A stretch of 64,000 bases of DNA. Source: Cystobacter fuscus. GTDB lineage: Bacteria; Myxococcota; Myxococcia; Myxococcales; Myxococcaceae. Below are positions 1 through 64,000 of the stretch, in pieces. The DNA is taken from positions 1,178,001 through 1,242,000 of the forward strand of contig NZ_CP022098.1 of assembly GCF_002305875.1 (NCBI RefSeq). The letters run 5' to 3'. The stretch's first letter is position 1; every line of letters begins with the position of its first letter. The notes under the pieces were generated by a model that saw only the letters and a program-made list of their open reading frames with translations, did no database searches and was not told the origin of the DNA. The position numbers and the translations under genes were made by a program.

Positions 1-2187
1 ATGACCACCAACGTGCCGCCCCACAACATGGGTGAGGTCATCGACGGCACGCTGCACCTCATCGATCACCCCACCGCGACCGTGCGTGATCTGATGCAGT
101 TCATCACCGGTCCGGACTTCCCCACCGCCGGCATCATCACCGGCCGTGAGGGCATCGTCCGCGCCTACGAGACGGGCCGCGGGCAGATCACCATCCGGGC
201 GCGCACGGAGATCGAAACCTCCAAGAAGGGCGACCGCGAGAGCATCATCGTCACGGAAATCCCCTACCAGGTGAACAAGGCGCGGCTCATCGAGAAGATC
301 GCCGACCTGGTGCGCGACAAGAAGCTCGAGGGCATCAGCGACATCCGCGACGAGAGCGACCGCCAGGGCATGCGCATCGTGGTGGAGCTCAAGCGCGATG
401 CCATCTCCGGCGTGGTGCTCAACAACCTGTTCGCCAACACCCCCATGGAGACCACCTTCGGGGCGGTGATGCTCGCCATCGACGGCGGCCAGCCGCGCAC
501 GCTCACCCTCAAGGAGCTGCTCGACCGGTTCATCTCGCACCGCCGCGACGTGGTCACGCGCCGCAGCCGCTTCGAGCTGCGCAAGGCGCGCGCCCGCCGC
601 CACATCGTCGAGGGCCTGCTCGTCGCGCAGGATCTCATCGACCTGGTGGTGAGCCTCATCCGCGCCTCGAGGGACCCGGACGAGGCGCGCTGGGGCCTCA
701 TGCACATCCTGTCGCCCGAGCTCTACGAGCAGGAGCGCTTCAAGAACCTGCAGCGCATCGACTACGCGCAGGCCAAGGCGCAGATGGCGCTGCTCGAGTC
801 GCGCGCGCGCGCCGAGGAGCCCAACTACTCGGGCCTGGAGCACCGCTACGAGGGCGCCGGCTTCAGCGAGGATCAGGCCAAGAACATCCTCGAGATGCGC
901 CTGCAGCGGCTCACCGGCCTGCAGCGCGAGGAGCTGTTCCGCGAGCTGGTGGACCTGGTGCGCGAAATCCTCCGCCTGGAGGACATCCTCGCCCACGAGA
1001 CGAGCCTGCTCAACGTCATCAAGACGGAGCTCAAGGAGATCCGCGAGCGCTACAGCGACAAGCGGCGCACGGAGATCACCGGCGCGGTGGAGGAGATCAC
1101 CAGCGAGGACCTCATCGCCGAGGAGACCATGGTGGTGACGCTCTCGCACACCGGCTACGTGAAGCGCTCGCCGCTGTCCGAGTACCGGGCGCAGAAGCGC
1201 GGTGGGCGCGGCAAGACGGGGGCCACGACGAAGGAGGACGATTTCGTCACCGACATGTTCGTGGCGAGCACCCACGCCTTCCTCATGCCCATCACCAACA
1301 AGGGCCGGCTCTACTCGCTCAAGGTGCACGAGCTGCCGCTCGCCGGCCGCACCTCGCGCGGCAAGGCCATGGTGAACCTGGTGCAGTTCGGCGAGGGCGA
1401 GCGGCTCGCCCAGGTACTGGTGACGCGCGAGTTCGGTGAGAACCAGTTCGTCTTCTTCGTGACGAAGAAGGGCGTGGTCAAGCGCACGGACCTGTCGGCG
1501 TTCGCCAACGTGCGCGTGAGCGGCATCATCGCGCTGGGCATCGACGAGGGGGACGAGCTCGTCGCGGTGAAGATCACCGACGGCTCCAAGGACATCCTCC
1601 TGTCCACCGCGCTCGGCATGAGCATCCGCTTCCCCGAGCAGGAAGTGCGCTCCATGGGCCGCCAGGCCTACGGCGTGAAGGGCATCACCCTGGAGGACGG
1701 CGACGAGGTGGTGGGCGCCGACGTGGTGGAGAAGGACACCACCATCCTCACGGTGACGGAGAACGGCTACGGCAAGCGCACCCAGGAGGCCGAGTACCGG
1801 CAGCAGGGCCGTGGCGGCAAGGGCATCATCGACATCAAGACCACCGAGCGGAATGGCAAGGTGGTGGGCCTCGTGCCGGTGACGGACAAGGACGAGGTGA
1901 TGCTGGTGACCAACGGCGGCATGCTCATCCGCATGAAGGCCAAGGAAATCTCCGTCATCGGCCGCAACACGCAGGGCGTGCGGCTCATCGCCCTGGAGAG
2001 CGCCGAGGAGAAGGTGACGGGCATCTCCAAGCTGCCCGAGTCCGAGGAGGACGAGAGCGAGGCGGGCGAGACGGGCGAAGCGGTGGCGAGCGAGTCCGCG
2101 TCCGCCGCGAAGTCCGCGCCGCCCGAGGGCGCCGAGTCGTCCGAGGACTCTGAATCGCCCGAGGGCTCCGAGCCCGAGCAGGGCTGA
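1..2187 (+). CDS. gyrA: DNA gyrase subunit A, C-terminal part (5' end outside window)
   Basis: GyrA is the breakage-reunion subunit of the A2B2 DNA gyrase that introduces negative supercoils. The window opens inside the gene: the first residues (NVPPHNMGEV, then GPDFPTAGII) match the region around residue 180 of full-length GyrA. The winged-helix domain and catalytic tyrosine therefore lie upstream, and the Met at position 1 is internal. The coiled-coil tower runs to about residue 360. A beta-pinwheel C-terminal domain follows, with the GyrA-box QKRGGRG at residues 398-404, which is needed for DNA wrapping in true gyrase rather than topoisomerase IV. The last 45 residues are an acidic Ser/Glu/Ala tail of low complexity. 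The assignment is secure; only the left boundary is artificial. Confidence 0.97.
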   Translation: MTTNVPPHNMGEVIDGTLHLIDHPTATVRDLMQFITGPDFPTAGIITGREGIVRAYETGRGQITIRARTEIETSKKGDRESIIVTEIPYQVNKARLIEKIADLVRDKKLEGISDIRDESDRQGMRIVVELKRDAISGVVLNNLFANTPMETTFGAVMLAIDGGQPRTLTLKELLDRFISHRRDVVTRRSRFELRKARARRHIVEGLLVAQDLIDLVVSLIRASRDPDEARWGLMHILSPELYEQERFKNLQRIDYAQAKAQMALLESRARAEEPNYSGLEHRYEGAGFSEDQAKNILEMRLQRLTGLQREELFRELVDLVREILRLEDILAHETSLLNVIKTELKEIRERYSDKRRTEITGAVEEITSEDLIAEETMVVTLSHTGYVKRSPLSEYRAQKRGGRGKTGATTKEDDFVTDMFVASTHAFLMPITNKGRLYSLKVHELPLAGRTSRGKAMVNLVQFGEGERLAQVLVTREFGENQFVFFVTKKGVVKRTDLSAFANVRVSGIIALGIDEGDELVAVKITDGSKDILLSTALGMSIRFPEQEVRSMGRQAYGVKGITLEDGDEVVGADVVEKDTTILTVTENGYGKRTQEAEYRQQGRGGKGIIDIKTTERNGKVVGLVPVTDKDEVMLVTNGGMLIRMKAKEISVIGRNTQGVRLIALESAEEKVTGISKLPESEEDESEAGETGEAVASESASAAKSAPPEGAESSEDSESPEGSEPEQG

Positions 2188-2206
2188 GCCGCTGATGCAG
2201 CGCGAG

Positions 2207-2243
2207 GGCGGGCCGCCTGGTACACGAGCGGCCCGCCTTTCCT
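2207..2243 (+). terminator. Intrinsic terminator after gyrA
   Basis: A perfect 10-bp GC-only stem (GGCGGGCCGC pairing with GCGGCCCGCC, 2207-2216 and 2228-2237) with an 11-nt loop is followed by a short T-rich run. It begins 20 nt after the gyrA stop codon. Confidence 0.8.
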
Positions 2244-2291
2244 ACGACCGGGTCGCGCAATGATTTCACGCCCCTTTTCGTAAGCAGGGGC

Positions 2292-2588
2292 ATGAACGTC
2301 GCCGGTCTTCGAGTCATGGGAACGCGGTTCTTCCGTTACGTGCGAGATCCTCGCGTGCCGCGGTGGCGGCGGCTGATGGGGGTGTTCGCCGTGGCCTACT
2401 TCCTCTTCCCCATGGATGTGGTGCCGGACTTCTTGCCCCTGCTGGGCTGGCTGGACGACCTCGGGGTGCTGGCCGGCGTGGCCTGGTTCATGACGCGGGA
2501 GCTGGAGAACTACCGGCCCGAGCCCATGGGGTGGCCCACGCCGGTGGACGGGCCTCGCACGGGCCGGTCTCCGCTCGGCGAGCGCTGA
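2292..2588 (+). CDS. YkvA family (DUF1232) small membrane protein
   Basis: A 98-residue protein. Residues 33-60 carry the DUF1232/YkvA signature: a hydrophobic helix followed by FPMDVVPDFLPLLGWLDDLG, which matches the family pattern D-x-x-PD-x-(I/L)P-x-(L/I)G-x-(L/I)DD. Members are predicted to be small membrane-associated proteins of unknown biochemical role. It is preceded by the gyrA terminator and so probably has its own promoter. The start at 2292 has a purine-rich GCAGGGG just upstream. The C-terminal 20 residues are Pro/Gly/Arg rich and probably disordered. Family assignment is firm; function is unknown. Confidence 0.8.
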   Translation: MNVAGLRVMGTRFFRYVRDPRVPRWRRLMGVFAVAYFLFPMDVVPDFLPLLGWLDDLGVLAGVAWFMTRELENYRPEPMGWPTPVDGPRTGRSPLGER

Positions 2589-2604
2589 AGCGGAGCCACC
2601 GGAG

Positions 2605-5142
2605 TCAGCGCGTGGCCAGGGCGTCCACGTGCTGGCGCAGCTTCCCCTCATCCGCCAACCGGGCGCTGAGTTCCGCGAGCGGGCGCGCCGCCTGGGAGAT
2701 GCGCCCCCGGGTGCGAGGGCCCGCGGACACGAGCCACGCCACGCCCAGGGCCAGCTCGGCCACCTCGGTGGCCTCTCCCAACGAGGGCAGCAGCGCGAGC
2801 AGGGCCTCCACGGCCTTCTTCACCTGGCTGCCATGGAGCGCATGGCCGCTGGTGATGCCCTGGCGCAGCAACTCCAGCAGGGCGAGCGCGGTGGCACGTG
2901 CCTGCCGCACGGGCTCGCTCCCCGGGCCGGTGCCCGCCCACAGGCCGCTGGCGAGCTGCTGGCCGAGCAGCTCCACGGGGGCCTCCCGGGAGGCCCCATC
3001 CGCGCCCCCCTCGTCGTCCAGCGCCATGTCCGCCATGGACGGAGGGGCGCTCAGTGCCTCCTGGAGGGAGTCGGTCGCCTCCTCCATGCGAGCCAGCCTC
3101 GAACCCGTGGTCTCCTCCTCGCCGGGCGGGCCATGGACCGCGCCGCTCCGGCTCCTCTTGGCCAGGGGCCGGGGCGCGGCCGGCGCGGGGGCCGGGGCTC
3201 TCGGAGGCGGAGGAGGCGCCGCCAGGGTGGGCGCCGCGGCCCCGCGTGCGCTGGCGGCGGAGGGGGGCATGGGAGCGACGGCCTTTCGGGGCATGCCGGG
3301 CTTGCTCAGCTCCTTCTTCGCCGTGTCCTGGTCCGCCGTGCCGAACATGGCCCAGCCGGCGGGGGCGTGGACGGGGATGACGCGCGTCTCGGGTTGACCC
3401 GAGGCCCGGCGCTCGCCCGTGCGCTCCTCCACCACGACGAAGGAGGTGTAGGGCGTCACGAGCCCGTGCGCGAGCGCGAGCTGGAGGATGCGCTCCTTGA
3501 GTGCCTCGGCCCGCCGGCCCACGAGCGCGGCGGCCTGCCATCCGCGGATGCGCTCGGCGGCCCACAGCTTCTCCACCGCGGGCCGGTCGCTCGTCGCGGG
3601 GAAGTTCACGGCGATGGCGAGGGTGAAGGGCTCCGCCCCCGAGCGGCCCTTGAGCACCACCGTGCCCGTGCCCGGCGTGGTGTACCGGCCGAAGAGACTC
3701 CAGGGCGTGCCATCCACGAGCGACGGGAGCTCGGCGGGCGCCAGCTCCGTGGCCTCCACGCCCTCGAAGCGCACCTGCACGTCCGTCACGCGCGGGGCGA
3801 GCGCCCGCGAGAACTGGGCCACCACCTTGTCGTCGATGCGCTCGCCGGGGTGGATGAACTCCACCGCTCCGCCCGTCTGTCGCGCCAGATCCTTGAGCAG
3901 CGCGTCGCTCACGTTGGTGCCGATGCCGAAGGAGTAGACGCGCGCCGTCCGACGCGCGGCCAGCACCGCCTGGAGGATCTCCGACTCGTTGCCCACCTGT
4001 CCGTCCGTGAGCAGCACCACCACGCCCTCCGGCATGGCCTCCACCGCGGCGCGCAGGGGCTCGAGCAGCTCCGTGCCGCCATGGGCTCGTAGCGCCGCCA
4101 CCCACCGGTCCGCCTGCTCCAGCGTCTTCTGGGTGAAGGTCACCGGCTGGGGCGAGAAGAGGTGGAAGCTGTTCTCGAAGGCGATGATGTTGAAGCGATC
4201 CCCCTCGCGCAGGTGGCGCAGGCACAGCCTCAACGCGCCCTGGGCCTGGGGCAGACTCTCGCCATCCATGGAGCCCGAGGTGTCCACCACGAACACCACC
4301 TCCTGCCGCCGGGGCGCGCCGGCCATGCCCAGCAGGTCCGGCACCACGGTGAGGGCGAAGGTGCCCGGCGCGTCGCCCTGGCGGTGGGTGACGAGCGGAG
4401 TGAAGGCCGTATCCGTGTCCGGGCCGCGGATGTTCAGCACGACATCTCGATCCAGCACCACGCCCGGCCGGGCGAGCGTCACGCGCGTGTCGCCTCCGGT
4501 GCGCGTGAGCTGGAGCGCGTGCGAGGGGCTCTCCACCACCACCTCGCGGCCCAGGGACACGAGCAGCTCGAGCGTGAGGCCATAGGGGGCGTCGCCCACG
4601 GGCGGGGTGATGCGGTCCGCGTCGGGCACCCGGCTCGTCGGCTCGGCCACGCCGTGAGAGGTACGGTCTCCCGAGGGCGTGCCGGGGATGTAGCGGGGGG
4701 CGACGAGCGTGGGCAGCACCCAGCACAGGCTTCCCTCTTCCACCTGGAGGACCTGGAGGAACTCCACCTCCACGCGCGTCTCCTCCCCGGGCAGCAGGTT
4801 GCCCACCTGGGCGGTGAAGACGTTGGGGCGCTCCTGGTCGAGCAGCGCGGCGCCATGGCCGGCCGTCACCGCGTCGTCGTAGGTGTGGAAGGCCTTCTCC
4901 CTCTCCTGGAGCACGGCCTGCACGCGCCGCCCGGCGCACTCGAGCGAGAAGGCGGTGAGGGTGGCGTCCGAGGGCAGCGGAAAGACATACACGGCCTCGA
5001 TGGGCCGCGGCTCGGTGTTGCGGTAGCGCTGGCACACGCGCACCCGGGCATGGCCTCCGAGCAGCTCTCCGGTGACGTCCACCCCCTGCAAGGCCACCTG
5101 GGTGCCGCCGCGCGTGTACAGACCGGCCTTCTCGTCGTGCAT
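2605..5142 (-). CDS. VIT and von Willebrand factor A domain protein
   Basis: An 845-residue protein resembling inter-alpha-trypsin inhibitor heavy chains. An N-terminal VIT domain (about residues 1-130, with VRVCQRYRNTEPRPIEAVYVFPL) precedes a vWA domain whose metal-ion-dependent adhesion site DTSGS lies near residue 285. The vWA fold ends around residue 470. The C-terminal third is Pro/Ala rich, then helical. No signal peptide is seen, so it is probably cytoplasmic or exported by an unusual route; partners are unknown. ATG 5142 is chosen because it lies 4 nt after the stop of the upstream MerR gene and has AGGAAAGG before it. The same frame is open further upstream, but that part has random Ser/Arg/Pro composition and overlaps the MerR gene. 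The two genes most likely form an operon. Confidence 0.85.
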   Translation of the reverse strand: MHDEKAGLYTRGGTQVALQGVDVTGELLGGHARVRVCQRYRNTEPRPIEAVYVFPLPSDATLTAFSLECAGRRVQAVLQEREKAFHTYDDAVTAGHGAALLDQERPNVFTAQVGNLLPGEETRVEVEFLQVLQVEEGSLCWVLPTLVAPRYIPGTPSGDRTSHGVAEPTSRVPDADRITPPVGDAPYGLTLELLVSLGREVVVESPSHALQLTRTGGDTRVTLARPGVVLDRDVVLNIRGPDTDTAFTPLVTHRQGDAPGTFALTVVPDLLGMAGAPRRQEVVFVVDTSGSMDGESLPQAQGALRLCLRHLREGDRFNIIAFENSFHLFSPQPVTFTQKTLEQADRWVAALRAHGGTELLEPLRAAVEAMPEGVVVLLTDGQVGNESEILQAVLAARRTARVYSFGIGTNVSDALLKDLARQTGGAVEFIHPGERIDDKVVAQFSRALAPRVTDVQVRFEGVEATELAPAELPSLVDGTPWSLFGRYTTPGTGTVVLKGRSGAEPFTLAIAVNFPATSDRPAVEKLWAAERIRGWQAAALVGRRAEALKERILQLALAHGLVTPYTSFVVVEERTGERRASGQPETRVIPVHAPAGWAMFGTADQDTAKKELSKPGMPRKAVAPMPPSAASARGAAAPTLAAPPPPPRAPAPAPAAPRPLAKRSRSGAVHGPPGEEETTGSRLARMEEATDSLQEALSAPPSMADMALDDEGGADGASREAPVELLGQQLASGLWAGTGPGSEPVRQARATALALLELLRQGITSGHALHGSQVKKAVEALLALLPSLGEATEVAELALGVAWLVSAGPRTRGRISQAARPLAELSARLADEGKLRQHVDALATR

Positions 5143-5146
5143 GGCT

Positions 5147-5650
5147 CTACCTTTCCTGGGACTGCTGGAGGAGGGCGCGCAGGTGCTCCGCGAGCGCCCG
5201 GGTCTTCGCATCCGCCGTGTCGGCGAGGTGCAGTTCGAGTCCCGGTGCCAGCTCCCATCGTCGCCAGCTCGTCGGGGCGGCGGAAGGGGAGGCCGATTCG
5301 GGCGGGGAAACGGGGGCCGGCGCGGGCACCGCCGGGGATGGCTCCGAGGTCCCCGCGGGGGGCGGTGCGGACGGCTCGGCCTCGGCGAGCGCCTGGAGGG
5401 CCTCGGGGGTGAGCCGTGCCAGCTCCACCTGGATGGCATCGAGGGGGAGGAAGCGGGCCTGGAGGACGCGGATGGCCTTGAGGCGCAGCAGGTGCTCCTC
5501 GCCATAGACGGTGTCGGGACCCTTGAAGGGCGGAGCGGGCAGCAGGCCCCGTTGCACGTAGTAGCGCACGGTCCTCGGGGTCACCCCCACCGCCTCGGCC
5601 AGCTCCGAGAGCTTCCACTCCCGGGATGTTTTCGCCTGACTCACGAACAT
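5147..5650 (-). CDS. MerR family transcriptional regulator
   Basis: A 167-residue regulator. The N-terminal winged HTH is clear (WKLSELAEAVGVTPRTVRYY around residues 11-30, then QRGLLP and a wing containing GEEHLLRLKAIRVLQ). After the DNA-binding domain comes a Pro/Ala-rich linker and a short C-terminal segment with no recognisable ligand site: no Cys cluster of the metal-sensing MerRs and no drug-binding domain. It directly precedes the VIT/vWA gene and probably regulates that operon and itself. The start is uncertain: ATG 5650 gives a full HTH, but the best promoter lies so close that GTG 5644 used as a leaderless start is also possible. Confidence 0.85.
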   Translation of the reverse strand: MFVSQAKTSREWKLSELAEAVGVTPRTVRYYVQRGLLPAPPFKGPDTVYGEEHLLRLKAIRVLQARFLPLDAIQVELARLTPEALQALAEAEPSAPPPAGTSEPSPAVPAPAPVSPPESASPSAAPTSWRRWELAPGLELHLADTADAKTRALAEHLRALLQQSQER

Positions 5651-5651
5651 G

Positions 5652-5680
5652 ACAGTAGAACTCGACACATTCAGTGTCAA
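5652..5680 (-). promoter_or_regulatory. Candidate promoter and operator of the MerR gene
   Basis: On the minus strand a consensus -35 TTGACA (5680-5675) is separated by 17 nt from TACTGT (5657-5652). A perfect inverted repeat GACAC-N5-GTGTC (5664-5678) overlaps the -35 box, as expected for an autoregulatory operator. The predicted start of transcription falls at about 5645, inside or at the start of the reading frame. This is a sequence-only call. Confidence 0.45.
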
Positions 5681-5821
5681 GATGCCGCTGTCGATTCGCC
5701 ACTGTCACGTTCTTCGGGAGGGTGGCTGGGGGAGCGAGGAGTCGTGCGGGAGTGGGCGGGGTGGGGGCGGCGGGGCTACGGTGCGCCGCGCTGTTTCACG
5801 CAGGGAAGGCAGGGCCCGCCG

Positions 5822-7555
5822 ATGCGGGGAGAGTCATCCCAACACGTTGATGAACACGTTGATGATGGTGCCCGGGCCCGAGGCGCGGCACGGCTCGCCC
5901 TCTGGGGGGCGGTCCTGTTCGCGCTGGGGGCAGGCTGTGCGCGCCGGGTGCCCGAGGACGCGCGAGTGGAGACGACAGTCTACGTGGCACGCCGCATCCG
6001 CACCCTGGACGCGGAGCGGCCGGAAGCCGAGGCCCTGGCGGTGCGCCGGGGGCAGTTGGTGGCGGTGGGGACGAAGCGGGAGGTGCTGGAGGCGGCGGGC
6101 GAGGGGGCTCGCGTCGTCGATCTGGGCAAGGCCGTGGTGGTGCCCGGGCTGGTGGACGCGCACGCGCACCTGGCGGGGCTGGGCCTGAGCCTGACGGTGG
6201 CCCGGCTGGAGGGCACGCGCTCGGTGGACGAGGCCGTGAGGCGGCTCGCCGAGGCACCGGCCACGAGCTTCCAGGGCGACTGGCTCATCGGCAAGGGGTG
6301 GGATCAGAACGGGTGGCCGGGGGGCGGGTTCCCGGGCCGGGCCGAGCTGGATGCGCGCTTTCCCACGACGCCGGTGTACCTCACGCGGGTGGACCACCAC
6401 GCGGCGTGGGTGAATGGCGAGGCGCTGCGGCGCGCGGGCATCACCCGGGACACGCCGGACCCGGCGGGGGGGCGAATCCTCCGGGACGCGGCGGGCGAGC
6501 CCACGGGGGTGCTGGTGGACAACGCCATGGAGCTGGTGGCGCCCCGGGTGCCGCCGCCCACGGACGAGCAGCTCGAGGCGCGGCTCGCGGCGGCGCTGGA
6601 GCGGTGCGCCCAGGTGGGGCTGACGGGGGTGCACGACGCGGGGATGGACCCGCGCACGTTCCGGTTGCTGCAGCGCTGGGACATGGTGGGGCGGCTGCCG
6701 GTGCGGGTGTACGCGATGGCGGACGGGCAGGGGGAGGCGCGGCGGACGTACCTGGAGCTGGGGACGTTCGGCGGGCGGCTGCTGGAGATGAAGTCGGTGA
6801 AGTTCCTGCTGGACGGGGCGCTGGGCTCTCGGGGCGCGGCGCTGCACGCGGCCTACAGCGACGCGCCGGGGGAGACGGGGCTGTTGTTGATGGAGCCCGA
6901 GGAGCTGGAGGCGCGCACGGAGGCCTTCATGGAGCGGGGCTTCCAGGTGTGCGTGCACGCGATTGGAGACCGGGCGAACACGCTGGTGGTGGACACGCTG
7001 ATTCGCGCCGCGGCGAAGACGAAGACGCAGGGGCTGCGGCACCGGGTGGAGCACGCGCAGATTCTCCGGCCCGAGGACATCCGGAAGCTGGGGGCGGCGG
7101 GGCTGGTGGCGAGCGTGCAGCCGACGCACGCGACGAGCGACATGGGGTGGGCGGAGGCGAGGCTGGGGGCGGAGCGGCTGAAGGGCGCGTACGCGTGGAA
7201 GAGCCTGAAGGAGGCGGGGGCGGTGCTGGCGCTGGGCAGCGACTTCCCCATCGAGAGCCCGGACGTGCTGGCGGGACTGTACGCGGCGAGGACGCGTCAG
7301 GACGCGAGGGGCCAGCCCCAGGGCGGGTGGAGGCCCGAGGAGCGGCTGACGGGGGAGGAGGCGCTGGAGGGCTTCACGCTGGGGCCGGCGTGGGCGTCGT
7401 TCGCGGAGGAGCGCCGGGGGCGGCTGAAGGTGGGGATGGAGGCGGACTTCACGGCGCTGTCGGTGGACCCGGTGGAGGACGCACCGCGGGCGTTGGTGGA
7501 CGCGCGGGTGGTGGCCACGGTGGTGGACGGCCGCGAGGTGTACCGGGCGCCGTGA
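5822..7555 (+). CDS. Amidohydrolase family 3 (YtcJ-like) lipoprotein
   Basis: A 577-residue metal-dependent hydrolase of the amidohydrolase superfamily. The N-terminus has a hydrophobic segment ending in the lipobox LGAGC (Cys at about residue 39), so the protein is probably a lipoprotein. Metal and catalytic motifs appear in family order: HxH (His114, His116 in VDAHAHL), a KFLLDGALGSRGAA segment, HAIGD, RVEHAQ and LGSDFPIE with the final Asp. YtcJ-like enzymes hydrolyse N-acyl, carbamate or imide-type bonds; the substrate cannot be told from sequence. ATG 5822 is chosen because the open frame further left is compositional noise. It converges with the LysR gene, so a shared promoter is excluded. 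Confidence 0.85.
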   Translation: MRGESSQHVDEHVDDGARARGAARLALWGAVLFALGAGCARRVPEDARVETTVYVARRIRTLDAERPEAEALAVRRGQLVAVGTKREVLEAAGEGARVVDLGKAVVVPGLVDAHAHLAGLGLSLTVARLEGTRSVDEAVRRLAEAPATSFQGDWLIGKGWDQNGWPGGGFPGRAELDARFPTTPVYLTRVDHHAAWVNGEALRRAGITRDTPDPAGGRILRDAAGEPTGVLVDNAMELVAPRVPPPTDEQLEARLAAALERCAQVGLTGVHDAGMDPRTFRLLQRWDMVGRLPVRVYAMADGQGEARRTYLELGTFGGRLLEMKSVKFLLDGALGSRGAALHAAYSDAPGETGLLLMEPEELEARTEAFMERGFQVCVHAIGDRANTLVVDTLIRAAAKTKTQGLRHRVEHAQILRPEDIRKLGAAGLVASVQPTHATSDMGWAEARLGAERLKGAYAWKSLKEAGAVLALGSDFPIESPDVLAGLYAARTRQDARGQPQGGWRPEERLTGEEALEGFTLGPAWASFAEERRGRLKVGMEADFTALSVDPVEDAPRALVDARVVATVVDGREVYRAP

Positions 7556-7568
7556 CGCGAGGGGGCGC

Positions 7569-8462
7569 TCAGCCGAAGAGCTGGGCGCGAGCGCTCTCGG
7601 CGATGGCGACGACGGCGGGGTGGCGCAGCCGGCGCTCGACGGAGATGGCGTAGAAGCCGGTCTCGATGTCCTCGGTGCGGCCGAGGACGGAGACATTGAA
7701 CTGGCGGCAGACCTCGGCCTCGATGATGGAGGGGGCGGCGAAGACGCCGTGGCCGCGCTGCCCGAAGGCCTCGAGCAGGGCGCTGTCGTCGAAGTCGCCG
7801 ACGACGCGCGGGTGGATGCCCTGGGCGTCGAACCAGGCGGTGAGGGCGCGCCGGAGGGAGGAGACCTCGGAGGGGAGGAGCAGGGGAGCGCCCTCGAGGG
7901 AGCCGGGGAAGCCGCGCGCGAGGTGGGCGAGGCGGGGGGCGGCGAAGAAGGAGATGCCGCAGGTGCCGAGCAGGTGGTTGAAGGAGCGGATGCTGACGGG
8001 CTCGGAGGAGGGGGTGTCGGCGAGGACGACGTCGAGCTCGTGCAGGGCGAGGGAGGCGAGGAGCTGGGGGAGGGAGCCTTCGCGGCAGGTGATGTGGATG
8101 TTGGGGAAGGCGTCGAAGGCGGGCTGGAGGAGGCGCTCGGCGACGAGCTTGGGGACGACGTCGGTGACGCCGACGGCGACGCGCAGCTGGCCCGAGGGCA
8201 GGCCGTGGATGGCGTTCTTGAGCTCGTTGCCGAGGCGGAAGATGTCGTCGGCGTAGCGCAGGACGGTGCGGCCGACGTCGGTGAGGACGAGGCGGCGGCC
8301 CTGGCGCTCGAGGAGCTTGTGACCGAGCGACTCCTCGAGGAGCTTGAGCTGGGCGCTGATGGTGGGCTGGGCGAGGTGGAGCTCCTGGCTGGCCTTGGCG
8401 ATGGAGCCGGAGCGGGCGACGGTCCAGAAGTAGAGGAGGTGGTGGTAGTTGAGCCAGCTCAC
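7569..8462 (-). CDS. nhaR: NhaR-type LysR family transcriptional regulator
   Basis: A 297-residue LysR regulator. The N-terminal HTH (about residues 5-60) begins with WLNYHHLLYFWTVARSGSIA, very close to the NhaR start. The effector-binding domain shows the NhaR-like pattern around VVGDFDDSALLEAFG and the GHGVFAAPSI segment. In enterobacteria NhaR activates a Na+/H+ antiporter gene in response to sodium. No antiporter gene lies beside it here, so its targets are unknown. Transcription runs away from the tRNA, and the gene is convergent with the amidohydrolase gene. Confidence 0.85.
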   Translation of the reverse strand: MSWLNYHHLLYFWTVARSGSIAKASQELHLAQPTISAQLKLLEESLGHKLLERQGRRLVLTDVGRTVLRYADDIFRLGNELKNAIHGLPSGQLRVAVGVTDVVPKLVAERLLQPAFDAFPNIHITCREGSLPQLLASLALHELDVVLADTPSSEPVSIRSFNHLLGTCGISFFAAPRLAHLARGFPGSLEGAPLLLPSEVSSLRRALTAWFDAQGIHPRVVGDFDDSALLEAFGQRGHGVFAAPSIIEAEVCRQFNVSVLGRTEDIETGFYAISVERRLRHPAVVAIAESARAQLFG

Positions 8463-8640
8463 GGGAGGGGCCTGCCGGGTGGGGGGGCGGGAGGGGGCAA
8501 GCGTGTGGGCGGTGGGGAGGGAGAAGCAAGGAGGGCGGGCGAGGGAGAAGAGGGGGAAGGAGGAGGGGAGTGAAGAAGCCGCTTGACGTGAGGGCCGAGT
8601 CCCCGTAAACCGCCCCTCGCTTCACGCGGCCGCGAGGCAC

Positions 8641-8713
8641 GCCCAGGTAGCTCAGTTGGTAGAGCAGGGGACTGAAAATCCCCGTGTCGGTGGTTCGATT
8701 CCGCCCCTGGGCA
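8641..8713 (+). tRNA. tRNA-Phe (GAA)
   Basis: A full cloverleaf: acceptor GCCCAGG/CCTGGGC with discriminator A, D arm AGCTCAGTTGGTAGAGC, anticodon stem GGGGA/TCCCC with loop CTGAAAA (anticodon GAA), and T arm GGTGG-TTCGATT-CCGCC. The 3' CCA is not encoded. Confidence 0.97.
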
Positions 8714-8730
8714 CAGAGTCGAAAAGTTCG

Positions 8731-8766
8731 AGGGCGTCAGGCTTCGGTCTGACGCCCTTTCTTTTT
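8731..8766 (+). terminator. Intrinsic terminator after tRNA-Phe
   Basis: A 12-bp stem (AGGGCGTCAGGC with GTCTGACGCCCT, one G-T pair) closes a TTCG tetraloop and runs into TTTCTTTTT. It begins 18 nt after the tRNA. Confidence 0.92.
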
Positions 8767-9067
8767 GCCCGCGAAGCTCAGGGTCCACTCGATGCGAAGG
8801 GCCAGAAGGTCTACGTCATCCGAGCCCGCCACGTTTTCATGACTTTCCCTTGCTTCATGTGGTTTCGCGGCATCGGATGGATTGGAGACAGAACTGGGAG
8901 TGCAAGGATATCGGTCTGGCTTGGAATGAATCCTGTCGGCTGTCCGACTCAGACACTGTGAGCGACTTCACCAGGAAGGTGTGAAGTCATTCACTCCCAG
9001 CGGCTCGCGGAAGACGTATCTTCCCATGGTAACGCATCACATTCCTGTCTCCCTGGGGGTCTGTTCC

Positions 9068-10405
9068 ATGCTCGAGTCCTGTCCCACCTGGGTTGGCGTG
9101 CTCGTGGGTACTGTGACCCTCTGTGCGTCTTCCCCGGCGTTCGCGGACCCGTCCATCCAGTACGCCTCCGGGGTGACGCCCACCACGCAGATCTCGTGTC
9201 AGGCCGCGAAGTGCAATCCCAACTTCACCACCAGGATCACGAGCGACCTCGCCCAATTGTCTCCGGACTACTGTGCAATGCCGGTCCAGGCCAACCTCGA
9301 CTTCTACGCATGGCGTGAATTCATCGCGTTGAACTGGCCCGCCAATCCCAGCACGTGCGGCGCGGATCTCGACAAGACAATCCTCGACAGCTCGGGACCC
9401 CGGGTCTGGCAGACCTGGTTGCTGGGCTCGGAGGTCATGGTTCCCAACGGCTCCACGCCCTCGGCCTGGTGCCCGGACTCGCGGACGAAGGAGACCCAGA
9501 CCTTCAAATACAGGGACACCCTGCTGTCCGTGGGCGGGGTGTTGATCGACCAGAACGGCCGCTTCTCCCGCCACGAGACCCGGTTGAACGAGGATGTGTA
9601 CAACTACCTCGTCACCAACAATCTCTGGAACAAGGCCGGCCAGCGGAATGCCCGGATCGACATGCCGACCGGTCCGAACGACCTGCTGTGCGACGGCCAG
9701 TGTTGCGGTTCGACGGGCGCCATCATGGTGAAGGCTTCCTGGAAGGTCCTGGGCGAGAACGACGACAAGCGCCGCTTCTATACCCTCCAGGCCCATCTCC
9801 TCGACGCCTCTCAGCCCGCCCTGCTGGGACTGGTGGGCCTTCACATCGCCCACAAGACTTCCTCCCAGAAGAAGTGGATCTGGGCCACCTTCGAACACGT
9901 GGACAACGTGACGAAGCTCTTCAACAACCCGCGGTGTCCCCAGACGCCCGCCTACAACCCGAACGCGCCGGTGCCTTGTACCCAGACGTGCTGCCCTCCC
10001 AACTCGCAGACGGCGGCCAAGGACCCGAAGACCAACACCTACGTGGAGCTGAGCCCGGCGGGCGAGCCGCTGAACCGCCCCACGCAGGTCACGCGCGTCC
10101 TGCCCATCTCCAATGCCCTGGTGAACAAGCAATTCCAAACGCTGCTCAAGGGCTCGGTCTGGGAGAACTACGAGCTGGTGTCCACCCAGTGGGTGGACCA
10201 TCAGGGAAACATCACGCCGGAGTTCGCCGCCAACACCACGTTGGAGACCTTCGACCAGGGGCCCGATAAGCCCACACACGGCAAGCAGCCCTACAAGCCC
10301 CTCTCCACCCATGTCAGCTCCAGCTGCATGAAGTGTCACGCCACGGCCACGAACTCGACCGGCGGGTTCGCGGACTTCAGCTTCATCCTGGGCACGGCCC
10401 GTTAG
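9068..10405 (+). CDS. Secreted protein with C-terminal c-type heme motif
   Basis: A 445-residue protein with an N-terminal signal peptide (hydrophobic core VGVLVGTVTL, cleavage after SPAFA). It is cysteine-rich, with pairs such as CDGQCC and CTQTCC. A single c-type heme-binding site, CMKCH, lies about 30 residues from the C-terminus. I do not recognise the central domain. The layout (large periplasmic domain plus one terminal CxxCH) suggests an oxidoreductase or electron-transfer protein. ATG 9068 gives a compact signal peptide and has GGGGG 8 nt upstream; an earlier ATG at 9026 would extend the N-terminus by 14 residues. The short hypothetical gene that follows may be co-transcribed. Confidence 0.7.
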   Translation: MLESCPTWVGVLVGTVTLCASSPAFADPSIQYASGVTPTTQISCQAAKCNPNFTTRITSDLAQLSPDYCAMPVQANLDFYAWREFIALNWPANPSTCGADLDKTILDSSGPRVWQTWLLGSEVMVPNGSTPSAWCPDSRTKETQTFKYRDTLLSVGGVLIDQNGRFSRHETRLNEDVYNYLVTNNLWNKAGQRNARIDMPTGPNDLLCDGQCCGSTGAIMVKASWKVLGENDDKRRFYTLQAHLLDASQPALLGLVGLHIAHKTSSQKKWIWATFEHVDNVTKLFNNPRCPQTPAYNPNAPVPCTQTCCPPNSQTAAKDPKTNTYVELSPAGEPLNRPTQVTRVLPISNALVNKQFQTLLKGSVWENYELVSTQWVDHQGNITPEFAANTTLETFDQGPDKPTHGKQPYKPLSTHVSSSCMKCHATATNSTGGFADFSFILGTAR

Positions 10406-10457
10406 CATGCCCCAGACTCCGAAGGTTCCTGCTGCAACGGGAAGAAGGCGAGCGCAG

Positions 10458-10823
10458 ATGGCGATGAAGACGGTGGTTCCCAGGTATCGGGTCACGACCC
10501 TGGAGGTGAGCTACTCGGGCAGAGCGCTGGTGGTGCGCTGTGAGGTGGTGCCGACGGATCCCTCGTCTGCGATCTCGCTCCTCCTGGTGCGGGTTGACGA
10601 TCCCTCCACGGGGAACATCTACCTCAACCCGTGTGTCATCCAGAACTACGCAACCCCGCCCCCCGCGGGTGCCAGCCTGAACGTGAGCGGCTCCACCCAG
10701 CTCTTCGTGCCCTCGGCGGAGGTCACCCGGGTGCGGGTCGGCTACTTCGGTTTCGTCACCGACCCGCAAGGGGTCTCCTACGACTTCGATGGGGTGCGGA
10801 TCTTCGAACTCTCCCAGGGATAG
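10458..10823 (+). CDS. Hypothetical protein
   Basis: About 121 residues with no recognised domain. Composition is that of a beta-rich soluble protein (RYRVTTLEVSYSGRALVVRCE, alternating hydrophobic strands). There is no signal peptide from this start. ATG 10458 has GAAGAAGG upstream; an in-frame ATG at 10407, one base after the stop of the heme-motif gene, would add 17 basic residues and allow translational coupling. It is convergent with the next gene. The role is unknown; its position suggests co-expression with the heme-motif protein. Confidence 0.55.
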   Translation: MAMKTVVPRYRVTTLEVSYSGRALVVRCEVVPTDPSSAISLLLVRVDDPSTGNIYLNPCVIQNYATPPPAGASLNVSGSTQLFVPSAEVTRVRVGYFGFVTDPQGVSYDFDGVRIFELSQG

Positions 10824-10832
10824 GCCGGCGGC

Positions 10833-11882
10833 TCACATCCAGAGCGAGAAGCGGCACTCGAAATAGGGGTATGCCTTCACGGAGAGGGGCTCGTTGGGCC
10901 GGCACACCAGCTTCAGCCCGATGGTCCGGCACAGCTTGCTGGGCCAGCGGTACCCCTCCAGGATGACCCGGTCCGAGCCCGACCAGTCCAGCACGGCGTC
11001 ACGCTTCGCGGGTGTACACAGCTTCTGCTCCACCATCCGTTGAAGCACCTCGCTCGCCCAGCTCTTGCGAGGCTCGTCGGGCAGGGGCAGCGAGAAGCCA
11101 ATCGTGGGCCCGAGGCCCTCGGGTCCGGCATCCACGTTCACTTCCGCGAAGCTCAGGGGAGAGAGCCACGTTCGCGCGAGCTCCTCCACCTGTGCGCGCG
11201 GTCCCGGCCAACCGATCCGCTCCACATAGTCCACCAGATGGAGCCTCGGCACCCCCATCACCAGGCGCACCGCATCCCGGCCCCGGCAGTCCAGCGGAGC
11301 CACGTGTTCGATCACTCCCCCCTCGGGGAGCAGCTCGAAGCAACGAGCGACGGTGCGGGCGAGGGCCGGCGTCATCGGCTTGCCTCGCAGCACCTCCAGG
11401 CCCCGCGATGCCAACTGGAGCGCCGCGTCCACGGCCTTGTGGTGATCCAACGCGCGCCCGGGCGGCTTGAGGAACTCAGGCTCGACACACAGGAAGGCGA
11501 AGGGCTGGGGAACGCCGTTCAGCGGCCTGGGCAGATCGTACTCGAGCCACAGGAAGGGCACTCTCGCCAGGGGGGAGCGCGCATCCAACCACTCCCGGGA
11601 GAACGCGCGCACGCCGTCCCAGAGCGGACCCCGCAGGCGCTCGCCCGCGCTCGCGAGCATGTCCGCGAGCGCCTGGGCGCTCCCATCGCTGAGCATGCCG
11701 CAGGCCATGAAGTCCACCTGGGAGGCCCCTTCCTCCAGCCGGCACTCCAGGGAGATTCCACCCGACATCCTCGGGAGCAGGTGGGCCACCTCGCTCGCGG
11801 TGGCCAGCGCCTCCTCGGAGACCAGCTCCCGGGGCATGCGGGTGCTCAACGGGCGCAACAACTCATCGACGTGGACGATCAC
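10833..11882 (-). CDS. Uncharacterised protein, last gene of kinase operon
   Basis: A 349-residue soluble protein without a recognisable domain or signal peptide. It is rich in aromatic residues (VPFLWLEYDLPRP, FSREWLD, YPYFECRFSLW). GTG 11882 is chosen because it lies 13 nt after the stop of the preceding gene and is preceded by GGGGG; the frame further upstream is low-complexity noise. It is the third gene of a minus-strand set: kinase-AAA-TPR, LigA-like/TIG protein, this protein. That context suggests a dedicated function tied to the LigA-like protein. Whether it is an enzyme cannot be decided from sequence. Confidence 0.6.
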   Translation of the reverse strand: MIVHVDELLRPLSTRMPRELVSEEALATASEVAHLLPRMSGGISLECRLEEGASQVDFMACGMLSDGSAQALADMLASAGERLRGPLWDGVRAFSREWLDARSPLARVPFLWLEYDLPRPLNGVPQPFAFLCVEPEFLKPPGRALDHHKAVDAALQLASRGLEVLRGKPMTPALARTVARCFELLPEGGVIEHVAPLDCRGRDAVRLVMGVPRLHLVDYVERIGWPGPRAQVEELARTWLSPLSFAEVNVDAGPEGLGPTIGFSLPLPDEPRKSWASEVLQRMVEQKLCTPAKRDAVLDWSGSDRVILEGYRWPSKLCRTIGLKLVCRPNEPLSVKAYPYFECRFSLWM

Positions 11883-11895
11883 CGGTGGCCCCCGG

Positions 11896-12399
11896 CTACT
11901 TCGTGACGACCGTGAAGCCGTTGTCGAGGATGGAGAACCACGCGCTCGGGTTCGACACGGTGACCGAGTACACACCGGGGCTGGCACTCACCGGGAGGTT
12001 GAGCCGCGCGGTCAGCGTGGATCCCTGGGCATCCGGCTGGGTCACCCGGATCGTCTGGGCAAGGTAATTGCCATCCTCCCGCTGCAAGGTCACGAACGCG
12101 GTCGAGGCGAAGTAGTCCCCGGTGAGGGTGAGCTCGAGCTGCGTCCCGGCCTCGCCCGTGGTCGGTGACACGGAGTGGATGACGACGCCCCCGGGCTTGC
12201 TCCAGAGCGCCCCGAACAGCGCGCTCTGCGAGATTTCCTGCCCGATCAGCTCGAGGAGCCGCTGACGGTCCCCGTGCTCCAGGGCCTGTCGCGCGTCGGG
12301 AGACAGCTCATAGGAGTCCATCACTCCGGGAGGATCCCGGCTGAACTGCTGCTGGGCGTCGGAATTGTTCAACAGATCCGCGATGAGCTTGACGAGCAA
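11896..12399 (-). CDS. LigA-like N-terminal segment fused to an IPT/TIG-like domain
   Basis: 167 residues. The first about 55 are helical and follow the LigA-like pattern: F-x-x-DP (FSRDPPGVMDSYELSPDARQ), then ALEHGDRQRLLELI. Such segments also occur as N-terminal recognition regions of some RiPP precursors. Residues 70-167 look like a single immunoglobulin-fold IPT/TIG domain (VSPTTGEAGTQLELTLTGDYF, ending FTVV). There is no signal peptide. It lies between a kinase gene (84 nt upstream) and the uncharacterised gene 13 nt downstream. Family labels are from pattern recognition; function is not known. Confidence 0.6.
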   Translation of the reverse strand: MLVKLIADLLNNSDAQQQFSRDPPGVMDSYELSPDARQALEHGDRQRLLELIGQEISQSALFGALWSKPGGVVIHSVSPTTGEAGTQLELTLTGDYFASTAFVTLQREDGNYLAQTIRVTQPDAQGSTLTARLNLPVSASPGVYSVTVSNPSAWFSILDNGFTVVTK

Positions 12400-12483
12400 G
12401 GGCTTCCCTCTCTGGAGAAAACCCTCGTGACGCTATCCAATGGCTGCCGAGACAGCAACGCGTGCGTGGCGCGGCGAGCGGAG

Positions 12484-15400
12484 CTACGGCGCACAACCGG
12501 GGAGCACCATCGCCGCCCACTGGCGCGGGCGATGGATGCCGTCCGCCGTGAGCAGGGTGGTGGCCTCTTGCACGAGGGCATGGCCTTCCTCCCCGCCCAC
12601 CAACTCGCCCTTCCACCAGCGCGCACACGCCTCGAGGTTGGACATCCCCAGGCCCCGGTACCCCTCGATGGCCGAGGACAGGTGCACGAGTGCCTGCTCG
12701 AGCTGGCCCCGTTGCCGGGCCACTCCCGCGCGAAGAAGCTGGGCGAGGAAGGGGCAGTCCTTGCGAATCTCCTTCTCCAGTTGGAGTGCATCCTCCTCGA
12801 CCTGCCGAAGCAGCTCCGGCCGGCGCTCTGGCGCCTCGGCCGCCATCGCCAGCGCGAGCTGGGCGCGCAGGGTATGGCTCTCGATCCGGCTGGGCTGGCC
12901 ACGGAAGATCTGCGCGGCGGTGAGCATGGGCCAGGTCTTCTCCAGCCGCGCCCAGGCACTCTCTGGCTTGCCTTGATAGAGGTCCGCTTGGGATGTCCTC
13001 AGGAACGCGTGGTACTGCTGGATGGCCCCCGTTCGGGACCAGCCGGTGATGGCCTCGTCCACGAGCTCGCGGGCGTTGTCCGGCTCATCCCGGGCGACGA
13101 GGCAGAAGGCCGAGTAGAAGGAAGACATCACCCGGGAGAAGGAATCGCCGAGCTCGGTGGCGGTGCGGTGCCACTCCGACGCACGGAGCCCCAGCCCGTG
13201 CATGCTCCGCTGCGCATCGTGCAGGTTGCAGCCCAGGCTGCGCCCGACGTTGAGCTCCCAGATGACATCCACCCCGTGCTGCTGCAGCAGCCGCATTCCC
13301 CTCTCGACATGGGCCCGTCCGCTGGCGAACTCTCCCTGCACCAGCGAACACGCCGCCTGATACACCTCGGCGAAGCCAATCAGGGCGGGCTGCTGGAGCC
13401 GCTCGGCGATGGCCGCCCCCTCCAGGAGGTAGCGGGACCCCTTCTCCAGGGCCGCATGGCTGCCCTCCCACACCATGACGGGACCGAAGGCGATGAGCGA
13501 GCGGGCGATGCGGGAGGCCTCTCCGCACTCCAGTGCCAGCCGCAGGCTCTGGAGCTGGAAGCCCGAGGCGCGGATCCACTCCACGTTCGCCAGCGCTTTG
13601 CCGAGTGACCAGCCCAGGTCCACCCGGTGGAGATGCCCGGGAGCAATCGCCAGGGCGGGCTGCTCCTGGAATGTCGTCCCCCGTCGCTGGAGCCGGCTCC
13701 TGTGCCACAGCATGTTCGCCAGCGCGCCTCGATGGGTGTCCCCGTAGGCGAGCTTCACCTGGGAGAGCATCGGCCGTACCAGCGCCAGACCCTCGTCGAT
13801 CTGACCGCCCAGCATGTAGCTCTCGGTGGCGCGGCGCTGGTTGTCCAGCACCTCCTCCGGGGAGCCACCCAGGCCCGCCACCTCGAGGAACAGGGGCGCG
13901 GCTTCGCGACACCGACCGGCATTGGCGAGCGCCTCCGCGCGGCGCCGCTTCAGCGAGCCCAGGGTCCCGAGCGCGGGCTCCGGTGCGCCGCCGCTCCATT
14001 CGAGCGCGGCCCCGAAGAGCTCCGCCGCGCGATGGAAGGCGAGCGCCTGTTGGGCGCGCTCGGCCGCGCGCAGGGCATGGAGGGCCGCCTTGCGCGGCTC
14101 TCCCGCCCCATGGAAGTGCACCGCCAGTTGCTCGGGATCCGCGTCGGCACGTGTCTCCAGCACCTCGGCCAGCCGGCGGTGACGCGTGGTCAGCTCCGAG
14201 GCGCCGAGCTGCCCCACCACGTTCTCTCGAACCCGATCGTGAGAGATTTCCAGGCGGGCGTGCCCACCCAGGTGGAAACGCAGCAGGTTGTGGGCCCGCA
14301 GCAGGATGAGCGAGGACAGGGCCGAGCCCGAGTTCCCCGACGCCTCGACGAGCACTTCCTCGCTGGTGGGCCGCCCGGAGACGGCGAGCAACTCCAGCAG
14401 GTGGCGGGCCTCTTCGGGCAGGCCGTGGAGGCGCCGCCGGAGGACGTCCCCGAGCGAGACGGCCCCGGAGGCCCCCACCCCCCGGGTCGCCTCGGTGATG
14501 GGGGCACGGGCAAGCTCCTCGATGAAGAGGGGGTTGCCTCGCGACTCACGGGCGATGTGCTCGGCCCATGTCCGGGCCTCGAGGGACGAGGTCCCCAGGC
14601 GCCGCATCGCGAGCTGTGCGGAGACCTCCGGCGGCAGGGGCTCGAGCCGCAGCTCGCTCCGGGCCATCTGCCAGGTGGAGCCCGCCAGCAGTTGCTCGAA
14701 CTCGACGAGGAAGGCACTGCGACGGGCCTCGCTGGCGCGGTAGCTCGTGATGAGCAGCAACGGAGGCGCCCCGGGTGGTGACAGCAACTCGGCCAGGAAG
14801 CGCGCACTGTCCACGTCGCCCCACTGCAGGTCGTCCAGGCATAGCACCACCCGCGCGTGCTGGGAGAGCCGGAGCAGCAACTCCTGGAGCACGGACACCG
14901 CGAGCTGGCGTGCCTGGAATGGCTCCGCGGGAGGGGCCGGGAGCGGCGCCTCTGGCTGCAGCTCCGCGCTCAGCACCAGCACCGGGAACAAGCGTGTGAG
15001 TTCGTGCATCCGCGGGGGAATGAGCTTCCGGGCCTGCTCCCGTGGCAGTTGCAGCAGGTAACGCCCCAGCGAGTCCATCAAGTCGTCCAGGGCCTTGTAC
15101 GGCACGGACTCGCGCTCGTAGCAGCGCCCGAACAGGACCACGGCGCCGCATGCGTGCAGCGAGTGGGTGAAGTGACGCAGGAGGGTACTCTTCCCGATGC
15201 CGGGCTCACCTTCCAGCGTCACGAGGGAGAGCGTCCCCGCCTCGGTCCGCTGGAACGCCTCCGTCAACAGCTTCAGCTCGGCCTCGCGGCCGATCAGCTC
15301 CTGCCCGGAGTAGGTGGCGCGCACGCCCGGCTGGGTTTCTCCCCCCTGGGGCTGGAGGATCGCCACCAACTCGGCATGGCCGGGACGGCGGCTGGGATCC

Positions 15401-16362
15401 GGGTCGAGCAGACGCACGCAGAGGTCGTCCAGATCCTGGGGAATGCCTTGCAGCAGGGTGGATGGACGCGAAGCGCCCACCCGTTGTTGTGCGAGGCGTT
15501 CGTGCGGTTGGCCCTGGAAGGGCCGCCTTCCCACGAGCGCCTCGAAGAGCATCACCCCCAGGCTGTACCAGTCGCTCGCCGGCGAGGCCTGCTCCCCGGA
15601 CCATTGTTCGGGTGCCATGTATGGCGGTGAGCCCGCCAACTCCTCGGGGGTGGTGTCCAGCGGGGCTGGCTCGAGCTCCTTCGCCAACCCGAAGTCGAGC
15701 ACCACCACGCGGCCGCTCGAGGTGACGATGACGTTGGATGGCTTGAGGTCGCGATGGACGATTCCCTGGGCATGCAGCGTGTGGACGCCCTGGACGAGGT
15801 GGAAGAAGACGGAGCGCAGGCGCTCGGGATCTCCGGTGAAGGTGCCGGGCTCGGACTCGGACCGGGGCTCCTGCTGGGCGGAGGACGAAGAGGAAGACGC
15901 GACAGCCGTTGGCTGCACGAAGCTGACGGTCTCGTCGCTGGAGGATGCGGAGAGGCGTTGCTGGGTCTCCGTGGGAGCCTCCGACAGCGCCGTGATCTCG
16001 GGCTTGAGTGACAACAGCAGGGGGTTGCTGATGTTGACCCGAGCGCTGCTCGTATTGGAGACGTAGGCGTTGAAGTGGCGCCCCTCGACGTACTCCATGG
16101 TGAAGAACCATTGGTCTCCCTCGGAGTGGAGTTCGTAGAGGGTGACCAGGTTGGGGTGCACCAGGTTCGCGAGTAGCCGGAACTCGTGCTTGAAGCGAAA
16201 GACGGCGGACGGGCGGGTCTCGTGCAGCAGCTTGAGGGCCACCACGGTGTTGTAATGGCTGTCCCAGACCTCGTACACGGAGCCAAAAGCTCCCGAGCCC
16301 AAGGGGCGACGGAGTTCGAACCGGCTGTTCCCTTGAAACGAGGATTTCGTCTGCAACAGCAT
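12484..16362 (-). CDS. Ser/Thr protein kinase fused to AAA ATPase and TPR-like repeats
   Basis: A 1292-residue signalling protein. Order of domains: Hanks-type kinase (residues about 15-290, with LGSGAFGSVYEV, VALKLL, HRDLKPSN, DFGLAKE and APEQW), then an AAA_16-type ATPase with Walker A GEPGIGKST and Walker B VVLCLDDLQW, then roughly 600 residues of helical TPR-like repeats. All kinase catalytic residues are present. This layout is common in myxobacterial regulators of the PknK type. There is no transmembrane helix, so it is cytoplasmic. ATG 16362 is chosen because CAGGAG precedes it at good spacing; an upstream Met at 16407 lacks this. It probably heads an operon with the two downstream genes. 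Confidence 0.88.
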   Translation of the reverse strand: MLLQTKSSFQGNSRFELRRPLGSGAFGSVYEVWDSHYNTVVALKLLHETRPSAVFRFKHEFRLLANLVHPNLVTLYELHSEGDQWFFTMEYVEGRHFNAYVSNTSSARVNISNPLLLSLKPEITALSEAPTETQQRLSASSSDETVSFVQPTAVASSSSSSAQQEPRSESEPGTFTGDPERLRSVFFHLVQGVHTLHAQGIVHRDLKPSNVIVTSSGRVVVLDFGLAKELEPAPLDTTPEELAGSPPYMAPEQWSGEQASPASDWYSLGVMLFEALVGRRPFQGQPHERLAQQRVGASRPSTLLQGIPQDLDDLCVRLLDPDPSRRPGHAELVAILQPQGGETQPGVRATYSGQELIGREAELKLLTEAFQRTEAGTLSLVTLEGEPGIGKSTLLRHFTHSLHACGAVVLFGRCYERESVPYKALDDLMDSLGRYLLQLPREQARKLIPPRMHELTRLFPVLVLSAELQPEAPLPAPPAEPFQARQLAVSVLQELLLRLSQHARVVLCLDDLQWGDVDSARFLAELLSPPGAPPLLLITSYRASEARRSAFLVEFEQLLAGSTWQMARSELRLEPLPPEVSAQLAMRRLGTSSLEARTWAEHIARESRGNPLFIEELARAPITEATRGVGASGAVSLGDVLRRRLHGLPEEARHLLELLAVSGRPTSEEVLVEASGNSGSALSSLILLRAHNLLRFHLGGHARLEISHDRVRENVVGQLGASELTTRHRRLAEVLETRADADPEQLAVHFHGAGEPRKAALHALRAAERAQQALAFHRAAELFGAALEWSGGAPEPALGTLGSLKRRRAEALANAGRCREAAPLFLEVAGLGGSPEEVLDNQRRATESYMLGGQIDEGLALVRPMLSQVKLAYGDTHRGALANMLWHRSRLQRRGTTFQEQPALAIAPGHLHRVDLGWSLGKALANVEWIRASGFQLQSLRLALECGEASRIARSLIAFGPVMVWEGSHAALEKGSRYLLEGAAIAERLQQPALIGFAEVYQAACSLVQGEFASGRAHVERGMRLLQQHGVDVIWELNVGRSLGCNLHDAQRSMHGLGLRASEWHRTATELGDSFSRVMSSFYSAFCLVARDEPDNARELVDEAITGWSRTGAIQQYHAFLRTSQADLYQGKPESAWARLEKTWPMLTAAQIFRGQPSRIESHTLRAQLALAMAAEAPERRPELLRQVEEDALQLEKEIRKDCPFLAQLLRAGVARQRGQLEQALVHLSSAIEGYRGLGMSNLEACARWWKGELVGGEEGHALVQEATTLLTADGIHRPRQWAAMVLPGCAP

Positions 16363-16447
16363 CGTTCGTCTCCTGAACCGCTGTCGTGAGGGCGGGCAGG
16401 CTACCATGGATCCTCCCGCGTACGAGTGCGGTGGCCTTCCTCATGAT

Positions 16448-17500
16448 TCAATCGAGGAATCGTCTCCACCAATGCCGGGCCTCGTCCTCGGTGACACGAA
16501 GCGTGGTGTAGCGGGGCGGATCAACGGACGCCGTGGTTCGCGGTAGGAAGAGTGGCTCGAACCAGGGTTCCATCACCCGGGCGAACTCACGGTACGCGGG
16601 AAGGGTCTCCCCGGTGGTGAGGTCTCCGGCCTCCGGTCGCTCCCCAAGAGAGACAACGACGCGATCCTCGGTGAGTTCCACCAGGGTTGTTCCGGGTGAA
16701 TGCAGCCGGGAACGAAGGGCCGTCGCTCCACCGAGCTGCGTGAGAACAGGCGGTCCGAGGAAGTTGAGCCAATGGACTCCATCCACCCGGAGGCCCACCC
16801 ACTGCTCATGGAACCAGGCGGGCCGGAGGTCGATGCCGGGATGGCGCATGACCTCGGCGCGAAAGCCGACGTCCTTGACCCGGAGGTTCTGGTACAGGTG
16901 AAGGGCCAGTCCCGCGTGCCCGGAGGCGAACATCAGCTTGGAGGCCATGTCGAGCGTCAACTCGCGCACGCGCGCTGGCCCGTGTTCCTCGAGGTACTCA
17001 ATGGGAAGCGTCGCGGTGAGCAAGCTCGCAATCGTCTCCTTGGGGGCAGGCCGCCATGGAATGCGGGCCTGATACTCGAGTTGGTATCCATTCCGACTGT
17101 TGTCGCTCCCGGTGAAGAGGAGGCCTCGCTCAAATCCTTTCTTTTCGATCTCCCTTCGCTCCCAAGGTTCATAATCATCGGGGAAAGACCAGCGTTTCGC
17201 CTCCTTCAGAATGCGGTGAGCCCAACCCCAGCGCTCTTCCGTCAAACGAGAGCCTTCGTCATGGGAGAAGTGAACGTAATTGATGGTCCTTGGCCCCTGA
17301 CCCACCGCGCGCATGTAGCTATCAATGGCATGGCTCACTCCAGAGGAGAGTTCAGGGTGCTCGTGCGGCATGTAGAAGGTGATGCGGATGACCTCTCGTG
17401 CGAGTAACTCCCGCTGTGGGCGCGGAGGCTCTCCGTCGTAGATCTTCCAACGGTCTGACGTCGTGCCGCGAAGACGAAGGCGCGGATAGTGGCTGGTCAT
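16448..17500 (-). CDS. DUF3396-like (type VI immunity family) protein, copy A
   Basis: 350 residues, soluble, without signal peptide. It resembles DUF3396 proteins, several of which are annotated as type VI immunity proteins (inference from overall pattern: the N-terminal [20 protein letters not shown] region and the GHAGLALH segment). Its ATG overlaps the stop of the lipoprotein toxin gene (TGATG), so the two are translationally coupled. Residues from about 125 to the end are practically identical to the second copy, whereas residues 1-125 differ at many positions. The expected role is to protect the cell against the adjacent toxin. The toxin/immunity relation is inferred from gene order and coupling, not shown. 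Confidence 0.75.
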   Translation of the reverse strand: MTSHYPRLRLRGTTSDRWKIYDGEPPRPQRELLAREVIRITFYMPHEHPELSSGVSHAIDSYMRAVGQGPRTINYVHFSHDEGSRLTEERWGWAHRILKEAKRWSFPDDYEPWERREIEKKGFERGLLFTGSDNSRNGYQLEYQARIPWRPAPKETIASLLTATLPIEYLEEHGPARVRELTLDMASKLMFASGHAGLALHLYQNLRVKDVGFRAEVMRHPGIDLRPAWFHEQWVGLRVDGVHWLNFLGPPVLTQLGGATALRSRLHSPGTTLVELTEDRVVVSLGERPEAGDLTTGETLPAYREFARVMEPWFEPLFLPRTTASVDPPRYTTLRVTEDEARHWWRRFLD

Positions 17501-18444
17501 CAGTCAATACCGAGCTGTTTGAGACCGCCCGGGGTCACGAGTGCCACGGGGCATCTGTTGGAGAGTTTCTGGTAGCCCGTCAGTTGTTCCTTCACTAGAG
17601 GCGCGTTCATGGGGTCGAGCCTGTGTTTTTCGTAACAGGGAAACTTGAACTCATAGACACATTGCACATCGGTGGCGTTCCGGGTGGCGTGTACCACGAG
17701 GTCAGGTACAAGAGACTCGGGCCCACCATTCGTGAGGACCACTCCACTGGTATCAGCGTTTCCCTTGTAGCGCGTCTCGATGGAGAAGTTGTCACCGAAC
17801 TCCGTGGAGAGATGGTCTTTGATGCAGGCGAAGGCCGCGCTGTGCTTCAAGATACCGAGTTCCTGAGAGAGGGTGATGGGCCGGCCGCGCTCCGTGAAGC
17901 GCACGGCTCGATCACACTCAGCGTCGTTCGGGAACTTGCCATTCTTGAATTTATACCCCCCGTTCTGCTGCTGGTAGGTCTTGTTGACGTCCGCGTGCGC
18001 CTGCGCCACGCACTCCTTGACGATGCCCTCCAGGCGGTCCAACTCCGCTCCAGTGAGCGCGCGTTCCAGGGTGAGCAAGCCCTTTACGGCTTCGACGGCG
18101 CGAACGACTTTCTCGGTCACCGGACCGAGCCGGGTGGCCGTGGGGGCGAGGAGTTCTCCAGTGCTCGCATTCATGGGGGCGGCACAAGCCGCGCCGCAGG
18201 ATTGGTGGAGTTGAGCGTTCCCACCGGTGAGAGGCCCGCCCCAGGATGCTTGAGGCTGGAGGTGGGCTGGAAAGGGGGGGGTGAGGCGCTGCGGGCGGCT
18301 CTCCAATCGCGGCGAGCCACGAGCCGACCAGTGCGTGGTGGAGCAGGATAGGCAAAGGAGTGCGGCGGCCGAGACAGAGAGAAGACGCCATGTCCGCAGC
18401 AGGGCCTGCCTCCAAGGGGAGCCAATTCGAAGAGAGGACACCAC
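17500..18444 (-). CDS. Lipoprotein toxin candidate (TIGR02269-like) with PD-(D/E)xK motif, copy A
   Basis: 314 residues. The N-terminus is a lipoprotein signal (LLSVSAAALLCLSC, lipobox LCLSC with Cys at about residue 34), then a Pro-rich linker and a helical region. The C-terminal domain contains PDLVVH (Asp248) and YEFKFPC (Glu265, Lys267), spaced like a PD-(D/E)xK nuclease core. The ending resembles the myxobacterial paralogous lipoprotein family TIGR02269. Myxobacterial Sit toxins are lipoproteins passed between kin by outer-membrane exchange, and this gene has that layout: lipoprotein N-terminus, variable C-terminus, immunity gene directly behind. The start is GTG 18444 with GAGG upstream. 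Toxin activity is inferred. Confidence 0.7.
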   Translation of the reverse strand: MVSSLRIGSPWRQALLRTWRLLSVSAAALLCLSCSTTHWSARGSPRLESRPQRLTPPFPAHLQPQASWGGPLTGGNAQLHQSCGAACAAPMNASTGELLAPTATRLGPVTEKVVRAVEAVKGLLTLERALTGAELDRLEGIVKECVAQAHADVNKTYQQQNGGYKFKNGKFPNDAECDRAVRFTERGRPITLSQELGILKHSAAFACIKDHLSTEFGDNFSIETRYKGNADTSGVVLTNGGPESLVPDLVVHATRNATDVQCVYEFKFPCYEKHRLDPMNAPLVKEQLTGYQKLSNRCPVALVTPGGLKQLGID

Positions 18445-18489
18445 TTACCTCGGGGAGTGATGTTACAGGCGAAGCGCCGTCGGCATGGC

Positions 18490-18734
18490 TTACTTCGCGA
18501 CCGCTGCCGGGTCCATCTTCATCACCTCCCAACCGGCGGGAACCGCGGCCCTGCAGAAGCACGGGAACAGCGCCGCCGTGTCCAGGAACGAGATGCGGTC
18601 GCCCGAGAGTTCGTCGAGCACGCGGATGGCTCGCCTCCCCGATGCATGAGCGGGGCGGGTGTCACTTCTTCGTCAGGATATCGAGCGCGGCGGTGCTCAT
18701 CGTCTTGATTCGAGAATCGGGCGGTCGATGATGC
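18490..18734 (-). pseudogene. Mosaic of gene-end remnants between the duplicated units
   Basis: Three short scars. From 18490 to about 18640 the minus strand reads the C-terminal tail of an unrecognised protein (ending MKMDPAAVAK then stop); copy B of the repeat keeps only the last few codons of a similar tail. From 18662 to about 18707 lies the C-terminal end of an M20-type peptidase (STAALDILTKK then stop), related to but not identical with the intact M20 gene at 21683. From about 18708 to 18733 there is a piece matching the AbrB-like gene at about 19286-19311. These are marks of repeated recombination at this site. Confidence 0.55.
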
Positions 18735-19124
18735 TCAGTCTCCTCCTGCGAGTTGCCGGAGCCTGGATGCCACCCGTTCTTTGCCTGCTTGTCCCTGCGC
18801 GACCTCCATCGTGAGATCATAGAGCGCGTCCGAAGAGGTGATGATGGACACGCCGTTCAGGTCGAGGAAGACGAGGGCGGCGAGAAGGCCGATCCGCTTG
18901 TTCCCGTCCACGAACGGATGGTTCGAGACGAGATGGAAGAGGTACGCGGCCGCCATGGTGAACAGATCCGGGTGGATGAACTCACCAGCGAAGGTCGCCA
19001 TCGGCTGAGTGAGCGCGGATTCGAGGAGGCCCGGATCGCGTAATCCTGGAGGTCCACCGTACCGCTCGAGCTGGACGTGATGAATCTCGAGCACGTCCTC
19101 GAGAGTGAGGAAGACCGGGCTCAT
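18735..19124 (-). CDS. doc: Doc/Fic-type toxin of a toxin-antitoxin module
   Basis: 129 residues, the usual length for Doc (death-on-curing). The Fic motif is present as [12 protein letters not shown] near residues 68-79, with the Doc-type GNKR instead of the longer Fic HPFxxGNGR. Doc of phage P1 phosphorylates EF-Tu and stops translation; this is the expected role. The conserved N-terminal [20 protein letters not shown] is also typical. The start ATG overlaps the stop of the antitoxin gene by 4 nt (ATGA), so toxin translation depends on the antitoxin. The module lies between the two copies of the lipoprotein toxin/immunity unit. Confidence 0.88.
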
Positions 19125-19348
19125 TTCGCCAACTTGCGCAGGGTCTCATCATGAGCGTCCATCATCCGCTTCGTCGCGTCACGCACCTGGCTCTTCCGAG
19201 CCTCGGGGGTGACGGGGCGGATGATGAGTGACTTCCCATCGGTCTCGATCTCCAGGGGCGTGTCCTTGTCGATGTGAAGAAGCTCGAGAATCGGACGGTC
19301 GATGATGAGCCCGAGGCTGTTACCGATGGTCGTCAGGGTCTTCCGCAT
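19121..19348 (-). CDS. AbrB/MazE-like antitoxin
   Basis: 75 residues. The N-terminal swapped-hairpin DNA-binding domain is visible: [20 protein letters not shown] followed by [16 protein letters not shown]. The C-terminal helix ([19 protein letters not shown]) would bind the toxin. It is expected to neutralise the Doc toxin and repress the operon. ATG 19348 has GAGGTG upstream; the same frame extends further left but only as Pro/Arg-rich noise. A short stretch of this gene is duplicated near 18708-18733. Confidence 0.85.
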
Positions 19349-19608
19349 GGAGCACCTCGCCACTTCGTTATAACAACGGTCGAACGCAGGTGGTACCCGC
19401 CCGGAGGGGGGGTGGAGTTGCCCCGGTTTTCCTGGCCGGAATTGCCCGAAGGCGGGCGAGCCGCAAGTGGAGGTTGGCGCCAGCCGGGATCCACGGCAGC
19501 CCGAGCCCCGTCCCAGCAGCCAGGCGCTGATCGCCTCGTGACCGCGAAGCCCCAGCGAGTAGGGTGGCATCGACAGATTGGGCAGGAGCGCTCGGGCCCG
19601 GGTGGGTC

Positions 19609-20661
19609 TCAATCGAGGAATCGTCTCCACCAACGCCGGGCCTCGTCCTCGGTGACACGAAGCGTGGTGTAGCGGGGCGGATCAACGGACGCCGTGGTTC
19701 GCGGTAGGAAGAGTGGCTCGAACCAGGGTTCCATCACCCGGGCGAACTCACGGTACGCGGGAAGGGTCTCCCCGGTGGTGAGGTCTCCGGCCTCCGGTCG
19801 CTCCCCAAGAGAGACAACGACGCGATCCTCGGTGAGTTCCACCAGGGTTGTTCCGGGTGAATGCAGCCGGGAACGAAGGGCCGTCGCTCCACCGAGCTGC
19901 GTGAGAACAGGCGGTCCGAGGAAGTTGAGCCAATGGACTCCATCCACCCGGAGGCCCACCCACTGCTCATGGAACCAGGCGGGCCGGAGGTCGATGCCGG
20001 GATGGCGCATGACCTCGGCGCGAAAGCCGACGTCCTTGACCCGGAGGTTCTGGTACAGGTGAAGGGCCAGTCCCGCGTGCCCGGAGGCGAACATCAGCTT
20101 GGAGGCCATGTCGAGCGTCAACTCGCGCACGCGCGCAGGTCCGTGTTCTTCGAGGTACTCAATGGGAAGCGTTGCGGTGAGCAAGCTCGCAATCGTCTCC
20201 TTGGGGGCAGGCCGCCATGGAATGCGGGCCTGATACTCGAGTTGGTATCCATTCCGACTGTTGTCGCTCCCGGTGAATAGTAAGCCCCTCTCAAAACCTC
20301 GCTTTTCAATCTCCCTTCGATACGGGGCTTCATAATCATCAGGAAAGGACCATCGCTTCGTCGCTTGGAGAATGCGGTGCACCCAGCTCCATCGCTCCGC
20401 GGTCAAGCGGGAGCCTTCATCATGGGACAAATGAACGTAGTTGATGGTCTTGGGCCCCTGTCCTACCGCGCGTATATAGCTGTCGATGGCGTGGCTCACC
20501 CCCGAAGCGAGTTCAGGGTGGTCGTGCGGCATGTAGAACGCGATGCGGATGACTTCGCGTGCGAGCAGCTCTCGTGGCGGACGTGGGGGCTCCCCGTCGT
20601 AGAACTTCCAACGGTCCGAAGTCGTGCCACGAAGACGCAGACGGGGGTAATGGCTGGTCAT
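19609..20661 (-). CDS. DUF3396-like (type VI immunity family) protein, copy B
   Basis: 350 residues, a paralogue of the copy A immunity candidate. From about residue 125 ([16 protein letters not shown]) to the end the two proteins are identical except near the C-terminus (ARRWW instead of ARHWW). In the first 125 residues they differ at roughly 20 positions (for example [15 protein letters not shown] against [15 protein letters not shown], and [13 protein letters not shown] against YEPWERREIEKKG). The ATG at 20661 overlaps the toxin stop. The changes lie in the part adjacent to the variable toxin end, as expected if this region determines recognition of the cognate toxin. Confidence 0.75.
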
Positions 20662-21605
20662 CAATCAATACCAAGTTGTTTGAGCCCGACCGGGGTTATG
20701 AGTGCCACGGGACACCGATGGGACAATTCCTGGTAGTTTGTTAGTTGAAGCTTCACTCCAGGCGCGTTAATGGGACTGAGCCGGTGTTGCTCATGGCAGG
20801 GAAACTTGAACTCGTAGACACATTGTATGTTGGTGGCATTCCGGGTGGCGTGGATCACGAGATCAGGCACGAGGGACTGGGGTCCCTCATTCGTGAGGAC
20901 GACGCCGTTGGAGCCAGGGTTGCCCTTATAGCGGGGCTCGACCGAGAAGTTGTCTCCGAATTCCTTGGAGAGGTGGCTCTTGATACAGGCAAAGGCGGCT
21001 CCGTGCTTCAGGATGCCGAGTTCCTGCGCGAGGGTGGTGGACTGTCCCTGCTCCGTCAACTGCACGATCCGATCACACTCGGCGTCGTTCGGGAACTTCC
21101 CATTCTTGAACTTGAACCCCCCGTTCTGCTGCTGGTAGGTCTTGTTGACGTCCGCGTGCGCCTGCGCCACGCACTCCTTGACGATGCCCTCCAGGCGGTC
21201 CAACTCCGCTCCAGTGAGCGCGCGTTCCAGGGTGAGCAAGCCCTTTACGGCTTCGACGGCGCGAACGACTTTCTCGGTCACCGGACCGAGCCGGGTGGCC
21301 GTGGGGGCGAGGAGTTCTCCAGTGCTCGCATTCATGGGGGCGGCACAAGCCGCGCCGCAGGATTGGTGGAGTTGAGCGTTCCCACCGGTGAGAGGCCCGC
21401 CCCAGGATGCTTGAGGCTGGAGGTGGGCTGGAAAGGGGGGGGTGAGGCGCTGCGGGCGGCTCTCCAATCGCGGCGAGCCACGAGCCGACCAGTGCGTGGT
21501 GGAGCAGGATAGGCAAAGGAGTGCGGCGGCCGAGACAGAGAGAAGACGCCATGTCCGCAGCAGGGCCTGCCTCCAAGGGGAGCCAATTCGAAGAGAGGAC
21601 ACCAC
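20661..21605 (-). CDS. Lipoprotein toxin candidate (TIGR02269-like) with PD-(D/E)xK motif, copy B
   Basis: 314 residues with the same signal peptide and first 160 residues as copy A. The C-terminal domain differs at about a quarter to a third of positions but keeps the putative catalytic residues (PDLVIH, YEFKFPC) and the last residues GLKQLGID. Conservation of the motif with change around it fits a toxin under diversifying selection. The start is GTG 21605 with the same upstream region as copy A. As for copy A, nuclease and toxin activity are inferred. Confidence 0.7.
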   Translation of the reverse strand: MVSSLRIGSPWRQALLRTWRLLSVSAAALLCLSCSTTHWSARGSPRLESRPQRLTPPFPAHLQPQASWGGPLTGGNAQLHQSCGAACAAPMNASTGELLAPTATRLGPVTEKVVRAVEAVKGLLTLERALTGAELDRLEGIVKECVAQAHADVNKTYQQQNGGFKFKNGKFPNDAECDRIVQLTEQGQSTTLAQELGILKHGAAFACIKSHLSKEFGDNFSVEPRYKGNPGSNGVVLTNEGPQSLVPDLVIHATRNATNIQCVYEFKFPCHEQHRLSPINAPGVKLQLTNYQELSHRCPVALITPVGLKQLGID

Positions 21606-21682
21606 TTACCTCGGGGAGTGATGTTACAGGCGAAGCGCCGTCGGCATGGCTTACTTCGCGGCTTCCGCCGGGTCCATTTACA

Positions 21683-23038
21683 TCACTTCGCCAGGATATC
21701 GAGCGCGGCGGTGGTCATCGCCTCGATGGCTGTCTGGAGGGCGGGCTCGGCATCGGGAGCCCACCGGGGGCTGTGGAGCGAGGGCAGCTTCGTGGGGTCT
21801 CCTCCGGCCGCGTCCCACCGGGCCCGCGGGACGCCGCCCACCACGAAGAGCATGCTCTGGATGGACTTGTCGGACAGGGAATAGCGGCTGAAGTCCTCCC
21901 CTCCGGTGGTGGGTGGCACCTCCACCACTCGCTCCGCGCCGAAGCGCCGGGTCCAGGCGCCGATGAGCCGGTCCGTCAGGGGCCCGGTGTTGAAAACGGA
22001 GGGATAGAACTCCTCTTCCTTCGTCGTCACGACGGGCATGAGGTCCTCGGGGAGGCCGGCGGCGATGGCCTCGCCGCGCGCGATCCGGGCGATGCCCTCG
22101 AGCAGATGGCGGCGCGTCTCCGCCGAGTAGCTGCGCACGGTGAGCTGGAGCCGGGCCTCGCTGGGGATGATGTTGTGTTTGCTCCCCGCGAGGAAGCTGC
22201 CCACGGTCACCACCGTCGTCTCCTGGGGTGCGATCTCCCGGCTGACGAGTGTCTGGAGCGTCCCGACGATGCGCGAGGCGAGGACGATGGGATCCCTCGT
22301 CGTATGGGGCGAGGCACCATGGCCTCCCACGCCCTTCACGAGGATGTCGACGGAGTCGACGTTCGCCGACATGTGGCCCCGCGAGTAGCCCACGGTGCCC
22401 GCGGGAAGATCCGCGACGTCGTGCAAGGCGAGCGCGAACTGGGGTTTGGGAAAGCGCGTGTAGAGCCCGTCCGCCAGCATGGCCCGGGCCCCCACGCCCA
22501 CCTCCTCCGCCGGCTGTCCGATCATGACGAGCGTGCCGGACCAGCGATCCTTCAGGGCGGCCAGGCGGCGCGCGGTGCCCACCCAGGCCGTCATGTGGAG
22601 ATCGTGGCCACAGGCATGCATCACCCGCGTCTGCGCGCCCTCGCGCGTGACGGCCTTCACCTGGCTGGCGTAGGGCAGCCCCGTGGCCTCCTCGACGGGG
22701 AGCCCGTCCAGATCCGTGCGCACCAGGAGCACCGGGCCGGGTCCGTTCTCGAGCACCGCCACCACGCCATGCCCCCCCACCCCGGGAGTCACGGTGAAGC
22801 CGAGCTTCTTCGCCTCCGTGGCGAGCCGGGCCGAGGTCGCCTTCTCCTGGAGGCTCAGTTCGGGATGGGCATGCAGGTCGCGGTAGAGCGTGAGCAGGCC
22901 TGGCAGCTCGGCCTTGATCTGCTCCGCGAGCGGATCGGCGAGGACGGGCGCGGGAAGCAGCAGCGCCGCGGTGGCGAGCAGGGCGCGGGGGGAGGGAATC
23001 ACACGGAAGGAAGGAGGGCTCATGGCGATGCCGGTCAT
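21683..23038 (-). CDS. Secreted amidohydrolase, peptidase family M20D
   Basis: 451 residues. An N-terminal signal peptide (LLATAALLLPAPVLA) is followed by an M20D/ArgE-DapE-type fold. Metal-ligand motifs are visible: VLLVRTDLDGLPV, HACGHDLHMTAW, the catalytic Glu pair in GQPAEEVGVGA, and TTGGEDFS near the C-terminus. The dimerisation domain contains GVGGHGASPH. Members hydrolyse N-acyl or indole-amino-acid conjugates and small amides, probably here in the periplasm. The start is the first ATG, preceded by GGGGTGAAG. A remnant of a related M20 C-terminus lies at 18662-18707. Confidence 0.88.
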   Translation of the reverse strand: MTGIAMSPPSFRVIPSPRALLATAALLLPAPVLADPLAEQIKAELPGLLTLYRDLHAHPELSLQEKATSARLATEAKKLGFTVTPGVGGHGVVAVLENGPGPVLLVRTDLDGLPVEEATGLPYASQVKAVTREGAQTRVMHACGHDLHMTAWVGTARRLAALKDRWSGTLVMIGQPAEEVGVGARAMLADGLYTRFPKPQFALALHDVADLPAGTVGYSRGHMSANVDSVDILVKGVGGHGASPHTTRDPIVLASRIVGTLQTLVSREIAPQETTVVTVGSFLAGSKHNIIPSEARLQLTVRSYSAETRRHLLEGIARIARGEAIAAGLPEDLMPVVTTKEEEFYPSVFNTGPLTDRLIGAWTRRFGAERVVEVPPTTGGEDFSRYSLSDKSIQSMLFVVGGVPRARWDAAGGDPTKLPSLHSPRWAPDAEPALQTAIEAMTTAALDILAK

Positions 23039-23315
23039 AGGACTTCACCCCGGACGGAGGAAGGACGGGCGATGACCCACCCACCCGGCGTACTGGCCTT
23101 CATCCAGACAGGAATCATCCACCCAGGAGGGAATCCAGGGCGTGGGGTCACGGGAGCGCACCTTTTCGTGATTTTTCATGGTCCGAGAAACAACTCGGTG
23201 GGGGGGTGGGCCGACAACCCTTGCATCGTCGAACGGTTCACGTGCCGTGTTCGTGAACCTCCCTTCCCTTAGATGGGCGCGACCGGGAATCCGGTGACGC
23301 GCCAGGAGCCCACCC

Positions 23316-24782
23316 ATGCGCACGCGAACCGAGTCGCGGCACCCGTCCACGCTCTCGCGCCTCCCGGAGACGGTGTTCCGGGAGTCCCCTCCACTGGCCC
23401 GGACCGGGCGCATCACTCCCCAGCGCCCCGCCGAGGACGCGACCCAGACCAGGCCCGCCCTCGAGGCGCTCCGGGGACGGGACGGCTTCGACGCGCCGGT
23501 CCGGGCTCAGGCCACGGCCCCCGTGGAGGTCGCGACCCCCGCCGCCGAGACCCGGACCTTGCCCTCCCCGGTCACCCTGAACCTGACGGCCTCGGTGGGC
23601 GCCCGGGGCTCCAACCAGCCCGGCGACGTGCGCCAGGTGCAGGATCGGTTGCAGCAACTCGGCTACCTGAGCGAGGCGGATCACGCCGCCGAGCAGGTCG
23701 ATGCCTCGGGCACGGACCCCATCTCCGAGCAGGCCATGCCGCAAACGATGGACGCCTTGCGCCGCTTCCAGCGCGAGGTGGCGGGGCAGAGCGATGGGAA
23801 GATCTCTCCTCGGGGCATCACGGCGCGAGCCCTGGCGGACCCCACGTACGGCACCCAGAGCACCATCAACCCCGGGGCCGCGGACGACACGGCCGGCCTG
23901 CCCGTGTCGACGCTCCCGCGTCCCGTCGCGCAGATCGTCGAGGCCGTCGAGGCCGCGGAGACCGGCGCGAATGCCGTCCTCGGCGAGAGCCCGGCGCTGC
24001 TGCGCAACGCCTCGGGGACGCCCGCCTCGTTCGGCCGGGGGCAGCTCATCGGAGGCACCGCGCTGGACGTGCTCACCCGGCACCCCGATGCGGCACGCCA
24101 CTATGGTCTGGACACCCAGCAACTCCAGGACCTGGGGAACATCGCCCAGAGCACCCGCGAGGCCTACAGGGCCATCTCGGCGCAGATCCCCGCCGGGGGG
24201 GACACCGAGGAGGGCCTGCAGCGCCGCATCGCCGAGTACACCAGCTCCGAGCAGGGCGCGGACTTCCGGACCCGGACGGGGCTCGGGGACGCGGATATCG
24301 CGAACATGTTCCGGGCCGCGCAACTGCGCGCGCAGCTGCCGCGGCAGGCCAACAGCGGGGAGACCTACGATACGCTCATGAACCGCCCCGACGTGGCCGC
24401 GAACATCCAGGCGCTCGACCTGAGCGAGTCGGATGTCTCCGCCTACCTTCGCCGGCCCGCCATCCACGGGGAGAACCGCGAGGGCTTCATCACCCGAGCG
24501 CTGCTCTCGAGCGAGCATGGACAGTCGCTGCGCGATGCCATGACGGACAATGGTGGCATCCCCATGTCGCGACTGCTCATCCAGGACAACTATGATCAGG
24601 TGACCGCGCAGGGCGCGCAGGTGTTGGGGCGTCCGCTCTCCGCGCGCGAGGCCGCGCAGGCGACGATGCTCGCGCACAATGGTCCGAGCGCGCTCACCCC
24701 CTTCTTCGAGAGTCTGCGCCAGGGTCGGCCCGCGGTGGTGACGCCCTACGTCACCCAGGCGATGGCGAACTGGACTCCCTGA
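23316..24782 (+). CDS. Peptidoglycan-binding-like domain protein
   Basis: 488 residues. After about 90 disordered residues comes a peptidoglycan-binding-1-like segment (QPGDVRQVQDRLQQLGYLSEAD to DALRRFQREVAG, residues about 100-155). The remaining 330 residues are helical and unrecognised. There is no N-terminal signal peptide. The combination of a peptidoglycan-binding fold without a Sec signal and an unknown C-terminal domain is seen in some exported effectors and murein hydrolases, but no catalytic motif is evident. CCAGGAG precedes the ATG at good spacing. Confidence 0.65.
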   Translation: MRTRTESRHPSTLSRLPETVFRESPPLARTGRITPQRPAEDATQTRPALEALRGRDGFDAPVRAQATAPVEVATPAAETRTLPSPVTLNLTASVGARGSNQPGDVRQVQDRLQQLGYLSEADHAAEQVDASGTDPISEQAMPQTMDALRRFQREVAGQSDGKISPRGITARALADPTYGTQSTINPGAADDTAGLPVSTLPRPVAQIVEAVEAAETGANAVLGESPALLRNASGTPASFGRGQLIGGTALDVLTRHPDAARHYGLDTQQLQDLGNIAQSTREAYRAISAQIPAGGDTEEGLQRRIAEYTSSEQGADFRTRTGLGDADIANMFRAAQLRAQLPRQANSGETYDTLMNRPDVAANIQALDLSESDVSAYLRRPAIHGENREGFITRALLSSEHGQSLRDAMTDNGGIPMSRLLIQDNYDQVTAQGAQVLGRPLSAREAAQATMLAHNGPSALTPFFESLRQGRPAVVTPYVTQAMANWTP

Positions 24783-24999
24783 GAGGCCCTGGACACCGCC
24801 TATCGTTCGGGTGGGCTCGAGCCGGTGACTGCTCCGGTATCTTCAAACCATTCGGTGTCCCAGGAGACGTTCCCCGCGCGAACCCGTTCCTCGGACCACC
24901 GGCCCAGGGGTACCGTGTGTTCCCCAGTACTTCCCCGCGGGCCCGCTCATCGCGACTTTCTCCTCGTCGTGCCTGCCCGAGCTACCGAGGTCCTCCCGC

Positions 25000-26100
25000 G
25001 TGTCCCGCGCCACCGCCGACTTCGATCCCGCGTCCGTGGACGTGGAGGGATTGCTGGCAGACATTCGCGCGCTGCGCGCCGAGATCGACGCCTCCGTCAG
25101 TGAGGCGGACCATTCACACCTGCGGCGCATCGAGCGCTGGGGCCGCACGGCCACGGTGATTGGCCTGGCCACGTGCTGGCTGATTCCCAACCCGCTGAGC
25201 GCCGCGGCGTTGAGCCTTGGCCGCTCCTCGCGCTGGATGCTGATGCACCATATGGGGCACCGCTGCTATGACCGCGTCCCGGGCATCCCCGTCGAGCGCA
25301 CGAGCAAGGAGTTCGCCAAGGGCAAGCGCCGCTTCCTCGACTGGTTCGACTGGATGCTCCCCGAAGCCTGGGTGTTCGAGCACAACGTGCTCCACCACTC
25401 GCACACCGGCGAGGACGCGGACCCGGACGTGCACGAGCGCAACTCCGAGGGCTTCATGCGAGGCACCGGACTTCCTCTCGCGCTGCGCTACCTCCGGCTC
25501 GTGCTGCTCGCGAGCACCTGGCGGGCCAGTTACTACGCTCCAACGACACTGGCCTCGTTCCGGCGCAAGCGCCGCCCGGATGGCCCGCTCACCCGCGAGG
25601 AGTGGCGCGAGGTGTTGCTGCGCGGCTACGCGCCCTACATCGCCTGGAACTTCGTCCTGCTGCCCGCGCTCTTCCTGCCGCTGGGCACCTGGGCCGCCTT
25701 CAGCGCCCTGTGCAACTCGCTCATGGCCGAGATCCTCTCCAACCTGCACACCTTCATGGTGGGGGGACCCAACCACACCGGCGAGGACCTGTACCGCTTC
25801 GACTCCGCACCCGAGGGCAAGGGCGCGCGCTACGTCCAGCAGGTGATCGGCACCGCCAACTACCGCACCGGGGGCGATCTGAACGACTTCCTCCACCTGT
25901 GGCTCAACTATCAGATCGAGCACCACATCTTCCCGGACCTGTCGATGCTCCAGTACCAGCGGGTGCAGCCGAAGGTGCTCGCGCTGTGCCACAAGTACGG
26001 CATCCCCTATGTGCAGGAGAGTGTCTGGACGCGCTTGCGGAAGATGGTGGACGTCGCGGTGGGCAAGAGATCCATGCGGAGGCTCGCCCCCAAGATGTGA
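25000..26100 (+). CDS. Fatty acid desaturase
   Basis: 366 residues, a membrane di-iron desaturase. The three histidine boxes are present: HHMGH near residue 83, HNVLHHSH at about 128, and QIEHHIFP at about 305. Between boxes 2 and 3 lie hydrophobic helices (LVLLASTW, IAWNFVLLPALFLPLG). The enzyme introduces a double bond into an acyl chain in the cytoplasmic membrane. The start codon is GTG with CCGAGG upstream. No partner electron-transfer gene is adjacent. Confidence 0.9.
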   Translation: MSRATADFDPASVDVEGLLADIRALRAEIDASVSEADHSHLRRIERWGRTATVIGLATCWLIPNPLSAAALSLGRSSRWMLMHHMGHRCYDRVPGIPVERTSKEFAKGKRRFLDWFDWMLPEAWVFEHNVLHHSHTGEDADPDVHERNSEGFMRGTGLPLALRYLRLVLLASTWRASYYAPTTLASFRRKRRPDGPLTREEWREVLLRGYAPYIAWNFVLLPALFLPLGTWAAFSALCNSLMAEILSNLHTFMVGGPNHTGEDLYRFDSAPEGKGARYVQQVIGTANYRTGGDLNDFLHLWLNYQIEHHIFPDLSMLQYQRVQPKVLALCHKYGIPYVQESVWTRLRKMVDVAVGKRSMRRLAPKM

Positions 26101-26232
26101 TGGGCTCTCGCCTTGACGCCCCGCTCCCGGATCCATCATCCATGACTTCCGGCATATGCGGGGATGACGGAGAGTGTGTAGGGTATGGCTTCCGTCCTCG
26201 CTCCCCCCGCCGGACGGTCACGAGGTATGTCC

Positions 26233-28047
26233 ATGCCGATCTGCCCCCGCGGTTCTCGACTCCACGCTCCCTGGCGCGCGCTGATGCGCGGCCTTCCCCT
26301 CCTGGGCCTGCTTTCCGCCTGTGGTCCAACGGAGGCCACCATGCCCGGGGGGCCCGTCTCCTCGAGCCAGACCCAGAAGCCCCTTGGTGTTGGCTCTCTC
26401 ATCCAGCCCTGGGCCGAAACCCTCGTGAATACCCTCCCGAGTTCCTCCGCGATCAATCACACCCAGGTCACGGTAGCCGCGGGTCAGGGCATCTACCTCG
26501 TCGTCTGGGTGGAGGATGGGGATTGGCCGGACATCCTCGGGGTCCGGGTGCGGGCGTCGGACGGTGTGCAGCTGGACGCCACTCCCCTCCGCATCGGCGC
26601 GAGCCCCTCGGTCGAGTACCTGCCCTCGGTGGCCTTCGACGGCACCCACTTCCTGGTCACCTGGATGGATCCCATCATCGGACCACGTCTCAGGGGCGCG
26701 CGGGTACGGGCCTCGGATGGAGTGGTCGTCGATCCCTCTCCCCTGGTCATCAGCCCACCGGATCCCTACGGCCTGCCCCACGAAACGCCTTCCGTGACCT
26801 TCGACGGGACGAACTACCTGGTGGCCTTCTCCGGCTACTACTGGGATCCCGTGGCCGAGGACGTGAAGCGCCAGATCATGGGCGTGCGGATCCGCCCCTC
26901 GAACGGGACCTACATCGAGTCGGGAGCCATCGCCATCGGTGACACCTCCGGGGCGTCCTCGCTCCACACCGCTTCCCATGGCGGCAGCAGCCTCGTGGTG
27001 TGGGCCGATGACGACGGAGGAGTGAATGCGGCACGCCTCGACGCCGCGGGGCAGGTGCTCGACCCCATTCCCCTGTCCATCTCCCCGGCGGTCGCGGGCA
27101 AGGTCCGCGTTGCCGCGCGGCAGGGAGAGTTCCTCGTGCTCTGGAGCGAGGGCAACACGTTGAAGGCCCGGCGGGTACGCGCCTCGGACGGCGCATTGCT
27201 CGACCCGGCGGACATCCCCGTGGGCTCTCCGGTCGATCTGCCCGTGCCGAATGACTCCTGGTTCAAGGCTCCCTTCGATGTGACCTACGACGGACAGGAC
27301 TACCGGGTGCTCTGGCAGACCACGGGTGCTCATGGCCGCCGCAGGTTGATGACCACGCGGGTGTCTCCGCTGGGGACGCTCGAACCCAAGGCGGAGGATT
27401 GGCTCTCCGGCTTCCACGAGGACTCGTCACTGGATTGGGTGGGAATCGCCGCCCAGGCGCCTTCCCAATTCCTGGTCGCCTACACCCAGTATGACGCTCG
27501 GGACGTGCACCGGAACCGTACCTACTTCCGGCTCGTCACCGAGAACTCGTGCACGAACGATGTCTCCCCGCCCATCCTGACCTGCCCCGCGCACGTGCAG
27601 CTGGAATGCACCTACGGCGGCCTGAGCGACACGGACGACGTCGATTTCAGTGACAACTGCGGCCTGTGGGACCTCGGCAATCAGCCCCAGTATTACGGCT
27701 CTCCGGGAATCTTCATCGGCTCGGTCTCGGCAAGGGATCTCTCCGGCAACACCACGGCGTGCTTCACGGAGTGGACGGTCGTCGACACCCTCGCGCCCTA
27801 TTTGTATTTGAATGGTCCGCAGGCACTCACCCTGCCCCTGCACGCCCCCTACCAGGAGCAGGGAGCCCGGGGCGAGGACACGTGTGATGGGGGCTATGCG
27901 CCCTGGGACTCCGGCTGGAGCCGGATCCAGATCTCCGGCACGGTCAACAGCCACGTCCCCGGCACCTATCCCATCACCTACAGCCTCACCGATCTCGCGG
28001 GCCACACGACCACCCGGACCCGGACGGTGACGGTCCTCGCGCAGTAG
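26233..28047 (+). CDS. Surface lipoprotein with Ig-like/HYR-type C-terminal repeats
   Basis: About 604 residues. The N-terminal lipoprotein signal ends in LGLLSAC. Residues about 80-420 form a repeated beta-rich region of bladed type, with recurring units such as GVRVRASDG, FDGTHFLVTW and FDGTNYLVAF. The C-terminal 170 residues hold two Ig-like modules: an HYR-type one (PPILTCPAHVQLECTY, SGNTTACFTEWTVVDTLAP) and a DUF5011-like one (GTYPITYSLTDLAGHTTT). It is probably exposed on the outer membrane; no enzymatic motif is seen. ATG 26233 is chosen because GAGG lies 8 nt upstream and it gives a compact signal; ATG 26185 is an alternative. Confidence 0.75.
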   Translation: MPICPRGSRLHAPWRALMRGLPLLGLLSACGPTEATMPGGPVSSSQTQKPLGVGSLIQPWAETLVNTLPSSSAINHTQVTVAAGQGIYLVVWVEDGDWPDILGVRVRASDGVQLDATPLRIGASPSVEYLPSVAFDGTHFLVTWMDPIIGPRLRGARVRASDGVVVDPSPLVISPPDPYGLPHETPSVTFDGTNYLVAFSGYYWDPVAEDVKRQIMGVRIRPSNGTYIESGAIAIGDTSGASSLHTASHGGSSLVVWADDDGGVNAARLDAAGQVLDPIPLSISPAVAGKVRVAARQGEFLVLWSEGNTLKARRVRASDGALLDPADIPVGSPVDLPVPNDSWFKAPFDVTYDGQDYRVLWQTTGAHGRRRLMTTRVSPLGTLEPKAEDWLSGFHEDSSLDWVGIAAQAPSQFLVAYTQYDARDVHRNRTYFRLVTENSCTNDVSPPILTCPAHVQLECTYGGLSDTDDVDFSDNCGLWDLGNQPQYYGSPGIFIGSVSARDLSGNTTACFTEWTVVDTLAPYLYLNGPQALTLPLHAPYQEQGARGEDTCDGGYAPWDSGWSRIQISGTVNSHVPGTYPITYSLTDLAGHTTTRTRTVTVLAQ

Positions 28048-28179
28048 ACACGGCGGGGCTCGGGTCTCCAAACGTTGTCCTACTTCGACAGACATCGGGG
28101 CAGGAAAACAGATAGGAGTGAAATCTGGGCACTCTGTGAGTGTTGAGAAAAACAGGAAATTCCGCATGATGAGTCATCT

Positions 28180-29643
28180 ATGGCTCATCATGCACGCCCA
28201 CCCTCCGTCGCAGCACTCTTCACCGTTGCTCTCCTGGCTTGTGGCGGCCCAGAGCGGGAGCAAGCGCCCGTCGACTCCACGAATCTCGTCGTGGCAGCGG
28301 ACCTGGCTTGTACGATCCAGGCAGGAGGCTGCTCGGAGTTCATCGGCAACGGCTCCGGTTACATCTGGATCGATGGCCGGTCCCAACCCGCCTCCCGCTA
28401 TGTGGGAAAGACTCTCTGCATCAAGCCGGGGACCTATACGGGGATCGGCCTCTATGGAGTGGTGGCAACGGCGGCGCAGCCGGCGGTGATCACCAATTGC
28501 GGCGGGCAGGCCGTCTTCAACTCCACCACCGGCAGTCCGGTCTACATCGGTGGCGGCAGCCGCTACCTGAAGATCACGGGGGCGGGGAACTCGGCCCATC
28601 CCTATGGGCTCGTGGCGGGGACCTCGGGCGGCAACCAGGCCCACATCGATCTCCGGGAAGGGGTCTCCGACGTCGAGATCGGCCATGTGGAGGTGCGCGG
28701 CGATGGGAACGGCGGAGTGGGGATCGCCTTCCGTACCTACCCGCAGTGTGACGGAACCTGGAGCCGCGGCAAGTGGGCTCAGTACAACACGAAGATCCAC
28801 GACACCTACGTCCACGACACGAAATACGAGGGGATGTACATCGGCCCCTCCCACTACGGCTGGGTGACGGCCAACGGCTACACCCCGGGCTATGACTGTG
28901 GCACCTCCCGGCAGTGGGAGGCCGAGGTGATCGGCCTCGAGGTGGTCGACAACCGGGTGGAGAACATCGGCAACGACGGAATCCAGATCGGCGCGGCGAC
29001 TGGGGGCATGACCGTCCAGCACAACGTGATCCGCAACTACGGGCTGAACCAGATCGAGAGCCACTCGGGCGGCATCACGGTGAACCCAGGCAGCAAGGGG
29101 CTGATCGACTCGAACTGGATCGAGGCGGCCCAGCCCTACCGCACGCAGGGCATCGTCTTCCAGGGAACGGGTGGCTCCGTCATCACCAACAACGTGATCG
29201 TCGGAGGCAGGTGGGGCGCGATGTTCCTGCGCAACACCGCCGCGAACATGGAGGCGGCGAGCACGCTCTCGACCCTCGTTTTCGACAACAACACGGTGGT
29301 GAACCCGGCGCACGAGGGGCTGTACTTCTTCTGCAGTGGCCTGGGCACGCTCACCTTCGCCAACAACCTGGTGGCGGGCGCGCCCACTCCCTACGCCGCC
29401 AACGGGGGGACGACTGCCTGCGTGAAGTCGCTCACGGGACCGAACCTGCTCACCTCCAACCTGAGCGCGGCGGGCTTCGTGAATCCGGCGGCGGGGGACT
29501 TCCACCTCCAGGCCACCTCTCCGGCCGTGGGCGCGGGTGTGAACCTGTCGGGCGTGGTCGATTTCGACTACGACGGCGTGGCCCGTGGCTCGGGTCCGTA
29601 TGACCTGGGGGCGTTCGCGTGGAAGGCTCCGTCCATGAACTAG
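28180..29643 (+). CDS. Right-handed parallel beta-helix lipoprotein
   Basis: 487 residues. The lipoprotein signal ends in VALLAC. Residues 80-450 have the turn pattern of a right-handed parallel beta-helix (repeats such as VVDNRVENIGNDGIQIG, VQHNVIRNYG, VITNNVIVGG, VFDNNTVVNP and FANNLVAG). The C-terminus has the DFHLQATSPAVGAGV-type cap common in this class. Many relatives are polysaccharide lyases or chondroitinase-like proteins, but the catalytic residues cannot be assigned. It lies downstream of the Ig-like lipoprotein in the same direction and may share a surface or polysaccharide-degrading role. Confidence 0.8.
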   Translation: MAHHARPPSVAALFTVALLACGGPEREQAPVDSTNLVVAADLACTIQAGGCSEFIGNGSGYIWIDGRSQPASRYVGKTLCIKPGTYTGIGLYGVVATAAQPAVITNCGGQAVFNSTTGSPVYIGGGSRYLKITGAGNSAHPYGLVAGTSGGNQAHIDLREGVSDVEIGHVEVRGDGNGGVGIAFRTYPQCDGTWSRGKWAQYNTKIHDTYVHDTKYEGMYIGPSHYGWVTANGYTPGYDCGTSRQWEAEVIGLEVVDNRVENIGNDGIQIGAATGGMTVQHNVIRNYGLNQIESHSGGITVNPGSKGLIDSNWIEAAQPYRTQGIVFQGTGGSVITNNVIVGGRWGAMFLRNTAANMEAASTLSTLVFDNNTVVNPAHEGLYFFCSGLGTLTFANNLVAGAPTPYAANGGTTACVKSLTGPNLLTSNLSAAGFVNPAAGDFHLQATSPAVGAGVNLSGVVDFDYDGVARGSGPYDLGAFAWKAPSMN

Positions 29644-29653
29644 CTCCCACCCG

Positions 29654-29708
29654 GAGAAGGTGTCCCGGAGAAGGTGTCAAAGAACTCGTTCCGACACCTC
29701 TCGCTCTG
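29654..29708 (+). repeat. Intergenic palindromic repeat, partial copy 1
   Basis: GAGAAGGTGTC occurs twice, followed by AAAGAACTCGTTCCGACACCTCTCGCTCT. It matches the left half of the longer copies at 32149-32236 and 34592-34694; the right half is missing. AGGTGTC and GACACCT can form a hairpin. Confidence 0.85.
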
Positions 29709-29715
29709 CATACCT

Positions 29716-30246
29716 TCAGAGGCGCGCGAGAATCTCCGCCTTCTTCCGCGCGTACTCGTCCGGCGTGATGAGCCCGTTGTCCATCATCGACTGAAGGTCC
29801 TTCAGCGCCTTGACCGGGTCCGAGGGGCGATCCGGGCCCGGATGGAGATCGTGGATGCTCAGAGGTCTCTGCGGCGTGACGGGCTCCAGGACGACGAGCC
29901 GTTGAGGGTCTTCCGGGTCGACCTTCACTTTGAGGCGCAAGCCGGGCTCCACGATGAAGGCATTCCAGTCAAGCATCCGGCTCTTGTGCCACACTTGGTA
30001 CGCGGGGCGGCCCGGCAGCTTCACGTCCAGCAGGATGTCGTAGACGTGCCTCCTGTTGATTTGCATCAACGTGCGCTCCAACTGGAGGATGGTGGCCTCA
30101 GCGGGTATTCCATGCTGGCGGAGATGATGCGTCGTCCAGCGCAAAGAGAAGAAACGTCCCCATTTCGGATGGACGAATGCCGCGACGCCGAAGCCGAGGA
30201 GCAGGAGGCACCCAATCAGGAACAGGGTCATGAGGGAGATACTCAC
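29716..30246 (-). CDS. Membrane protein with C-terminal SHOCT domain
   Basis: 176 residues. One N-terminal transmembrane helix (LMTLFLIGCLLLLGFGVAAF) is followed by a beta-rich soluble region (about residues 45-130). The C-terminal SHOCT motif is DPVKALKDLQSMMDNGLITPDEY, followed by a short KKAEILARL helix. SHOCT segments are short modules thought to mediate oligomerisation. Function is unknown. It is convergent with the beta-helix gene. Confidence 0.8.
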   Translation of the reverse strand: MSISLMTLFLIGCLLLLGFGVAAFVHPKWGRFFSLRWTTHHLRQHGIPAEATILQLERTLMQINRRHVYDILLDVKLPGRPAYQVWHKSRMLDWNAFIVEPGLRLKVKVDPEDPQRLVVLEPVTPQRPLSIHDLHPGPDRPSDPVKALKDLQSMMDNGLITPDEYARKKAEILARL

Positions 30247-31050
30247 GAATCACCTTGATGAAATTCCTTCAGTCTACCACTGTCCCGCGACGCTCTGGGC
30301 GGTTCGATGCGTCAACCATGGGCGGGTGTTCCGGTCAGCCATGGCGGACGCTCTTTGGCCAGAGGCTTCCTCCGGGCCGCTCGACCGCGCGGAGCTCCTC
30401 ACCTGTCGCGCGACCTGCCCGGCCAGCAGCACGCGGAGTCCCATGATCCGGCGCGTTCAGTCCCGCCGTGAGCCTCGGATCCAGCCCATGGTGTGGGCCA
30501 TCAAGAAGCGTGGCACGGTGGCCGTGTGATGGACGGGGCGTCGACAAGTCCACCAGTAGCTGCGCCAGCAGCTCCGGGCCGGGCAGCGCTCCAGGCAATG
30601 GCGTCTCACCGGCGGGCGCGGCGGCCACCCTATGACTCCACGTACACGGCCGCGAAGCTCAAGTTCCTGGCCCCCGTAACCACGAAGCTGGCGGATCTCC
30701 TGAGATGTCATCCCCCTGACTTCCAAGGTTCATTTATGAACCAAGCCATGAAATTGGGTCGTGTCACCTGACTCTTCTGTTCCATTTTCAAAACGCGCTC
30801 TTGGCCTGAATGCCCTGTGATCAGGTTCACATGATCCATGAGAGCCCGGTCACAGAGCGGGCCGAGCGCCTTTCGTATCTTGTGCACGTACCTTCGGTAT
30901 ACCTCTGCTATTGGCAATCAGGCTTCACCGCTCCTTCACTGACTTGAGGGCTGGCATGTACTCTGCTTGATGTCTGACTCGAGCGCGGTGGCCACTCCAG
31001 TCACCGTCGGGCTGCAGTTCCCCGCAGTGTTTCCCCCCAAGGAGACATTC
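30247..31050. other. Intergenic stretch without a supportable gene
   Basis: About 800 bp. Short open frames on both strands lack ribosome-binding sites and have the composition of GC-biased noise. GC content falls around 30730-30960, which probably holds the promoter region of the downstream hydrolase gene, but no convincing -35/-10 pair was found. Confidence 0.5.
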
Positions 31051-32091
31051 ATGAGTTTGAAAAGTTCTGGCCTGGTTGCCGTATGGCTCGTGTGTGCCAC
31101 GCCCGCGTTCGCGGAGGCTTTGCGGGAGAAGGCGGTGTGGGAGCAAGGGCCTGAAGCTGGCCGCTCCCACGTTCCAGAACAGGCCCGGGCGAGGCTGCCC
31201 ATGGAACACCAGTACGCACACATCAACGGCATCGGCATGCACTACGTGACGCACGGAGCCGGTGAACCCATCATCTTCCTCCATGGCTTCCCCGAGTACT
31301 GGGGCGTCTGGAAGAAGCCGCTTGAGGCGCTGGGCAAGGACCACTGGGTCATCGCCCCGGACATGCGTGGCTACAACCTGAGCTCGAAGCCGGCCGGCGT
31401 CGAGCAGTACCACATCGAGCACCTGGTGGCGGACATCCGCGCGCTGGCGGACCACCTGAAGATCAAGAAGTTCACCCTGGTCTCGCAGGATTGGGGCGCG
31501 CTGGTGGGCTGGAGCTTCGTGCTGCGCCACCCCGAGTACGTGCGCCGGTTCGTCACCATCAACATCACGCACCCCGCTCTCCTCAACCGGGACCTGCGCG
31601 AGAACGCCGCTCAGCAGCAGGCCAGCCAGTACATGCTGCTCTTCCGCTCGCCCGAGGCCGAGCAGTTCATCATGGCCGATGACTACGCCTTCGGGCGGCA
31701 GGCGATGATCGAAGCCGCCCGGCAGATGGGCGCCCAGATCTCCGCCGAGGACGAGGCCGAGATGATCGCTGCCTGGAAGCAGCCGGGCGCCATCACCGGC
31801 GGGCTCAACTACTACCGGGCGGCGGAGATGGGTCCTCCTGCTGGCCAGGGCGGCCAGGGTGGCAGCAACCTGGTGGACGGGCTGGAGCCGCGGCAGCTTC
31901 AGGTGTGCCTGCCCGTGCTCTTCGTCCACGGTGAGATGGACCCCTATCTCTTGCCGTCTGGCCAGGAGGGGTTGGAGGAGTACGTGCACAACCTCACCTT
32001 CCGGCGCATCCCCGATGCGGACCACTCGGTCACCCTGGAGAAGCCGGAGCTCCTCACGCAGTACATTCGCGAGTTCATGCAAGAGAATTAG
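31051..32091 (+). CDS. Secreted alpha/beta hydrolase, epoxide-hydrolase-like
   Basis: 346 residues. An N-terminal signal peptide (GLVAVWLVCATPAFA) precedes an alpha/beta hydrolase core. HGFPEYWGVW is the oxyanion motif of epoxide hydrolases. The nucleophile elbow is SQDWGA with Asp147 in place of Ser, as in epoxide hydrolases and haloalkane dehalogenases. The acid lies in HGEMDPYL and the catalytic His in DADHSVT. It should open an epoxide (or dehalogenate) through an alkyl-enzyme ester, probably in the periplasm. AAGGAGA lies 8 nt before ATG 31051. Just downstream come an IS91-like terminus and a palindromic repeat. Confidence 0.85.
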   Translation: MSLKSSGLVAVWLVCATPAFAEALREKAVWEQGPEAGRSHVPEQARARLPMEHQYAHINGIGMHYVTHGAGEPIIFLHGFPEYWGVWKKPLEALGKDHWVIAPDMRGYNLSSKPAGVEQYHIEHLVADIRALADHLKIKKFTLVSQDWGALVGWSFVLRHPEYVRRFVTINITHPALLNRDLRENAAQQQASQYMLLFRSPEAEQFIMADDYAFGRQAMIEAARQMGAQISAEDEAEMIAAWKQPGAITGGLNYYRAAEMGPPAGQGGQGGSNLVDGLEPRQLQVCLPVLFVHGEMDPYLLPSGQEGLEEYVHNLTFRRIPDADHSVTLEKPELLTQYIREFMQEN

Positions 32092-32099
32092 CCCCCTCG

Positions 32100-32145
32100 G
32101 CGTATAGGCGGGATGGGGGCGCTGTTGAGGATGGGGGAGGAAGCC
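32100..32145. mobile_element. IS91-like terminus stub 1
   Basis: GCGTATAGGCGGGAT followed by a short GC-rich run with TGTTGAGGATGGGGGAGG, matching the constant end found at 38896, 43550 and 52365. Only about 45 bp remain, starting 8 nt after the hydrolase stop. Confidence 0.6.
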
Positions 32146-32148
32146 GCA

Positions 32149-32236
32149 GAGAAGGTGTCAGAGAAGGTGTCAAAGAACTCGTTCCGACACCTCTCGCTCT
32201 CCGAGTCGTTCCTACGAGTCGTCTGACACCCTTCTC
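32149..32236. repeat. Intergenic palindromic repeat, copy 2 (complete)
   Basis: 88 bp. The left end GAGAAGGTGTCAGA and the right end TCTGACACCCTTCTC form terminal inverted repeats with a one-base gap. The inner part contains AAAGAACTCGTTCCGACACC and CGAGTCGTTCCTACGAGTCG. It adjoins the IS91-like stub on its left and a gene remnant on its right. Confidence 0.85.
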
Positions 32237-32523
32237 GGCTCACTTCATCCGCGCTGCGCTATGAGACCGCTTTCGACCCGCCCGTGCAGGCGAAATCCGG
32301 ACTGGGAACGCTCGTCGTGCGCCCCGAGGACCTGGCGCTGGGGGAGACCGGGACGCCGCTGGTGCTCTCCGCGCGCCTGTTCCTGGGACACACCGCGGAG
32401 TACCGCTTCCCAGTGGGGGACGCGTTCCTGCGCGTCATCGGGCCTGCATTGGAAGGAGTGCGCGCAGGGCAGACGCTTCGCGTTCGCGTGCGCGAGGCCA
32501 CGGTGTTCGACGCGGGCGCTTGA
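32237..32523 (+). pseudogene. ABC transporter ATPase C-terminal (TOBE-like) remnant
   Basis: The plus frame reads about 90 residues ending in DAGA. The pattern is that of the TOBE segment at the end of sugar/spermidine/iron-type ABC ATPases (VVRPEDLALGE, LSARLFLGHTAEYRFPVG, then GQTLRVRVREATVF). No Walker A, signature or Walker B region exists upstream; the frame runs directly into the palindromic repeat. A GTG at 32284 could start a 79-residue protein, but a truncated gene tail is more likely. Confidence 0.6.
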
Positions 32524-32526
32524 TGC

Positions 32527-33138
32527 TCAGTACAGCGTCGCCTTCACCCGGCCGGGCAACTCGCGGTCGTACTCGCCGCCGTCGAAGTCATCCGGGCTCA
32601 GCGCCTCGAGGATGGAGCCGGGGCTTGGGAACTCGGTGCGGGTGACGTGCCGGGCCGGGTCCCAAAGCCTGGAGCGGACCAACGCGCGGCTGCATTGGAA
32701 GTAGACCGTCTCCACGGTGATGCGCAGCACGGAGCGCGGCGCCTTCCCATCGAAGGTGAAGCGCTCCAGCATGGACGGCTCGATGACGATGCTCGCCCGG
32801 CCGTTGACACGCAGGGTTTCGTTCACGCCCGGGACGAAGAACAGCAGCGCGACGCGCGGATCCGCCAGGATGTTCCGCAGCGAGTCCATGCGGTTGTTGC
32901 CTCGGCGGTCGGGCAGCAGCAGCGTGCGCGTGTCCTCGATGACCACGAACCCGGCGGGGTCTCCTCGCGGCGAGGCATCCAGCCCTCCAGGGCCGGACGT
33001 GGCGAGGACCATGAACGGCGATCGCTCGATGAAGGGCCGGTATGCAGGGTGGAGGTGGTCCACCTCCTTGAGCACGGACGACTTCCCGGGAACCCCGTAC
33101 AGGCGTTCGAGCGTCTCCACATCGTTCACGGTCTTCAT
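32527..33138 (-). CDS. Pyridoxamine 5'-phosphate oxidase-like FMN-binding protein (MSMEG_1061 type)
   Basis: 203 residues. The split-barrel flavin-binding fold is recognisable from PFMVLATSGPGGLDASPRGD, LLLPDRRGNNRMDSLRNIL, VALLFFVPGVNETLRVNGRA and the VYFQCSRALVRSRLW segment, which are hallmarks of the MSMEG_1061 subfamily. Members bind FMN or F420 and reduce or oxidise small molecules; the substrate is unknown. It is divergent from the ECF41 partner gene, with 116 bp between the starts holding an ECF41-like promoter. Confidence 0.85.
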   Translation of the reverse strand: MKTVNDVETLERLYGVPGKSSVLKEVDHLHPAYRPFIERSPFMVLATSGPGGLDASPRGDPAGFVVIEDTRTLLLPDRRGNNRMDSLRNILADPRVALLFFVPGVNETLRVNGRASIVIEPSMLERFTFDGKAPRSVLRITVETVYFQCSRALVRSRLWDPARHVTRTEFPSPGSILEALSPDDFDGGEYDRELPGRVKATLY

Positions 33139-33181
33139 CCGGGGGTGCCTCCTGGGTCCTTTTACGCATTTAAAATGGCCA

Positions 33182-33209
33182 TGTCACACGCGGCACCGGC
33201 TGCGTCGTC
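33182..33209 (+). promoter_or_regulatory. ECF41-type promoter upstream of the CMD/sigma operon
   Basis: TGTCACA (33182-33188), then 17 nt, then CGTC (33206-33209) fits the published ECF41 promoter pattern TGTCACA...CGTC. It lies about 45 nt upstream of the CMD gene start, so the sigma factor probably autoregulates its operon. A second CGTC at 33203 gives a shorter spacer. Confidence 0.7.
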
Positions 33210-33254
33210 CTGGGCAGGGGAGGGCACTTCGCCCCCCAGAACGAGGACCTACAC

Positions 33255-33716
33255 ATGAAGCCCCGGATGAATGCTTTCGCGGTCGCGCCGGACGCCCTCA
33301 ATCTCATGGTGGATTTCAGCCAGAAGGTGGAGGCCCTGGGGCTGGAGCCGAGCCTCCGCGAGCTCGTCAAGATCCGCTCGTCCCAGCTCAATGGCTGCGC
33401 CTTCTGCATCCACATGCACACCCGCGACGCCCGCGCACATGGGGAGACCGAGGAGCGCATCTACCTTCTGGACGGCTGGCGTGAGTCGCCGCTGTACACC
33501 GACCGCGAGCGGGCGGCCCTGGGCTGGACCGAGGCCCTGACGCTCGTCTCCACGACACATGCCCCGGATGAGGACTACGCTGCGCTCAAGCCGCACTTCA
33601 CCGAAGAGGAGATCGTGAAGCTGACCCTCATGATTGGCGTCATCAACACCGCGAACCGGCTCGTCCTCGGCTTCCGGGCCGTGCACCCGGTGACCCCTCG
33701 CAGTGAAGCCGCCTGA
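33255..33716 (+). CDS. Carboxymuconolactone decarboxylase / AhpD-like protein
   Basis: 153 residues. The AhpD-like core is present: LRELVKIRSSQLNGCAFCIHMH, with the CxxC (Cys-Ala-Phe-Cys) and downstream His typical of peroxidase-active members. Such proteins reduce hydroperoxides or act as thiol oxidoreductases. It is the standard genomic partner of ECF41 sigma factors, and the sigma gene overlaps its 3' end by 14 nt. GAGG lies before ATG 33255, and the ECF41-like promoter is directly upstream. Confidence 0.9.
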   Translation: MKPRMNAFAVAPDALNLMVDFSQKVEALGLEPSLRELVKIRSSQLNGCAFCIHMHTRDARAHGETEERIYLLDGWRESPLYTDRERAALGWTEALTLVSTTHAPDEDYAALKPHFTEEEIVKLTLMIGVINTANRLVLGFRAVHPVTPRSEAA

Positions 33717-34581
33717 TTCAAATCCCGCGGACGTCTTCGACCCGCTCCGCCCCCGGCTGCTCCGCATCGCGTACCGGATGCTGGGCATCGTCGCGGAGGC
33801 GGAGGACGTGGTGCAGGAGGCGTATCTCCGTTGGCACCAGACGAACCGCGACGTCGTGCGGGACGCCGAGGCCGTGCTCGTCCGCACGGTGACGCGCCTG
33901 TGCCTGGACGTCCTGAAGTCCGCGCGCGTCCGGCGCGAGGAGTACGTGGGGACCTGGCTTCCAGAGCCCATCATCGAGACAGTGGAGGGCGATGACTTGA
34001 CGCTGACCCTGATGATGGCCCTGGAGCGCCTGTCCCCGCTGGAGCGCGCCGCGTTCCTCCTGCACGACGTGTTCGGCATGGACTTCGAGCAGGTGGCGAA
34101 GGCCATCGACCGCGCTCCCGCGGCGTGCCGCCAGCTCGCCAGCCGGGCGCGGGACCATGTGCAGGAGGCCCGGCCCCGCTTCCCCGTGACGGAGGCGAGG
34201 GGCCACGAGCTGGCCTCGGCGTTCCATGCCGCGTCCCGGAGCGGCGACACGCAGGCGCTCCAGGCACTGCTGGCCCAGGACGCCATCCTGTACGCCGACG
34301 GCGGCGGCAAGGCGAAGGCGGTCCTCAATCCCATCTACGGCCGGGAGAAGCTGGTGCGCTTCTTCGAAGGGGTGTGGCGCATTCCAGCCGTGGGCTCGGC
34401 GCAGCTCGTGCACGAGGGCACCATCGACGGCCTGCCCGCGTACGTCACGCTGGATCCGGATGGAATGCTGCAGACCACGGCGTTTGCCATCGAGGACGGC
34501 CGGATCGTCGCCCTCTACGTCACGCGCAACCCCGACAAGCTGAAGGGCATCCGGCGCGCGGTGGTGGGCGAGTCGTCGTAG
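33703..34581 (+). CDS. ECF41-type RNA polymerase sigma factor (SigJ-like)
   Basis: 292 residues. Sigma2 (LRIAYRMLGIVAEAEDVVQEAYLRW), a linker with the ECF41 WLPEP motif, sigma4 (LSPLERAAFLLHDVFGMDF...), and a SnoaL-like C-terminal extension of about 120 residues with DGGGK and NPDKL. These two C-terminal motifs define ECF41, in which the extension acts as an in-cis regulator instead of a separate anti-sigma factor. The start is GTG 33703, inside the end of the CMD gene, so the pair is coupled. Its signal is unknown in this family. Confidence 0.93.
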   Translation: MKPPDSNPADVFDPLRPRLLRIAYRMLGIVAEAEDVVQEAYLRWHQTNRDVVRDAEAVLVRTVTRLCLDVLKSARVRREEYVGTWLPEPIIETVEGDDLTLTLMMALERLSPLERAAFLLHDVFGMDFEQVAKAIDRAPAACRQLASRARDHVQEARPRFPVTEARGHELASAFHAASRSGDTQALQALLAQDAILYADGGGKAKAVLNPIYGREKLVRFFEGVWRIPAVGSAQLVHEGTIDGLPAYVTLDPDGMLQTTAFAIEDGRIVALYVTRNPDKLKGIRRAVVGESS

Positions 34582-34591
34582 GAGGCTTCCA

Positions 34592-34694
34592 GAGAAGGTG
34601 TCTCAGAGAAGGTGTCAAAGAACTCGTTCCGACACCTTCCGCTCTCCGAGTCGTTCCTACGAGTCGTCTGACACCCTTCTCGGACACCCTTCTC
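34592..34694. repeat. Intergenic palindromic repeat, copy 3 (nested ends)
   Basis: Same core as 32149-32236, but with doubled ends: GAGAAGGTGTC occurs twice on the left and GACACCCTTCTC twice on the right. It begins 10 nt after the sigma factor stop and ends about 30 nt before the VOC gene. Confidence 0.85.
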
Positions 34695-34726
34695 GGCATT
34701 GGTGCCGTACGCTAGGTTCACGGGCC

Positions 34727-35536
34727 ATGACCGAGCCGAGCAGCAAGAACGACACTGGCCGCTTCGTCTGGTACGAACTCCTCTCGACCGACCCGCAGGG
34801 CGCGCTCGCCTTCTATGTCGAGGTCGTGGGATGGAAGACGCAGCCGTTCGAAGTCGGAGGGGACGGGGACTACAGGATGTGGGTCGGCGGCCAGGGGCCA
34901 CTCGGCGGCGTGACCGCGTTGCCCGAGCCCGCGAAGAAGTTGGGCGCGTCGTCCTACTGGCAGGCGAACGTGCAGGTCGCGAACGTCGACGAAACCGTCG
35001 CGGAGGTGAAGCGCCTCGGCGGCCAGGTCTACGTGAAAGAGGATGTCCCCTCCGTGGGACGCATCGCGGTGATTGCGGACCCGCAGGGGGCGGTCATCGC
35101 GGTCTTCACGCCCGCGGCTGACGTGCAGTCGCACGACGTCGCGAAGCAGGGCGAGTTCTCGTGGCACGAGCTGTACACGACCGACCACGAAGCCGCGTTC
35201 ACCTTCTATGAGCGCATCGTTGGCTGGGAGCGCCTCGGCGAGTTCGACATGGGCGCGATGGGCAAGTACCTGCTGTGGGGTCGCAACGGCAAGCAGCTCG
35301 GCGGCATGCTGACCCTGCCGAAGGGGATGAAGACGCCCGACGGTCGCGACGTGCCGCCGTCGTGGATGTACTACGTCACGGTCGAGGACCTGGACGCCGC
35401 GGTTGCCCGCGCGACGGCGAAGGGGGCGCGGGTGCTCAACGGCCCGATGGAGGTTCCCGGTGGCCAGCGCATCGTGCAGCTCATGGATCCGCAGGGCGCC
35501 GCGTTCGCGCTCACCACTCCGCCGACATCGCGGTGA
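34727..35536 (+). CDS. VOC family protein with two glyoxalase-like modules
   Basis: 269 residues made of two vicinal-oxygen-chelate repeats (about 10-125 and 135-265). Each begins with a similar strand (GRFVWYELLSTDP and GEFSWHELYTTDH) and contains an FY-x-x-(V/I)VGW helix. Ends such as IADPQGAVIAVF and LMDPQGAAFAL are typical. VOC proteins of this type bind a metal and act on small electrophiles or antibiotics; the substrate is not clear. ATG 34727 is the first start giving the normal N-terminus. Confidence 0.85.
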   Translation: MTEPSSKNDTGRFVWYELLSTDPQGALAFYVEVVGWKTQPFEVGGDGDYRMWVGGQGPLGGVTALPEPAKKLGASSYWQANVQVANVDETVAEVKRLGGQVYVKEDVPSVGRIAVIADPQGAVIAVFTPAADVQSHDVAKQGEFSWHELYTTDHEAAFTFYERIVGWERLGEFDMGAMGKYLLWGRNGKQLGGMLTLPKGMKTPDGRDVPPSWMYYVTVEDLDAAVARATAKGARVLNGPMEVPGGQRIVQLMDPQGAAFALTTPPTSR

Positions 35537-35657
35537 GGGGGGCTGAGTCGAGGCGCTTTACTTCCGATCGCTTTGGATTCCGCTGGCTGCGGCGAAGGAG
35601 AAGGTCCGCGAGTTGTTCGGGGGGTTGCTGGAAGACGATTGAAGGAGGAGGCACATC

Positions 35658-36380
35658 ATGGCCGAGAAAGAGAGTTCGCGACGGTTCCTGCTGGTGACAG
35701 CGGCAAGCGCCGGCGCTGGCTGGATGCTGGCTGGATGCGCGACCACATCCACCGGGAGCACGCACGCCCCGGAGGAATCGGGGGAAAAAAAGGAAGAAGA
35801 GGAGGTTTCTCCCGCCGAGGATCTCATGCGCGAGCATGGCGTCCTACGCCGGGTGCTGCTCATCTACGAGGAGAGCCTCCGACGGCTTGCTGGTGGTGAG
35901 AAGGTGCCACCGCGGACCCTCGCGGGTGGAGCACAGATCATCCGCCGCTTCATTGAGGACTACCACGAGAAGCTCGAAGAACAGTTCCTCTTCCCTCGCT
36001 TCGAACGAGCAGGAAAGCTCCTGGAACTGGTAGGTGTCCTGCGCGACCAGCACGCGAAGGGGCGGCAACTCACGGCAGAAGTGCTGCGCCTCGCGACGCC
36101 TGAGAGCCTGAGCAGCCCTGATTCAGTGGCGTCGCTGACCCGCACCCTCCAACTCTTCATTCGCATGTACCGCCCCCACGCAGCACGAGAGGATACGGTC
36201 TTGTTCCCTGCGCTGCGGCAGGTCGTCTCTTCCCGCGAGTACGACGCGCTGGGCGAGGACTTCGAGCGAAAGGAACACGAGTTGTTCGGGGTGGGCGGCT
36301 TCGAGGGGGTGGTGGAGGAAGTCGCCACGCTGGAGAAAGCCCTGGGAATCTACGAGCTGTCCTCCTTCACGCCCCAATGA
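35658..36380 (+). CDS. Hemerythrin-like (HHE) lipoprotein with Tat-type signal
   Basis: 240 residues. The N-terminus SSRRFLLVTAASAGAG and the lipobox LAGC look like a twin-arginine lipoprotein signal. A Glu/Lys linker follows. The rest is a four-helix hemerythrin-type domain with His/Glu ligands in MREHGVL, DYHEKLEEQFLFP, RDQHAKG and RPHAAREDTVLFP. It probably binds a di-iron site that senses or carries oxygen or NO outside the cytoplasm. Its stop overlaps the start of the DoxX gene (ATGA). A strong GAAGGAGGAGG precedes the ATG. Confidence 0.88.
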   Translation: MAEKESSRRFLLVTAASAGAGWMLAGCATTSTGSTHAPEESGEKKEEEEVSPAEDLMREHGVLRRVLLIYEESLRRLAGGEKVPPRTLAGGAQIIRRFIEDYHEKLEEQFLFPRFERAGKLLELVGVLRDQHAKGRQLTAEVLRLATPESLSSPDSVASLTRTLQLFIRMYRPHAAREDTVLFPALRQVVSSREYDALGEDFERKEHELFGVGGFEGVVEEVATLEKALGIYELSSFTPQ

Positions 36381-36853
36381 CACGGCTCAACCGCCTTTTC
36401 TTCACGAGCGCTCCCCCCGCTGCCCTCCTGATCCGGCTGGCAGTGGGGGCCATCTTTCTGTCCGAGGGTATCCAGAAATTTCTCTTCCCGGACGCGCTGG
36501 GGGTGGGGCGCTTCGTGAAGATTGGAATCCCCTTCCCCCAGGTGATGGGACCCTTCGTCGGGGTTGTGGAGATGCTCTGCGGTCTCCTCATCCTCTTGGG
36601 GCTCCTCACGCGCCTGGCCGCCGTGCCGCTCATCATCGACATGCTGGTGGCGATTGCGACCACCAAAGTCCCGATCTTTCTCCAAGAGGGTTTCTGGAAG
36701 ATGGCCCACGAGGCCCGCACAGACTGGGCCATGCTGCTCGGCACTCTGTTCCTGCTGTTGACCGGGCCGGGACCTGTAGCGGTCGACTCACGGCTTTACC
36801 GCAAGCGGGTGCCCGGGGATGAGCGACACAGCCAACCCGATAGAACCTGCTGA
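36377..36853 (+). CDS. DoxX family membrane protein
   Basis: 158 residues with four hydrophobic helices. The DoxX pattern is clear: LLIRLAVGAIFLSEGIQKFLFP, MGPFVGVVEMLCGLLILLGL and WAMLLGTLFLLLTGPGP. DoxX proteins are small inner-membrane proteins linked to redox stress. It overlaps the hemerythrin-like gene by 4 nt, so the two are co-translated. Confidence 0.88.
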   Translation: MTRLNRLFFTSAPPAALLIRLAVGAIFLSEGIQKFLFPDALGVGRFVKIGIPFPQVMGPFVGVVEMLCGLLILLGLLTRLAAVPLIIDMLVAIATTKVPIFLQEGFWKMAHEARTDWAMLLGTLFLLLTGPGPVAVDSRLYRKRVPGDERHSQPDRTC

Positions 36854-36912
36854 GGCTCAGCGGGGGCGCCTGAAAGAAAATGCCAACCTCTCATCCATCC
36901 TTGCGCACGCAA

Positions 36913-37178
36913 CCAGTTTTCCACTTGGGCCACGAACGTTTTGCCCTTCGCGGCTCCGCTGGTGAATTTCAACGCATAACAGGCACAGGGCCAATCGCTC
37001 TCCGACTTGCCACTCAAGCGCGCGGCCGCGAATCCATACGACACGTTCGCATCCACAACCCACGGCTGAATGGTGGCGCCTCCGCAGAAACATCAGCTCC
37101 AGGAACAAGCAAGAGGACGAGCGCGGTCATGGCGATCGCCACTCGTCCGAGAGAAAATCCGTTGTGAGTATTTAGCAT
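36913..37178 (-). pseudogene. Eroded glycoside hydrolase family 45 (endoglucanase) gene
   Basis: An intact signal peptide is encoded from ATG 37178 (VAIAMTALVLLLVPGADVSA). About 35 codons in, a shift of frame is needed to read QPWVVDANVSYGFAAARLSG, then SESDWPCACYALKFTSG and GKTFVAQVEN. These are core GH45 segments (QPW-x-V, GFAA, CCACYxLTFTSGP, GKxMxVQ). The usual N-terminal catalytic piece (TTRYWDCCKPSC region) is missing and the match ends at 36913 where the rest should follow. The gene is therefore both internally deleted/frameshifted and truncated. Confidence 0.65.
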
Positions 37179-37374
37179 GTGAGTCTGTCTGAAGGTCAGG
37201 GGTGAGGACCTCGGAGGCCACCCCATCCCTACCCAGCGTTGTCCTTTATGAGAAGCGGGCGCAGGCGAGTCTGCTTCGCCTGGGGCCCTCGGAGGAGGCC
37301 CACCCGCAGCACCCGTGAGGGAGGGCCGCGTCCGGGGCTGGCCGGCGGAGCGCGCCTGTGCTCCGCTCGGGGCC

Positions 37375-37920
37375 ATGAGCTCTTCCTACCGACGTGCCCT
37401 GGACGCTCCCGAGGGGGAGCTGGTGGTCCTCTCGCGCTCCCTGGTGGAGGAGGTGGTGGTGGCCTCCCGGACGAGTCCCCGCCGGCGCATCATCCAGCCC
37501 TTCCACAAGAGCGACGCGGACCTGCTGCACCGGATGCTCAATGTCATCCAGCCGGACAGCTACGTGCGGCCGCACTGGCACCTGGAGCCGCCGAAGGCGG
37601 AGGCGTGGGTGTTGCTGCGCGGTGCGCTGGCGTTCTTCACCTTCGAGGAGGACGGGCTCGTGCGCGACTGTCTGTCATTGGAGGCGGGGGGCGAGAATTT
37701 CGGGGTGGATCTGGCGCCGGGCATCTTCCATGGGCTGGTCGCCCTGGCTCCGGACACCGTCATCTTCGAGGTGGAGAACGGGCCGTATGCCCCGGCCAAT
37801 GACAAGGCTTTCGCGGCCTGGGCTCCCGCCGAGGGCACGCCGGAGGCCGCGGGGTACCTCGCGTTCCTGCGCGAGGAGTTCCGGCGGAGGCCTCCGGAGC
37901 ATGCGGGCCGGCATTCATGA
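37375..37920 (+). CDS. WbuC family cupin-fold protein
   Basis: 181 residues. The cupin core with metal ligands is visible: VIQPDSYVRPHWHLEPPKAE (HxH and Glu), then a central beta region and GIFHGLVALAPDTVIFEV. This arrangement matches the WbuC family, named after a gene in O-antigen clusters; its chemistry is not established. The start ATG 37375 follows noise-like sequence in the same frame. The gene is convergent with the small Cys-rich lipoprotein gene. Confidence 0.85.
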   Translation: MSSSYRRALDAPEGELVVLSRSLVEEVVVASRTSPRRRIIQPFHKSDADLLHRMLNVIQPDSYVRPHWHLEPPKAEAWVLLRGALAFFTFEEDGLVRDCLSLEAGGENFGVDLAPGIFHGLVALAPDTVIFEVENGPYAPANDKAFAAWAPAEGTPEAAGYLAFLREEFRRRPPEHAGRHS

Positions 37921-37940
37921 CGGCCCTGGGAAACGGAGAT

Positions 37941-37966
37941 GGGCCAGGAGCGTCAACTCCTGGCCC
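37941..37966. terminator. Bidirectional hairpin between convergent genes
   Basis: A perfect 10-bp stem GGGCCAGGAG/CTCCTGGCCC with a 6-nt loop lies between the WbuC gene and the convergent Cys-rich lipoprotein gene. No T-tract is present. Confidence 0.5.
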
Positions 37967-38022
37967 TGGCTACCGTGACGGAGCGCCGCCATGCGAGCGC
38001 GGCTTGTCACGATTGCCTGCGA

Positions 38023-38337
38023 TCACGTCGCGGGCTGGCAATCAATAGCGACTTCGCAGAAGGAGTTCCCGCCGACCGTGAAGCACTTCGATTTGGGGTG
38101 GCACCAGGTATCACCGCACGGCGCATCCGGAGTTGCGCAGTACCAGCCGTTCCACCCCTCGTACTGGCAACAAATGCCAGTGCCGCAAGCAGACGTGTAA
38201 CCAGGGCAGGTACCCAGAGCGGACTCCTTCTTGCCCAGCTCGGAGCTATCAAGCTCAGGTTCCAGCTCGGTTCCACCACAGCCCACCGCGAACGCCAGGC
38301 CCGCCACGAACACCAGGGACTTCAAGCCACGCATCAT
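38023..38337 (-). CDS. Small cysteine-rich lipoprotein
   Basis: About 104 residues. The signal peptide ends in the lipobox FAVGC. The mature part holds ten cysteines in a compact pattern (CPGYTSACGTGICCQYEG, WYCATPDAPCGDTWC, KCFTVGGNSFC, DCQPAT), as in secreted disulfide-rich myxobacterial proteins. Function is unknown. AGGAG precedes the ATG pair at 38337/38334. Confidence 0.7.
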   Translation of the reverse strand: MMRGLKSLVFVAGLAFAVGCGGTELEPELDSSELGKKESALGTCPGYTSACGTGICCQYEGWNGWYCATPDAPCGDTWCHPKSKCFTVGGNSFCEVAIDCQPAT

Positions 38338-38535
38338 CAATACTCCTCGTTTTCAGGGAAATGTCCGAACACACCGGCCCACGCCCCGATGACTGCGGGG
38401 GCGATAGCCGGTTGCAAGGGTAACACCAATTGTTCGGTTACGGACAATCCCCTGGAGGCACTGACTCCCGCGTTCGGAGGCCTCGGGCTGGGTGCCGTTT
38501 TTTGGCAGCGGAGTGATGAATCGCGGCGGTCCGGC

Positions 38536-38895
38536 TCAAGCCGCGTCGAATTGCACCACCAGCCGGTTCGGGAAGGGGCCCTCGAACTTCATCCGTCCCT
38601 CGCCTCCGGGCGCGCGCCGCAGGTTGCGCAGGCATAGCAGGCTCCCGAGCACCTCGGGCAGGACGAGGTGGTTGATGCGTTCTCCGTAGCAGGTATGCAA
38701 TCCCCGGCCGAAGTGCATGTAGCCCTGGGCTGGCCGGTCCACCCGGTACTCGTCCGGCTCCTGCATCACCTCAGGGTCGAACATCGCCGAGAGTGTCGAG
38801 GCGATGACGAGCGTGCCCTTCGGAATCTGCATCTCCCGGTCCGTTCCCCGGGCGAGCACGTAGTCCTCGTGGCACGTGCGCATGAGGAGGGGATT
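38536..38895 (-). pseudogene. Cytochrome P450, C-terminal fragment
   Basis: About 120 residues of a P450, from NPLLMRTCHEDYVLARG to the natural C-terminus. The heme-thiolate loop FGRGLHTCYGER is intact, and the ERR-triad region and meander (MFDPEVMQEPDEYRVDRP) are present. Everything N-terminal to the K-helix region is missing: at 38896 the frame enters the IS91-like terminus. The fragment has no start of its own. Confidence 0.85.
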
Positions 38896-39377
38896 GCGTA
38901 TAGGCGGGAGAGAGGCGATGTTGAGGGTGAGGGCTGGCGCACAGGAGCCGAGGAGGGCCGCTGATGGGGCCGCCCGAGCAGTAAGCCAGGCTGGTGGAGA
39001 AGCCGCGCAGCCCCTTGGGAGACACGTCGGCCCAGGCCGCCTTCGCATGAGGTGCGAGGCAGGGGACTGACTCTCCTGGCTGGGGCGGCTTGAGCCTCAA
39101 CACCACGGGGGTTGTGGGGGCCCTCGCGCCGGGGCCAGCCCCGCACCTGCCGTGGCCAGGCCCAGGTGCTCCAGAATCGCTCGCACTCCACCCCCTCCCT
39201 TCACGTCCGCCAGCACCCGACGCCTGCCTCCACACCTCACGCAGACGAACACGTCGAAGTCGAACGTCCTCTTGAGCATCTCTGCCTGGTCCACTCGCGG
39301 CGTCTTCTCCTTCATCGGCTCCTTCCTGGCCGCTACCTCAAGCCTCGCGCTCGCCTCCTCCGCACCTGCTTGAGGGA
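38896..39377 (-). mobile_element. IS91-like element fragment 2 (terminus plus transposase C-terminus)
   Basis: Starts with GCGTATAGGCGGGAG, followed by about 200 bp of non-coding sequence. The minus strand then encodes the C-terminal 93 residues of an IS91-type transposase (39097-39377), including [28 protein letters not shown] and LAPARGPPQ. The fragment ends at LPQAG, the same internal point as the copy at 60661-60945. It truncates a P450 gene. Confidence 0.75.
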
Positions 39378-39512
39378 GCCAGGTATCCGCCGACAACCGG
39401 CGGCCCGTCTTCCCAGGTCCGTTACTTGCTTCATCGAAAGGAGCCCCTACGCTCCGCCCGCCATCCGCGCCGACGCGGCATGGTTCATTTCCATCCAGAC
39501 ACAGGACTGTCA

Positions 39513-41912
39513 ATGAAACGCCATCTGAACCAGAGGATGCTCTGGCTCGTGAGCTGCCTCCTATTGGCCGCCATGGGGTGTACCCAGAATCCCGAGTCGC
39601 AGGAGCCCACGGGCGACGTGCAATTCGTGAATTCCGTTCCACAGGCCCTCACCGGTGACAATGTCACGCGGGTCGTGGTCACCCTCACCGCGCCCGACCT
39701 CGCCGCCAGATCCCTCTCGCTCACCCGGATGGAGGGGACCTGGAGCGGGACCATGTACCGCATCCCCGCGGGTCCCAACCGGACCTTCACCGCCGAAGCC
39801 TTCGACGCGACCGGCGTGCTGCGCTTCCGGGGAGAGGCCATGGGAGTCCCCATCACGGAGGGCTCGACACAGGTGGTGGCCCTCACCCTCCAGACGGTGG
39901 CTTCCACCGGAGACGTGTTCGACAACACGGCGCCCTGCATCGACTCACTCATTGCCTCGGCCAGCCAGGTGCTTCCAGGAGGCAGCGTGAGCCTGATCGC
40001 CACCGCCCACGACCCGGATCCCACCGACACGCTCACCTACTCCTGGAGCGCCACCGCCGGTAGCTTCAGCGCCAGCTCCTCCACGTCCACCACGTGGACG
40101 GCCCCCGCGACGGCGGGCGACATCACCGTGACGCTGACCGTCACGGACTCCCGCGGCGCATCGTCCTCCATCAGTGTGGTGATCACCGTCATCAACACGA
40201 CTCCGGGCCCGGGTTATGGCAACGCCGAGGTACGCGTGAGCTTCAACAGCTCGCCCACCGTGCAGCGCATCACCACGTCGCACTCACCCGTGGCAGTGGG
40301 CGGCACGGCCACCCTCACGGTGACCGCGGTGGATGCCGAGGCTCACTCCTTGTCCTACGCCTGGAGTTCCACCTGCCCAGGCACGTGGACGGACTCGAAT
40401 CTGGCCACCGCCCAGTTCACTCCGAGCGCCGCGCCCGCGGGGGAGCCCTGCGGCAACTGCCCCGTCACCGTCATCGTCACGGATTCCGCGGGTGGCCGCA
40501 CGCCGGGCACCTTGCGCCTCTGCGTGGGCAACGGCCCCGTGGTGAGCTTTCCTCCGCGCATCGTCCTTACCCACCAGTCCGCCAGCTCCGTGTCGGGCGG
40601 GGGGTCCGTCGTGTTGCGCGTGGTGGCCGAGGACGGTGATGGGAGCGCGCTCTCTTTCTCGTGGGCCGCGAGCAGCGGAGCGCTGGGCGCGCGTGTGAAC
40701 AGCCTTTCCTCGAGCGAGGTCGTTTGGACGGCCCCCACGTGCTCGCCCGTGGGTGGTCCGCCGAGCATCACCGTTACCGTGACCAACACCCGGGGGTTCA
40801 CCGCCTCGCACACCTTCTACGTTCCGGTGGTGAGCGGCACGGACTGCGGCACGGGCAACGGGGACGGTGGCACGGGCAACGGGGACGGCGGCACGGGCAA
40901 CGGGGACGGCGGCACCGATCCGTCGACACCTGGAACGGTCGCTCTGTGGACGCCCACCGGTCACCTGCTCGCCGGCCGGTATTTCCAATCGGCGACCTTG
41001 CTGCCTTCCGGCAAGGTGTTGGTCATTGGCGGATATAACAATACCTATCCCCTGGCCTCGGCGGAGCTCTACGACCCGGCCACGGGGAGTTGGTCTTCCG
41101 CGAGGAACATGGCCCAGGCACGTGCCCTTCATTCAGTGACACTGCTGCCCTCTGGCAAGGTGCTGGTCATCGGGGGCAACGGCAGTAGAGATGGCTACCC
41201 TGTCGGCCTCAACTCGGTGGAAATCTACGATCCGGCCAAGAACACCTGGTCTTCGGCGGCGCCGATGACCTTCGCGCGCTACAGCCACACGGCGACGCGG
41301 CTCCCCAACGGCAAGGTTCTGGTCATCGGAGGCGCTGCCTCCTCGTACGGCGGAGACATTCCGGAACTCTATGACCCGGCGACGAATAGCTGGCTCCCGG
41401 TGTCGACCATGAATAGCAGTAGCCGCTTCGGCCATTTCGCCTTCCTGCAATCCACCGGCAACGTGTTGGTCCTGGGTGGAGGAACACCAGCCGTCGAGCG
41501 CTACGATCCGTCGCTCGACTCCTGGACGATCGCAACCGGCTTCACGGACTCCTGGAGCTACGCCCAGCTCCTGGCCAGTGGACGGGTGCTCCTGGCCTCG
41601 GGTAGTGGCCTCTCGTTGTACGACCCGGTGCTTTACACCCAGACGCCCGTTGGCAACCTGCTCCAGACTCGCAGCTACCATGCGGTGACGAGGCTCAACT
41701 CTGGCAAGCTGCTCGTGACGGGAGGATCCAGCAGCACCTCCATCCTTTCGGAGCTTTTCGATCCATCGACGGGTCTCTCCGCCTATACCACGAGCATGCC
41801 CGAGAGCCGGTACGCCCACACGGCGACCCTGCTCCCCAATGGCAAGGTGCTGGTCACGGGAGGGTACTGGTCAGTTCAAGGCCTCACCAGTTCCGTCATC
41901 TACACGCCATGA
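39513..41912 (+). CDS. Kelch-repeat lipoprotein with Ig/PKD-like modules
   Basis: 799 residues. The lipoprotein signal is MLWLVSCLLLAAMGC. After it come several Ig/PKD-like beta modules (residues about 130-420), for example SYSWSATAGSFSA and VDAEAHSLSYAWSSTC. A Gly/Asn/Asp linker with three 21-nt DNA repeats (GTGNGDG units near residue 450) precedes a C-terminal Kelch propeller of about six blades (SATLLPSGKVLVIGG, ELYDPATGSWS and similar). It is probably an outer-membrane surface protein for binding or recognition. The start follows the IS91-like scar by about 135 bp, and the upstream promoter may have been affected. Confidence 0.82.
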   Translation: MKRHLNQRMLWLVSCLLLAAMGCTQNPESQEPTGDVQFVNSVPQALTGDNVTRVVVTLTAPDLAARSLSLTRMEGTWSGTMYRIPAGPNRTFTAEAFDATGVLRFRGEAMGVPITEGSTQVVALTLQTVASTGDVFDNTAPCIDSLIASASQVLPGGSVSLIATAHDPDPTDTLTYSWSATAGSFSASSSTSTTWTAPATAGDITVTLTVTDSRGASSSISVVITVINTTPGPGYGNAEVRVSFNSSPTVQRITTSHSPVAVGGTATLTVTAVDAEAHSLSYAWSSTCPGTWTDSNLATAQFTPSAAPAGEPCGNCPVTVIVTDSAGGRTPGTLRLCVGNGPVVSFPPRIVLTHQSASSVSGGGSVVLRVVAEDGDGSALSFSWAASSGALGARVNSLSSSEVVWTAPTCSPVGGPPSITVTVTNTRGFTASHTFYVPVVSGTDCGTGNGDGGTGNGDGGTGNGDGGTDPSTPGTVALWTPTGHLLAGRYFQSATLLPSGKVLVIGGYNNTYPLASAELYDPATGSWSSARNMAQARALHSVTLLPSGKVLVIGGNGSRDGYPVGLNSVEIYDPAKNTWSSAAPMTFARYSHTATRLPNGKVLVIGGAASSYGGDIPELYDPATNSWLPVSTMNSSSRFGHFAFLQSTGNVLVLGGGTPAVERYDPSLDSWTIATGFTDSWSYAQLLASGRVLLASGSGLSLYDPVLYTQTPVGNLLQTRSYHAVTRLNSGKLLVTGGSSSTSILSELFDPSTGLSAYTTSMPESRYAHTATLLPNGKVLVTGGYWSVQGLTSSVIYTP

Positions 41913-41945
41913 GCCACCCGCCATGCGTGTGAAGTGAAGAACCCG

Positions 41946-41991
41946 CCGGGCTCGTCGTGCGCCCCTTCTGACCGAGCACGACGAGGCCCGG
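41946..41991. terminator. Bidirectional terminator-like hairpin
   Basis: CCGGGCTCGTCGTGC pairs with GCACGACGAGGCCCGG (one bulged base) across a 15-nt loop. It lies between the Kelch lipoprotein gene and convergent minus-strand genes. Confidence 0.65.
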
Positions 41992-41998
41992 TGAGCGC

Positions 41999-42175
41999 TC
42001 ACGAAGAGTGCTCCGAAACGGTGCGCGAGCAGGCCCCAACACAACCGGACATGCCCACGAGTCGGGCGCCCGGAGGGCAGGGGGGCAAGGCGGAGAACGT
42101 CTCGCGCAGGTGGGCCTCCACGCGGGCCCGGTCCTCGGCGGTCAGTGGATCCGACGTCACGTAGCGCTCGGTCAT
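41999..42175 (-). CDS. Short hypothetical protein
   Basis: 58 residues from ATG 42175 (MTERYVTSDPLTAEDRARVE, then LRETFSALPPC...). Coding-like codon choice continues upstream without a start (GRVSFCHSFDVGSV), so it may be the C-terminal end of a broken gene or have a non-standard start. It follows the lipoprotein gene at 42271 on the same strand. No family recognised. Confidence 0.4.
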   Translation of the reverse strand: MTERYVTSDPLTAEDRARVEAHLRETFSALPPCPPGARLVGMSGCVGACSRTVSEHSS

Positions 42176-42270
42176 GCGCACCGAGCCCACGTCGAAGCTG
42201 TGGCAGAAGGACACACGGCCCTGGGTGTCGCCGTCGCCGTTCCGGCGGCGGCGTGCGTCGCCTGGGGGCC

Positions 42271-42804
42271 CTACTTCAAGGCATCCTGGCCGACGTTCAC
42301 CAGGCCGCCGCCCAGCGCGTTCATGTTGCGATTGCGATCGGCGCGATCCTGGCTGACCTCCCCCAGGGTCTTCACGGTGATCGCCTTGCCGCGCACCGTG
42401 GCCGTGCGCTTCTTGTAGATGAGGATGTTGAGGGAATCTGTCTCGTGGGCCACGACATAGATGCCATCCGTCTTCGGCGTGCTCTTCACCGCGTTGGCCG
42501 CCGCCGCCCGCACAAGCGGATCCGTCACCGCGCCGCCCCGGCCCGTGATGGTGCCGATGAGCGTGCCCACGCCCTCCAGCGCGCCGCCGTCCTCGGCGCC
42601 CCAGCAGATGAAGAGGACCACGCACTGATAGGTCGCCGCGCCCGTGATCTCCGCGCCCCAGTCGAACCCCACCTCCTGAGGACGGTTCCACACGGAGGCG
42701 GGCTCCGCGCGGTTGGAGAGACCCGCGTCCATGTACGCCCGACCGCCAGTGGCACAGCCCGTGGTGACCGCCAGGAAGATCGCAAGGGCACTCAGTCGAA
42801 ACAT
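42271..42804 (-). CDS. Hypothetical lipoprotein
   Basis: 177 residues. The signal peptide LSALAIFLAVTTGC marks a lipoprotein. The mature protein has a Gly-rich hydrophobic middle (GGALEGVGTLIGTITGRGGA) and a C-terminal strand region (TDGIYVVAHETDSLNILIYKKRTATV). No family recognised. TGAGGAG lies before ATG 42804. Confidence 0.65.
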   Translation of the reverse strand: MFRLSALAIFLAVTTGCATGGRAYMDAGLSNRAEPASVWNRPQEVGFDWGAEITGAATYQCVVLFICWGAEDGGALEGVGTLIGTITGRGGAVTDPLVRAAAANAVKSTPKTDGIYVVAHETDSLNILIYKKRTATVRGKAITVKTLGEVSQDRADRNRNMNALGGGLVNVGQDALK

Positions 42805-42930
42805 TCAGCACTCCTCATGTGGGGTGGAACAGCAGGTGCGCTCCTAGTGCGGCTGGGGCCCGAAGTGGAGTGAAAAACGCGTTTGGGTACACGCTCCTGG
42901 GACATGATTTCCAGGATTCGAGGACAGCGC

Positions 42931-43188
42931 ATGGCGACGCGCATGGGAGAGCCCACGGGCACACGTGCCGATGGCGCGCCATCAGGAGGAGCGGACGGTG
43001 GCCTCTCGGCAGACGGCCGGGTTCATCCTACCACCCTGACGGCCCTTGGCCTCGAGGCCCTCGCCTACCTCCTGCGGGAGGCCCAGGAGCATGCTCGCGA
43101 CAAGGCCTCCCTCTCTGGGGTCGTGGACGAGGCGCTGCAGCAACTGGCCCGCTCTCGCGGGTGGCAGCCCTCCGCAGGCCAGCAATGA
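42931..43188 (+). CDS. Small hypothetical protein
   Basis: 85 residues. The first 35 are Gly/Ala-rich; the rest is a helical segment (LTALGLEALAYLLREAQEH, then LSGVVDEALQQLARSRGW). GAGGACA lies before ATG 42931. No domain recognised; it could bind nucleic acid or a protein partner. Confidence 0.5.
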   Translation: MATRMGEPTGTRADGAPSGGADGGLSADGRVHPTTLTALGLEALAYLLREAQEHARDKASLSGVVDEALQQLARSRGWQPSAGQQ

Positions 43189-43328
43189 ACATGCTCAGCC
43201 ACGCAGTGGGGGGACTCGGCATGTAGCCGAGTACACAGAGAGGCGGATCGCCCCCTCCTCCCCTTCCCTCTTTAGGCGGAGGCGGAGCCGGGACGCAGCC
43301 TCGTGACAGGCGGCATCCTGGCAGCTCG

Positions 43329-43549
43329 CTAAAAACCACATCTGACAGGCGAGCTACTTGCTATATCCCCCCAAGCCCAGACAGAGCCATCGGAGCGCTG
43401 AGTCAGAGAGTGAGCAAACCCAGCAGTCAAAACCACAACACCAGAAAGACCATTCACTCGCACAGGCATCGCGCGAACAATCGTAGAACCATCACCCAAC
43501 TCGCCAGACGAATTGCTCCCCCAAGCCCAGACATTTCCATCGAAATCCA
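43329..43549 (-). pseudogene. RCC1-repeat protein fragment
   Basis: About 70 residues with two RCC1 (regulator of chromosome condensation) repeat units: GNVWAWGSNSSGELGDGST and GFAHSLTQRSDGSVWAWG. In myxobacteria such proteins are long secreted beta-propellers. The upstream part is cut off at 43550 by an IS91-like terminus, and the downstream end runs into a stop soon after. Confidence 0.7.
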
Positions 43550-43718
43550 GCATAGGAGGGATAGAGGCGATGTAGAGGGGGAGGGCTGGTGCAGAGGGGC
43601 CGAGGAGGGCCGCAGACGGGGCCGCCCGAGCAGTAAGCCAGGCTGGTGGAGAGGCCGCGCAGCCCCTTGGGAGACACGTCGGCCCAGGCCGCCTTCCCAT
43701 GAGGTGCGCGGCAGGTGC
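43550..43718. mobile_element. IS91-like terminus stub 3
   Basis: GCATAGGAGGGATAGAGGCG, then the GC-rich non-coding part shared with the copies at 38896 and 52365 (for example CAGTAAGCCAGGCTGGTGGA and CCCTTGGGAGACACGTCGG). No transposase coding sequence is left. It truncates the RCC1 fragment. Confidence 0.65.
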
Positions 43719-43949
43719 CTGCGCATGGACAGGCAGCGGCGGATCGTCCTGGGGCCGGATGTGCCGCTCCTGGAGGACTCGGAGGGACAGGGAGCCCCGG
43801 TGCAGGTACGAACGCTGGTGCAAGACCATTGGAAGCGCCAGGCACACGGGCCCGGGCTGGCCGAGCGCAAGCTCATCTGGATTCAGCCCTACTGGCGGGG
43901 GCCGGATGCTGTGCCGCCACCGTCACCCGCGAAGCACGTGCTGGTGTAG
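43719..43949 (+). pseudogene. C-terminal remnant of an unrecognised protein
   Basis: The plus frame from about 43719 reads 76 coding-like residues (DRQRRIVLGPDVPLLED, VRTLVQDHWKRQAHGPGLA, RKLIWIQPYWRGPDA) and stops at 43949. The composition and WIQPYWRG ending look like the tail of a real protein, but there is no start and the left side is the IS91-like stub. Confidence 0.45.
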
Positions 43950-43959
43950 CTGGGCTTTC

Positions 43960-44184
43960 TCAGCCTGACTTCCCAAGAGCGCCGTTGTCGGCCCTGGCGG
44001 CCCACCATGCCAGCTCGTGGAGTGCCACGCGCAGGTCGAGGTCGGGAAACCGTGCCATCGCCCTGGGTATGAGCAAAGACAGAATGTGCAACATGGCCGT
44101 CTGAATCGTCGTGCCATTGTTGGTTGCATATTCCCGGGCCTCTTCGACGCACTCGAGGCAATAGTCATCCCATGTCTGGCTCAT
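43960..44184 (-). CDS. Small hypothetical protein
   Basis: 74 residues (MSQTWDDYCLECVEEAREYA, TIQTAMLHILSLLIPRAMARF, HELAWWAARAD). It is helical, with two Cys near the N-terminus and no signal peptide. The ATG at 44184 overlaps the stop of the preceding lipoprotein gene (ATGA). It is the last gene of a four-gene minus-strand set that starts with a methyltransferase. Confidence 0.6.
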   Translation of the reverse strand: MSQTWDDYCLECVEEAREYATNNGTTIQTAMLHILSLLIPRAMARFPDLDLRVALHELAWWAARADNGALGKSG

Positions 44185-44843
44185 CGTTTCTTCCCCTTGT
44201 TCGCGATGTCCCAGACGCTTGTGACGGCGTTCCAAATCTTCTCGGGACTGCGCTTGCCCGGGCGTGTGTTTCGACATGCGTATGCCAGGAAGTTTTGTAT
44301 TTCGTCCATTGCACCCTCGATGCGGCCCCGTCGCGGAGTAGACGTGGCCGTGGTCAGCGCTTTGTTCCAACAGTATGTATAGAGCCGTGCGATGACGCAC
44401 CTCCGGTCGTCGAATGAGAGTTCCATGAGTGGCCTCATCTGGCCTTCGCTCTTCAAGAGCTGGTTGATGTTGTGCGCACAGAAGGGCGCTTCAAGATTGC
44501 TGTCGTCTGAAGCAGGCAACGGCAGTTCGACGTCCGCGACAGTGGGGTACTTTGTCGTCGAGTTCCTCACTTCGTCCGCCGCCCAAAGCCCTGGAGCTGG
44601 GTCTGTTGGGTCCACCGGCAACACGCGCTTGTTCGGCGAACGCTCCACCTGAGACTCTGGCGCTTGCAAGGGCATGCCAAGCGGAGACGCCCCGGCCCCC
44701 GCGGGGGTGTAACGTGGCTGAGGAAAGGATGGTGGGGGCGCAGGTAACACGACGGGCACTGCTTGGGCCTGGTTGAGCACTGTCGGGCTCCCAGCACAGC
44801 CCGCGAGCGCGAGCACCAACGCCCCGATCAACTTCTTCAGCAT
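44181..44843 (-). CDS. Hypothetical lipoprotein
   Basis: 220 residues. The lipoprotein signal is LIGALVLALAGC. A Pro-rich linker (PVVLPAPPPSFPQPRY) is followed by a helical C-terminal region with paired Cys (FCAHNINQLL, RCVIARLYTYCWN, YACRN). No family recognised. CCAGGAGG precedes ATG 44843, and the gene overlaps both neighbours. Confidence 0.65.
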   Translation of the reverse strand: MLKKLIGALVLALAGCAGSPTVLNQAQAVPVVLPAPPPSFPQPRYTPAGAGASPLGMPLQAPESQVERSPNKRVLPVDPTDPAPGLWAADEVRNSTTKYPTVADVELPLPASDDSNLEAPFCAHNINQLLKSEGQMRPLMELSFDDRRCVIARLYTYCWNKALTTATSTPRRGRIEGAMDEIQNFLAYACRNTRPGKRSPEKIWNAVTSVWDIANKGKKR

Positions 44844-45247
44844 GAGTTCCTCCTGAGCCCGTCCAATGTCCTTCCAGCGGGATGTGACCAGCGCGCCACC
44901 AGTTCCTTGTACTGCACCCGCGTCGGCTTTCCATACAGAGTGCGGTTCATGGACAGCCAGGGGAGTTTCTTGTCCTGGGCGAGCTTCTCGGGCTTGGGCG
45001 GAGGGATGTCTCGAGTGAGCAGTCGGCCGGTGACGGGCCAGCGGCCCGGGCGTGCGCGCGGACGGTGCAGCGAAGCATTCGCGCGCATGGCCCCTACGAA
45101 GACCACGGTTTCCTCCCCAGCCACTTGCGCACGGAGCGCCGGGTTCTGCCGACACGCGCTCGTCGCCGAGTCGAAGGACTGGGCGTAGCGCTCCGGAGCA
45201 CCACGCCCAGGGACTCCCGCGCAGGCAGCCAGCAACATGCTGGCCAT
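44837..45247 (-). CDS. Hypothetical lipoprotein with a very short signal
   Basis: 136 residues starting MASMLLAACAG. If this start is right, only eight residues precede the lipobox Cys, unusually few, so the N-terminus may have been clipped. The rest is basic (RARPGRWPVTGRLLTRDIPPPKPEKLA). It starts 4 nt after the stop of the methyltransferase gene and overlaps the next lipoprotein gene by 7 nt. No family recognised. Confidence 0.5.
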   Translation of the reverse strand: MASMLLAACAGVPGRGAPERYAQSFDSATSACRQNPALRAQVAGEETVVFVGAMRANASLHRPRARPGRWPVTGRLLTRDIPPPKPEKLAQDKKLPWLSMNRTLYGKPTRVQYKELVARWSHPAGRTLDGLRRNSC

Positions 45248-45251
45248 GCGC

Positions 45252-46019
45252 TCACCCCACCGTGCCCACGAAGATGCGCGTGTCGTAGGCGAACACCACC
45301 TGGCCGCCCTCGCTGTCGCGCTCGAAGAGTTCGCGCAAGGCCTCCATCATCGGCGCGTGGATCGGGTGGCCCTCCTTCGGGACGAAGGACGAGGACAGGT
45401 GCCGCCCGCGCAGGGCCTCGTAGTCGAGCCGCTGGGAATGGGGGATCCGCGCCTGGTGGCGCAGTCCGCCGCGGAACCACGTGGCCATCTCCTCGTCGCT
45501 CGGGTAGCGCTCGGCCACGGTGGCGTAGTCCGGGCAGTAGTGCCGCAGCAGGGCCTCGTAGTCGCGTAGGAAGGCCGAGCCCTCCAGCAACCGGCTGTTC
45601 CAGAAGAGCGCCACCTGGCCCCCGGGCGCGAGGACGCGGGCGAACTCCTGACGGGTCTTGTCCTGATCGAACCAATGGAAGGCCTGCGCGGCCGTCACCA
45701 GCCCCACGCTGCCCGACTCCAGGGTCGTGGCCTCGGCGGTGCCGGCGACGCTCCGGTAGCCGGGAAGGCCGCCCAGCCAGGCGTCCGCGGCGGCGCGCAT
45801 CGCGGCGTTGGGCTCGACGGCGACCACCGGGTGCCCGGCGTCGAGCAACATCCGGGTGGAGATGCCGGTGCCCGCGCCGATGTCCGCCACCGGGGCCGTG
45901 GGGGCAACGGCGCACGGCCCGTGCAGGAAGTCGACGAGCGCCGCCGGGTAATCGGGCCGGAAGCGCACGTAGTCCGCGACGCGATCCGTGAAGCGCTCGG
46001 TGGAGGAAGGGCTCGTCAT
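45252..46019 (-). CDS. Class I SAM-dependent methyltransferase
   Basis: 255 residues. Motif I is VADIGAGTG (about residues 44-52), followed by VVAVEPN (motif post I) and LAPGGQVALFWNS (motif III). It resembles the ubiquinone/menaquinone-like small-molecule methyltransferases of the Methyltransf_11 class. The FHWFDQ segment is typical of the related family acting on small organic acids. The substrate is unknown. It is first in a minus-strand operon with small lipoproteins. Confidence 0.85.
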   Translation of the reverse strand: MTSPSSTERFTDRVADYVRFRPDYPAALVDFLHGPCAVAPTAPVADIGAGTGISTRMLLDAGHPVVAVEPNAAMRAAADAWLGGLPGYRSVAGTAEATTLESGSVGLVTAAQAFHWFDQDKTRQEFARVLAPGGQVALFWNSRLLEGSAFLRDYEALLRHYCPDYATVAERYPSDEEMATWFRGGLRHQARIPHSQRLDYEALRGRHLSSSFVPKEGHPIHAPMMEALRELFERDSEGGQVVFAYDTRIFVGTVG

Positions 46020-46234
46020 GGCGGAGGGGCTCCTATTCGTGGCTCGCGTCCGTCACCAGCGCATACGGCCGCGTCGTTGTCCATGTCCCCACGCATCCCC
46101 CGGCTCCCAGGGGCCGTCAATCGCTTTGTCCCGGGGGGGCGGCGACGGAGCGCGCCCGCAGACCGGTGGTTGACATAGACGGAGGGTGTGTCCGGGCGCC
46201 TTCTCGGGCAGCAGAAGAGGCGATGCGGCCTTCA

Positions 46235-46901
46235 TCAAGACTCACGGCCGAGCGGGTTCCAGACGAATTCCTCGGTGGGGGTCAGCCGCGATGGGGTGAA
46301 ACCATGGCGGATGACGAACCGCGCGAACCGCTCGGAGACGACGAGCAACCCCTGTAATCCCCGAGGGACGAAGATGTCTTCTCCGCGCCACGTTTCGGGC
46401 TCCAGGGTGAATCCCTTCACGGCGTCATAGCCTTCGTAGCGGCATTCCTCGCAGACGGGGGGCTTGATGTAGAGGACTTGGCTGCGGGACACGTCCACGG
46501 CGGCACGACCCGCACAGACCGTGGCGATGACGTAGCGAGGAATATGGGGCGGCCTGGGGCCCTTGACCTCCCTGCGTACGCGCCGCACCTCGACGGGATG
46601 AAACCCCGAGAGCCCGGTGAGACCATCCTGGCGGAAGGCATTCGCGAACCGCTCGGAGATGAGGAGGTCATCGCCGGAGATCCTGATGCAATCGCCATGG
46701 TCCTCTCCGTGTAGAATCAGATCGACGCGGTAGGGGGGGCAACCACGTCAGCATCCCCACGAATTCACCACACCGCGAGCAACGGGGGGCATCTCCTCTA
46801 TTGATGGGTTCCACCTTCTCGGCTTCGACATCATACCGAGACGTGTTGTCTCCCTCGCTCAGGACGAAGAACCGGGAAGGGACGGTGGACTCAAAATGCA
46901 T
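46235..46901 (-). pseudogene. Double-CXXCG motif (SitI6-like) immunity gene with homopolymer frameshift
   Basis: Translation from ATG 46901 reads MHFESTVPSRFFVLSEGDN..., then CSRCGEFVGMLTWLPP. At a run of seven G (46733-46739 on the plus strand) the frame shifts; with six bases it continues without a stop as YRVDLILHGEDHGDCIRI and on to CEECRYEGYD and WNPLGRES. The two Cys motifs and the LLVSERFARF ending match the myxobacterial double-CXXCG family, members of which are called SitI6-type immunity proteins. No toxin gene is adjacent. The shift could be a sequencing error, a real loss or a slippage switch. Confidence 0.7.
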
Positions 46902-47047
46902 GGGGAAACCTCACGCGCAGCGCGGGCAGGGTAGCACCTCGATGCTCACTCCGACTGGATGCGAGCCCAGAGCGCTTGAGTGGGGCGCATGACTCATGAA
47001 TTCCCCAAGTCGTAGTGGCGGGATGGAGGCGCCCTCTTGACTCTCCA

Positions 47048-47088
47048 TTGTTCCCTATAGTACCTAAACAAGGAGCAATAGGGAGCAA
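47048..47088 (+). promoter_or_regulatory. Inverted-repeat operator upstream of the HTH gene
   Basis: TTGTTCCCTAT (47048-47058) and ATAGGGAGCAA (47078-47088) match as an inverted repeat at 10 of 11 positions, separated by 19 nt. The downstream arm overlaps the ribosome-binding region (AAGGAGC) 17 nt before the HTH gene start, suggesting autorepression. Confidence 0.5.
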
Positions 47089-47104
47089 CAAGGAGCAGAT
47101 AGAG

Positions 47105-47515
47105 ATGCCGGAAGAGCTTTTGACGGTCGAGGCCGCCGCAGAAGCGCTGAGCCTGCACGTGAAAACGGTCCTGCGCTTCATCCGCGAAGGCAGGCTGCGG
47201 GCCACCAAGGTCGGCAAGCAATACCGAATTCTGCGGTCCGATCTCGACGCCTTGGCGGGGGCGCCGACGCGCAATGTGTCGCCGCGGGCCCGCGCGACGG
47301 GGATTGTCGATGTCCAGGACGTGGATCAGGAACTGTTGCGACGTCTTTCGGCGATCCTGCTCGGAGCGCGGCAAGGCCACGATCCACAGGCCGAGCCGAT
47401 GTCCATCGACATCGCGCATGATCCAATCCGCCGCGCGGCCAAGGTGATCGCGGTGGGGTCGCCTGGAGATCTCGCCATGCTGTTCAAGCTCGTCGACGCT
47501 TGTCTGGAGGAGTAA
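47105..47515 (+). CDS. Excisionase-type helix-turn-helix DNA-binding protein
   Basis: 136 residues. The N-terminal winged HTH of the MerR/excisionase type is clear: LLTVEAAAEALSLHVKTVLR, then FIREGRLRATKVGKQYRI and RSDLDAL. The C-terminal half (about 60-136) is a separate domain without recognised ligand site. It ends 4 nt before the alpha/beta hydrolase gene and probably regulates this two-gene operon through the upstream inverted repeat. AAGGAGC lies upstream of ATG 47105. Confidence 0.82.
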   Translation: MPEELLTVEAAAEALSLHVKTVLRFIREGRLRATKVGKQYRILRSDLDALAGAPTRNVSPRARATGIVDVQDVDQELLRRLSAILLGARQGHDPQAEPMSIDIAHDPIRRAAKVIAVGSPGDLAMLFKLVDACLEE

Positions 47516-47519
47516 ATAG

Positions 47520-48371
47520 ATGACCACCCTTTTCAAAACGCCGCAGGGCGAGCAGGCGGTGAAGACCTGCTATCAGGCCATGCTCGACCAGTGGCCCGTT
47601 CACAACCGGCACCTGCGCCTGCCGACCCGGCAGGGTGAGACCTTCGTGCTCGCCAGCGGTTCGCAAGACAAGCCTGCCCTGGTTCTGCTGCATGGCTCGG
47701 CGTCGAATTCGGCGAGCTGGGTGGCCGATGTGCCGCTCTGGAGCCAATCCTTCAACGTGTTCGCGGTCGACCTCATCGGTGAGCCGGGGCTGAGCGCACC
47801 GTCGCGCCCGCCTCTCGCGTCGGAAGCCTATGCGGAGTGGCTGGACGACGTGATGGAGGGGCTTGGCCTCTCCTCGGCATCGTTCGTGGGGCTTTCGCTG
47901 GGCGGCTGGGTGGCGCTGGACTATGCCATTCGCAGGTCGGAGCGGGTGGAGAAGCTCGTGCTGCTCAGCCCTGGCGGGATCGGCCGGAACCGGAACATCC
48001 TCGTCTGGGCCTTGCCGCTATTGCTGCTGGGCAGCTGGGGGCGAAGGAAGATGCAGGAGCGGATCGGCGGGGCAACATTGACGGCGGCTTCGTTCACGAA
48101 CAGCCCCATGGGGGCATTGACCGAAACGATCTTCGCCCATTTCAAACCACGCACGTCACCGTTGCCGCAGCCCACCACCGAGCAGCTACGACGGTTGGTC
48201 ATGCCAGTCATGGCGATCCTCGGCGGCAAGGATGTCTTCATCGATGCGCCACGGACACGGGACCGCCTCGAGGAGAACGTCACCCGTCTGACCATGCGAT
48301 ATCTGCCCGAGGCGCCGCACTTCATTCCCGACCAGAGCGAGGCGGTGCTGGACTTTCTGCGGGGTGGATGA
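47520..48371 (+). CDS. Alpha/beta hydrolase
   Basis: 283 residues without signal peptide. LVLLHGSASNSASW is the oxyanion region, GLSLGG (Ser126) the nucleophile elbow, GGKDVFID the acid, and PEAPHFIPD the catalytic His. It is likely a cytoplasmic esterase or lipase-like enzyme acting on a small ester. It is the second gene of an operon with the HTH protein (gap 4 nt). Lower GC and different codon use from the surroundings suggest the two-gene cassette was acquired together. Confidence 0.85.
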   Translation: MTTLFKTPQGEQAVKTCYQAMLDQWPVHNRHLRLPTRQGETFVLASGSQDKPALVLLHGSASNSASWVADVPLWSQSFNVFAVDLIGEPGLSAPSRPPLASEAYAEWLDDVMEGLGLSSASFVGLSLGGWVALDYAIRRSERVEKLVLLSPGGIGRNRNILVWALPLLLLGSWGRRKMQERIGGATLTAASFTNSPMGALTETIFAHFKPRTSPLPQPTTEQLRRLVMPVMAILGGKDVFIDAPRTRDRLEENVTRLTMRYLPEAPHFIPDQSEAVLDFLRGG

Positions 48372-48662
48372 CGCCAGATCGACGTGGTTGCCCACATGAC
48401 CGCCGTGACCACCCAGGCGTTGGCCGGTCACAGCGCGACCTGGTTCAATTCCCGCGCGTCCTTTTTCCTTGCCGCCCTCCGCTGTGTGGGCCACTTGGGC
48501 CGGCATGTGCCCCAAGAGAGCGACACCCCCTCCACCGGCCCGGCGCACAGGAGCGCGGATGTGGAGGACTGTGGTCTGCTGTGGCGGCATTGCCTAAAAT
48601 ATCTGGAATAGATCATTATTCCTGAAACTGCCAGGATTGGCCACCTCAGGAAGGGGTTCCAC

Positions 48663-51227
48663 GTGAAATGGATTTGGGCAGGGCTGCTCGCGACCAGTCT
48701 CGTTGGCTGCGAAGGGGAGCCCGGAAGTGAAGCTCTGGGCGAGGACGTGCCGCTCGCGTCCATGACCTCGGAGGCGCGGTTCCCGACAATCCCCGCGAAC
48801 TACCCCGCGACCGTCACCGTCCAGGGGACGGGGGCCCGATATGTCTCCCGCCCCATCTGGGGAATGAACCTGATTGGTTCGACGAGGACGACGAAGGCCG
48901 AGTTCTACCAGATCTTTGGCGAAGACCCGAACAAGGGCAGGGATGCGCTGGCGAGCATGGGCATCCAGCAGATCCGCTTCCCCGGCGGCTGTCATGGCGA
49001 TGGCTATGACTGGCGGGCGAACAAGATGTCCTTCATCATCGGAGGGCAGGAGAAGAACTTCCCTGTGATGCCAGTGACGGACTTCCTGGCCATCGCGGCC
49101 GAGCTTGGCGCGGAGCCCGTCTTCCAGCTCAACGTGGAGACGCGCGGGTACGGCAATCCCTGTGGGTGGCTTCCCAGGTACCCGGATCGCTCCCTCACGG
49201 AGGCGCAGAAGACGGCCAAGCTACTGGATGATGCCCGCGAGCTGCTCCGCCGCCATGGGAGCGTCCTTCGCACGTTCGAGCTGGGCAATGAGCCGTGGGG
49301 GAGCTTCGACCCCAACAACGCAGGCATGAAAGGCTGGCCGCCGGACGCGTACGCGAGCGTCGCGCTCACGTTCGCGCGGGAGCTGAAGGCGCTGGACCCA
49401 GGCGTCCGGATCCTGCTGGTGGGGCATCCCACCACGGGCAACAACATGAACGGAGATGCCCAAACGGACGTGGATATCGCGTGGACCGCGATGGTGAAGC
49501 GCCTGCTCGCGGACCGGAGTTGCCAGGGGCTGCCCTGCTTCAACGGCGTCACGGACCACGTCTACAGCTACGCCGGCTACTCACCGTTGGCGGACAACAG
49601 TGCCTCGGTGTTCAAGGGGATGGGCGCCTTCTGGCCCGAGCTGGGCCTGTCCACCATCATCAGCAAGCGCGCCACGGACTACGCGGGGTCGTCGCTCGCG
49701 CTCACCGAATGGAACATGAAGTGCTGGGAGACCGGCGGTCGCGACACCACGAACGTCAGAGTCCTGAATGGGTCGTTCGAGAGTGGCGCCGCCAATTGGT
49801 CGTTCTGGAAGAACCACGCCGACACGGGCGCCTCGTGGGGCATCGTGACCACCGAGCATCACACTGACACCCGCGCGTTGCACATCTCGCTGACCTCGAA
49901 GTCGACCGCCGCGGGAAGCACCTACGACACGGTCCAGGTCCAGCAGGTCGCGGCGGTTCCCGCGAGCCGCAGGGTGGTGGCGACGGCCTACTTCAAGACA
50001 TCGAAGCCGGTGTATGCGTGGCTCGTCCTCCAGCAGACCAACCCGAGTCCCTCGAATCAGTGGAGGGAAATCGGGGCGGGCCAGATGACGGCCATCCAGC
50101 CAGGGGTGTGGCAGGGGGTGTCTGTCGCGGGCACGACCTTCTCGGACACGAGCCAGCTCCAACTGGTGCTGAGAATCTTCAAGCCAGGCGGCGACTGGAC
50201 GCGTGACCCCTCCGGCGTGGACCTCTACGTGGACGACGTGGAGCTCTATGAGGACAAGAATTGGCGGCCTCCCCTGGATGCCGTCTCCACCGTCGAGCAT
50301 GGGCTGATGGTCGCGGATTCGTACCTGCGGATGGCGCGGGCGGGCGTGGGTTCGTCCAACTACCATGCGTTCGCGCCGGGGGGCTGTGGCATCTCGACGG
50401 GGGCGGGCGCGACGGCGGTCCTCAATCCCCAGGGCGCCGCCTTCAAGCACACCAGCGTCCTGGCGGGCGGCACGATGCTACCCACCACGGTGAGCGCGCC
50501 CGCCGCGAACTGGACCCTGCCTCCGGGCATGGCGAGCTGCACGGGCCTCAAATGCCTGCCGAGCAACGCGCCCGTGAACTTCCTCACCGCGCATGCCGGA
50601 TGGAATGCCGACATGAGCTCGCTCTATGTCTTCCTCATCAACCGCCACAATGCCTCGGCGGCGAGCGCGTCCGTGGGCTTCCAGAACGTGGAGGTCGCGG
50701 GCATGCGGCGCAAGTCGGTGGTCACCCTGAAGGGCACGGACTACACCCAGGAGGCCTTCACCTACGACCCGCCGTTGGATAAGCCCGTCCCCAGTGAGCT
50801 GCTCACCTCGAACAATCCCTTCACGGTGACGGTGCCGCCCATGTCGGTGGTCCGCGTCGAGCTGAAGTTCGAGAAGTCCTTCACCTTCACGTTGCGGCCG
50901 GTCTGCGCCACGGGCACGCCGACCCGCGCCACCCAGGCCAGTCACGCGTTCTGGCCGCCTGGCAACCTGGTCTGGAATCACACGGCGACGGCCGCCGGCT
51001 CCAAGGTGGTGCGGCTCACCTCGCGCCACCGGGACAACGGCATCTATCTCTGGATGCACTCCGACCTGGGAACGAACTACACGCCCAAGACTCCGGCCCC
51101 GCACGCCGCCTTTACCGGCGCGACGTTCTTCAACCCCCCCACGCCGATGTTCCGGGCCTCCGCCCGGACCCTGCCGGAGAGTAGCTACACCCTCGACTAC
51201 CTGGCCCCCGCGTCCGAGTGTTTGTGA
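48663..51227 (+). CDS. Secreted glycoside hydrolase, clan GH-A (GH51-like)
   Basis: 854 residues. The lipoprotein signal WAGLLATSLVGC is followed by a (beta/alpha)8 barrel with acid/base in FELGNEPWG (Glu210) and nucleophile in LALTEWNMK (Glu349), the pair typical of clan GH-A and close in pattern to GH51 alpha-L-arabinofuranosidases. Residues about 360-530 form an inserted CBM-like beta-sandwich (LNGSFESGAANWSFW..., VDDVELYED). The C-terminal 130 residues are another beta domain. It should cleave plant-type polysaccharide side chains at the cell surface. The start is GTG 48663 with AAGGGG upstream. Confidence 0.75.
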   Translation: MKWIWAGLLATSLVGCEGEPGSEALGEDVPLASMTSEARFPTIPANYPATVTVQGTGARYVSRPIWGMNLIGSTRTTKAEFYQIFGEDPNKGRDALASMGIQQIRFPGGCHGDGYDWRANKMSFIIGGQEKNFPVMPVTDFLAIAAELGAEPVFQLNVETRGYGNPCGWLPRYPDRSLTEAQKTAKLLDDARELLRRHGSVLRTFELGNEPWGSFDPNNAGMKGWPPDAYASVALTFARELKALDPGVRILLVGHPTTGNNMNGDAQTDVDIAWTAMVKRLLADRSCQGLPCFNGVTDHVYSYAGYSPLADNSASVFKGMGAFWPELGLSTIISKRATDYAGSSLALTEWNMKCWETGGRDTTNVRVLNGSFESGAANWSFWKNHADTGASWGIVTTEHHTDTRALHISLTSKSTAAGSTYDTVQVQQVAAVPASRRVVATAYFKTSKPVYAWLVLQQTNPSPSNQWREIGAGQMTAIQPGVWQGVSVAGTTFSDTSQLQLVLRIFKPGGDWTRDPSGVDLYVDDVELYEDKNWRPPLDAVSTVEHGLMVADSYLRMARAGVGSSNYHAFAPGGCGISTGAGATAVLNPQGAAFKHTSVLAGGTMLPTTVSAPAANWTLPPGMASCTGLKCLPSNAPVNFLTAHAGWNADMSSLYVFLINRHNASAASASVGFQNVEVAGMRRKSVVTLKGTDYTQEAFTYDPPLDKPVPSELLTSNNPFTVTVPPMSVVRVELKFEKSFTFTLRPVCATGTPTRATQASHAFWPPGNLVWNHTATAAGSKVVRLTSRHRDNGIYLWMHSDLGTNYTPKTPAPHAAFTGATFFNPPTPMFRASARTLPESSYTLDYLAPASECL

Positions 51228-51431
51228 CGCGGTCGGCCAGCGACGCATCGCCCGAGGGGGAGCTCCCCCCTCAGCCGCCGTCCTCGCCCCCTCCTTTCCC
51301 CTCCCCCTCCCCCAACACGGCCCCCATCCTGTCGGCAGGCGCGGTTCGTGCGGAACGAGCGCCGAGCGGAGGGACGGCGGCGCGCGGGCTCCTGGGCTAT
51401 GGTTCGCCTCCGTCGCCAAGGAGTGTGACGG

Positions 51432-52364
51432 TTGACCCCTCGTCTCATCGCGCTGAGTGGATCGCTCCGGGGCTCCACCTGGGAGTTCGGGCTCGAGCCC
51501 CTCGTCCTCGGCCGCCAGTCTGACTGCCAGGTGCGGCTCACCGCCCCCGTGGTGTCGCGCCGCCACTGCGAGCTGCGCACCACGGGCGAGCATTGCTTGC
51601 TGCGAGATCTCGACAGCCGCCACGGCACCTTCGTCAATGGAGTGCCCACGCGTGAGCGGCGGCTGGAGCACACCGATGTCGTCCAGGTGGGAGACAGCTC
51701 CTTCCTCTTCCTCTGTGACGACGTGCCGGCCCCCGCCACCGGGACGGTGGCCGCCCCCCCGGACGCCGCCTCGTGGAGCACCGTGCAGCGACGGCCCGAG
51801 GACGTGCTGTACCTCCAGCCGCGGCGGCTCCGGGCGGCACTGGCCGAGGCGGTGGGCCCGGGCCCCGGCCTCATCGCCTCGGACCTCCAGGCCCTGCTCG
51901 AGTTGAGCACCGCGGTGCACGAGCTCCAGCAGGTGGAACATCTGGCGGCGCGCATCCTCGAGCTGCTCCTGGCCGTGCTGCCAGCGGAGCGCGGCAGCGT
52001 CCTGCTGTGCGAGCCGGGGACCCGGGAGACCGTGGCCGCCGCCTCCCACGATCGGCGCGAAGTCCGCGGCACGTCCTTTCCCGTCAGCACCACGCTGGTG
52101 AGCCGCGTCCTGGAAGGCAAGGTGGGGTGCCTGTACACGGACGTGGTGACGGACGGCGGGTTGCGCGAGGCCGAGAGCCTGCACGAGGCCGCCGTACGCT
52201 CGGTGCTGTGCGCGCCGCTGCCGGGCCGCCAGGGGCCGTTGGGCCTGCTCTACTTCGACACCGCCTCGGGCCACGCCTTCACCGAGCATCATCTGGAACT
52301 GCTCACGGCGGCGGCCGTCATCTCCGCCCACGGGCTGGCCAACGCCCAACACATGGCCCGTCTC
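51432..52364 (+). pseudogene. FHA-GAF N-terminal half of a sigma-54 type activator, truncated
   Basis: The start is TTG 51432 with AAGGAG 9 nt upstream. About 310 residues are intact: an FHA domain (residues 20-90, with LGRQSDCQVRL, VSRRHCELR and DLDSRHGTFVNG) and a GAF domain (about 155-300, with AARILELLLAVLPAERGSVLL and GLLYFDTASG). In myxobacteria this pair normally precedes an AAA+ sigma-54 interaction domain and a HTH. Here the frame ends at 52365, inside the helix after the GAF domain, by entering an IS91-like terminus. The protein would be unable to activate sigma-54 polymerase. Confidence 0.75.
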
Positions 52365-52704
52365 GCGTATAGGCAGGATAGAGGCCGTGTTGAGGGGGAG
52401 GGCTGGTGCAGAGGGGCCGAGGAGGGCCGAGGACGAGCGCAGAGGGGGACATGTGGGCTGTGTGCCAAGCCGGTGGAGAGGCCGCGCAGCCACTGTGGGG
52501 TACACGCCTCCCCCAGCCGCCTTCCCAGGAGGGGCGCGGCAGGTGCCTGGCTGTCATGGCTGGCTGTGGCGGCTTGAGCTTCAACACCACGCGCTCTGGG
52601 GCGGCCCTCGCGCAGGGGCCAGGTGCGCACTCGCCGTGGGCAACCCCAGGTGCTCCAGAATCGCTCTCGCCCCTCCTGCTCCCTTCAGGACGGCATCGAC
52701 ACAC
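52365..52704 (-). mobile_element. IS91-like element, terminus side (split by transposon)
   Basis: Begins GCGTATAGGCAGGAT, followed by the same non-coding terminus as copies 2 and 3. The minus strand encodes the final residues of the transposase (52581 to about 52690: GARAILEHLGLPTA, LAPARGPPQSAWC). It continues on the other side of the inserted transposon at 55279, where the reading frame carries the upstream part ([11 protein letters not shown]). Confidence 0.75.
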
Positions 52705-52734
52705 TGCCACGGGTCCGCCACCCTTATTTGAGCA
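52705..52734 (+). repeat. Left terminal inverted repeat of the recombinase transposon
   Basis: TGCC...CCACCCTTATTTGAGCA. The last 11 bases (TTATTTGAGCA) are exact in the right end on the opposite strand, and most of the CCAC part agrees. Confidence 0.7.
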
Positions 52735-52735
52735 C

Positions 52736-53179
52736 GTGGCCGTAACGCTGCCGGTCCACCCCCTCAAGGGCGTGATGCTGCCGGTCGCCCGGTTCATCCG
52801 CAGCCAGGACGGTCGGCGCTACGTCGACGTGGAGTACCCTCCCGGCCGGTACATGCGACTGCCGCTCGAGTGGACGGACCGCTCCCCACCCCTCGTTCCG
52901 CCGAGCGTCGGTGGTCGCGCAGTCCGCCTCTCCGTCCCCGTTCTGCTCAAGCTTGCCAGCGCAGTGCAGGTGGCGCTCGGTCGCCCCCAGGGCTCATCAA
53001 CCGCGCCCCTGTCCCACGGTGGACCTACGTTGACACATGCCAACGTGTCCACCCCAGAAATCCGGCCCGCCGTGGTCGGCACTGCCCGTGGCGGCAAGGC
53101 AGCAACTGCTCGGCACGTGGGCCGCCCTGCTGCACAAGGCGCTGCGCGCCGAAACCGTAGACGCGGAGGAAGGCGATGA
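52736..53179 (+). CDS. DUF5372-like protein of the recombinase element
   Basis: About 147 residues from GTG 52736. The first 75 carry the recognisable pattern: VTLPVHPLKG, RFIRSQDGRR, GRYMRLPLEWTD. This is like the short DUF5372 proteins that accompany recombinase genes of this class. The last 60 residues are Arg/Ala rich and overlap the small ORF in another frame, so the true end may be earlier. Its role in transposition is unknown. Confidence 0.5.
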   Translation: MAVTLPVHPLKGVMLPVARFIRSQDGRRYVDVEYPPGRYMRLPLEWTDRSPPLVPPSVGGRAVRLSVPVLLKLASAVQVALGRPQGSSTAPLSHGGPTLTHANVSTPEIRPAVVGTARGGKAATARHVGRPAAQGAARRNRRRGGRR

Positions 53180-53258
53180 ACGACAAGGTTCGAGCCACGC
53201 ATCTGGAGCGTCGAGCGGTGGTGTATCTGCGCCAGTCCACGCTCAGTCAGGTCCATGA
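53037..53258 (+). CDS. Small accessory ORF of the recombinase element
   Basis: 73 residues. The middle (WSALPVAARQQLLGTWAALLHKALR) resembles the short ORF often found between DUF5372 and recombinase genes in such elements. It overlaps the recombinase start by about 80 nt. It may help recombinase expression by coupling; the function is not known. Confidence 0.45.
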   Translation: MPTCPPQKSGPPWSALPVAARQQLLGTWAALLHKALRAETVDAEEGDERQGSSHASGASSGGVSAPVHAQSGP

Positions 53259-55284
53259 GCATCGTGAGTCCACGGCCCGTCAGTACGCCCTGCGCCAGCG
53301 TGCTCTGGAGCTGGGCTGGCCGCCCGAGCGCATTGAGATAATCGATGAAGACATGGGCCAGAGCGGTACGAGCGCGGACTGGCGGGCGGGCTTCCAGCGC
53401 ATGGCCGAGGAGGTCGCGCACGGACGCGTCGGCGCCATCTTCTCGCTGGAAGTCTCTCGCCTGGCGCGCTCCTCGGCGGACTGGCACCGGCTGCTGGACT
53501 TGTGCGGCCTGGCCGACGTGGTGCTGGTCGATGAACAGGCCGTCTACACTCCGCGCGACTACAATGACCGGCTGCTGCTGGGCCTCAAGGGCACCATGAG
53601 CGAAGCCGAGTTGTACTGGATGCGTTTGCGCTTGCAGGGCGGCAAGCTGTCCAAGGCACGGCGTGGTGCCCTCCACATCACGCCGCCCGTGGGCTATGAG
53701 TGGGAGGAGACAACGAGCCGGTTTCGCTTCGACCCCGACGAAGGGGTGCAGCGAGCCGTGCGCCTTGTTTTCGAGCGCTTTCGCCTGGAGGGCAGCGCCT
53801 ATGCCGTGCTGCGCTACTTCATGAAGAACGGGTTGAAGCTGCCCGTGCGAGAGCCGGGCACGCACCAATTGCACCCGGAGCCACCGCGCTACACCCTGCT
53901 GCTCTCCATGCTCCACAACCCCACCTACGCCGGTGCCTATGTCTTCGGGCGCAATGAGAGGCACATGGCGCTGGTGGACGGACAGTTGCGGCGCCAGCGC
54001 CGTACGCGTTTGCCGCGGGAAGCATGGAAGGTATGCCTGAAGAACCACCACCCGGCCTACATCAGCTGGGAGGAATACGAAGCCAACCAGAAGAGGCTCG
54101 CTACCAACCATCCCAGCTACCAGCAGCCGGACCAACGCGGTGCTGTCCGCGAAGGGAGCGCTCTGTTGCAGGGGCTGGTGCTCTGTGGCCGGTGCGGTCA
54201 CCGGATGCAGACGGCCTACCGGGAGTCCGGGCATCCGTACTACGAGTGCCGCCGCATCACCGACAAGGGCATGTGCTGGACGGTGTCGGCCGCAGGCATT
54301 GACGAGGCAGTCGCCCGACTCTTTCTGGAGACAGTCCAGCCTCCGGAGATTGAGCTGGGCCTGGCCATCACCCGGGAGGTGGAACGGCAGGCCCAGGAGG
54401 TAGGGCGTCAGTGGAAGCTGCGGCTGGAGCGGGCGCACTACGAGGCGCAACTGGCCGAGCGCCGTTACAAGGCGGTGGACCCGGACAACCGCGTGGTGGC
54501 CCGCACGCTGGAGCGTGAGTGGAACGAGAAGCTGGGCGAGTTGGAGGTGCTCGAGCGCGAGCACCAGCAGGTACTGCGGCGCGAGAAGGTGGAACTCACG
54601 AGCCAGGACAGAGCACGCCTGCTCGAACTGGCCAAGGACTTGTCGTACGTCTGGCACGCACGGAGCACGACGAATGCCGAGCGCAAGAACCTGCTGCGGA
54701 TTCTGGTGCGAGAGGTGGCGCTCAGCCCTGTGGAAGTCCCGGAGCGCGGGATTCACATCCAGGTGCTATGGCAGACCGGTGCGTGCAGCGACCTGACCAT
54801 TGCACGCCGCCCTTCCTACACGAGGGCTACCTCACCCGAGACCATCAAGCTCATTGGCACACTGGTGGAGCAGAAGAGGACCGATAGGGAGATAGCGGCT
54901 GAGCTGAACCGAAGGGGGCTGCTCTCCGGAGTCAAGCGCGCCTGGGACAAGCAAGCGGTGCGCTGGGTGCGCAGGCGCTACGGCATCCACCGCCAGCCGG
55001 TGGGACGACGGCGAGGACGGCCTCGACAGCCGGAGCGCCGGGCTGACGGCCTGTACTCAACGCACGGTGTCGCCGCACTGCTGGATGTTACTGAGACAAT
55101 GGTGCGCACCTGGGTCGAGAAGGGCTGGCTGCGATGTGTCGAGGGCGGCGGTCCGGGCACCCCTCGGTGGTACAAGCTCGATCGCTCGACACTCAAGCGG
55201 CTGAGGGCCGCCAAGGCCCAGGGAAATGGCTCCAGCGGACGCGGAGCTGCTCAAATAAGTGTGGAGGAAGGTGGGGCATTATGA
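53176..55284 (+). CDS. Large serine recombinase
   Basis: 702 residues. The resolvase catalytic domain has [11 protein letters not shown] with the nucleophile Ser21, then [16 protein letters not shown] and [15 protein letters not shown] Recombinase domain (about 190-300) and a zinc-ribbon follow (CGRCGHRM, then YECRR and CW, near residues 335-370), then a long coiled-coil (about 400-480). The C-terminus adds a MerR-like HTH ([20 protein letters not shown]). All these are typical of large serine recombinases that mobilise elements between short sites. The HTH addition distinguishes it from phage integrases. It lies in a TIR-bounded element and appears intact. Confidence 0.92.
55248..55278 (-). 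repeat. Right terminal inverted repeat of the recombinase transposon
   Basis: On the minus strand: TGCCCC...CCACACTTATTTGAGCA, matching the left end (TTATTTGAGCA exact). Confidence 0.7.
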
Positions 55285-56130
55285 GGAGGCCATCAGGTAC
55301 GCCAACACCCGCCGCCTGCCTCCACACCTCAAGCACGCGAACACATCCAGGGCGAACGTCCTGCGCAGCAGCCCGGCCCAGTCCAAACGGGGTGTGGGCT
55401 CCTTCCTCCGCTCCTGCACCGTCGCGGCAAAGGCGGGGCTCTCCTCCTCCAGCCCCGGCTCCGCCCCTGCTTGAGGGAGCAGAAATGGACGCACTTTCGC
55501 GCCTGGGGCAAAGACGCCGTGGAACCTCGTCAGGTTTGCCCTCGGAGGAGGCACCAGGCTGGCCAGCCGGCGGAGCAGCTCCAGCCCGGTGAAGAGCAGA
55601 TGCGTCGTGCCGTCCGGCAGCGGGCGCTTCATGCGGTAGGCGATGCGGCCATCCTCCGCTCGTGACAAACGCTCCAGTGCCAGCGCACCGCGTGCTCCGT
55701 AGCGGCATAGCCGCTCCAACCCGTGCCTGTCGTTCGCATGCAGGTGCGTATTGGCGTGCAGGGAAAAGCCCTCCAGGAAGGCGCACCGGGGCTGTTTTCG
55801 GGGAGGGAGCCGCACATCCACCTCCGTCCAGCGCAGCCGCTTCTGTAGTGAGTGCGCCTGGTGTGTCTGCAGCGCGTCCTCGGGCCCTTGCGCGGGCAGG
55901 GCCCCTCTTTTCTCCAGCAGGCGCAGCACCCGGTGCCGCACCACCCGCAGCAGTCGCTCCACCTCTGCTTGCGTGGGCGGAGGCAACGGCTCGAAGCGCA
56001 CGCCGCCCTCCCGCGGCACGAAAACACCGTCCGGCACCAGCGAGTGGAAGTGCGGTGTCACCTGCAACGCCGAGCCGAAGAACTGGATGAACGACACGGC
56101 CCCGACCTGCCCACGACGGATACCCTGCCT
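55279..56130 (-). pseudogene. IS91-family transposase, N-terminally truncated
   Basis: About 280 residues in one frame. The HUH-type region is seen as [22 protein letters not shown] (H-F-H with flanking hydrophobics). Downstream come [20 protein letters not shown] and the C-terminal zinc-ribbon-like [14 protein letters not shown]. The N-terminal zinc-binding and start region is missing: near 56130 the sequence changes to a cytochrome c remnant. The C-terminal end lies at 52581-52690 beyond the inserted transposon. Rolling-circle transposition would not be possible from this copy. Confidence 0.8.
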
Positions 56131-56390
56131 CCGCGCTCGCCGCCTACGTGACCGCGGAAGATGCCTTCGCCTCCTCGCCGTACCGCAGGGCCAACGGCGT
56201 GCTGACCGGTGAGGCCGTCCAGGGGGGAAGGCGGTGTTCGGATCCGCCGGCTGTGCCAACTGCCATGGCGGCCCCCACTTCACCGTCAGCGCCAACGCGG
56301 CGGCGATGAAGAAAGGATCGCAACCGGCCAGCAGCGGACGGCCGGGATGCCGGCCGTCGCCCGGCACGCCTGACGACATGCAAGGGCGGT
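56130..56390 (+). pseudogene. Cytochrome c C-terminal remnant, frameshifted
   Basis: The plus strand reads [20 protein letters not shown] then, after a shift at a G run (about 56220-56226), [20 protein letters not shown]. The CxxCH (CANCH) is a c-type heme site as in di-heme cytochromes. The frame ends near 56390, 10 bp before the LysR gene. Both ends are cut. Confidence 0.6.
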
Positions 56391-56397
56391 CGTGCTC

Positions 56398-57291
56398 CTA
56401 AGGGGCGAATCCCGCGGAGCGCATGGACAGGTCGCAATGCTCGATCAGGAGTTCGGTCAGCACCCGGATCTTCCGTGCGGGATGCTGACCCGGCGGTCGA
56501 ACCACGTACGCACCCGCCGCGGGTGGTGGATGCCGCGTCATGACGGGCACGAGGGCTCCGGAGGCCACGTGTTTGTCGGTGAGCCAGTCGGGCAGGAGCG
56601 CGATCCCGATGCCCGCTGTCGCAGCCGCGAGCAGCGCCACGCCGTTGTCGGCCTTGAAGCGTCCCTGCGGACGAACCGTGATGACCTCGTCGCCGTCCAT
56701 GAACTGCCAGGTCTCGGTGCCCTGCATCAGGCACTGGTGAGCGAGCAGCTCCTGCGGGGTCTCGGGCGACCCGTGCGCCTGGACATAGGCCGGGCTCGCG
56801 ACGAGCTTCGCGTGGATCGTGGCGATGCGTCGTGCGATCAGGTTGGAGTCCTGGATGTATCCCACCCGTATCGCGCAGTCGTACCCTTCGGCGATGAGAT
56901 CGACGAAGCGATCGCTGTAGCAGGTCTGGATGTGAAGCTGGGGGTGGCGTCGCGCCATTTCCGCGAGCACGGGAGCGAAATGAGTCAGGCCGAAAGACAG
57001 TGGCGCGGCCACACGAAGGCGTCCGCGAAGGTCACCGGCGGGAAGGAGCGTCTCCCTTGCCGCGTCGAGCTCGGCGCACACCCTGGCGGCGTGGTCACGG
57101 AACGTGGCCCCGGCCTCCGTGAGCGCAGCCCCCCGGGTGGATCGGGTCAGCAGCTGGACGCCGAGTTCCCCTTCGAGACGGACGAGCCGACGGCTGACGA
57201 TCGACTTGGACACGCCGAGCCGCACTGCCGCGGGCGAGACCCCGCCGGCATCAGCCACCTCCACAAACGTTCGCAGATCTTCGTCGTCCAA
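56398..57291 (-). CDS. LysR family transcriptional regulator
   Basis: 297 residues. The HTH begins LRTFVEVADAGGVSPAAVRL, followed by GVSKSIVSRRLVRLE. The effector domain shows LRVAAPLSFG, LIAEGYDCAIRVG and AGIGIALLPDWL, typical of the subgroup that controls nearby oxidoreductase or hydrolase genes. The probable start is TTG 57291; longer upstream reading is noise. It is divergent from the isochorismatase-like gene with 148 bp between the starts, so it probably regulates that gene. Confidence 0.85.
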   Translation of the reverse strand: MDDEDLRTFVEVADAGGVSPAAVRLGVSKSIVSRRLVRLEGELGVQLLTRSTRGAALTEAGATFRDHAARVCAELDAARETLLPAGDLRGRLRVAAPLSFGLTHFAPVLAEMARRHPQLHIQTCYSDRFVDLIAEGYDCAIRVGYIQDSNLIARRIATIHAKLVASPAYVQAHGSPETPQELLAHQCLMQGTETWQFMDGDEVITVRPQGRFKADNGVALLAAATAGIGIALLPDWLTDKHVASGALVPVMTRHPPPAAGAYVVRPPGQHPARKIRVLTELLIEHCDLSMRSAGFAP

Positions 57292-57439
57292 CTCAGCGTT
57301 CCACTTTCCGCGACACAGCTCGCCACGCAGTCGTACTACCGCGTCGAGCTCCAGAACGCCACATTGAGTCTCCCAGCGGCGTTGTCGCTGGCGCACCACT
57401 CCATCACCCACTTCGCCACAACGGCACAAGGATGCTCCG

Positions 57440-58093
57440 ATGACTTTCCGCAACGGCCTCTCTTCGCTTCTTCGTCCCGAGGACTCGGTCCTCGTCCTGA
57501 TCGACCACCAGCCGTTCCAGCTCGCGAACGTGAACAGCCACGATCCGCACCTGGTGGTCAACAATGCAACGGCCTTGGCGAAGGCCGCCAAGGCCTATGG
57601 CGTCCCGACCATTCTGACGAGCGTGATCGCCGAGCGAGGCGGCCTCCTCTTCCCGCAGATCACCGATGTCTTCCCGGGCCAGAAGGTGATCGACCGGACG
57701 TTCATCAACACCTGGGAGGACCGGAAGGTCGTGGACGCGGTCAAGGCCACGGGGCGCAAGCAGCTGATCATCGCGGGCCTGTATACGGAGGTCTGTGTCG
57801 CCATGCCGGTGATCCATGCCCTCGGCGAGGGCTGGGATGTGACGGTGATCACCGATGCGTGTGGCGCCTTTTCGGTGGAGGCGCATCAGGTGGCCATCCA
57901 ACGCATGATCGCGGCTGGCGCCAACATGATGACGTGGCTGGCACTCGTGTCCGAATGGCAGCGCGATCACGCTCGGACGGCGCACGTGGCTGAATTCGTC
58001 GACCTGCTCAAGCAGCATGCGGCTGGCCTCGGCATTGCGTTCCTGTGGGAGCAGCAGTTGCTCAACACGCCCGTGCCTGGCAAGGCAGCATGA
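57440..58093 (+). CDS. Isochorismatase-like cysteine hydrolase
   Basis: 217 residues. Catalytic triad of the isochorismatase-like hydrolases: Asp22 in LVLIDHQ, a Lys in the middle of the fold, and Cys119 in TEVCVAMP. The C-terminal IQRMIAAGANMMTWL segment is typical of the subgroup often annotated as YcaC-like hydrolases. No signal peptide. It lies divergent to a LysR gene that probably controls it. The substrate is unknown. The three-gene BacA-type operon follows 200 bp downstream but is separated by a palindrome and likely has its own promoter. Confidence 0.88.
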   Translation: MTFRNGLSSLLRPEDSVLVLIDHQPFQLANVNSHDPHLVVNNATALAKAAKAYGVPTILTSVIAERGGLLFPQITDVFPGQKVIDRTFINTWEDRKVVDAVKATGRKQLIIAGLYTEVCVAMPVIHALGEGWDVTVITDACGAFSVEAHQVAIQRMIAAGANMMTWLALVSEWQRDHARTAHVAEFVDLLKQHAAGLGIAFLWEQQLLNTPVPGKAA

Positions 58094-58202
58094 CCTGGGC
58101 GGGGGGGTGACGGCTCATCGGGCCTCGCATCCCCGTCACCGGCAAGGCCGGCCTGTGCGGTGCGGACGGCCCTCGTTCAGCCGACACGTCAGGCCTTGAT
58201 GT

Positions 58203-58226
58203 ACTTCTCGGACACGTCCGAGAAGT
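58203..58226 (+). promoter_or_regulatory. Perfect palindrome upstream of the BacA-type operon
   Basis: ACTTCTCGGAC-AC-GTCCGAGAAGT is an 11-bp perfect inverted repeat with a 2-nt centre, 68 nt before the aminotransferase start. The small centre suits a dimeric regulator better than a terminator hairpin. Confidence 0.6.
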
Positions 58227-58293
58227 CACGCAATCCATTTCGCCCGGCGCCGCGCGATGTCATTTCCCGACTCCTGCTGGAGATTGTGCCGTC

Positions 58294-59589
58294 ATGCTCG
58301 AATTGCCTTTGGACACACTGCACGGGGCGCTGGCCGACCCGGTGCTGTTGTCAATGAATCTGCTCAATGACATCGCGAGCAATCATCCGGATGCCATTTC
58401 ATTCGCCGCGGGCAGACCCTTCGAGGAACTGTTCCAGGTGAATCAGTTGCACGAATACCTGGATGCCTTCGTGGCCCACCTGACCCAGGACCTCGAGCAG
58501 AGCGCCGCGCAGGTGCGGCGCACCTTGTACCAGTATGGACGGACCAAGGGCGTCATCCACCATCTGGTCGCGAAGTACCTCGAGGTCGACGAGGGCATCC
58601 GGGTCGATCCGGAGTCCATCGTGGTGACGGTGGGCGCCCAGGAAGCGATGTTCCTGGTGCTCAGGGCCCTGCGGACGGATGCGAGTGACGCCGTATTGGC
58701 CGTGATGCCGGCCTATTTCGGGCTCACGGGCGCGGCGCGGCTGCTCGACATGCCCGTGGTCCCGGTCGCCAGCGGCCCCCACGGCATCGATCTCGACGAC
58801 CTGGGGCGCCAGCTGGCCGCCACGCGGAAGCGGGGCCTGCGGACGCGGGCGTTGTACCTGGTTCCTGATTTCTCCAACCCGACCGGCATCAGCCTCGATC
58901 TGACCACCCGGCGGCGGTTGCTCGACATCGCCGCGGAACACGAGCTGTTGTTGATCGAGGACGACGCCTATGGCCTGTTCCACGCCGATCCCAACAACCG
59001 GCTGCCCACGCTCAAGGCGCTCGACACCGGGCGGGTCGTGCTCCACATCGGCTCGTTCGCCAAGACGGGACTGCCCGGTGCTCGTGTGGGTTTCGTCATC
59101 GCCGATCAGCCGGTGACGCAGGAGGGCGTCGTCGTGGGGTCGCTCGCGGATCAACTGTCGTTGATCAAGAGCAATGTCACGCTCAACACCTCACCGGTCG
59201 CGCAGGCGATCGTCGGAGGAAAGCTGTTGCGCAACGGGTACAGCATGCTCGCCGCCAACAAACGCGAGATCGAAATCTATCGGCTCAACCTCCGGCGAGT
59301 GCTCGCCGGACTCGCCAGGCGCTTCCCCGCGGGCGGACCGGTCAGCTGGAACACGCCGGGCGGAGGGTTCTTCATCGTGGTGACGGTGCCCTTTCCGGTG
59401 GATGACAAGTCCTTGGAGCGCTCGGCACGCGAACACGGAGTCATCTGGACGCCGATGCACCACTTCTACGCGAACCAGGACCACTCCCATCAGATCCGGT
59501 TGTCCTTCAGCCTGCTCACCCCGGAATTGATTGACGAGGGACTGGATCGGCTGGCCGGGTTCGTCGCCGCGGAGTCCAAGCTGCCATGA
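58294..59589 (+). CDS. PLP-dependent aminotransferase, HpgT-like
   Basis: 431 residues, fold type I. The PLP lysine lies in GSFAKTGLPG (Lys257), with VPDFSNPTGISL and LLLIEDDAYGLF supplying the cofactor pocket. The N-terminal LHGALADPVLLSMNLLND and SFAAGRPF segments and the end RLSFSLLTPELIDEGL resemble 3,5-/4-hydroxyphenylglycine transaminase HpgT, which makes arylglycines for glycopeptide antibiotics. Its stop overlaps the start of the Dabb gene (ATGA), and the BacA-like gene follows. It probably aminates the keto acid produced by this pathway. GGAG lies 12 nt before the ATG. Confidence 0.85.
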   Translation: MLELPLDTLHGALADPVLLSMNLLNDIASNHPDAISFAAGRPFEELFQVNQLHEYLDAFVAHLTQDLEQSAAQVRRTLYQYGRTKGVIHHLVAKYLEVDEGIRVDPESIVVTVGAQEAMFLVLRALRTDASDAVLAVMPAYFGLTGAARLLDMPVVPVASGPHGIDLDDLGRQLAATRKRGLRTRALYLVPDFSNPTGISLDLTTRRRLLDIAAEHELLLIEDDAYGLFHADPNNRLPTLKALDTGRVVLHIGSFAKTGLPGARVGFVIADQPVTQEGVVVGSLADQLSLIKSNVTLNTSPVAQAIVGGKLLRNGYSMLAANKREIEIYRLNLRRVLAGLARRFPAGGPVSWNTPGGGFFIVVTVPFPVDDKSLERSAREHGVIWTPMHHFYANQDHSHQIRLSFSLLTPELIDEGLDRLAGFVAAESKLP

Positions 59590-59879
59590 TCAGACACATC
59601 GTGTTGTTCAAGTTCAAACCGGGAATCACCTGGCGGGAGCCCGATGCGCTCGCCGCCGAGCAGTCGTCGCACCAGGTCGGGGAACGGGTGCCGGACCTGC
59701 TGCACTGGCAGGCGGGGCGCAACATCAGCCGCCGGGATATCGCGCATGACTTCGCGGTGATCGGCCTGCTCCATGACCAGGAGGCCTTGCAGCGCTATCT
59801 GGATCACCCCTTCCACCAGGAGTCGGCCGCGCGGTGGCGCGAGATCAGCACCTGGGTCATCGCGGACATCGAGGAGTGA
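59586..59879 (+). CDS. Dabb (stress-responsive dimeric alpha/beta barrel) protein
   Basis: 97 residues. The family pattern is MIRHIVLFKFKPGIT at the N-terminus and DFAVIGLLHDQEALQRYLDHP with a conserved His pair (DHPFHQE) in the middle. Dabb proteins are small dimeric ferredoxin-like barrels; relatives include olivetolic acid cyclase and other small-molecule isomerases or cyclases. The gene overlaps the aminotransferase by 4 nt and lies 7 nt before the BacA-like gene. It may replace the cupin BacB isomerase in this pathway; that is inference. Confidence 0.85.
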   Translation: MIRHIVLFKFKPGITWREPDALAAEQSSHQVGERVPDLLHWQAGRNISRRDIAHDFAVIGLLHDQEALQRYLDHPFHQESAARWREISTWVIADIEE

Positions 59880-59886
59880 GAGCGCC

Positions 59887-60459
59887 ATGACGAACCTTGG
59901 TTGGGTGAGCCTGGTGGACAGGCACACGGCCGACGTGGTGGTCGGTACACTGGGACCCCCCGGCACCAGCAGCGAACAAGCGGCCCATCTGCTCCGCTCG
60001 AGGCTGCGGCGGGAGTCCCGCACCGAGCTGTACCAGACGTACGAGCAGGCGTACGAAGAGCTGCGCTCGGGCGCGTTGACCCACGTGGTCGTCGCCAATG
60101 CCTACAAGGAAATCCACCGCTTCTACATGGATGACTCGCTCGTGCTGTCGGACGTGTTCGTGATGGACACCCCTCTCTACGGCATCGCGAAGAGACAGGA
60201 CCGGGAGGGGCTGTCCGCCGTGCCGACCATCGCGAGTCATCCATCACCCAAGCCGCTGGTGGCCCAGCTCCTCCCCAGCGGATTCCGGGTCGGAGAGATC
60301 GTCAGCGTGGATTCGACCAGCAGCGCCGCGAAGGCCGTCGCCGAGGGAGCGTTCGATCTGGCCTTGACCACGGAGCCCGCGGCGGCGCTCTATGGCCTGG
60401 AGTTCATCTCCCGAAAACGTCCGATCCGGATGGTGTGGTCGGTCTTCGTGCGCTCCTGA
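59887..60459 (+). CDS. BacA-like prephenate decarboxylase
   Basis: 190 residues, close to the usual 200 of BacA. BacA of bacilysin synthesis removes CO2 from prephenate without aromatisation, giving dihydro-4-hydroxyphenylpyruvate. Shared pattern: TLGPPGTSSEQAA, YKEIHRFYMDDS, MDTPLYGIA, ASHPSPKPLV, DSTSSAAKAVAEG and ALYGLEFI, each with a BacA counterpart in the same order. Prephenate dehydratases share the fold but not these segments. ATG 59887 follows the Dabb gene by 7 nt with GAGGAGTGAG upstream. The product should feed a non-aromatic amino acid in the same operon. Confidence 0.9.
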   Translation: MTNLGWVSLVDRHTADVVVGTLGPPGTSSEQAAHLLRSRLRRESRTELYQTYEQAYEELRSGALTHVVVANAYKEIHRFYMDDSLVLSDVFVMDTPLYGIAKRQDREGLSAVPTIASHPSPKPLVAQLLPSGFRVGEIVSVDSTSSAAKAVAEGAFDLALTTEPAAALYGLEFISRKRPIRMVWSVFVRS

Positions 60460-60660
60460 AGTCCGGGCCATGTGGCACGACTGGTCGAACGACGTCCGCA
60501 GCCCCACCGACGCGGTGATGCCGTTGCGGCGTGGCGCCAAGGTGCGAGCCCGCGCCTCCTGCTGGAGGGCGGAGAAATGTCGAGCCACGCGTCTGGCTGC
60601 TCGTGCCCGGCCGGCTCATGTGATTTCCGAGACATGGGTTGCATACATTGACTCGTACCA

Positions 60661-60945
60661 ATGTCAACACCACGCGGGCTGGGGTGGCCCTCGTGCCGGG
60701 GCCAGGCTCGCACCTGCCGTGGGCAAGCCCAGGTGCTCCAGAATCGCCCGCACCCCGGAAGCCCCCTTCACGTACGCAAATACACTCCGCCGGCCTCCAC
60801 ACCTCACGCAGGCGAACACGTCGAAGTCGAACGTCCTCCTGAGCATCTCTGCCTGGTCCACTCGCGGTGTCCTCTCCTTCATCCGCTCCTTCCTGGCCGC
60901 TGCCTCATGCCCCGCGCTCGCCTCCTCCTCACCTGCTTGAGGGAA
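60661..60945 (-). mobile_element. IS91-like transposase C-terminal fragment 5
   Basis: The minus strand encodes the last 94 residues of the transposase (60664-60945), including RTFDFDVFACVRCGGRR, AILEHLGLPTA and LAPARGPPQPAWC. The terminus is absent. The left end falls three bases before the stop codon and the right end at PQAG, the same internal point as copy 2. Confidence 0.75.
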
Positions 60946-61225
60946 CTGGCGCGAGCTGGTGCTCTTCCACGAATACTTCCACGGCGACACCGGCCGGGGA
61001 CTGGGGGCGACCCACCAGACCCTCCGGAAGCTCGATCTGCGCGATGTCGTTGCCGATATCCACTTGCGCGGGGCCTCGCGTCCAGTCCACCTCGGGACCC
61101 GTCTCCTCGGTTCCTGCATTGTGGGCGGCGCGGGCTTCACCACCCGCACCACTCTCCGCGAACGCGACGGGCGCCCCCAGCAGGCACGTCGTCAGCATCG
61201 CAGCAGCCCAGGACTGAATCTTCAT
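60946..61225 (-). pseudogene. N-terminal remnant of a DUF2167-like exported protein
   Basis: From ATG 61225 (GAGGGGGAG upstream) a signal peptide ([18 protein letters not shown]) is followed by [20 protein letters not shown] and LPEGLV, which match the start of DUF2167 proteins. After that the similarity fades, and at about 60945 the IS91-like fragment begins. The rest of the gene, including its transmembrane segment, is missing. Confidence 0.55.
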
Positions 61226-61657
61226 GCTCCCCCTCACGGCGCGAAAACGCGCACGAGGCACGCCTTCTATGCCATCCGTGGCCCCCCCTCTGCAATGTGC
61301 CCACCCGGACGCGCGGGGGACGCGACGAACTGCCGGAGGGTCTCGCGGGTGGACTCTAGGTCCTGCCGTCCATCGGGAAAGCCAGTCCTTCCGCTCCATC
61401 CCTCCCCCTTCCCGGGGCCCCGATTGAGTCGGCGACGGGCGAGTGGAGCCTCCCCGCGGGTGACGAGCCGGCGCGAGAACAGCTGCTTCTACTCCGGGTG
61501 GAGCCGCGCGGGATGAAGCTGCGGCTCGACTGGATCGCGCACTACCGCGCCTCCTGGACGGAGCACGTCGAGCGCGTCGAGCAACTGTCGGCGCCACGCG
61601 GGTCTCCACGCAGGAGCACCTGGGCCGCATCGAGTTCGCGCTCGTCGAATAGCGGCT
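61226..61657. other. Region with no intact gene; possible gene remnant
   Basis: About 430 bp. Around 61440-61640 the plus strand has coding-like sequence ([20 protein letters not shown], then ALVE before a stop) but no usable start and a frame change. It looks like a decayed gene of unknown family. Confidence 0.4.
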
Positions 61658-63823
61658 TCATGCGTGAGGCGCACTGGGTGGATGAATGGGCAGGGCAATC
61701 ACGAAAGTGGTCCCCTCGTTCTCGATGCTTTCGAAGTCGAGGGTCCCCGAATGACGCTTGGTGATGATTCCATAACTGAGCGACAGTCCCAGTCCGATCC
61801 CCTGCCCGGGAGGCTTCGTCGTGAAGAAGGGTTTGAAGATCTTCTCACGAAGCTCCGCGGGAACCCCGGCTCCGTTGTCCTGGATGAGAATCCGCACCCT
61901 GCCGTCCTGGCCGTGCGTGGAGACACGGACGAACGGATCATAGCCGTTGAGCCCCTTCTTGCATTGCTCGTCGACGGCATGGAAGGCGTTGTTCAGGAGG
62001 TTCAGCAACACGCGCCCCAATTCCTGGGGGATGACTTCGACCAGGGACAGTCCCGGCTCAAGGTCCCTGCGGATCGAGACGGGTGAGCCAGACCGTTGGC
62101 TCCATGCGCTGTGGGCGAGTTGAATGTGCTCTTCGACGAGTTGGTTGATGTCCGTCATGCGGCGCTCTCCTGGCCGAATGGAGGCATGATCCAACATGCT
62201 GCGGACAATCCCATTCGCGCGCTCCCCATGCTCGGCGATCTTCCTGGCCGTCAGTCCGCAGTCGACGGCGAGCGCCTCGAGGACGGCTTTCTGGTTCGCG
62301 GGCAGCCTCGTGAGCTCTTGCAGCAGGTCATCCGTCAGCTCGACCAGCGAGAGAGAGAAGTTGTTGACGAAGTTGAGCGGGTTCTTGATTTCATGCGCGA
62401 CTCCCGCCGTGAGCTCGCCCAATGAGGCCATCTTCTCGGCGTGAACAAGCTGGCCTTGCTTCCGGAGGATCTCCTCGTTGGCCTGGCGCAGTTCAATGTT
62501 CCGCAGTCGATGAATCTCGCCCTCAAGCGCTTGGCGCTTGGCCAACTCACTTGCGCGCTCGGCTTCGTTGATTCGACTGGCCAAAGCCAGCGCAAATAGA
62601 ATCATTTCGATGGTCGAGCCGATCATCAGGAGGTGATGGGTGATGATGTTGGTGGGCAGCAACCCATGAGTATAGAAAGGAGTGAGAGCAAACGACACGC
62701 CAAGCACGCTCCAGCCCGCGAGAACAAAGCGCGCGGGCCGGAAGCCACGTCTCCAGATCACGACGGAGACCACGAGCAGCAACGGCGCCAGCGCCTGCGC
62801 CAACACGTTTACCATGAGCTGTGAGAGACGAGCCGGGATGAATGCGGCAAGCACCGCGAAGACACCACTGACCGCCACCAGGACGAGCATCAGCCGGTCA
62901 ATCCTGGGCACCATCCTCCGGGTATTCAGGACTGAGCGCACGAAAAGAGAGCCAACGAAGATTCCCAGATGCAACAACATCGGCGAGAGTCGCTCCAACC
63001 ACAGGGCGCCATCTGGAAAATATTCGTAGCCGACCACTGAGAAGGACAGTCCAATGCCAGTGCCGTTGAAAACAACATAGAGGGTATAGTAGAGGTAGGC
63101 ACCGTCTTTCAGGAAGAAATAGAGGAATGTGCTGTACAGCGCCATGCTGGCCAGGAAGCCGATGTAGATCCACCACGGGATCAAGCTCAATGCGGCTTCT
63201 TGTATCAACCTCTCGTTGGTCATGATGACGAGGGGAATTCTCATGAGCAACGAGGTCTCGAGCCGAAGATAGACGGTCACGGGCGCGGTACTGGCCTCGC
63301 GCAGGAGGAAGGCAGGAAACCTGCTGGCGATCTCCCTCTGTACCAGGGGCACATGTGCGCCCGCGTGCCGGACATCAAAGGACCCGTCCGGGTTTTGAAA
63401 ATAGATGTCTACCCGCTCGAGAGTCGGATCTCCCAGGGCCAACAACCACTTCTGGTCCGGTGTCAGGTCCTTTTGAAGATAGGAGAAGCGCACCCAACAG
63501 ACACTGCGCGAGTAGCCATAAGTCGGCGTGGCCGTTGACGACCGGGTGAACTGATGGGCGAATTCGCCTCGCGAGACATCCTCGATCGTGAGCGTCCGGG
63601 ACGCGTCCTCCATCAAGAACATATGCGTCCCGACGGGCCAGTTGTCTCGTGTGCCATCCATGACGATGTCTGGCTGAGCCGCGACGGATGTCGACATGAG
63701 GACAACGAACAGAAAGAGCACGATTGCCTTGTGTCTCCCCAGGCATTTCAGCCATCGGCTGAGCACGGCGGTCCCACCCCCCCGCCCCAGGGCTGACCTT
63801 CGCTTGGTTCGATGCTCCGCCAC
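61658..63823 (-). CDS. Sensor histidine kinase with 7TMR-DISM extracellular and membrane domains
   Basis: 721 residues. After a signal anchor ([16 protein letters not shown]) comes a 7TMR-DISMED2-type periplasmic domain (about 50-200), then seven transmembrane helices (about 205-410, including [20 protein letters not shown]). A coiled coil leads to HisKA with His477 in [16 protein letters not shown], and the HATPase has N-box [11 protein letters not shown]1 DNGAGVP and G2 [14 protein letters not shown] receptors are thought to sense carbohydrates or other small ligands. No response regulator gene is adjacent in the window. The start is GTG 63823 with AGGAGGCAC upstream. Confidence 0.92.
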
Positions 63824-63896
63824 TCCGTGCCTCCTGAAAACACCGCGACGTTCGCGCGGACGTTATCAAGAGGCGTAGCAAGAACCCAATGCCCTC

Positions 63897-63923
63897 GAGG
63901 CCCGCTCTGGTTGAGCGGGCCTC
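63897..63923. terminator. Hairpin near the window end
   Basis: GAGGCCCGCTC and GAGCGGGCCTC form an 11-bp perfect stem with a 5-nt loop. It lies upstream of the kinase gene, so it would serve transcription arriving from the right. No T-tract. Confidence 0.5.
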
Positions 63924-63962
63924 CCCACCGCCGTGGTCTCAGAGGGTGTTGAACTGGGGCAG

Positions 63963-64000
63963 TCAGGCGAGGCGCCGGAGCATGAGGTCAATCATTCCGA
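63963..64000 (-). CDS. 3' tip of a probable IS5-type transposase (runs off window)
   Basis: On the minus strand the last codons read GMIDLMLRRLA then stop, like the C-terminal end of some IS5-family transposases. Downstream of the stop lies CCCAGTTCAACACCCTC, similar to IS ends of that family. Too little is visible to be certain. Confidence 0.35.
   Translation of the reverse strand, partial: GMIDLMLRRLA

Follow-up and report, generated by a model that had tools for sequence, protein, structure and literature searches.

A three-gene operon of Cystobacter fuscus joining an HpgT-like aminotransferase, a Dabb-family protein and a BacA-type prephenate decarboxylase-like protein

Introduction

Prephenate decarboxylases feed the pathways to bacilysin, the aeruginosins, salinosporamide and dihydrophenylalanine. 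The 2,5-dihydrophenylalanine pathway of Photorhabdus, reportedly described by Crawford in 2011, has its decarboxylase and transaminase genes together at a locus that we take to be plu3042-3044. In the bacilysin/anticapsin system (bacA-G), a BacA-type first enzyme and an aminotransferase are joined by the cupin BacB, an ATP-grasp ligase, an SDR and an exporter. HpgT-type aminotransferases, in turn, aminate arylglyoxylates, and HpgT takes tyrosine as amino donor.

Here we analyze an operon of Cystobacter fuscus that has the BacA-type protein and the aminotransferase in common with bacilysin biosynthesis and, like the Photorhabdus locus, keeps these two genes together, with the difference that a Dabb gene lies between them; BacB, ATP-grasp ligase, SDR and exporter were not found in the window, by which we mean the whole 64-kb stretch of DNA analyzed. 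A BacA-type decarboxylase acting together with a transaminase is given as the Photorhabdus route, as cited in PMC5897657. The kind of pathway is already known, and the three-gene form with Dabb is a new variant of it. Our literature search, with subscription journals largely outside its scope, returned no paper on this gene set.

Results and Discussion

Layout of the operon and its surroundings

As a sequence-only reading of this DNA had proposed, the three genes form a tightly coupled operon: all lie on the plus strand, the aminotransferase and Dabb genes overlap by ATGA, and 7 nt separate the Dabb gene from the BacA-like gene. The features are the following.

58203-58226, no strand: perfect inverted repeat with 11-nt arms and a 2-nt spacer, candidate operator (sequence)
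58294-59589, + strand: HpgT-like class I PLP aminotransferase, 431 aa (Pfam Aminotran_1_2, PF00155, E 5.4e-33)
59586-59879, + strand: Dabb-family (dimeric alpha/beta-barrel) protein, 97 aa (Pfam Dabb, PF07876, 62.5 bits, cut-off 25)
59887-60459, + strand: BacA-type prephenate decarboxylase-like protein, 190 aa (Pfam PDT, 37.1 bits, cut-off 25.2)

The same reading had noted the lack of BacB, ligase and exporter in the window, and as far as tested this agrees with both of our searches. A Pfam scan covering the 44 ORFs that were selected in the window on length and G+C bias (E<=1e-5 for 37) gave no match to the ATP-grasp, AMP-binding, cupin, MFS, EamA or LysE families, and no BacD-type ATP-grasp ligase was among these ORFs. 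A tblastn search of the 64 kb (E<=1e-3), with query proteins taken from related clusters, gave no match to the cupin BacB, PaaK-type ligase, OCD, PhzF, DUF1330 or DUF2000, nor to LysE, EamA, MFS, ene-reductase or SDR; BacC/BacG-type reductases were likewise absent within the window. In the 20 kb downstream of the window the sole match was a generic SDR (34%), approximately 8 kb past the operon. For BacB there was no match in the window or the next 20 kb with a query that finds one related locus (L160) at 60%, and none in the whole genome, a search run without a positive control. The claim about the exporter stands for the window only, since the Streptomyces copies of the operon genes are flanked by a divergent EamA transporter gene.

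Conservation of the three genes

Plasmids of two Streptomyces scopuliridis strains carry this trio with its gene order unchanged, showing that the set is more than a chance arrangement and is conserved across phyla. The sequence-only reading had named a lack of joint conservation as grounds for refuting it, and on this check it stands. The first of these copies shares with the window 71% identity for the aminotransferase, 74% for Dabb and 58.5% for BacA, and a 237-nt gap separates its aminotransferase gene from its Dabb gene. The BacA tree groups the S. scopuliridis protein with that of the window (98/93), and eight actinobacterial rows are their neighbors (85/58, not starred). Among the 195 Myxococcota genomes searched, the trio occurs in the window's own genome only, which is consistent with lateral transfer, and the operon was apparently gained from Streptomyces-like bacteria. 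The G+C content of the operon genes (0.646-0.654, vs 0.667 for the window) differs too little to argue for transfer by itself. Viral contigs and phages, when searched, gave no relatives.

Dabb as a partner of the BacA clade

Within this BacA clade, a Dabb gene turns up repeatedly alongside BacA. Plasmid records matching the window Dabb (E<=1e-5) numbered 18 and were exactly the 18 best-ranked of the 82 records matched by BacA, with the two genes at most 4.8 kb apart in each; the other 64 BacA matches ranked lower, 58 of them being Phaeobacter, and two listed records among these 64 showed 32-34% identity. For the core BacA clade, a Dabb gene lies within the fetched stretch in 16/19 genomes, and as to the three others, in one the gene lies 42 kb off, one is represented by an 8.6-kb contig and one has none. 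Weaker BacA-like proteins had no Dabb at any of the 14 loci that were fetched out of those matched.

The company of the pair varies. Streptomyces-type PaaK/aminotransferase IV/BacA/OCD/DUF1330/PhzF clusters (L011, L050, L051, L108, L110 and L113) contain Dabb and a BacA with 50-57% identity to that of the window, but they comprise many more genes than the operon and an aminotransferase of another class, and in two annotated cases they lie beside NRPS/PKS genes. Gammaproteobacterial plasmid relatives, in Pantoea, Pseudomonas and Photobacterium, carry Dabb together with DUF2000, PaaK-type ligase, carboxymuconolactone-decarboxylase-family, OCD and LysE genes, a set not found beside the operon. 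In further clusters Dabb accompanies class IV (IlvE-type) or other class I aminotransferases, and the aminotransferase of a Streptomyces anticapsin-type cluster shares 24% over 139 aa with that of the operon. L016 and L059, both anticapsin-type clusters, contain Dabb as well as BacB, and the only cluster-type Dabb without BacA in its stretch (L134/L160) directly adjoins a BacB gene. The earlier suggestion that Dabb replaces BacB therefore fails as a general rule. Bacillus subtilis, a model bacilysin producer according to PMC9147277, gave no Dabb match (it was one of 14 control genomes, control strain unspecified), so that BacA chemistry does not need Dabb.

Conversely, we rejected the idea that the Dabb subfamily is exclusive to BacA. 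A paralogue of the same subfamily is chromosomal in many Streptomyces (173/219 genomes at E<=1e-10, cluster copies included) and carries the same conserved residues as the cluster copies; in the one case inspected, it had no pathway genes adjacent and gave no functional hint. The cluster Dabbs split in a tree from 25 chromosomal copies, which are the loci of top-scoring genomes plus L017 and not a random draw, and residue 60 is G in 24/24 of the former vs S in 25/25 of the latter. That Dabb travels with the BacA clade in minimal operons as in large clusters, whether or not BacB is present, suggests that a step or helper has been overlooked.

Proposed route and the role of Dabb

We somewhat favor the view that the operon, gained by lateral transfer, is a minimal route to a prephenate-derived non-proteinogenic amino acid, which would probably divert prephenate into an unusual tyrosine-like compound. 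From the observed gene content and order, partnership, predicted folds and conserved residues, we infer the following chemistry. The BacA-type protein would strip CO2 from prephenate without aromatization, giving dihydro-4-hydroxyphenylpyruvate (H2HPP); Dabb would work on H2HPP by acid-base catalysis with a His77/Tyr71 pair, its step most likely being the moving or fixing of a ring double bond (isomerase/tautomerase) before transamination; and the HpgT-like aminotransferase would aminate the 2-oxo acid. The product of BacA and the aminotransferase would most likely be 2,5-dihydrotyrosine or a double-bond isomer of it (C9H13NO3, calculated [M+H]+ 184.097).

The part assigned to Dabb draws on its predicted structure. 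The AlphaFold2 model (pLDDT 97.5) has as nearest folds 3bgu (Z 15.6, rmsd 1.5, 95 aligned), olivetolic acid cyclase (OAC; Z 13.3, rmsd 2.2, 95 aligned, 19% identity) and PeHNL (Z 13.7, rmsd 2.0, 95 aligned, 16% identity), with methylmuconolactone methylisomerase and SnoaB among the further matches. OAC is described in PMC8156804 as using a His78/Tyr72 acid-base catalyst, and this pair has its counterpart in H77/Y71 of the operon Dabb in a sequence match of low significance (E about 1) that aligns H4/Y71/H77 with OAC H5/Y72/H78; the OAC fold match gives the same register at the Dabb N-terminus. The cyclization that OAC performs is of a polyketide; the operon has no polyketide genes and we do not propose cyclization for Dabb. 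H4, W41, N46, R50, D55 and H77 are present in 24/24 cluster copies and Y71 in 23/24, and in an alignment of 50 Dabbs H77 is kept in 50/50, Y71 in 49/50, and W41, N46, R50, W84, W90 and D94 in 50/50. Since the chromosomal Streptomyces Dabbs have the same residues, these give no specific pointer to H2HPP as the substrate.

A tentative extension, plausible but short of probable, is that the BacA-associated Dabb is an undescribed H2HPP enzyme, e.g., an isomerase or tautomerase, which would provide a second, non-homologous control of double-bond position besides the BacB cupin in Streptomyces, in Gammaproteobacteria and in one myxobacterium; the trio would then be its smallest complete form and give a new dihydrotyrosine isomer. 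As a system for testing the Dabb step the operon is close to the minimum, and adjacent BacA-type and Dabb genes offer a compact marker for mining unusual tyrosine-like amino acids.

Dabb could instead be a protective or scaffolding partner with no catalysis on H2HPP, one that holds either the labile keto acid or the aminotransferase and prevents loss to the exocyclic isomer, so that two enzymes would make plain 2,5-dihydrotyrosine. A route by BacA plus a transaminase is already reported (PMC5897657), and the occurrence of Dabb with differing aminotransferase classes, with or without BacB, fits a general helper. We consider it unlikely, however, because the constancy of H77, N46, R50 and D55 (24/24) and of Y71 (23/24) is more than a scaffold needs, and because the fold neighbors OAC, PeHNL and methylmuconolactone methylisomerase are small-molecule enzymes, OAC working by acid-base chemistry (PMC8156804).

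The aminotransferase and the length of the product

By its kinship to phenylglycine-locus enzymes, the aminotransferase is HpgT-like, as the sequence-only reading had it. It shares 57% identity with enzymes near DpgA-C genes in S. cellulosae and Nonomuraea gerenzanensis and 46% with the S. globosus pheganomycin-locus enzyme, these alignments being nearly full length; no DpgA-D genes lie beside the operon enzyme, whose partners are BacA and Dabb. One relative, at 56% (L128), belongs to a cluster in which Dpg genes are lacking, the context having been inspected in 4 of 151 plasmid records and in S. scopuliridis.

This kinship to enzymes of two dihydroxyphenylglycine loci would also suit a C8 cyclohexadienylglycine, a phenylglycine-like product for which Dabb, like the cofactor-free monooxygenases of its fold, would aid side-chain shortening, and the cofactor-independent oxygenase SnoaB is indeed among the Dabb fold matches. 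Such a product is nevertheless improbable. A C8 arylglyoxylate-type substrate needs a chain-shortening enzyme, and no HmaS/Hmo-like gene is present in the operon, nor does the annotation near its S. scopuliridis counterpart list one, which makes a C9 dihydrotyrosine-type product simpler. In addition, the use of tyrosine as donor by HpgT implies that HPP-like keto acids are already bound, and related Dabbs elsewhere pair with an IlvE-type (class IV) aminotransferase or a different class I enzyme.

The BacA-like protein

The BacA-like protein shares 39-60% identity with the 18 best-ranked BacA-type plasmid proteins, 9 of which are annotated as bacilysin biosynthesis protein BacA; kinship was measured against these plasmid proteins and not against experimentally characterized BacA, AerD or SalX sequences. 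Its predicted fold is of the prephenate dehydratase type (3mwb, Z 17.3, rmsd 2.7, 170 aligned), and a sequence search recognized none of the solved structures as being of BacA type. The chain consists of the PDT domain alone and stops after it, with no Pfam match to ACT. The threonine of the TRF motif of prephenate dehydratases is catalytic; TRF is present in Escherichia coli PheA and in both prephenate dehydratases of this genome, whereas the site reads K177-R178-P179 here, and TRF and PIEN are both missing. TRF is absent from 26/26 core BacA members, 17 of which, the window not among them, keep Thr-Arg as T-R-x; the alignment has a gap directly before this position. With two true, complete prephenate dehydratase genes elsewhere in the genome, the missing motifs and the lack of ACT argue that the protein is not an ordinary dehydratase, in line with the earlier reading. 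Kinship, fold and motif loss point to the prephenate decarboxylase type, with decarboxylation as the predicted activity.

That it is a degenerate dehydratase giving phenylpyruvate, in an operon merely making phenylalanine, is highly improbable: the PDT score is above cut-off (37.1 bits), the predicted fold is that of dehydratases and 17/26 core relatives retain T-R, but K177 replaces the TRF threonine, TRF, PIEN and ACT are all absent, the genome already has two complete dehydratase genes, and BacA relatives are located in secondary-metabolite clusters.

Inverted repeat upstream of the operon

Position 58203 is the first base of the inverted repeat and no gene start; the repeat, a candidate operator, lies 67 nt upstream of the aminotransferase gene. 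It was not seen upstream of the S. scopuliridis trio copy. Other sites in the 12.35-Mb genome carry 3 mismatches, and when the 200-nt gap was shuffled base by base 3000 times, an equally good inverted repeat arose once.

Composition of the operon and assignment of its enzymes

The operon and its upstream region contain the following features:

53176-55284, serine recombinase gene
55282-56379, minus strand, gene for an IS91-like (Y2) transposase, upstream of the operon
56401-57591, minus strand, and 57440-58093, plus strand, LysR-type regulator and isochorismatase-family hydrolase, immediately upstream of the operon
58203-58226, no strand, perfect inverted repeat, 67 nt upstream of the first operon gene
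58294-59589, plus strand, class I PLP aminotransferase (ORF call, Pfam)
59586-59879, plus strand, Dabb protein of 97 aa, overlapping the aminotransferase gene by ATGA
59887-60459, plus strand, protein of 190 aa with a prephenate dehydratase-type domain, 7 nt past the Dabb gene

The third protein is predicted to adopt a prephenate dehydratase-type fold (AlphaFold2 pLDDT 92.0), and the closest PDB match of its model was the prephenate dehydratase 3mwb (Z 17.3, rmsd 2.7, 170 aligned). The sequence-only reading had taken it for a BacA-like decarboxylase rather than a dehydratase, and the sequence features point the same way: the Pfam scan detected no ACT domain, alignment with E. coli PheA revealed the TRF motif in 0 of 26 core BacA members and likewise no PIEN motif, and two complete dehydratases with TRF are encoded elsewhere in the C. 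fuscus genome, at 3.64 Mb. The TRF column, somewhat uncertain owing to a 9-residue gap directly before it, reads K-R-P in the window protein, L-R-P in its sister and T-R-x in 17 of the 26 core members. The protein's 18 best-ranked plasmid matches were 39% to 60% identical to it, and nine of them were annotated as bacilysin biosynthesis protein BacA. By sequence, the third protein is thus BacA-type, a kinship that rests on relatives named BacA by annotation.

The label HpgT-like, given earlier to the aminotransferase, is fair, since the enzyme is 57% identical to those of S. cellulosae and Nonomuraea gerenzanensis, which have DpgA, DpgB and DpgC homologues nearby; it is also 46% identical to the S. 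globosus pheganomycin-locus enzyme, and a 56% relative lies in a cluster without Dpg genes. HpgT takes its amino group from tyrosine, so that an HPP-like keto acid would be a natural substrate class for the aminotransferase.

Dabb as a partner of the core BacA clade

The point of interest in the trio is the role of Dabb. The window Dabb matched 18 of 72,556 plasmid records (E≤1e-5), exactly the 18 best-ranked BacA records, with every Dabb-BacA pair within 4.8 kb, although near-copies (seven S. goshikiensis-type, four Pantoea, two S. scopuliridis) make the independent cases fewer. In genomes, the core BacA clade, defined by a profile E≤1e-55 (next match at 1e-30), comprised 16 of 392 Streptomyces-genus genomes, two more among 394 of the class and one more among 396 of the phylum (n = 19). 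Dabb was present within the examined stretch in 16 of these 19; in genome G098 it lies 42 kb off, in a region shared with a P450 82% identical to one of the WZ-12 cluster, one genome (G930) has no Dabb and another (G698) has its locus on an 8.6-kb contig. None of the 14 examined loci of weaker BacA-like proteins contained Dabb.

Two groups of divergent BacA-like proteins were seen, both without Dabb: an actinobacterial one with an adjoining PaaK-type ligase gene (L060-L062, L064, L065, L116-L118, L121), and one with GTNLE replacing GTSSE and class IV aminotransferase genes within the stretch (L063, L066-L069).

The aminotransferase companions of Dabb vary (class IV of the IlvE type, HpgT-like, another class I), and Dabb was found both with and without BacB. 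The proposal that Dabb stands in for the cupin isomerase BacB therefore fails as a general rule, while the enzyme identities of the same reading were mostly right.

Loci L016 (Streptomyces sp. ADI95-16 plasmid, 8304-15616) and L059 are anticapsin-type clusters with BacA, BacB cupin, two SDR, MFS, class I aminotransferase and Dabb genes; L016 further has an ene-reductase gene ahead of BacA, and no BacD-type ligase is annotated there. The P. aeruginosa plasmid pNY8709-IMP (4738-10847) carries a complete Dabb/DUF2000/ligase/aminotransferase/BacA/CMD/OCD/LysE cluster, resembling those on Pantoea and Photobacterium plasmids.

Many Streptomyces also encode a Dabb of this subfamily on the chromosome: 173 of the 219 genomes searched gave a match at E≤1e-10, a few of the matches being cluster copies. 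A B. subtilis genome among the 14 controls, listed without its strain, gave no Dabb match. When 24 cluster copies were placed in a tree with 26 other Dabbs (loci of top-scoring genomes plus L017), 25 of the 26 formed a single clade (100/100), and residue 60 splits the groups, being G in 24/24 cluster copies and S in 25/25 chromosomal-clade copies. The 26th (L134) falls among the cluster copies and adjoins a BacB gene (60% to that of L016); genes resembling those for NRPS and carbamoyltransferase occur in the same stretch. The same copy seen as L160 (G277:C1:1203000-1221000, 8218-9295) directly follows BacB; BacA is lacking from this biosynthetic cluster, which appears truncated, and a transposase-like ORF comes after the Dabb gene. 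G098 also has a chromosomal paralogue of the widespread Streptomyces kind (locus L159 on C10, about 9360-9650), near sigma-factor-like, deaminase-like and upp-like genes. Gene labels for these stretches are by sequence inspection, the 60% match of BacB apart.

Putative function of Dabb

The Dabb model (pLDDT 97.5) matched Dabb-fold proteins. Of those assigned an enzymatic role, olivetolic acid cyclase (OAC) and PeHNL were closest, followed by methylmuconolactone methylisomerase and SnoaB. Dabb H4, Y71 and H77 align with OAC H5, Y72 and H78, as numbered by an offset set in this analysis, the sequence match being weak by itself (E about 1); an excerpt of PMC8156804 describes acid-base chemistry through Tyr72/His78 in OAC. 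These OAC-like Tyr/His residues, together with the invariant N46, R50 and D55, fit proton transfer on a small carboxylate, and we therefore favour Dabb as an isomerase or tautomerase acting on dihydro-4-hydroxyphenylpyruvate (H2HPP). The conserved residues are alike in cluster and chromosomal Dabbs, so they do not establish H2HPP as the substrate. In the proposed pathway, the BacA-type protein would convert prephenate to H2HPP, Dabb would yield an isomer or stabilised form, and the aminotransferase would finally transaminate it to a dihydrotyrosine.

Excerpts of the sources on bacilysin, which describe BacA and BacB (PMC9147277), suomilide (PMC10157211) and salinosporamide (PMC2866466) do not mention a Dabb protein. 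A literature search found nothing linking Dabb with prephenate, and wider ones gave no account of the gene set among the matches listed. In one of these, with 40 of 437 matching papers listed, 'Dabb' occurred in two, each time only as an author's surname.

Conservation and origin of the trio

The trio is a real, conserved, new small variant of prephenate-decarboxylase pathways. Whether the genes are conserved together had been raised as a check on the sequence-only reading, and the same three, in the same order, occur on plasmids of two S. scopuliridis strains. The window proteins are 71, 74 and 58.5% identical (aminotransferase, Dabb, BacA-type) to the first of these copies, where the gaps are 237 nt (aminotransferase-Dabb) and 3 nt (Dabb-BacA). 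Unlike the window, S. scopuliridis has neither a LysR-type regulator nor an isochorismatase-family gene annotated beside the trio, which is accompanied by a divergent EamA transporter gene.

In the BacA tree, which carries a long-branch warning for other parts, the window and S. scopuliridis proteins are sisters (98/93), adjoining eight actinobacterial rows (85/58, not starred). In a search of 195 Myxococcota genomes, no genome other than the one containing the window had a BacA-type match at E≤1e-12; a search of 98 relatives matched seven other genomes weakly (E 1.7e-6 to 9.8e-4), with TRF in all four of those aligned. The simplest reading is lateral transfer from a putative actinobacterial donor.

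Beside the operon, 139 nt of the IS91-like transposase sequence is repeated downstream (60765-60903, 76% identity), and a second repeat of 128 nt (79%) joins 52581-52708 and 60664-60791. An inverted repeat as good as that at 58203-58226 arose in 1 of 3000 single-base shuffles of the 200-nt gap; its remaining matches in the genome (one contig, 12.35 Mb) have 3 mismatches.

Remainder of the window

As had been stated, no BacB, ligase or exporter was found in the window: tblastn queries of 11 kinds, taken from related-cluster pathway proteins, gave no match beyond the trio, and among 44 ORFs picked by length (≥120 aa) and G+C bias, Pfam detected none of the families ATP-grasp, AMP-binding, cupin, MFS, EamA and LysE. 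A carboxymuconolactone decarboxylase-family gene (33255-33713), 25 kb from the operon amid sigma-factor and glyoxalase-type genes, did not match the same-family proteins of the Pantoea or Pseudomonas clusters. An apparent tandem duplication (16451-18444 and 19612-21605, both minus strand) comprises in each segment a TsiV-family gene (type VI immunity for VRR-NUC), with equal Pfam scores, adjoining a 314-aa ORF, and a Fic-family ORF sits between the two TsiV-family copies.
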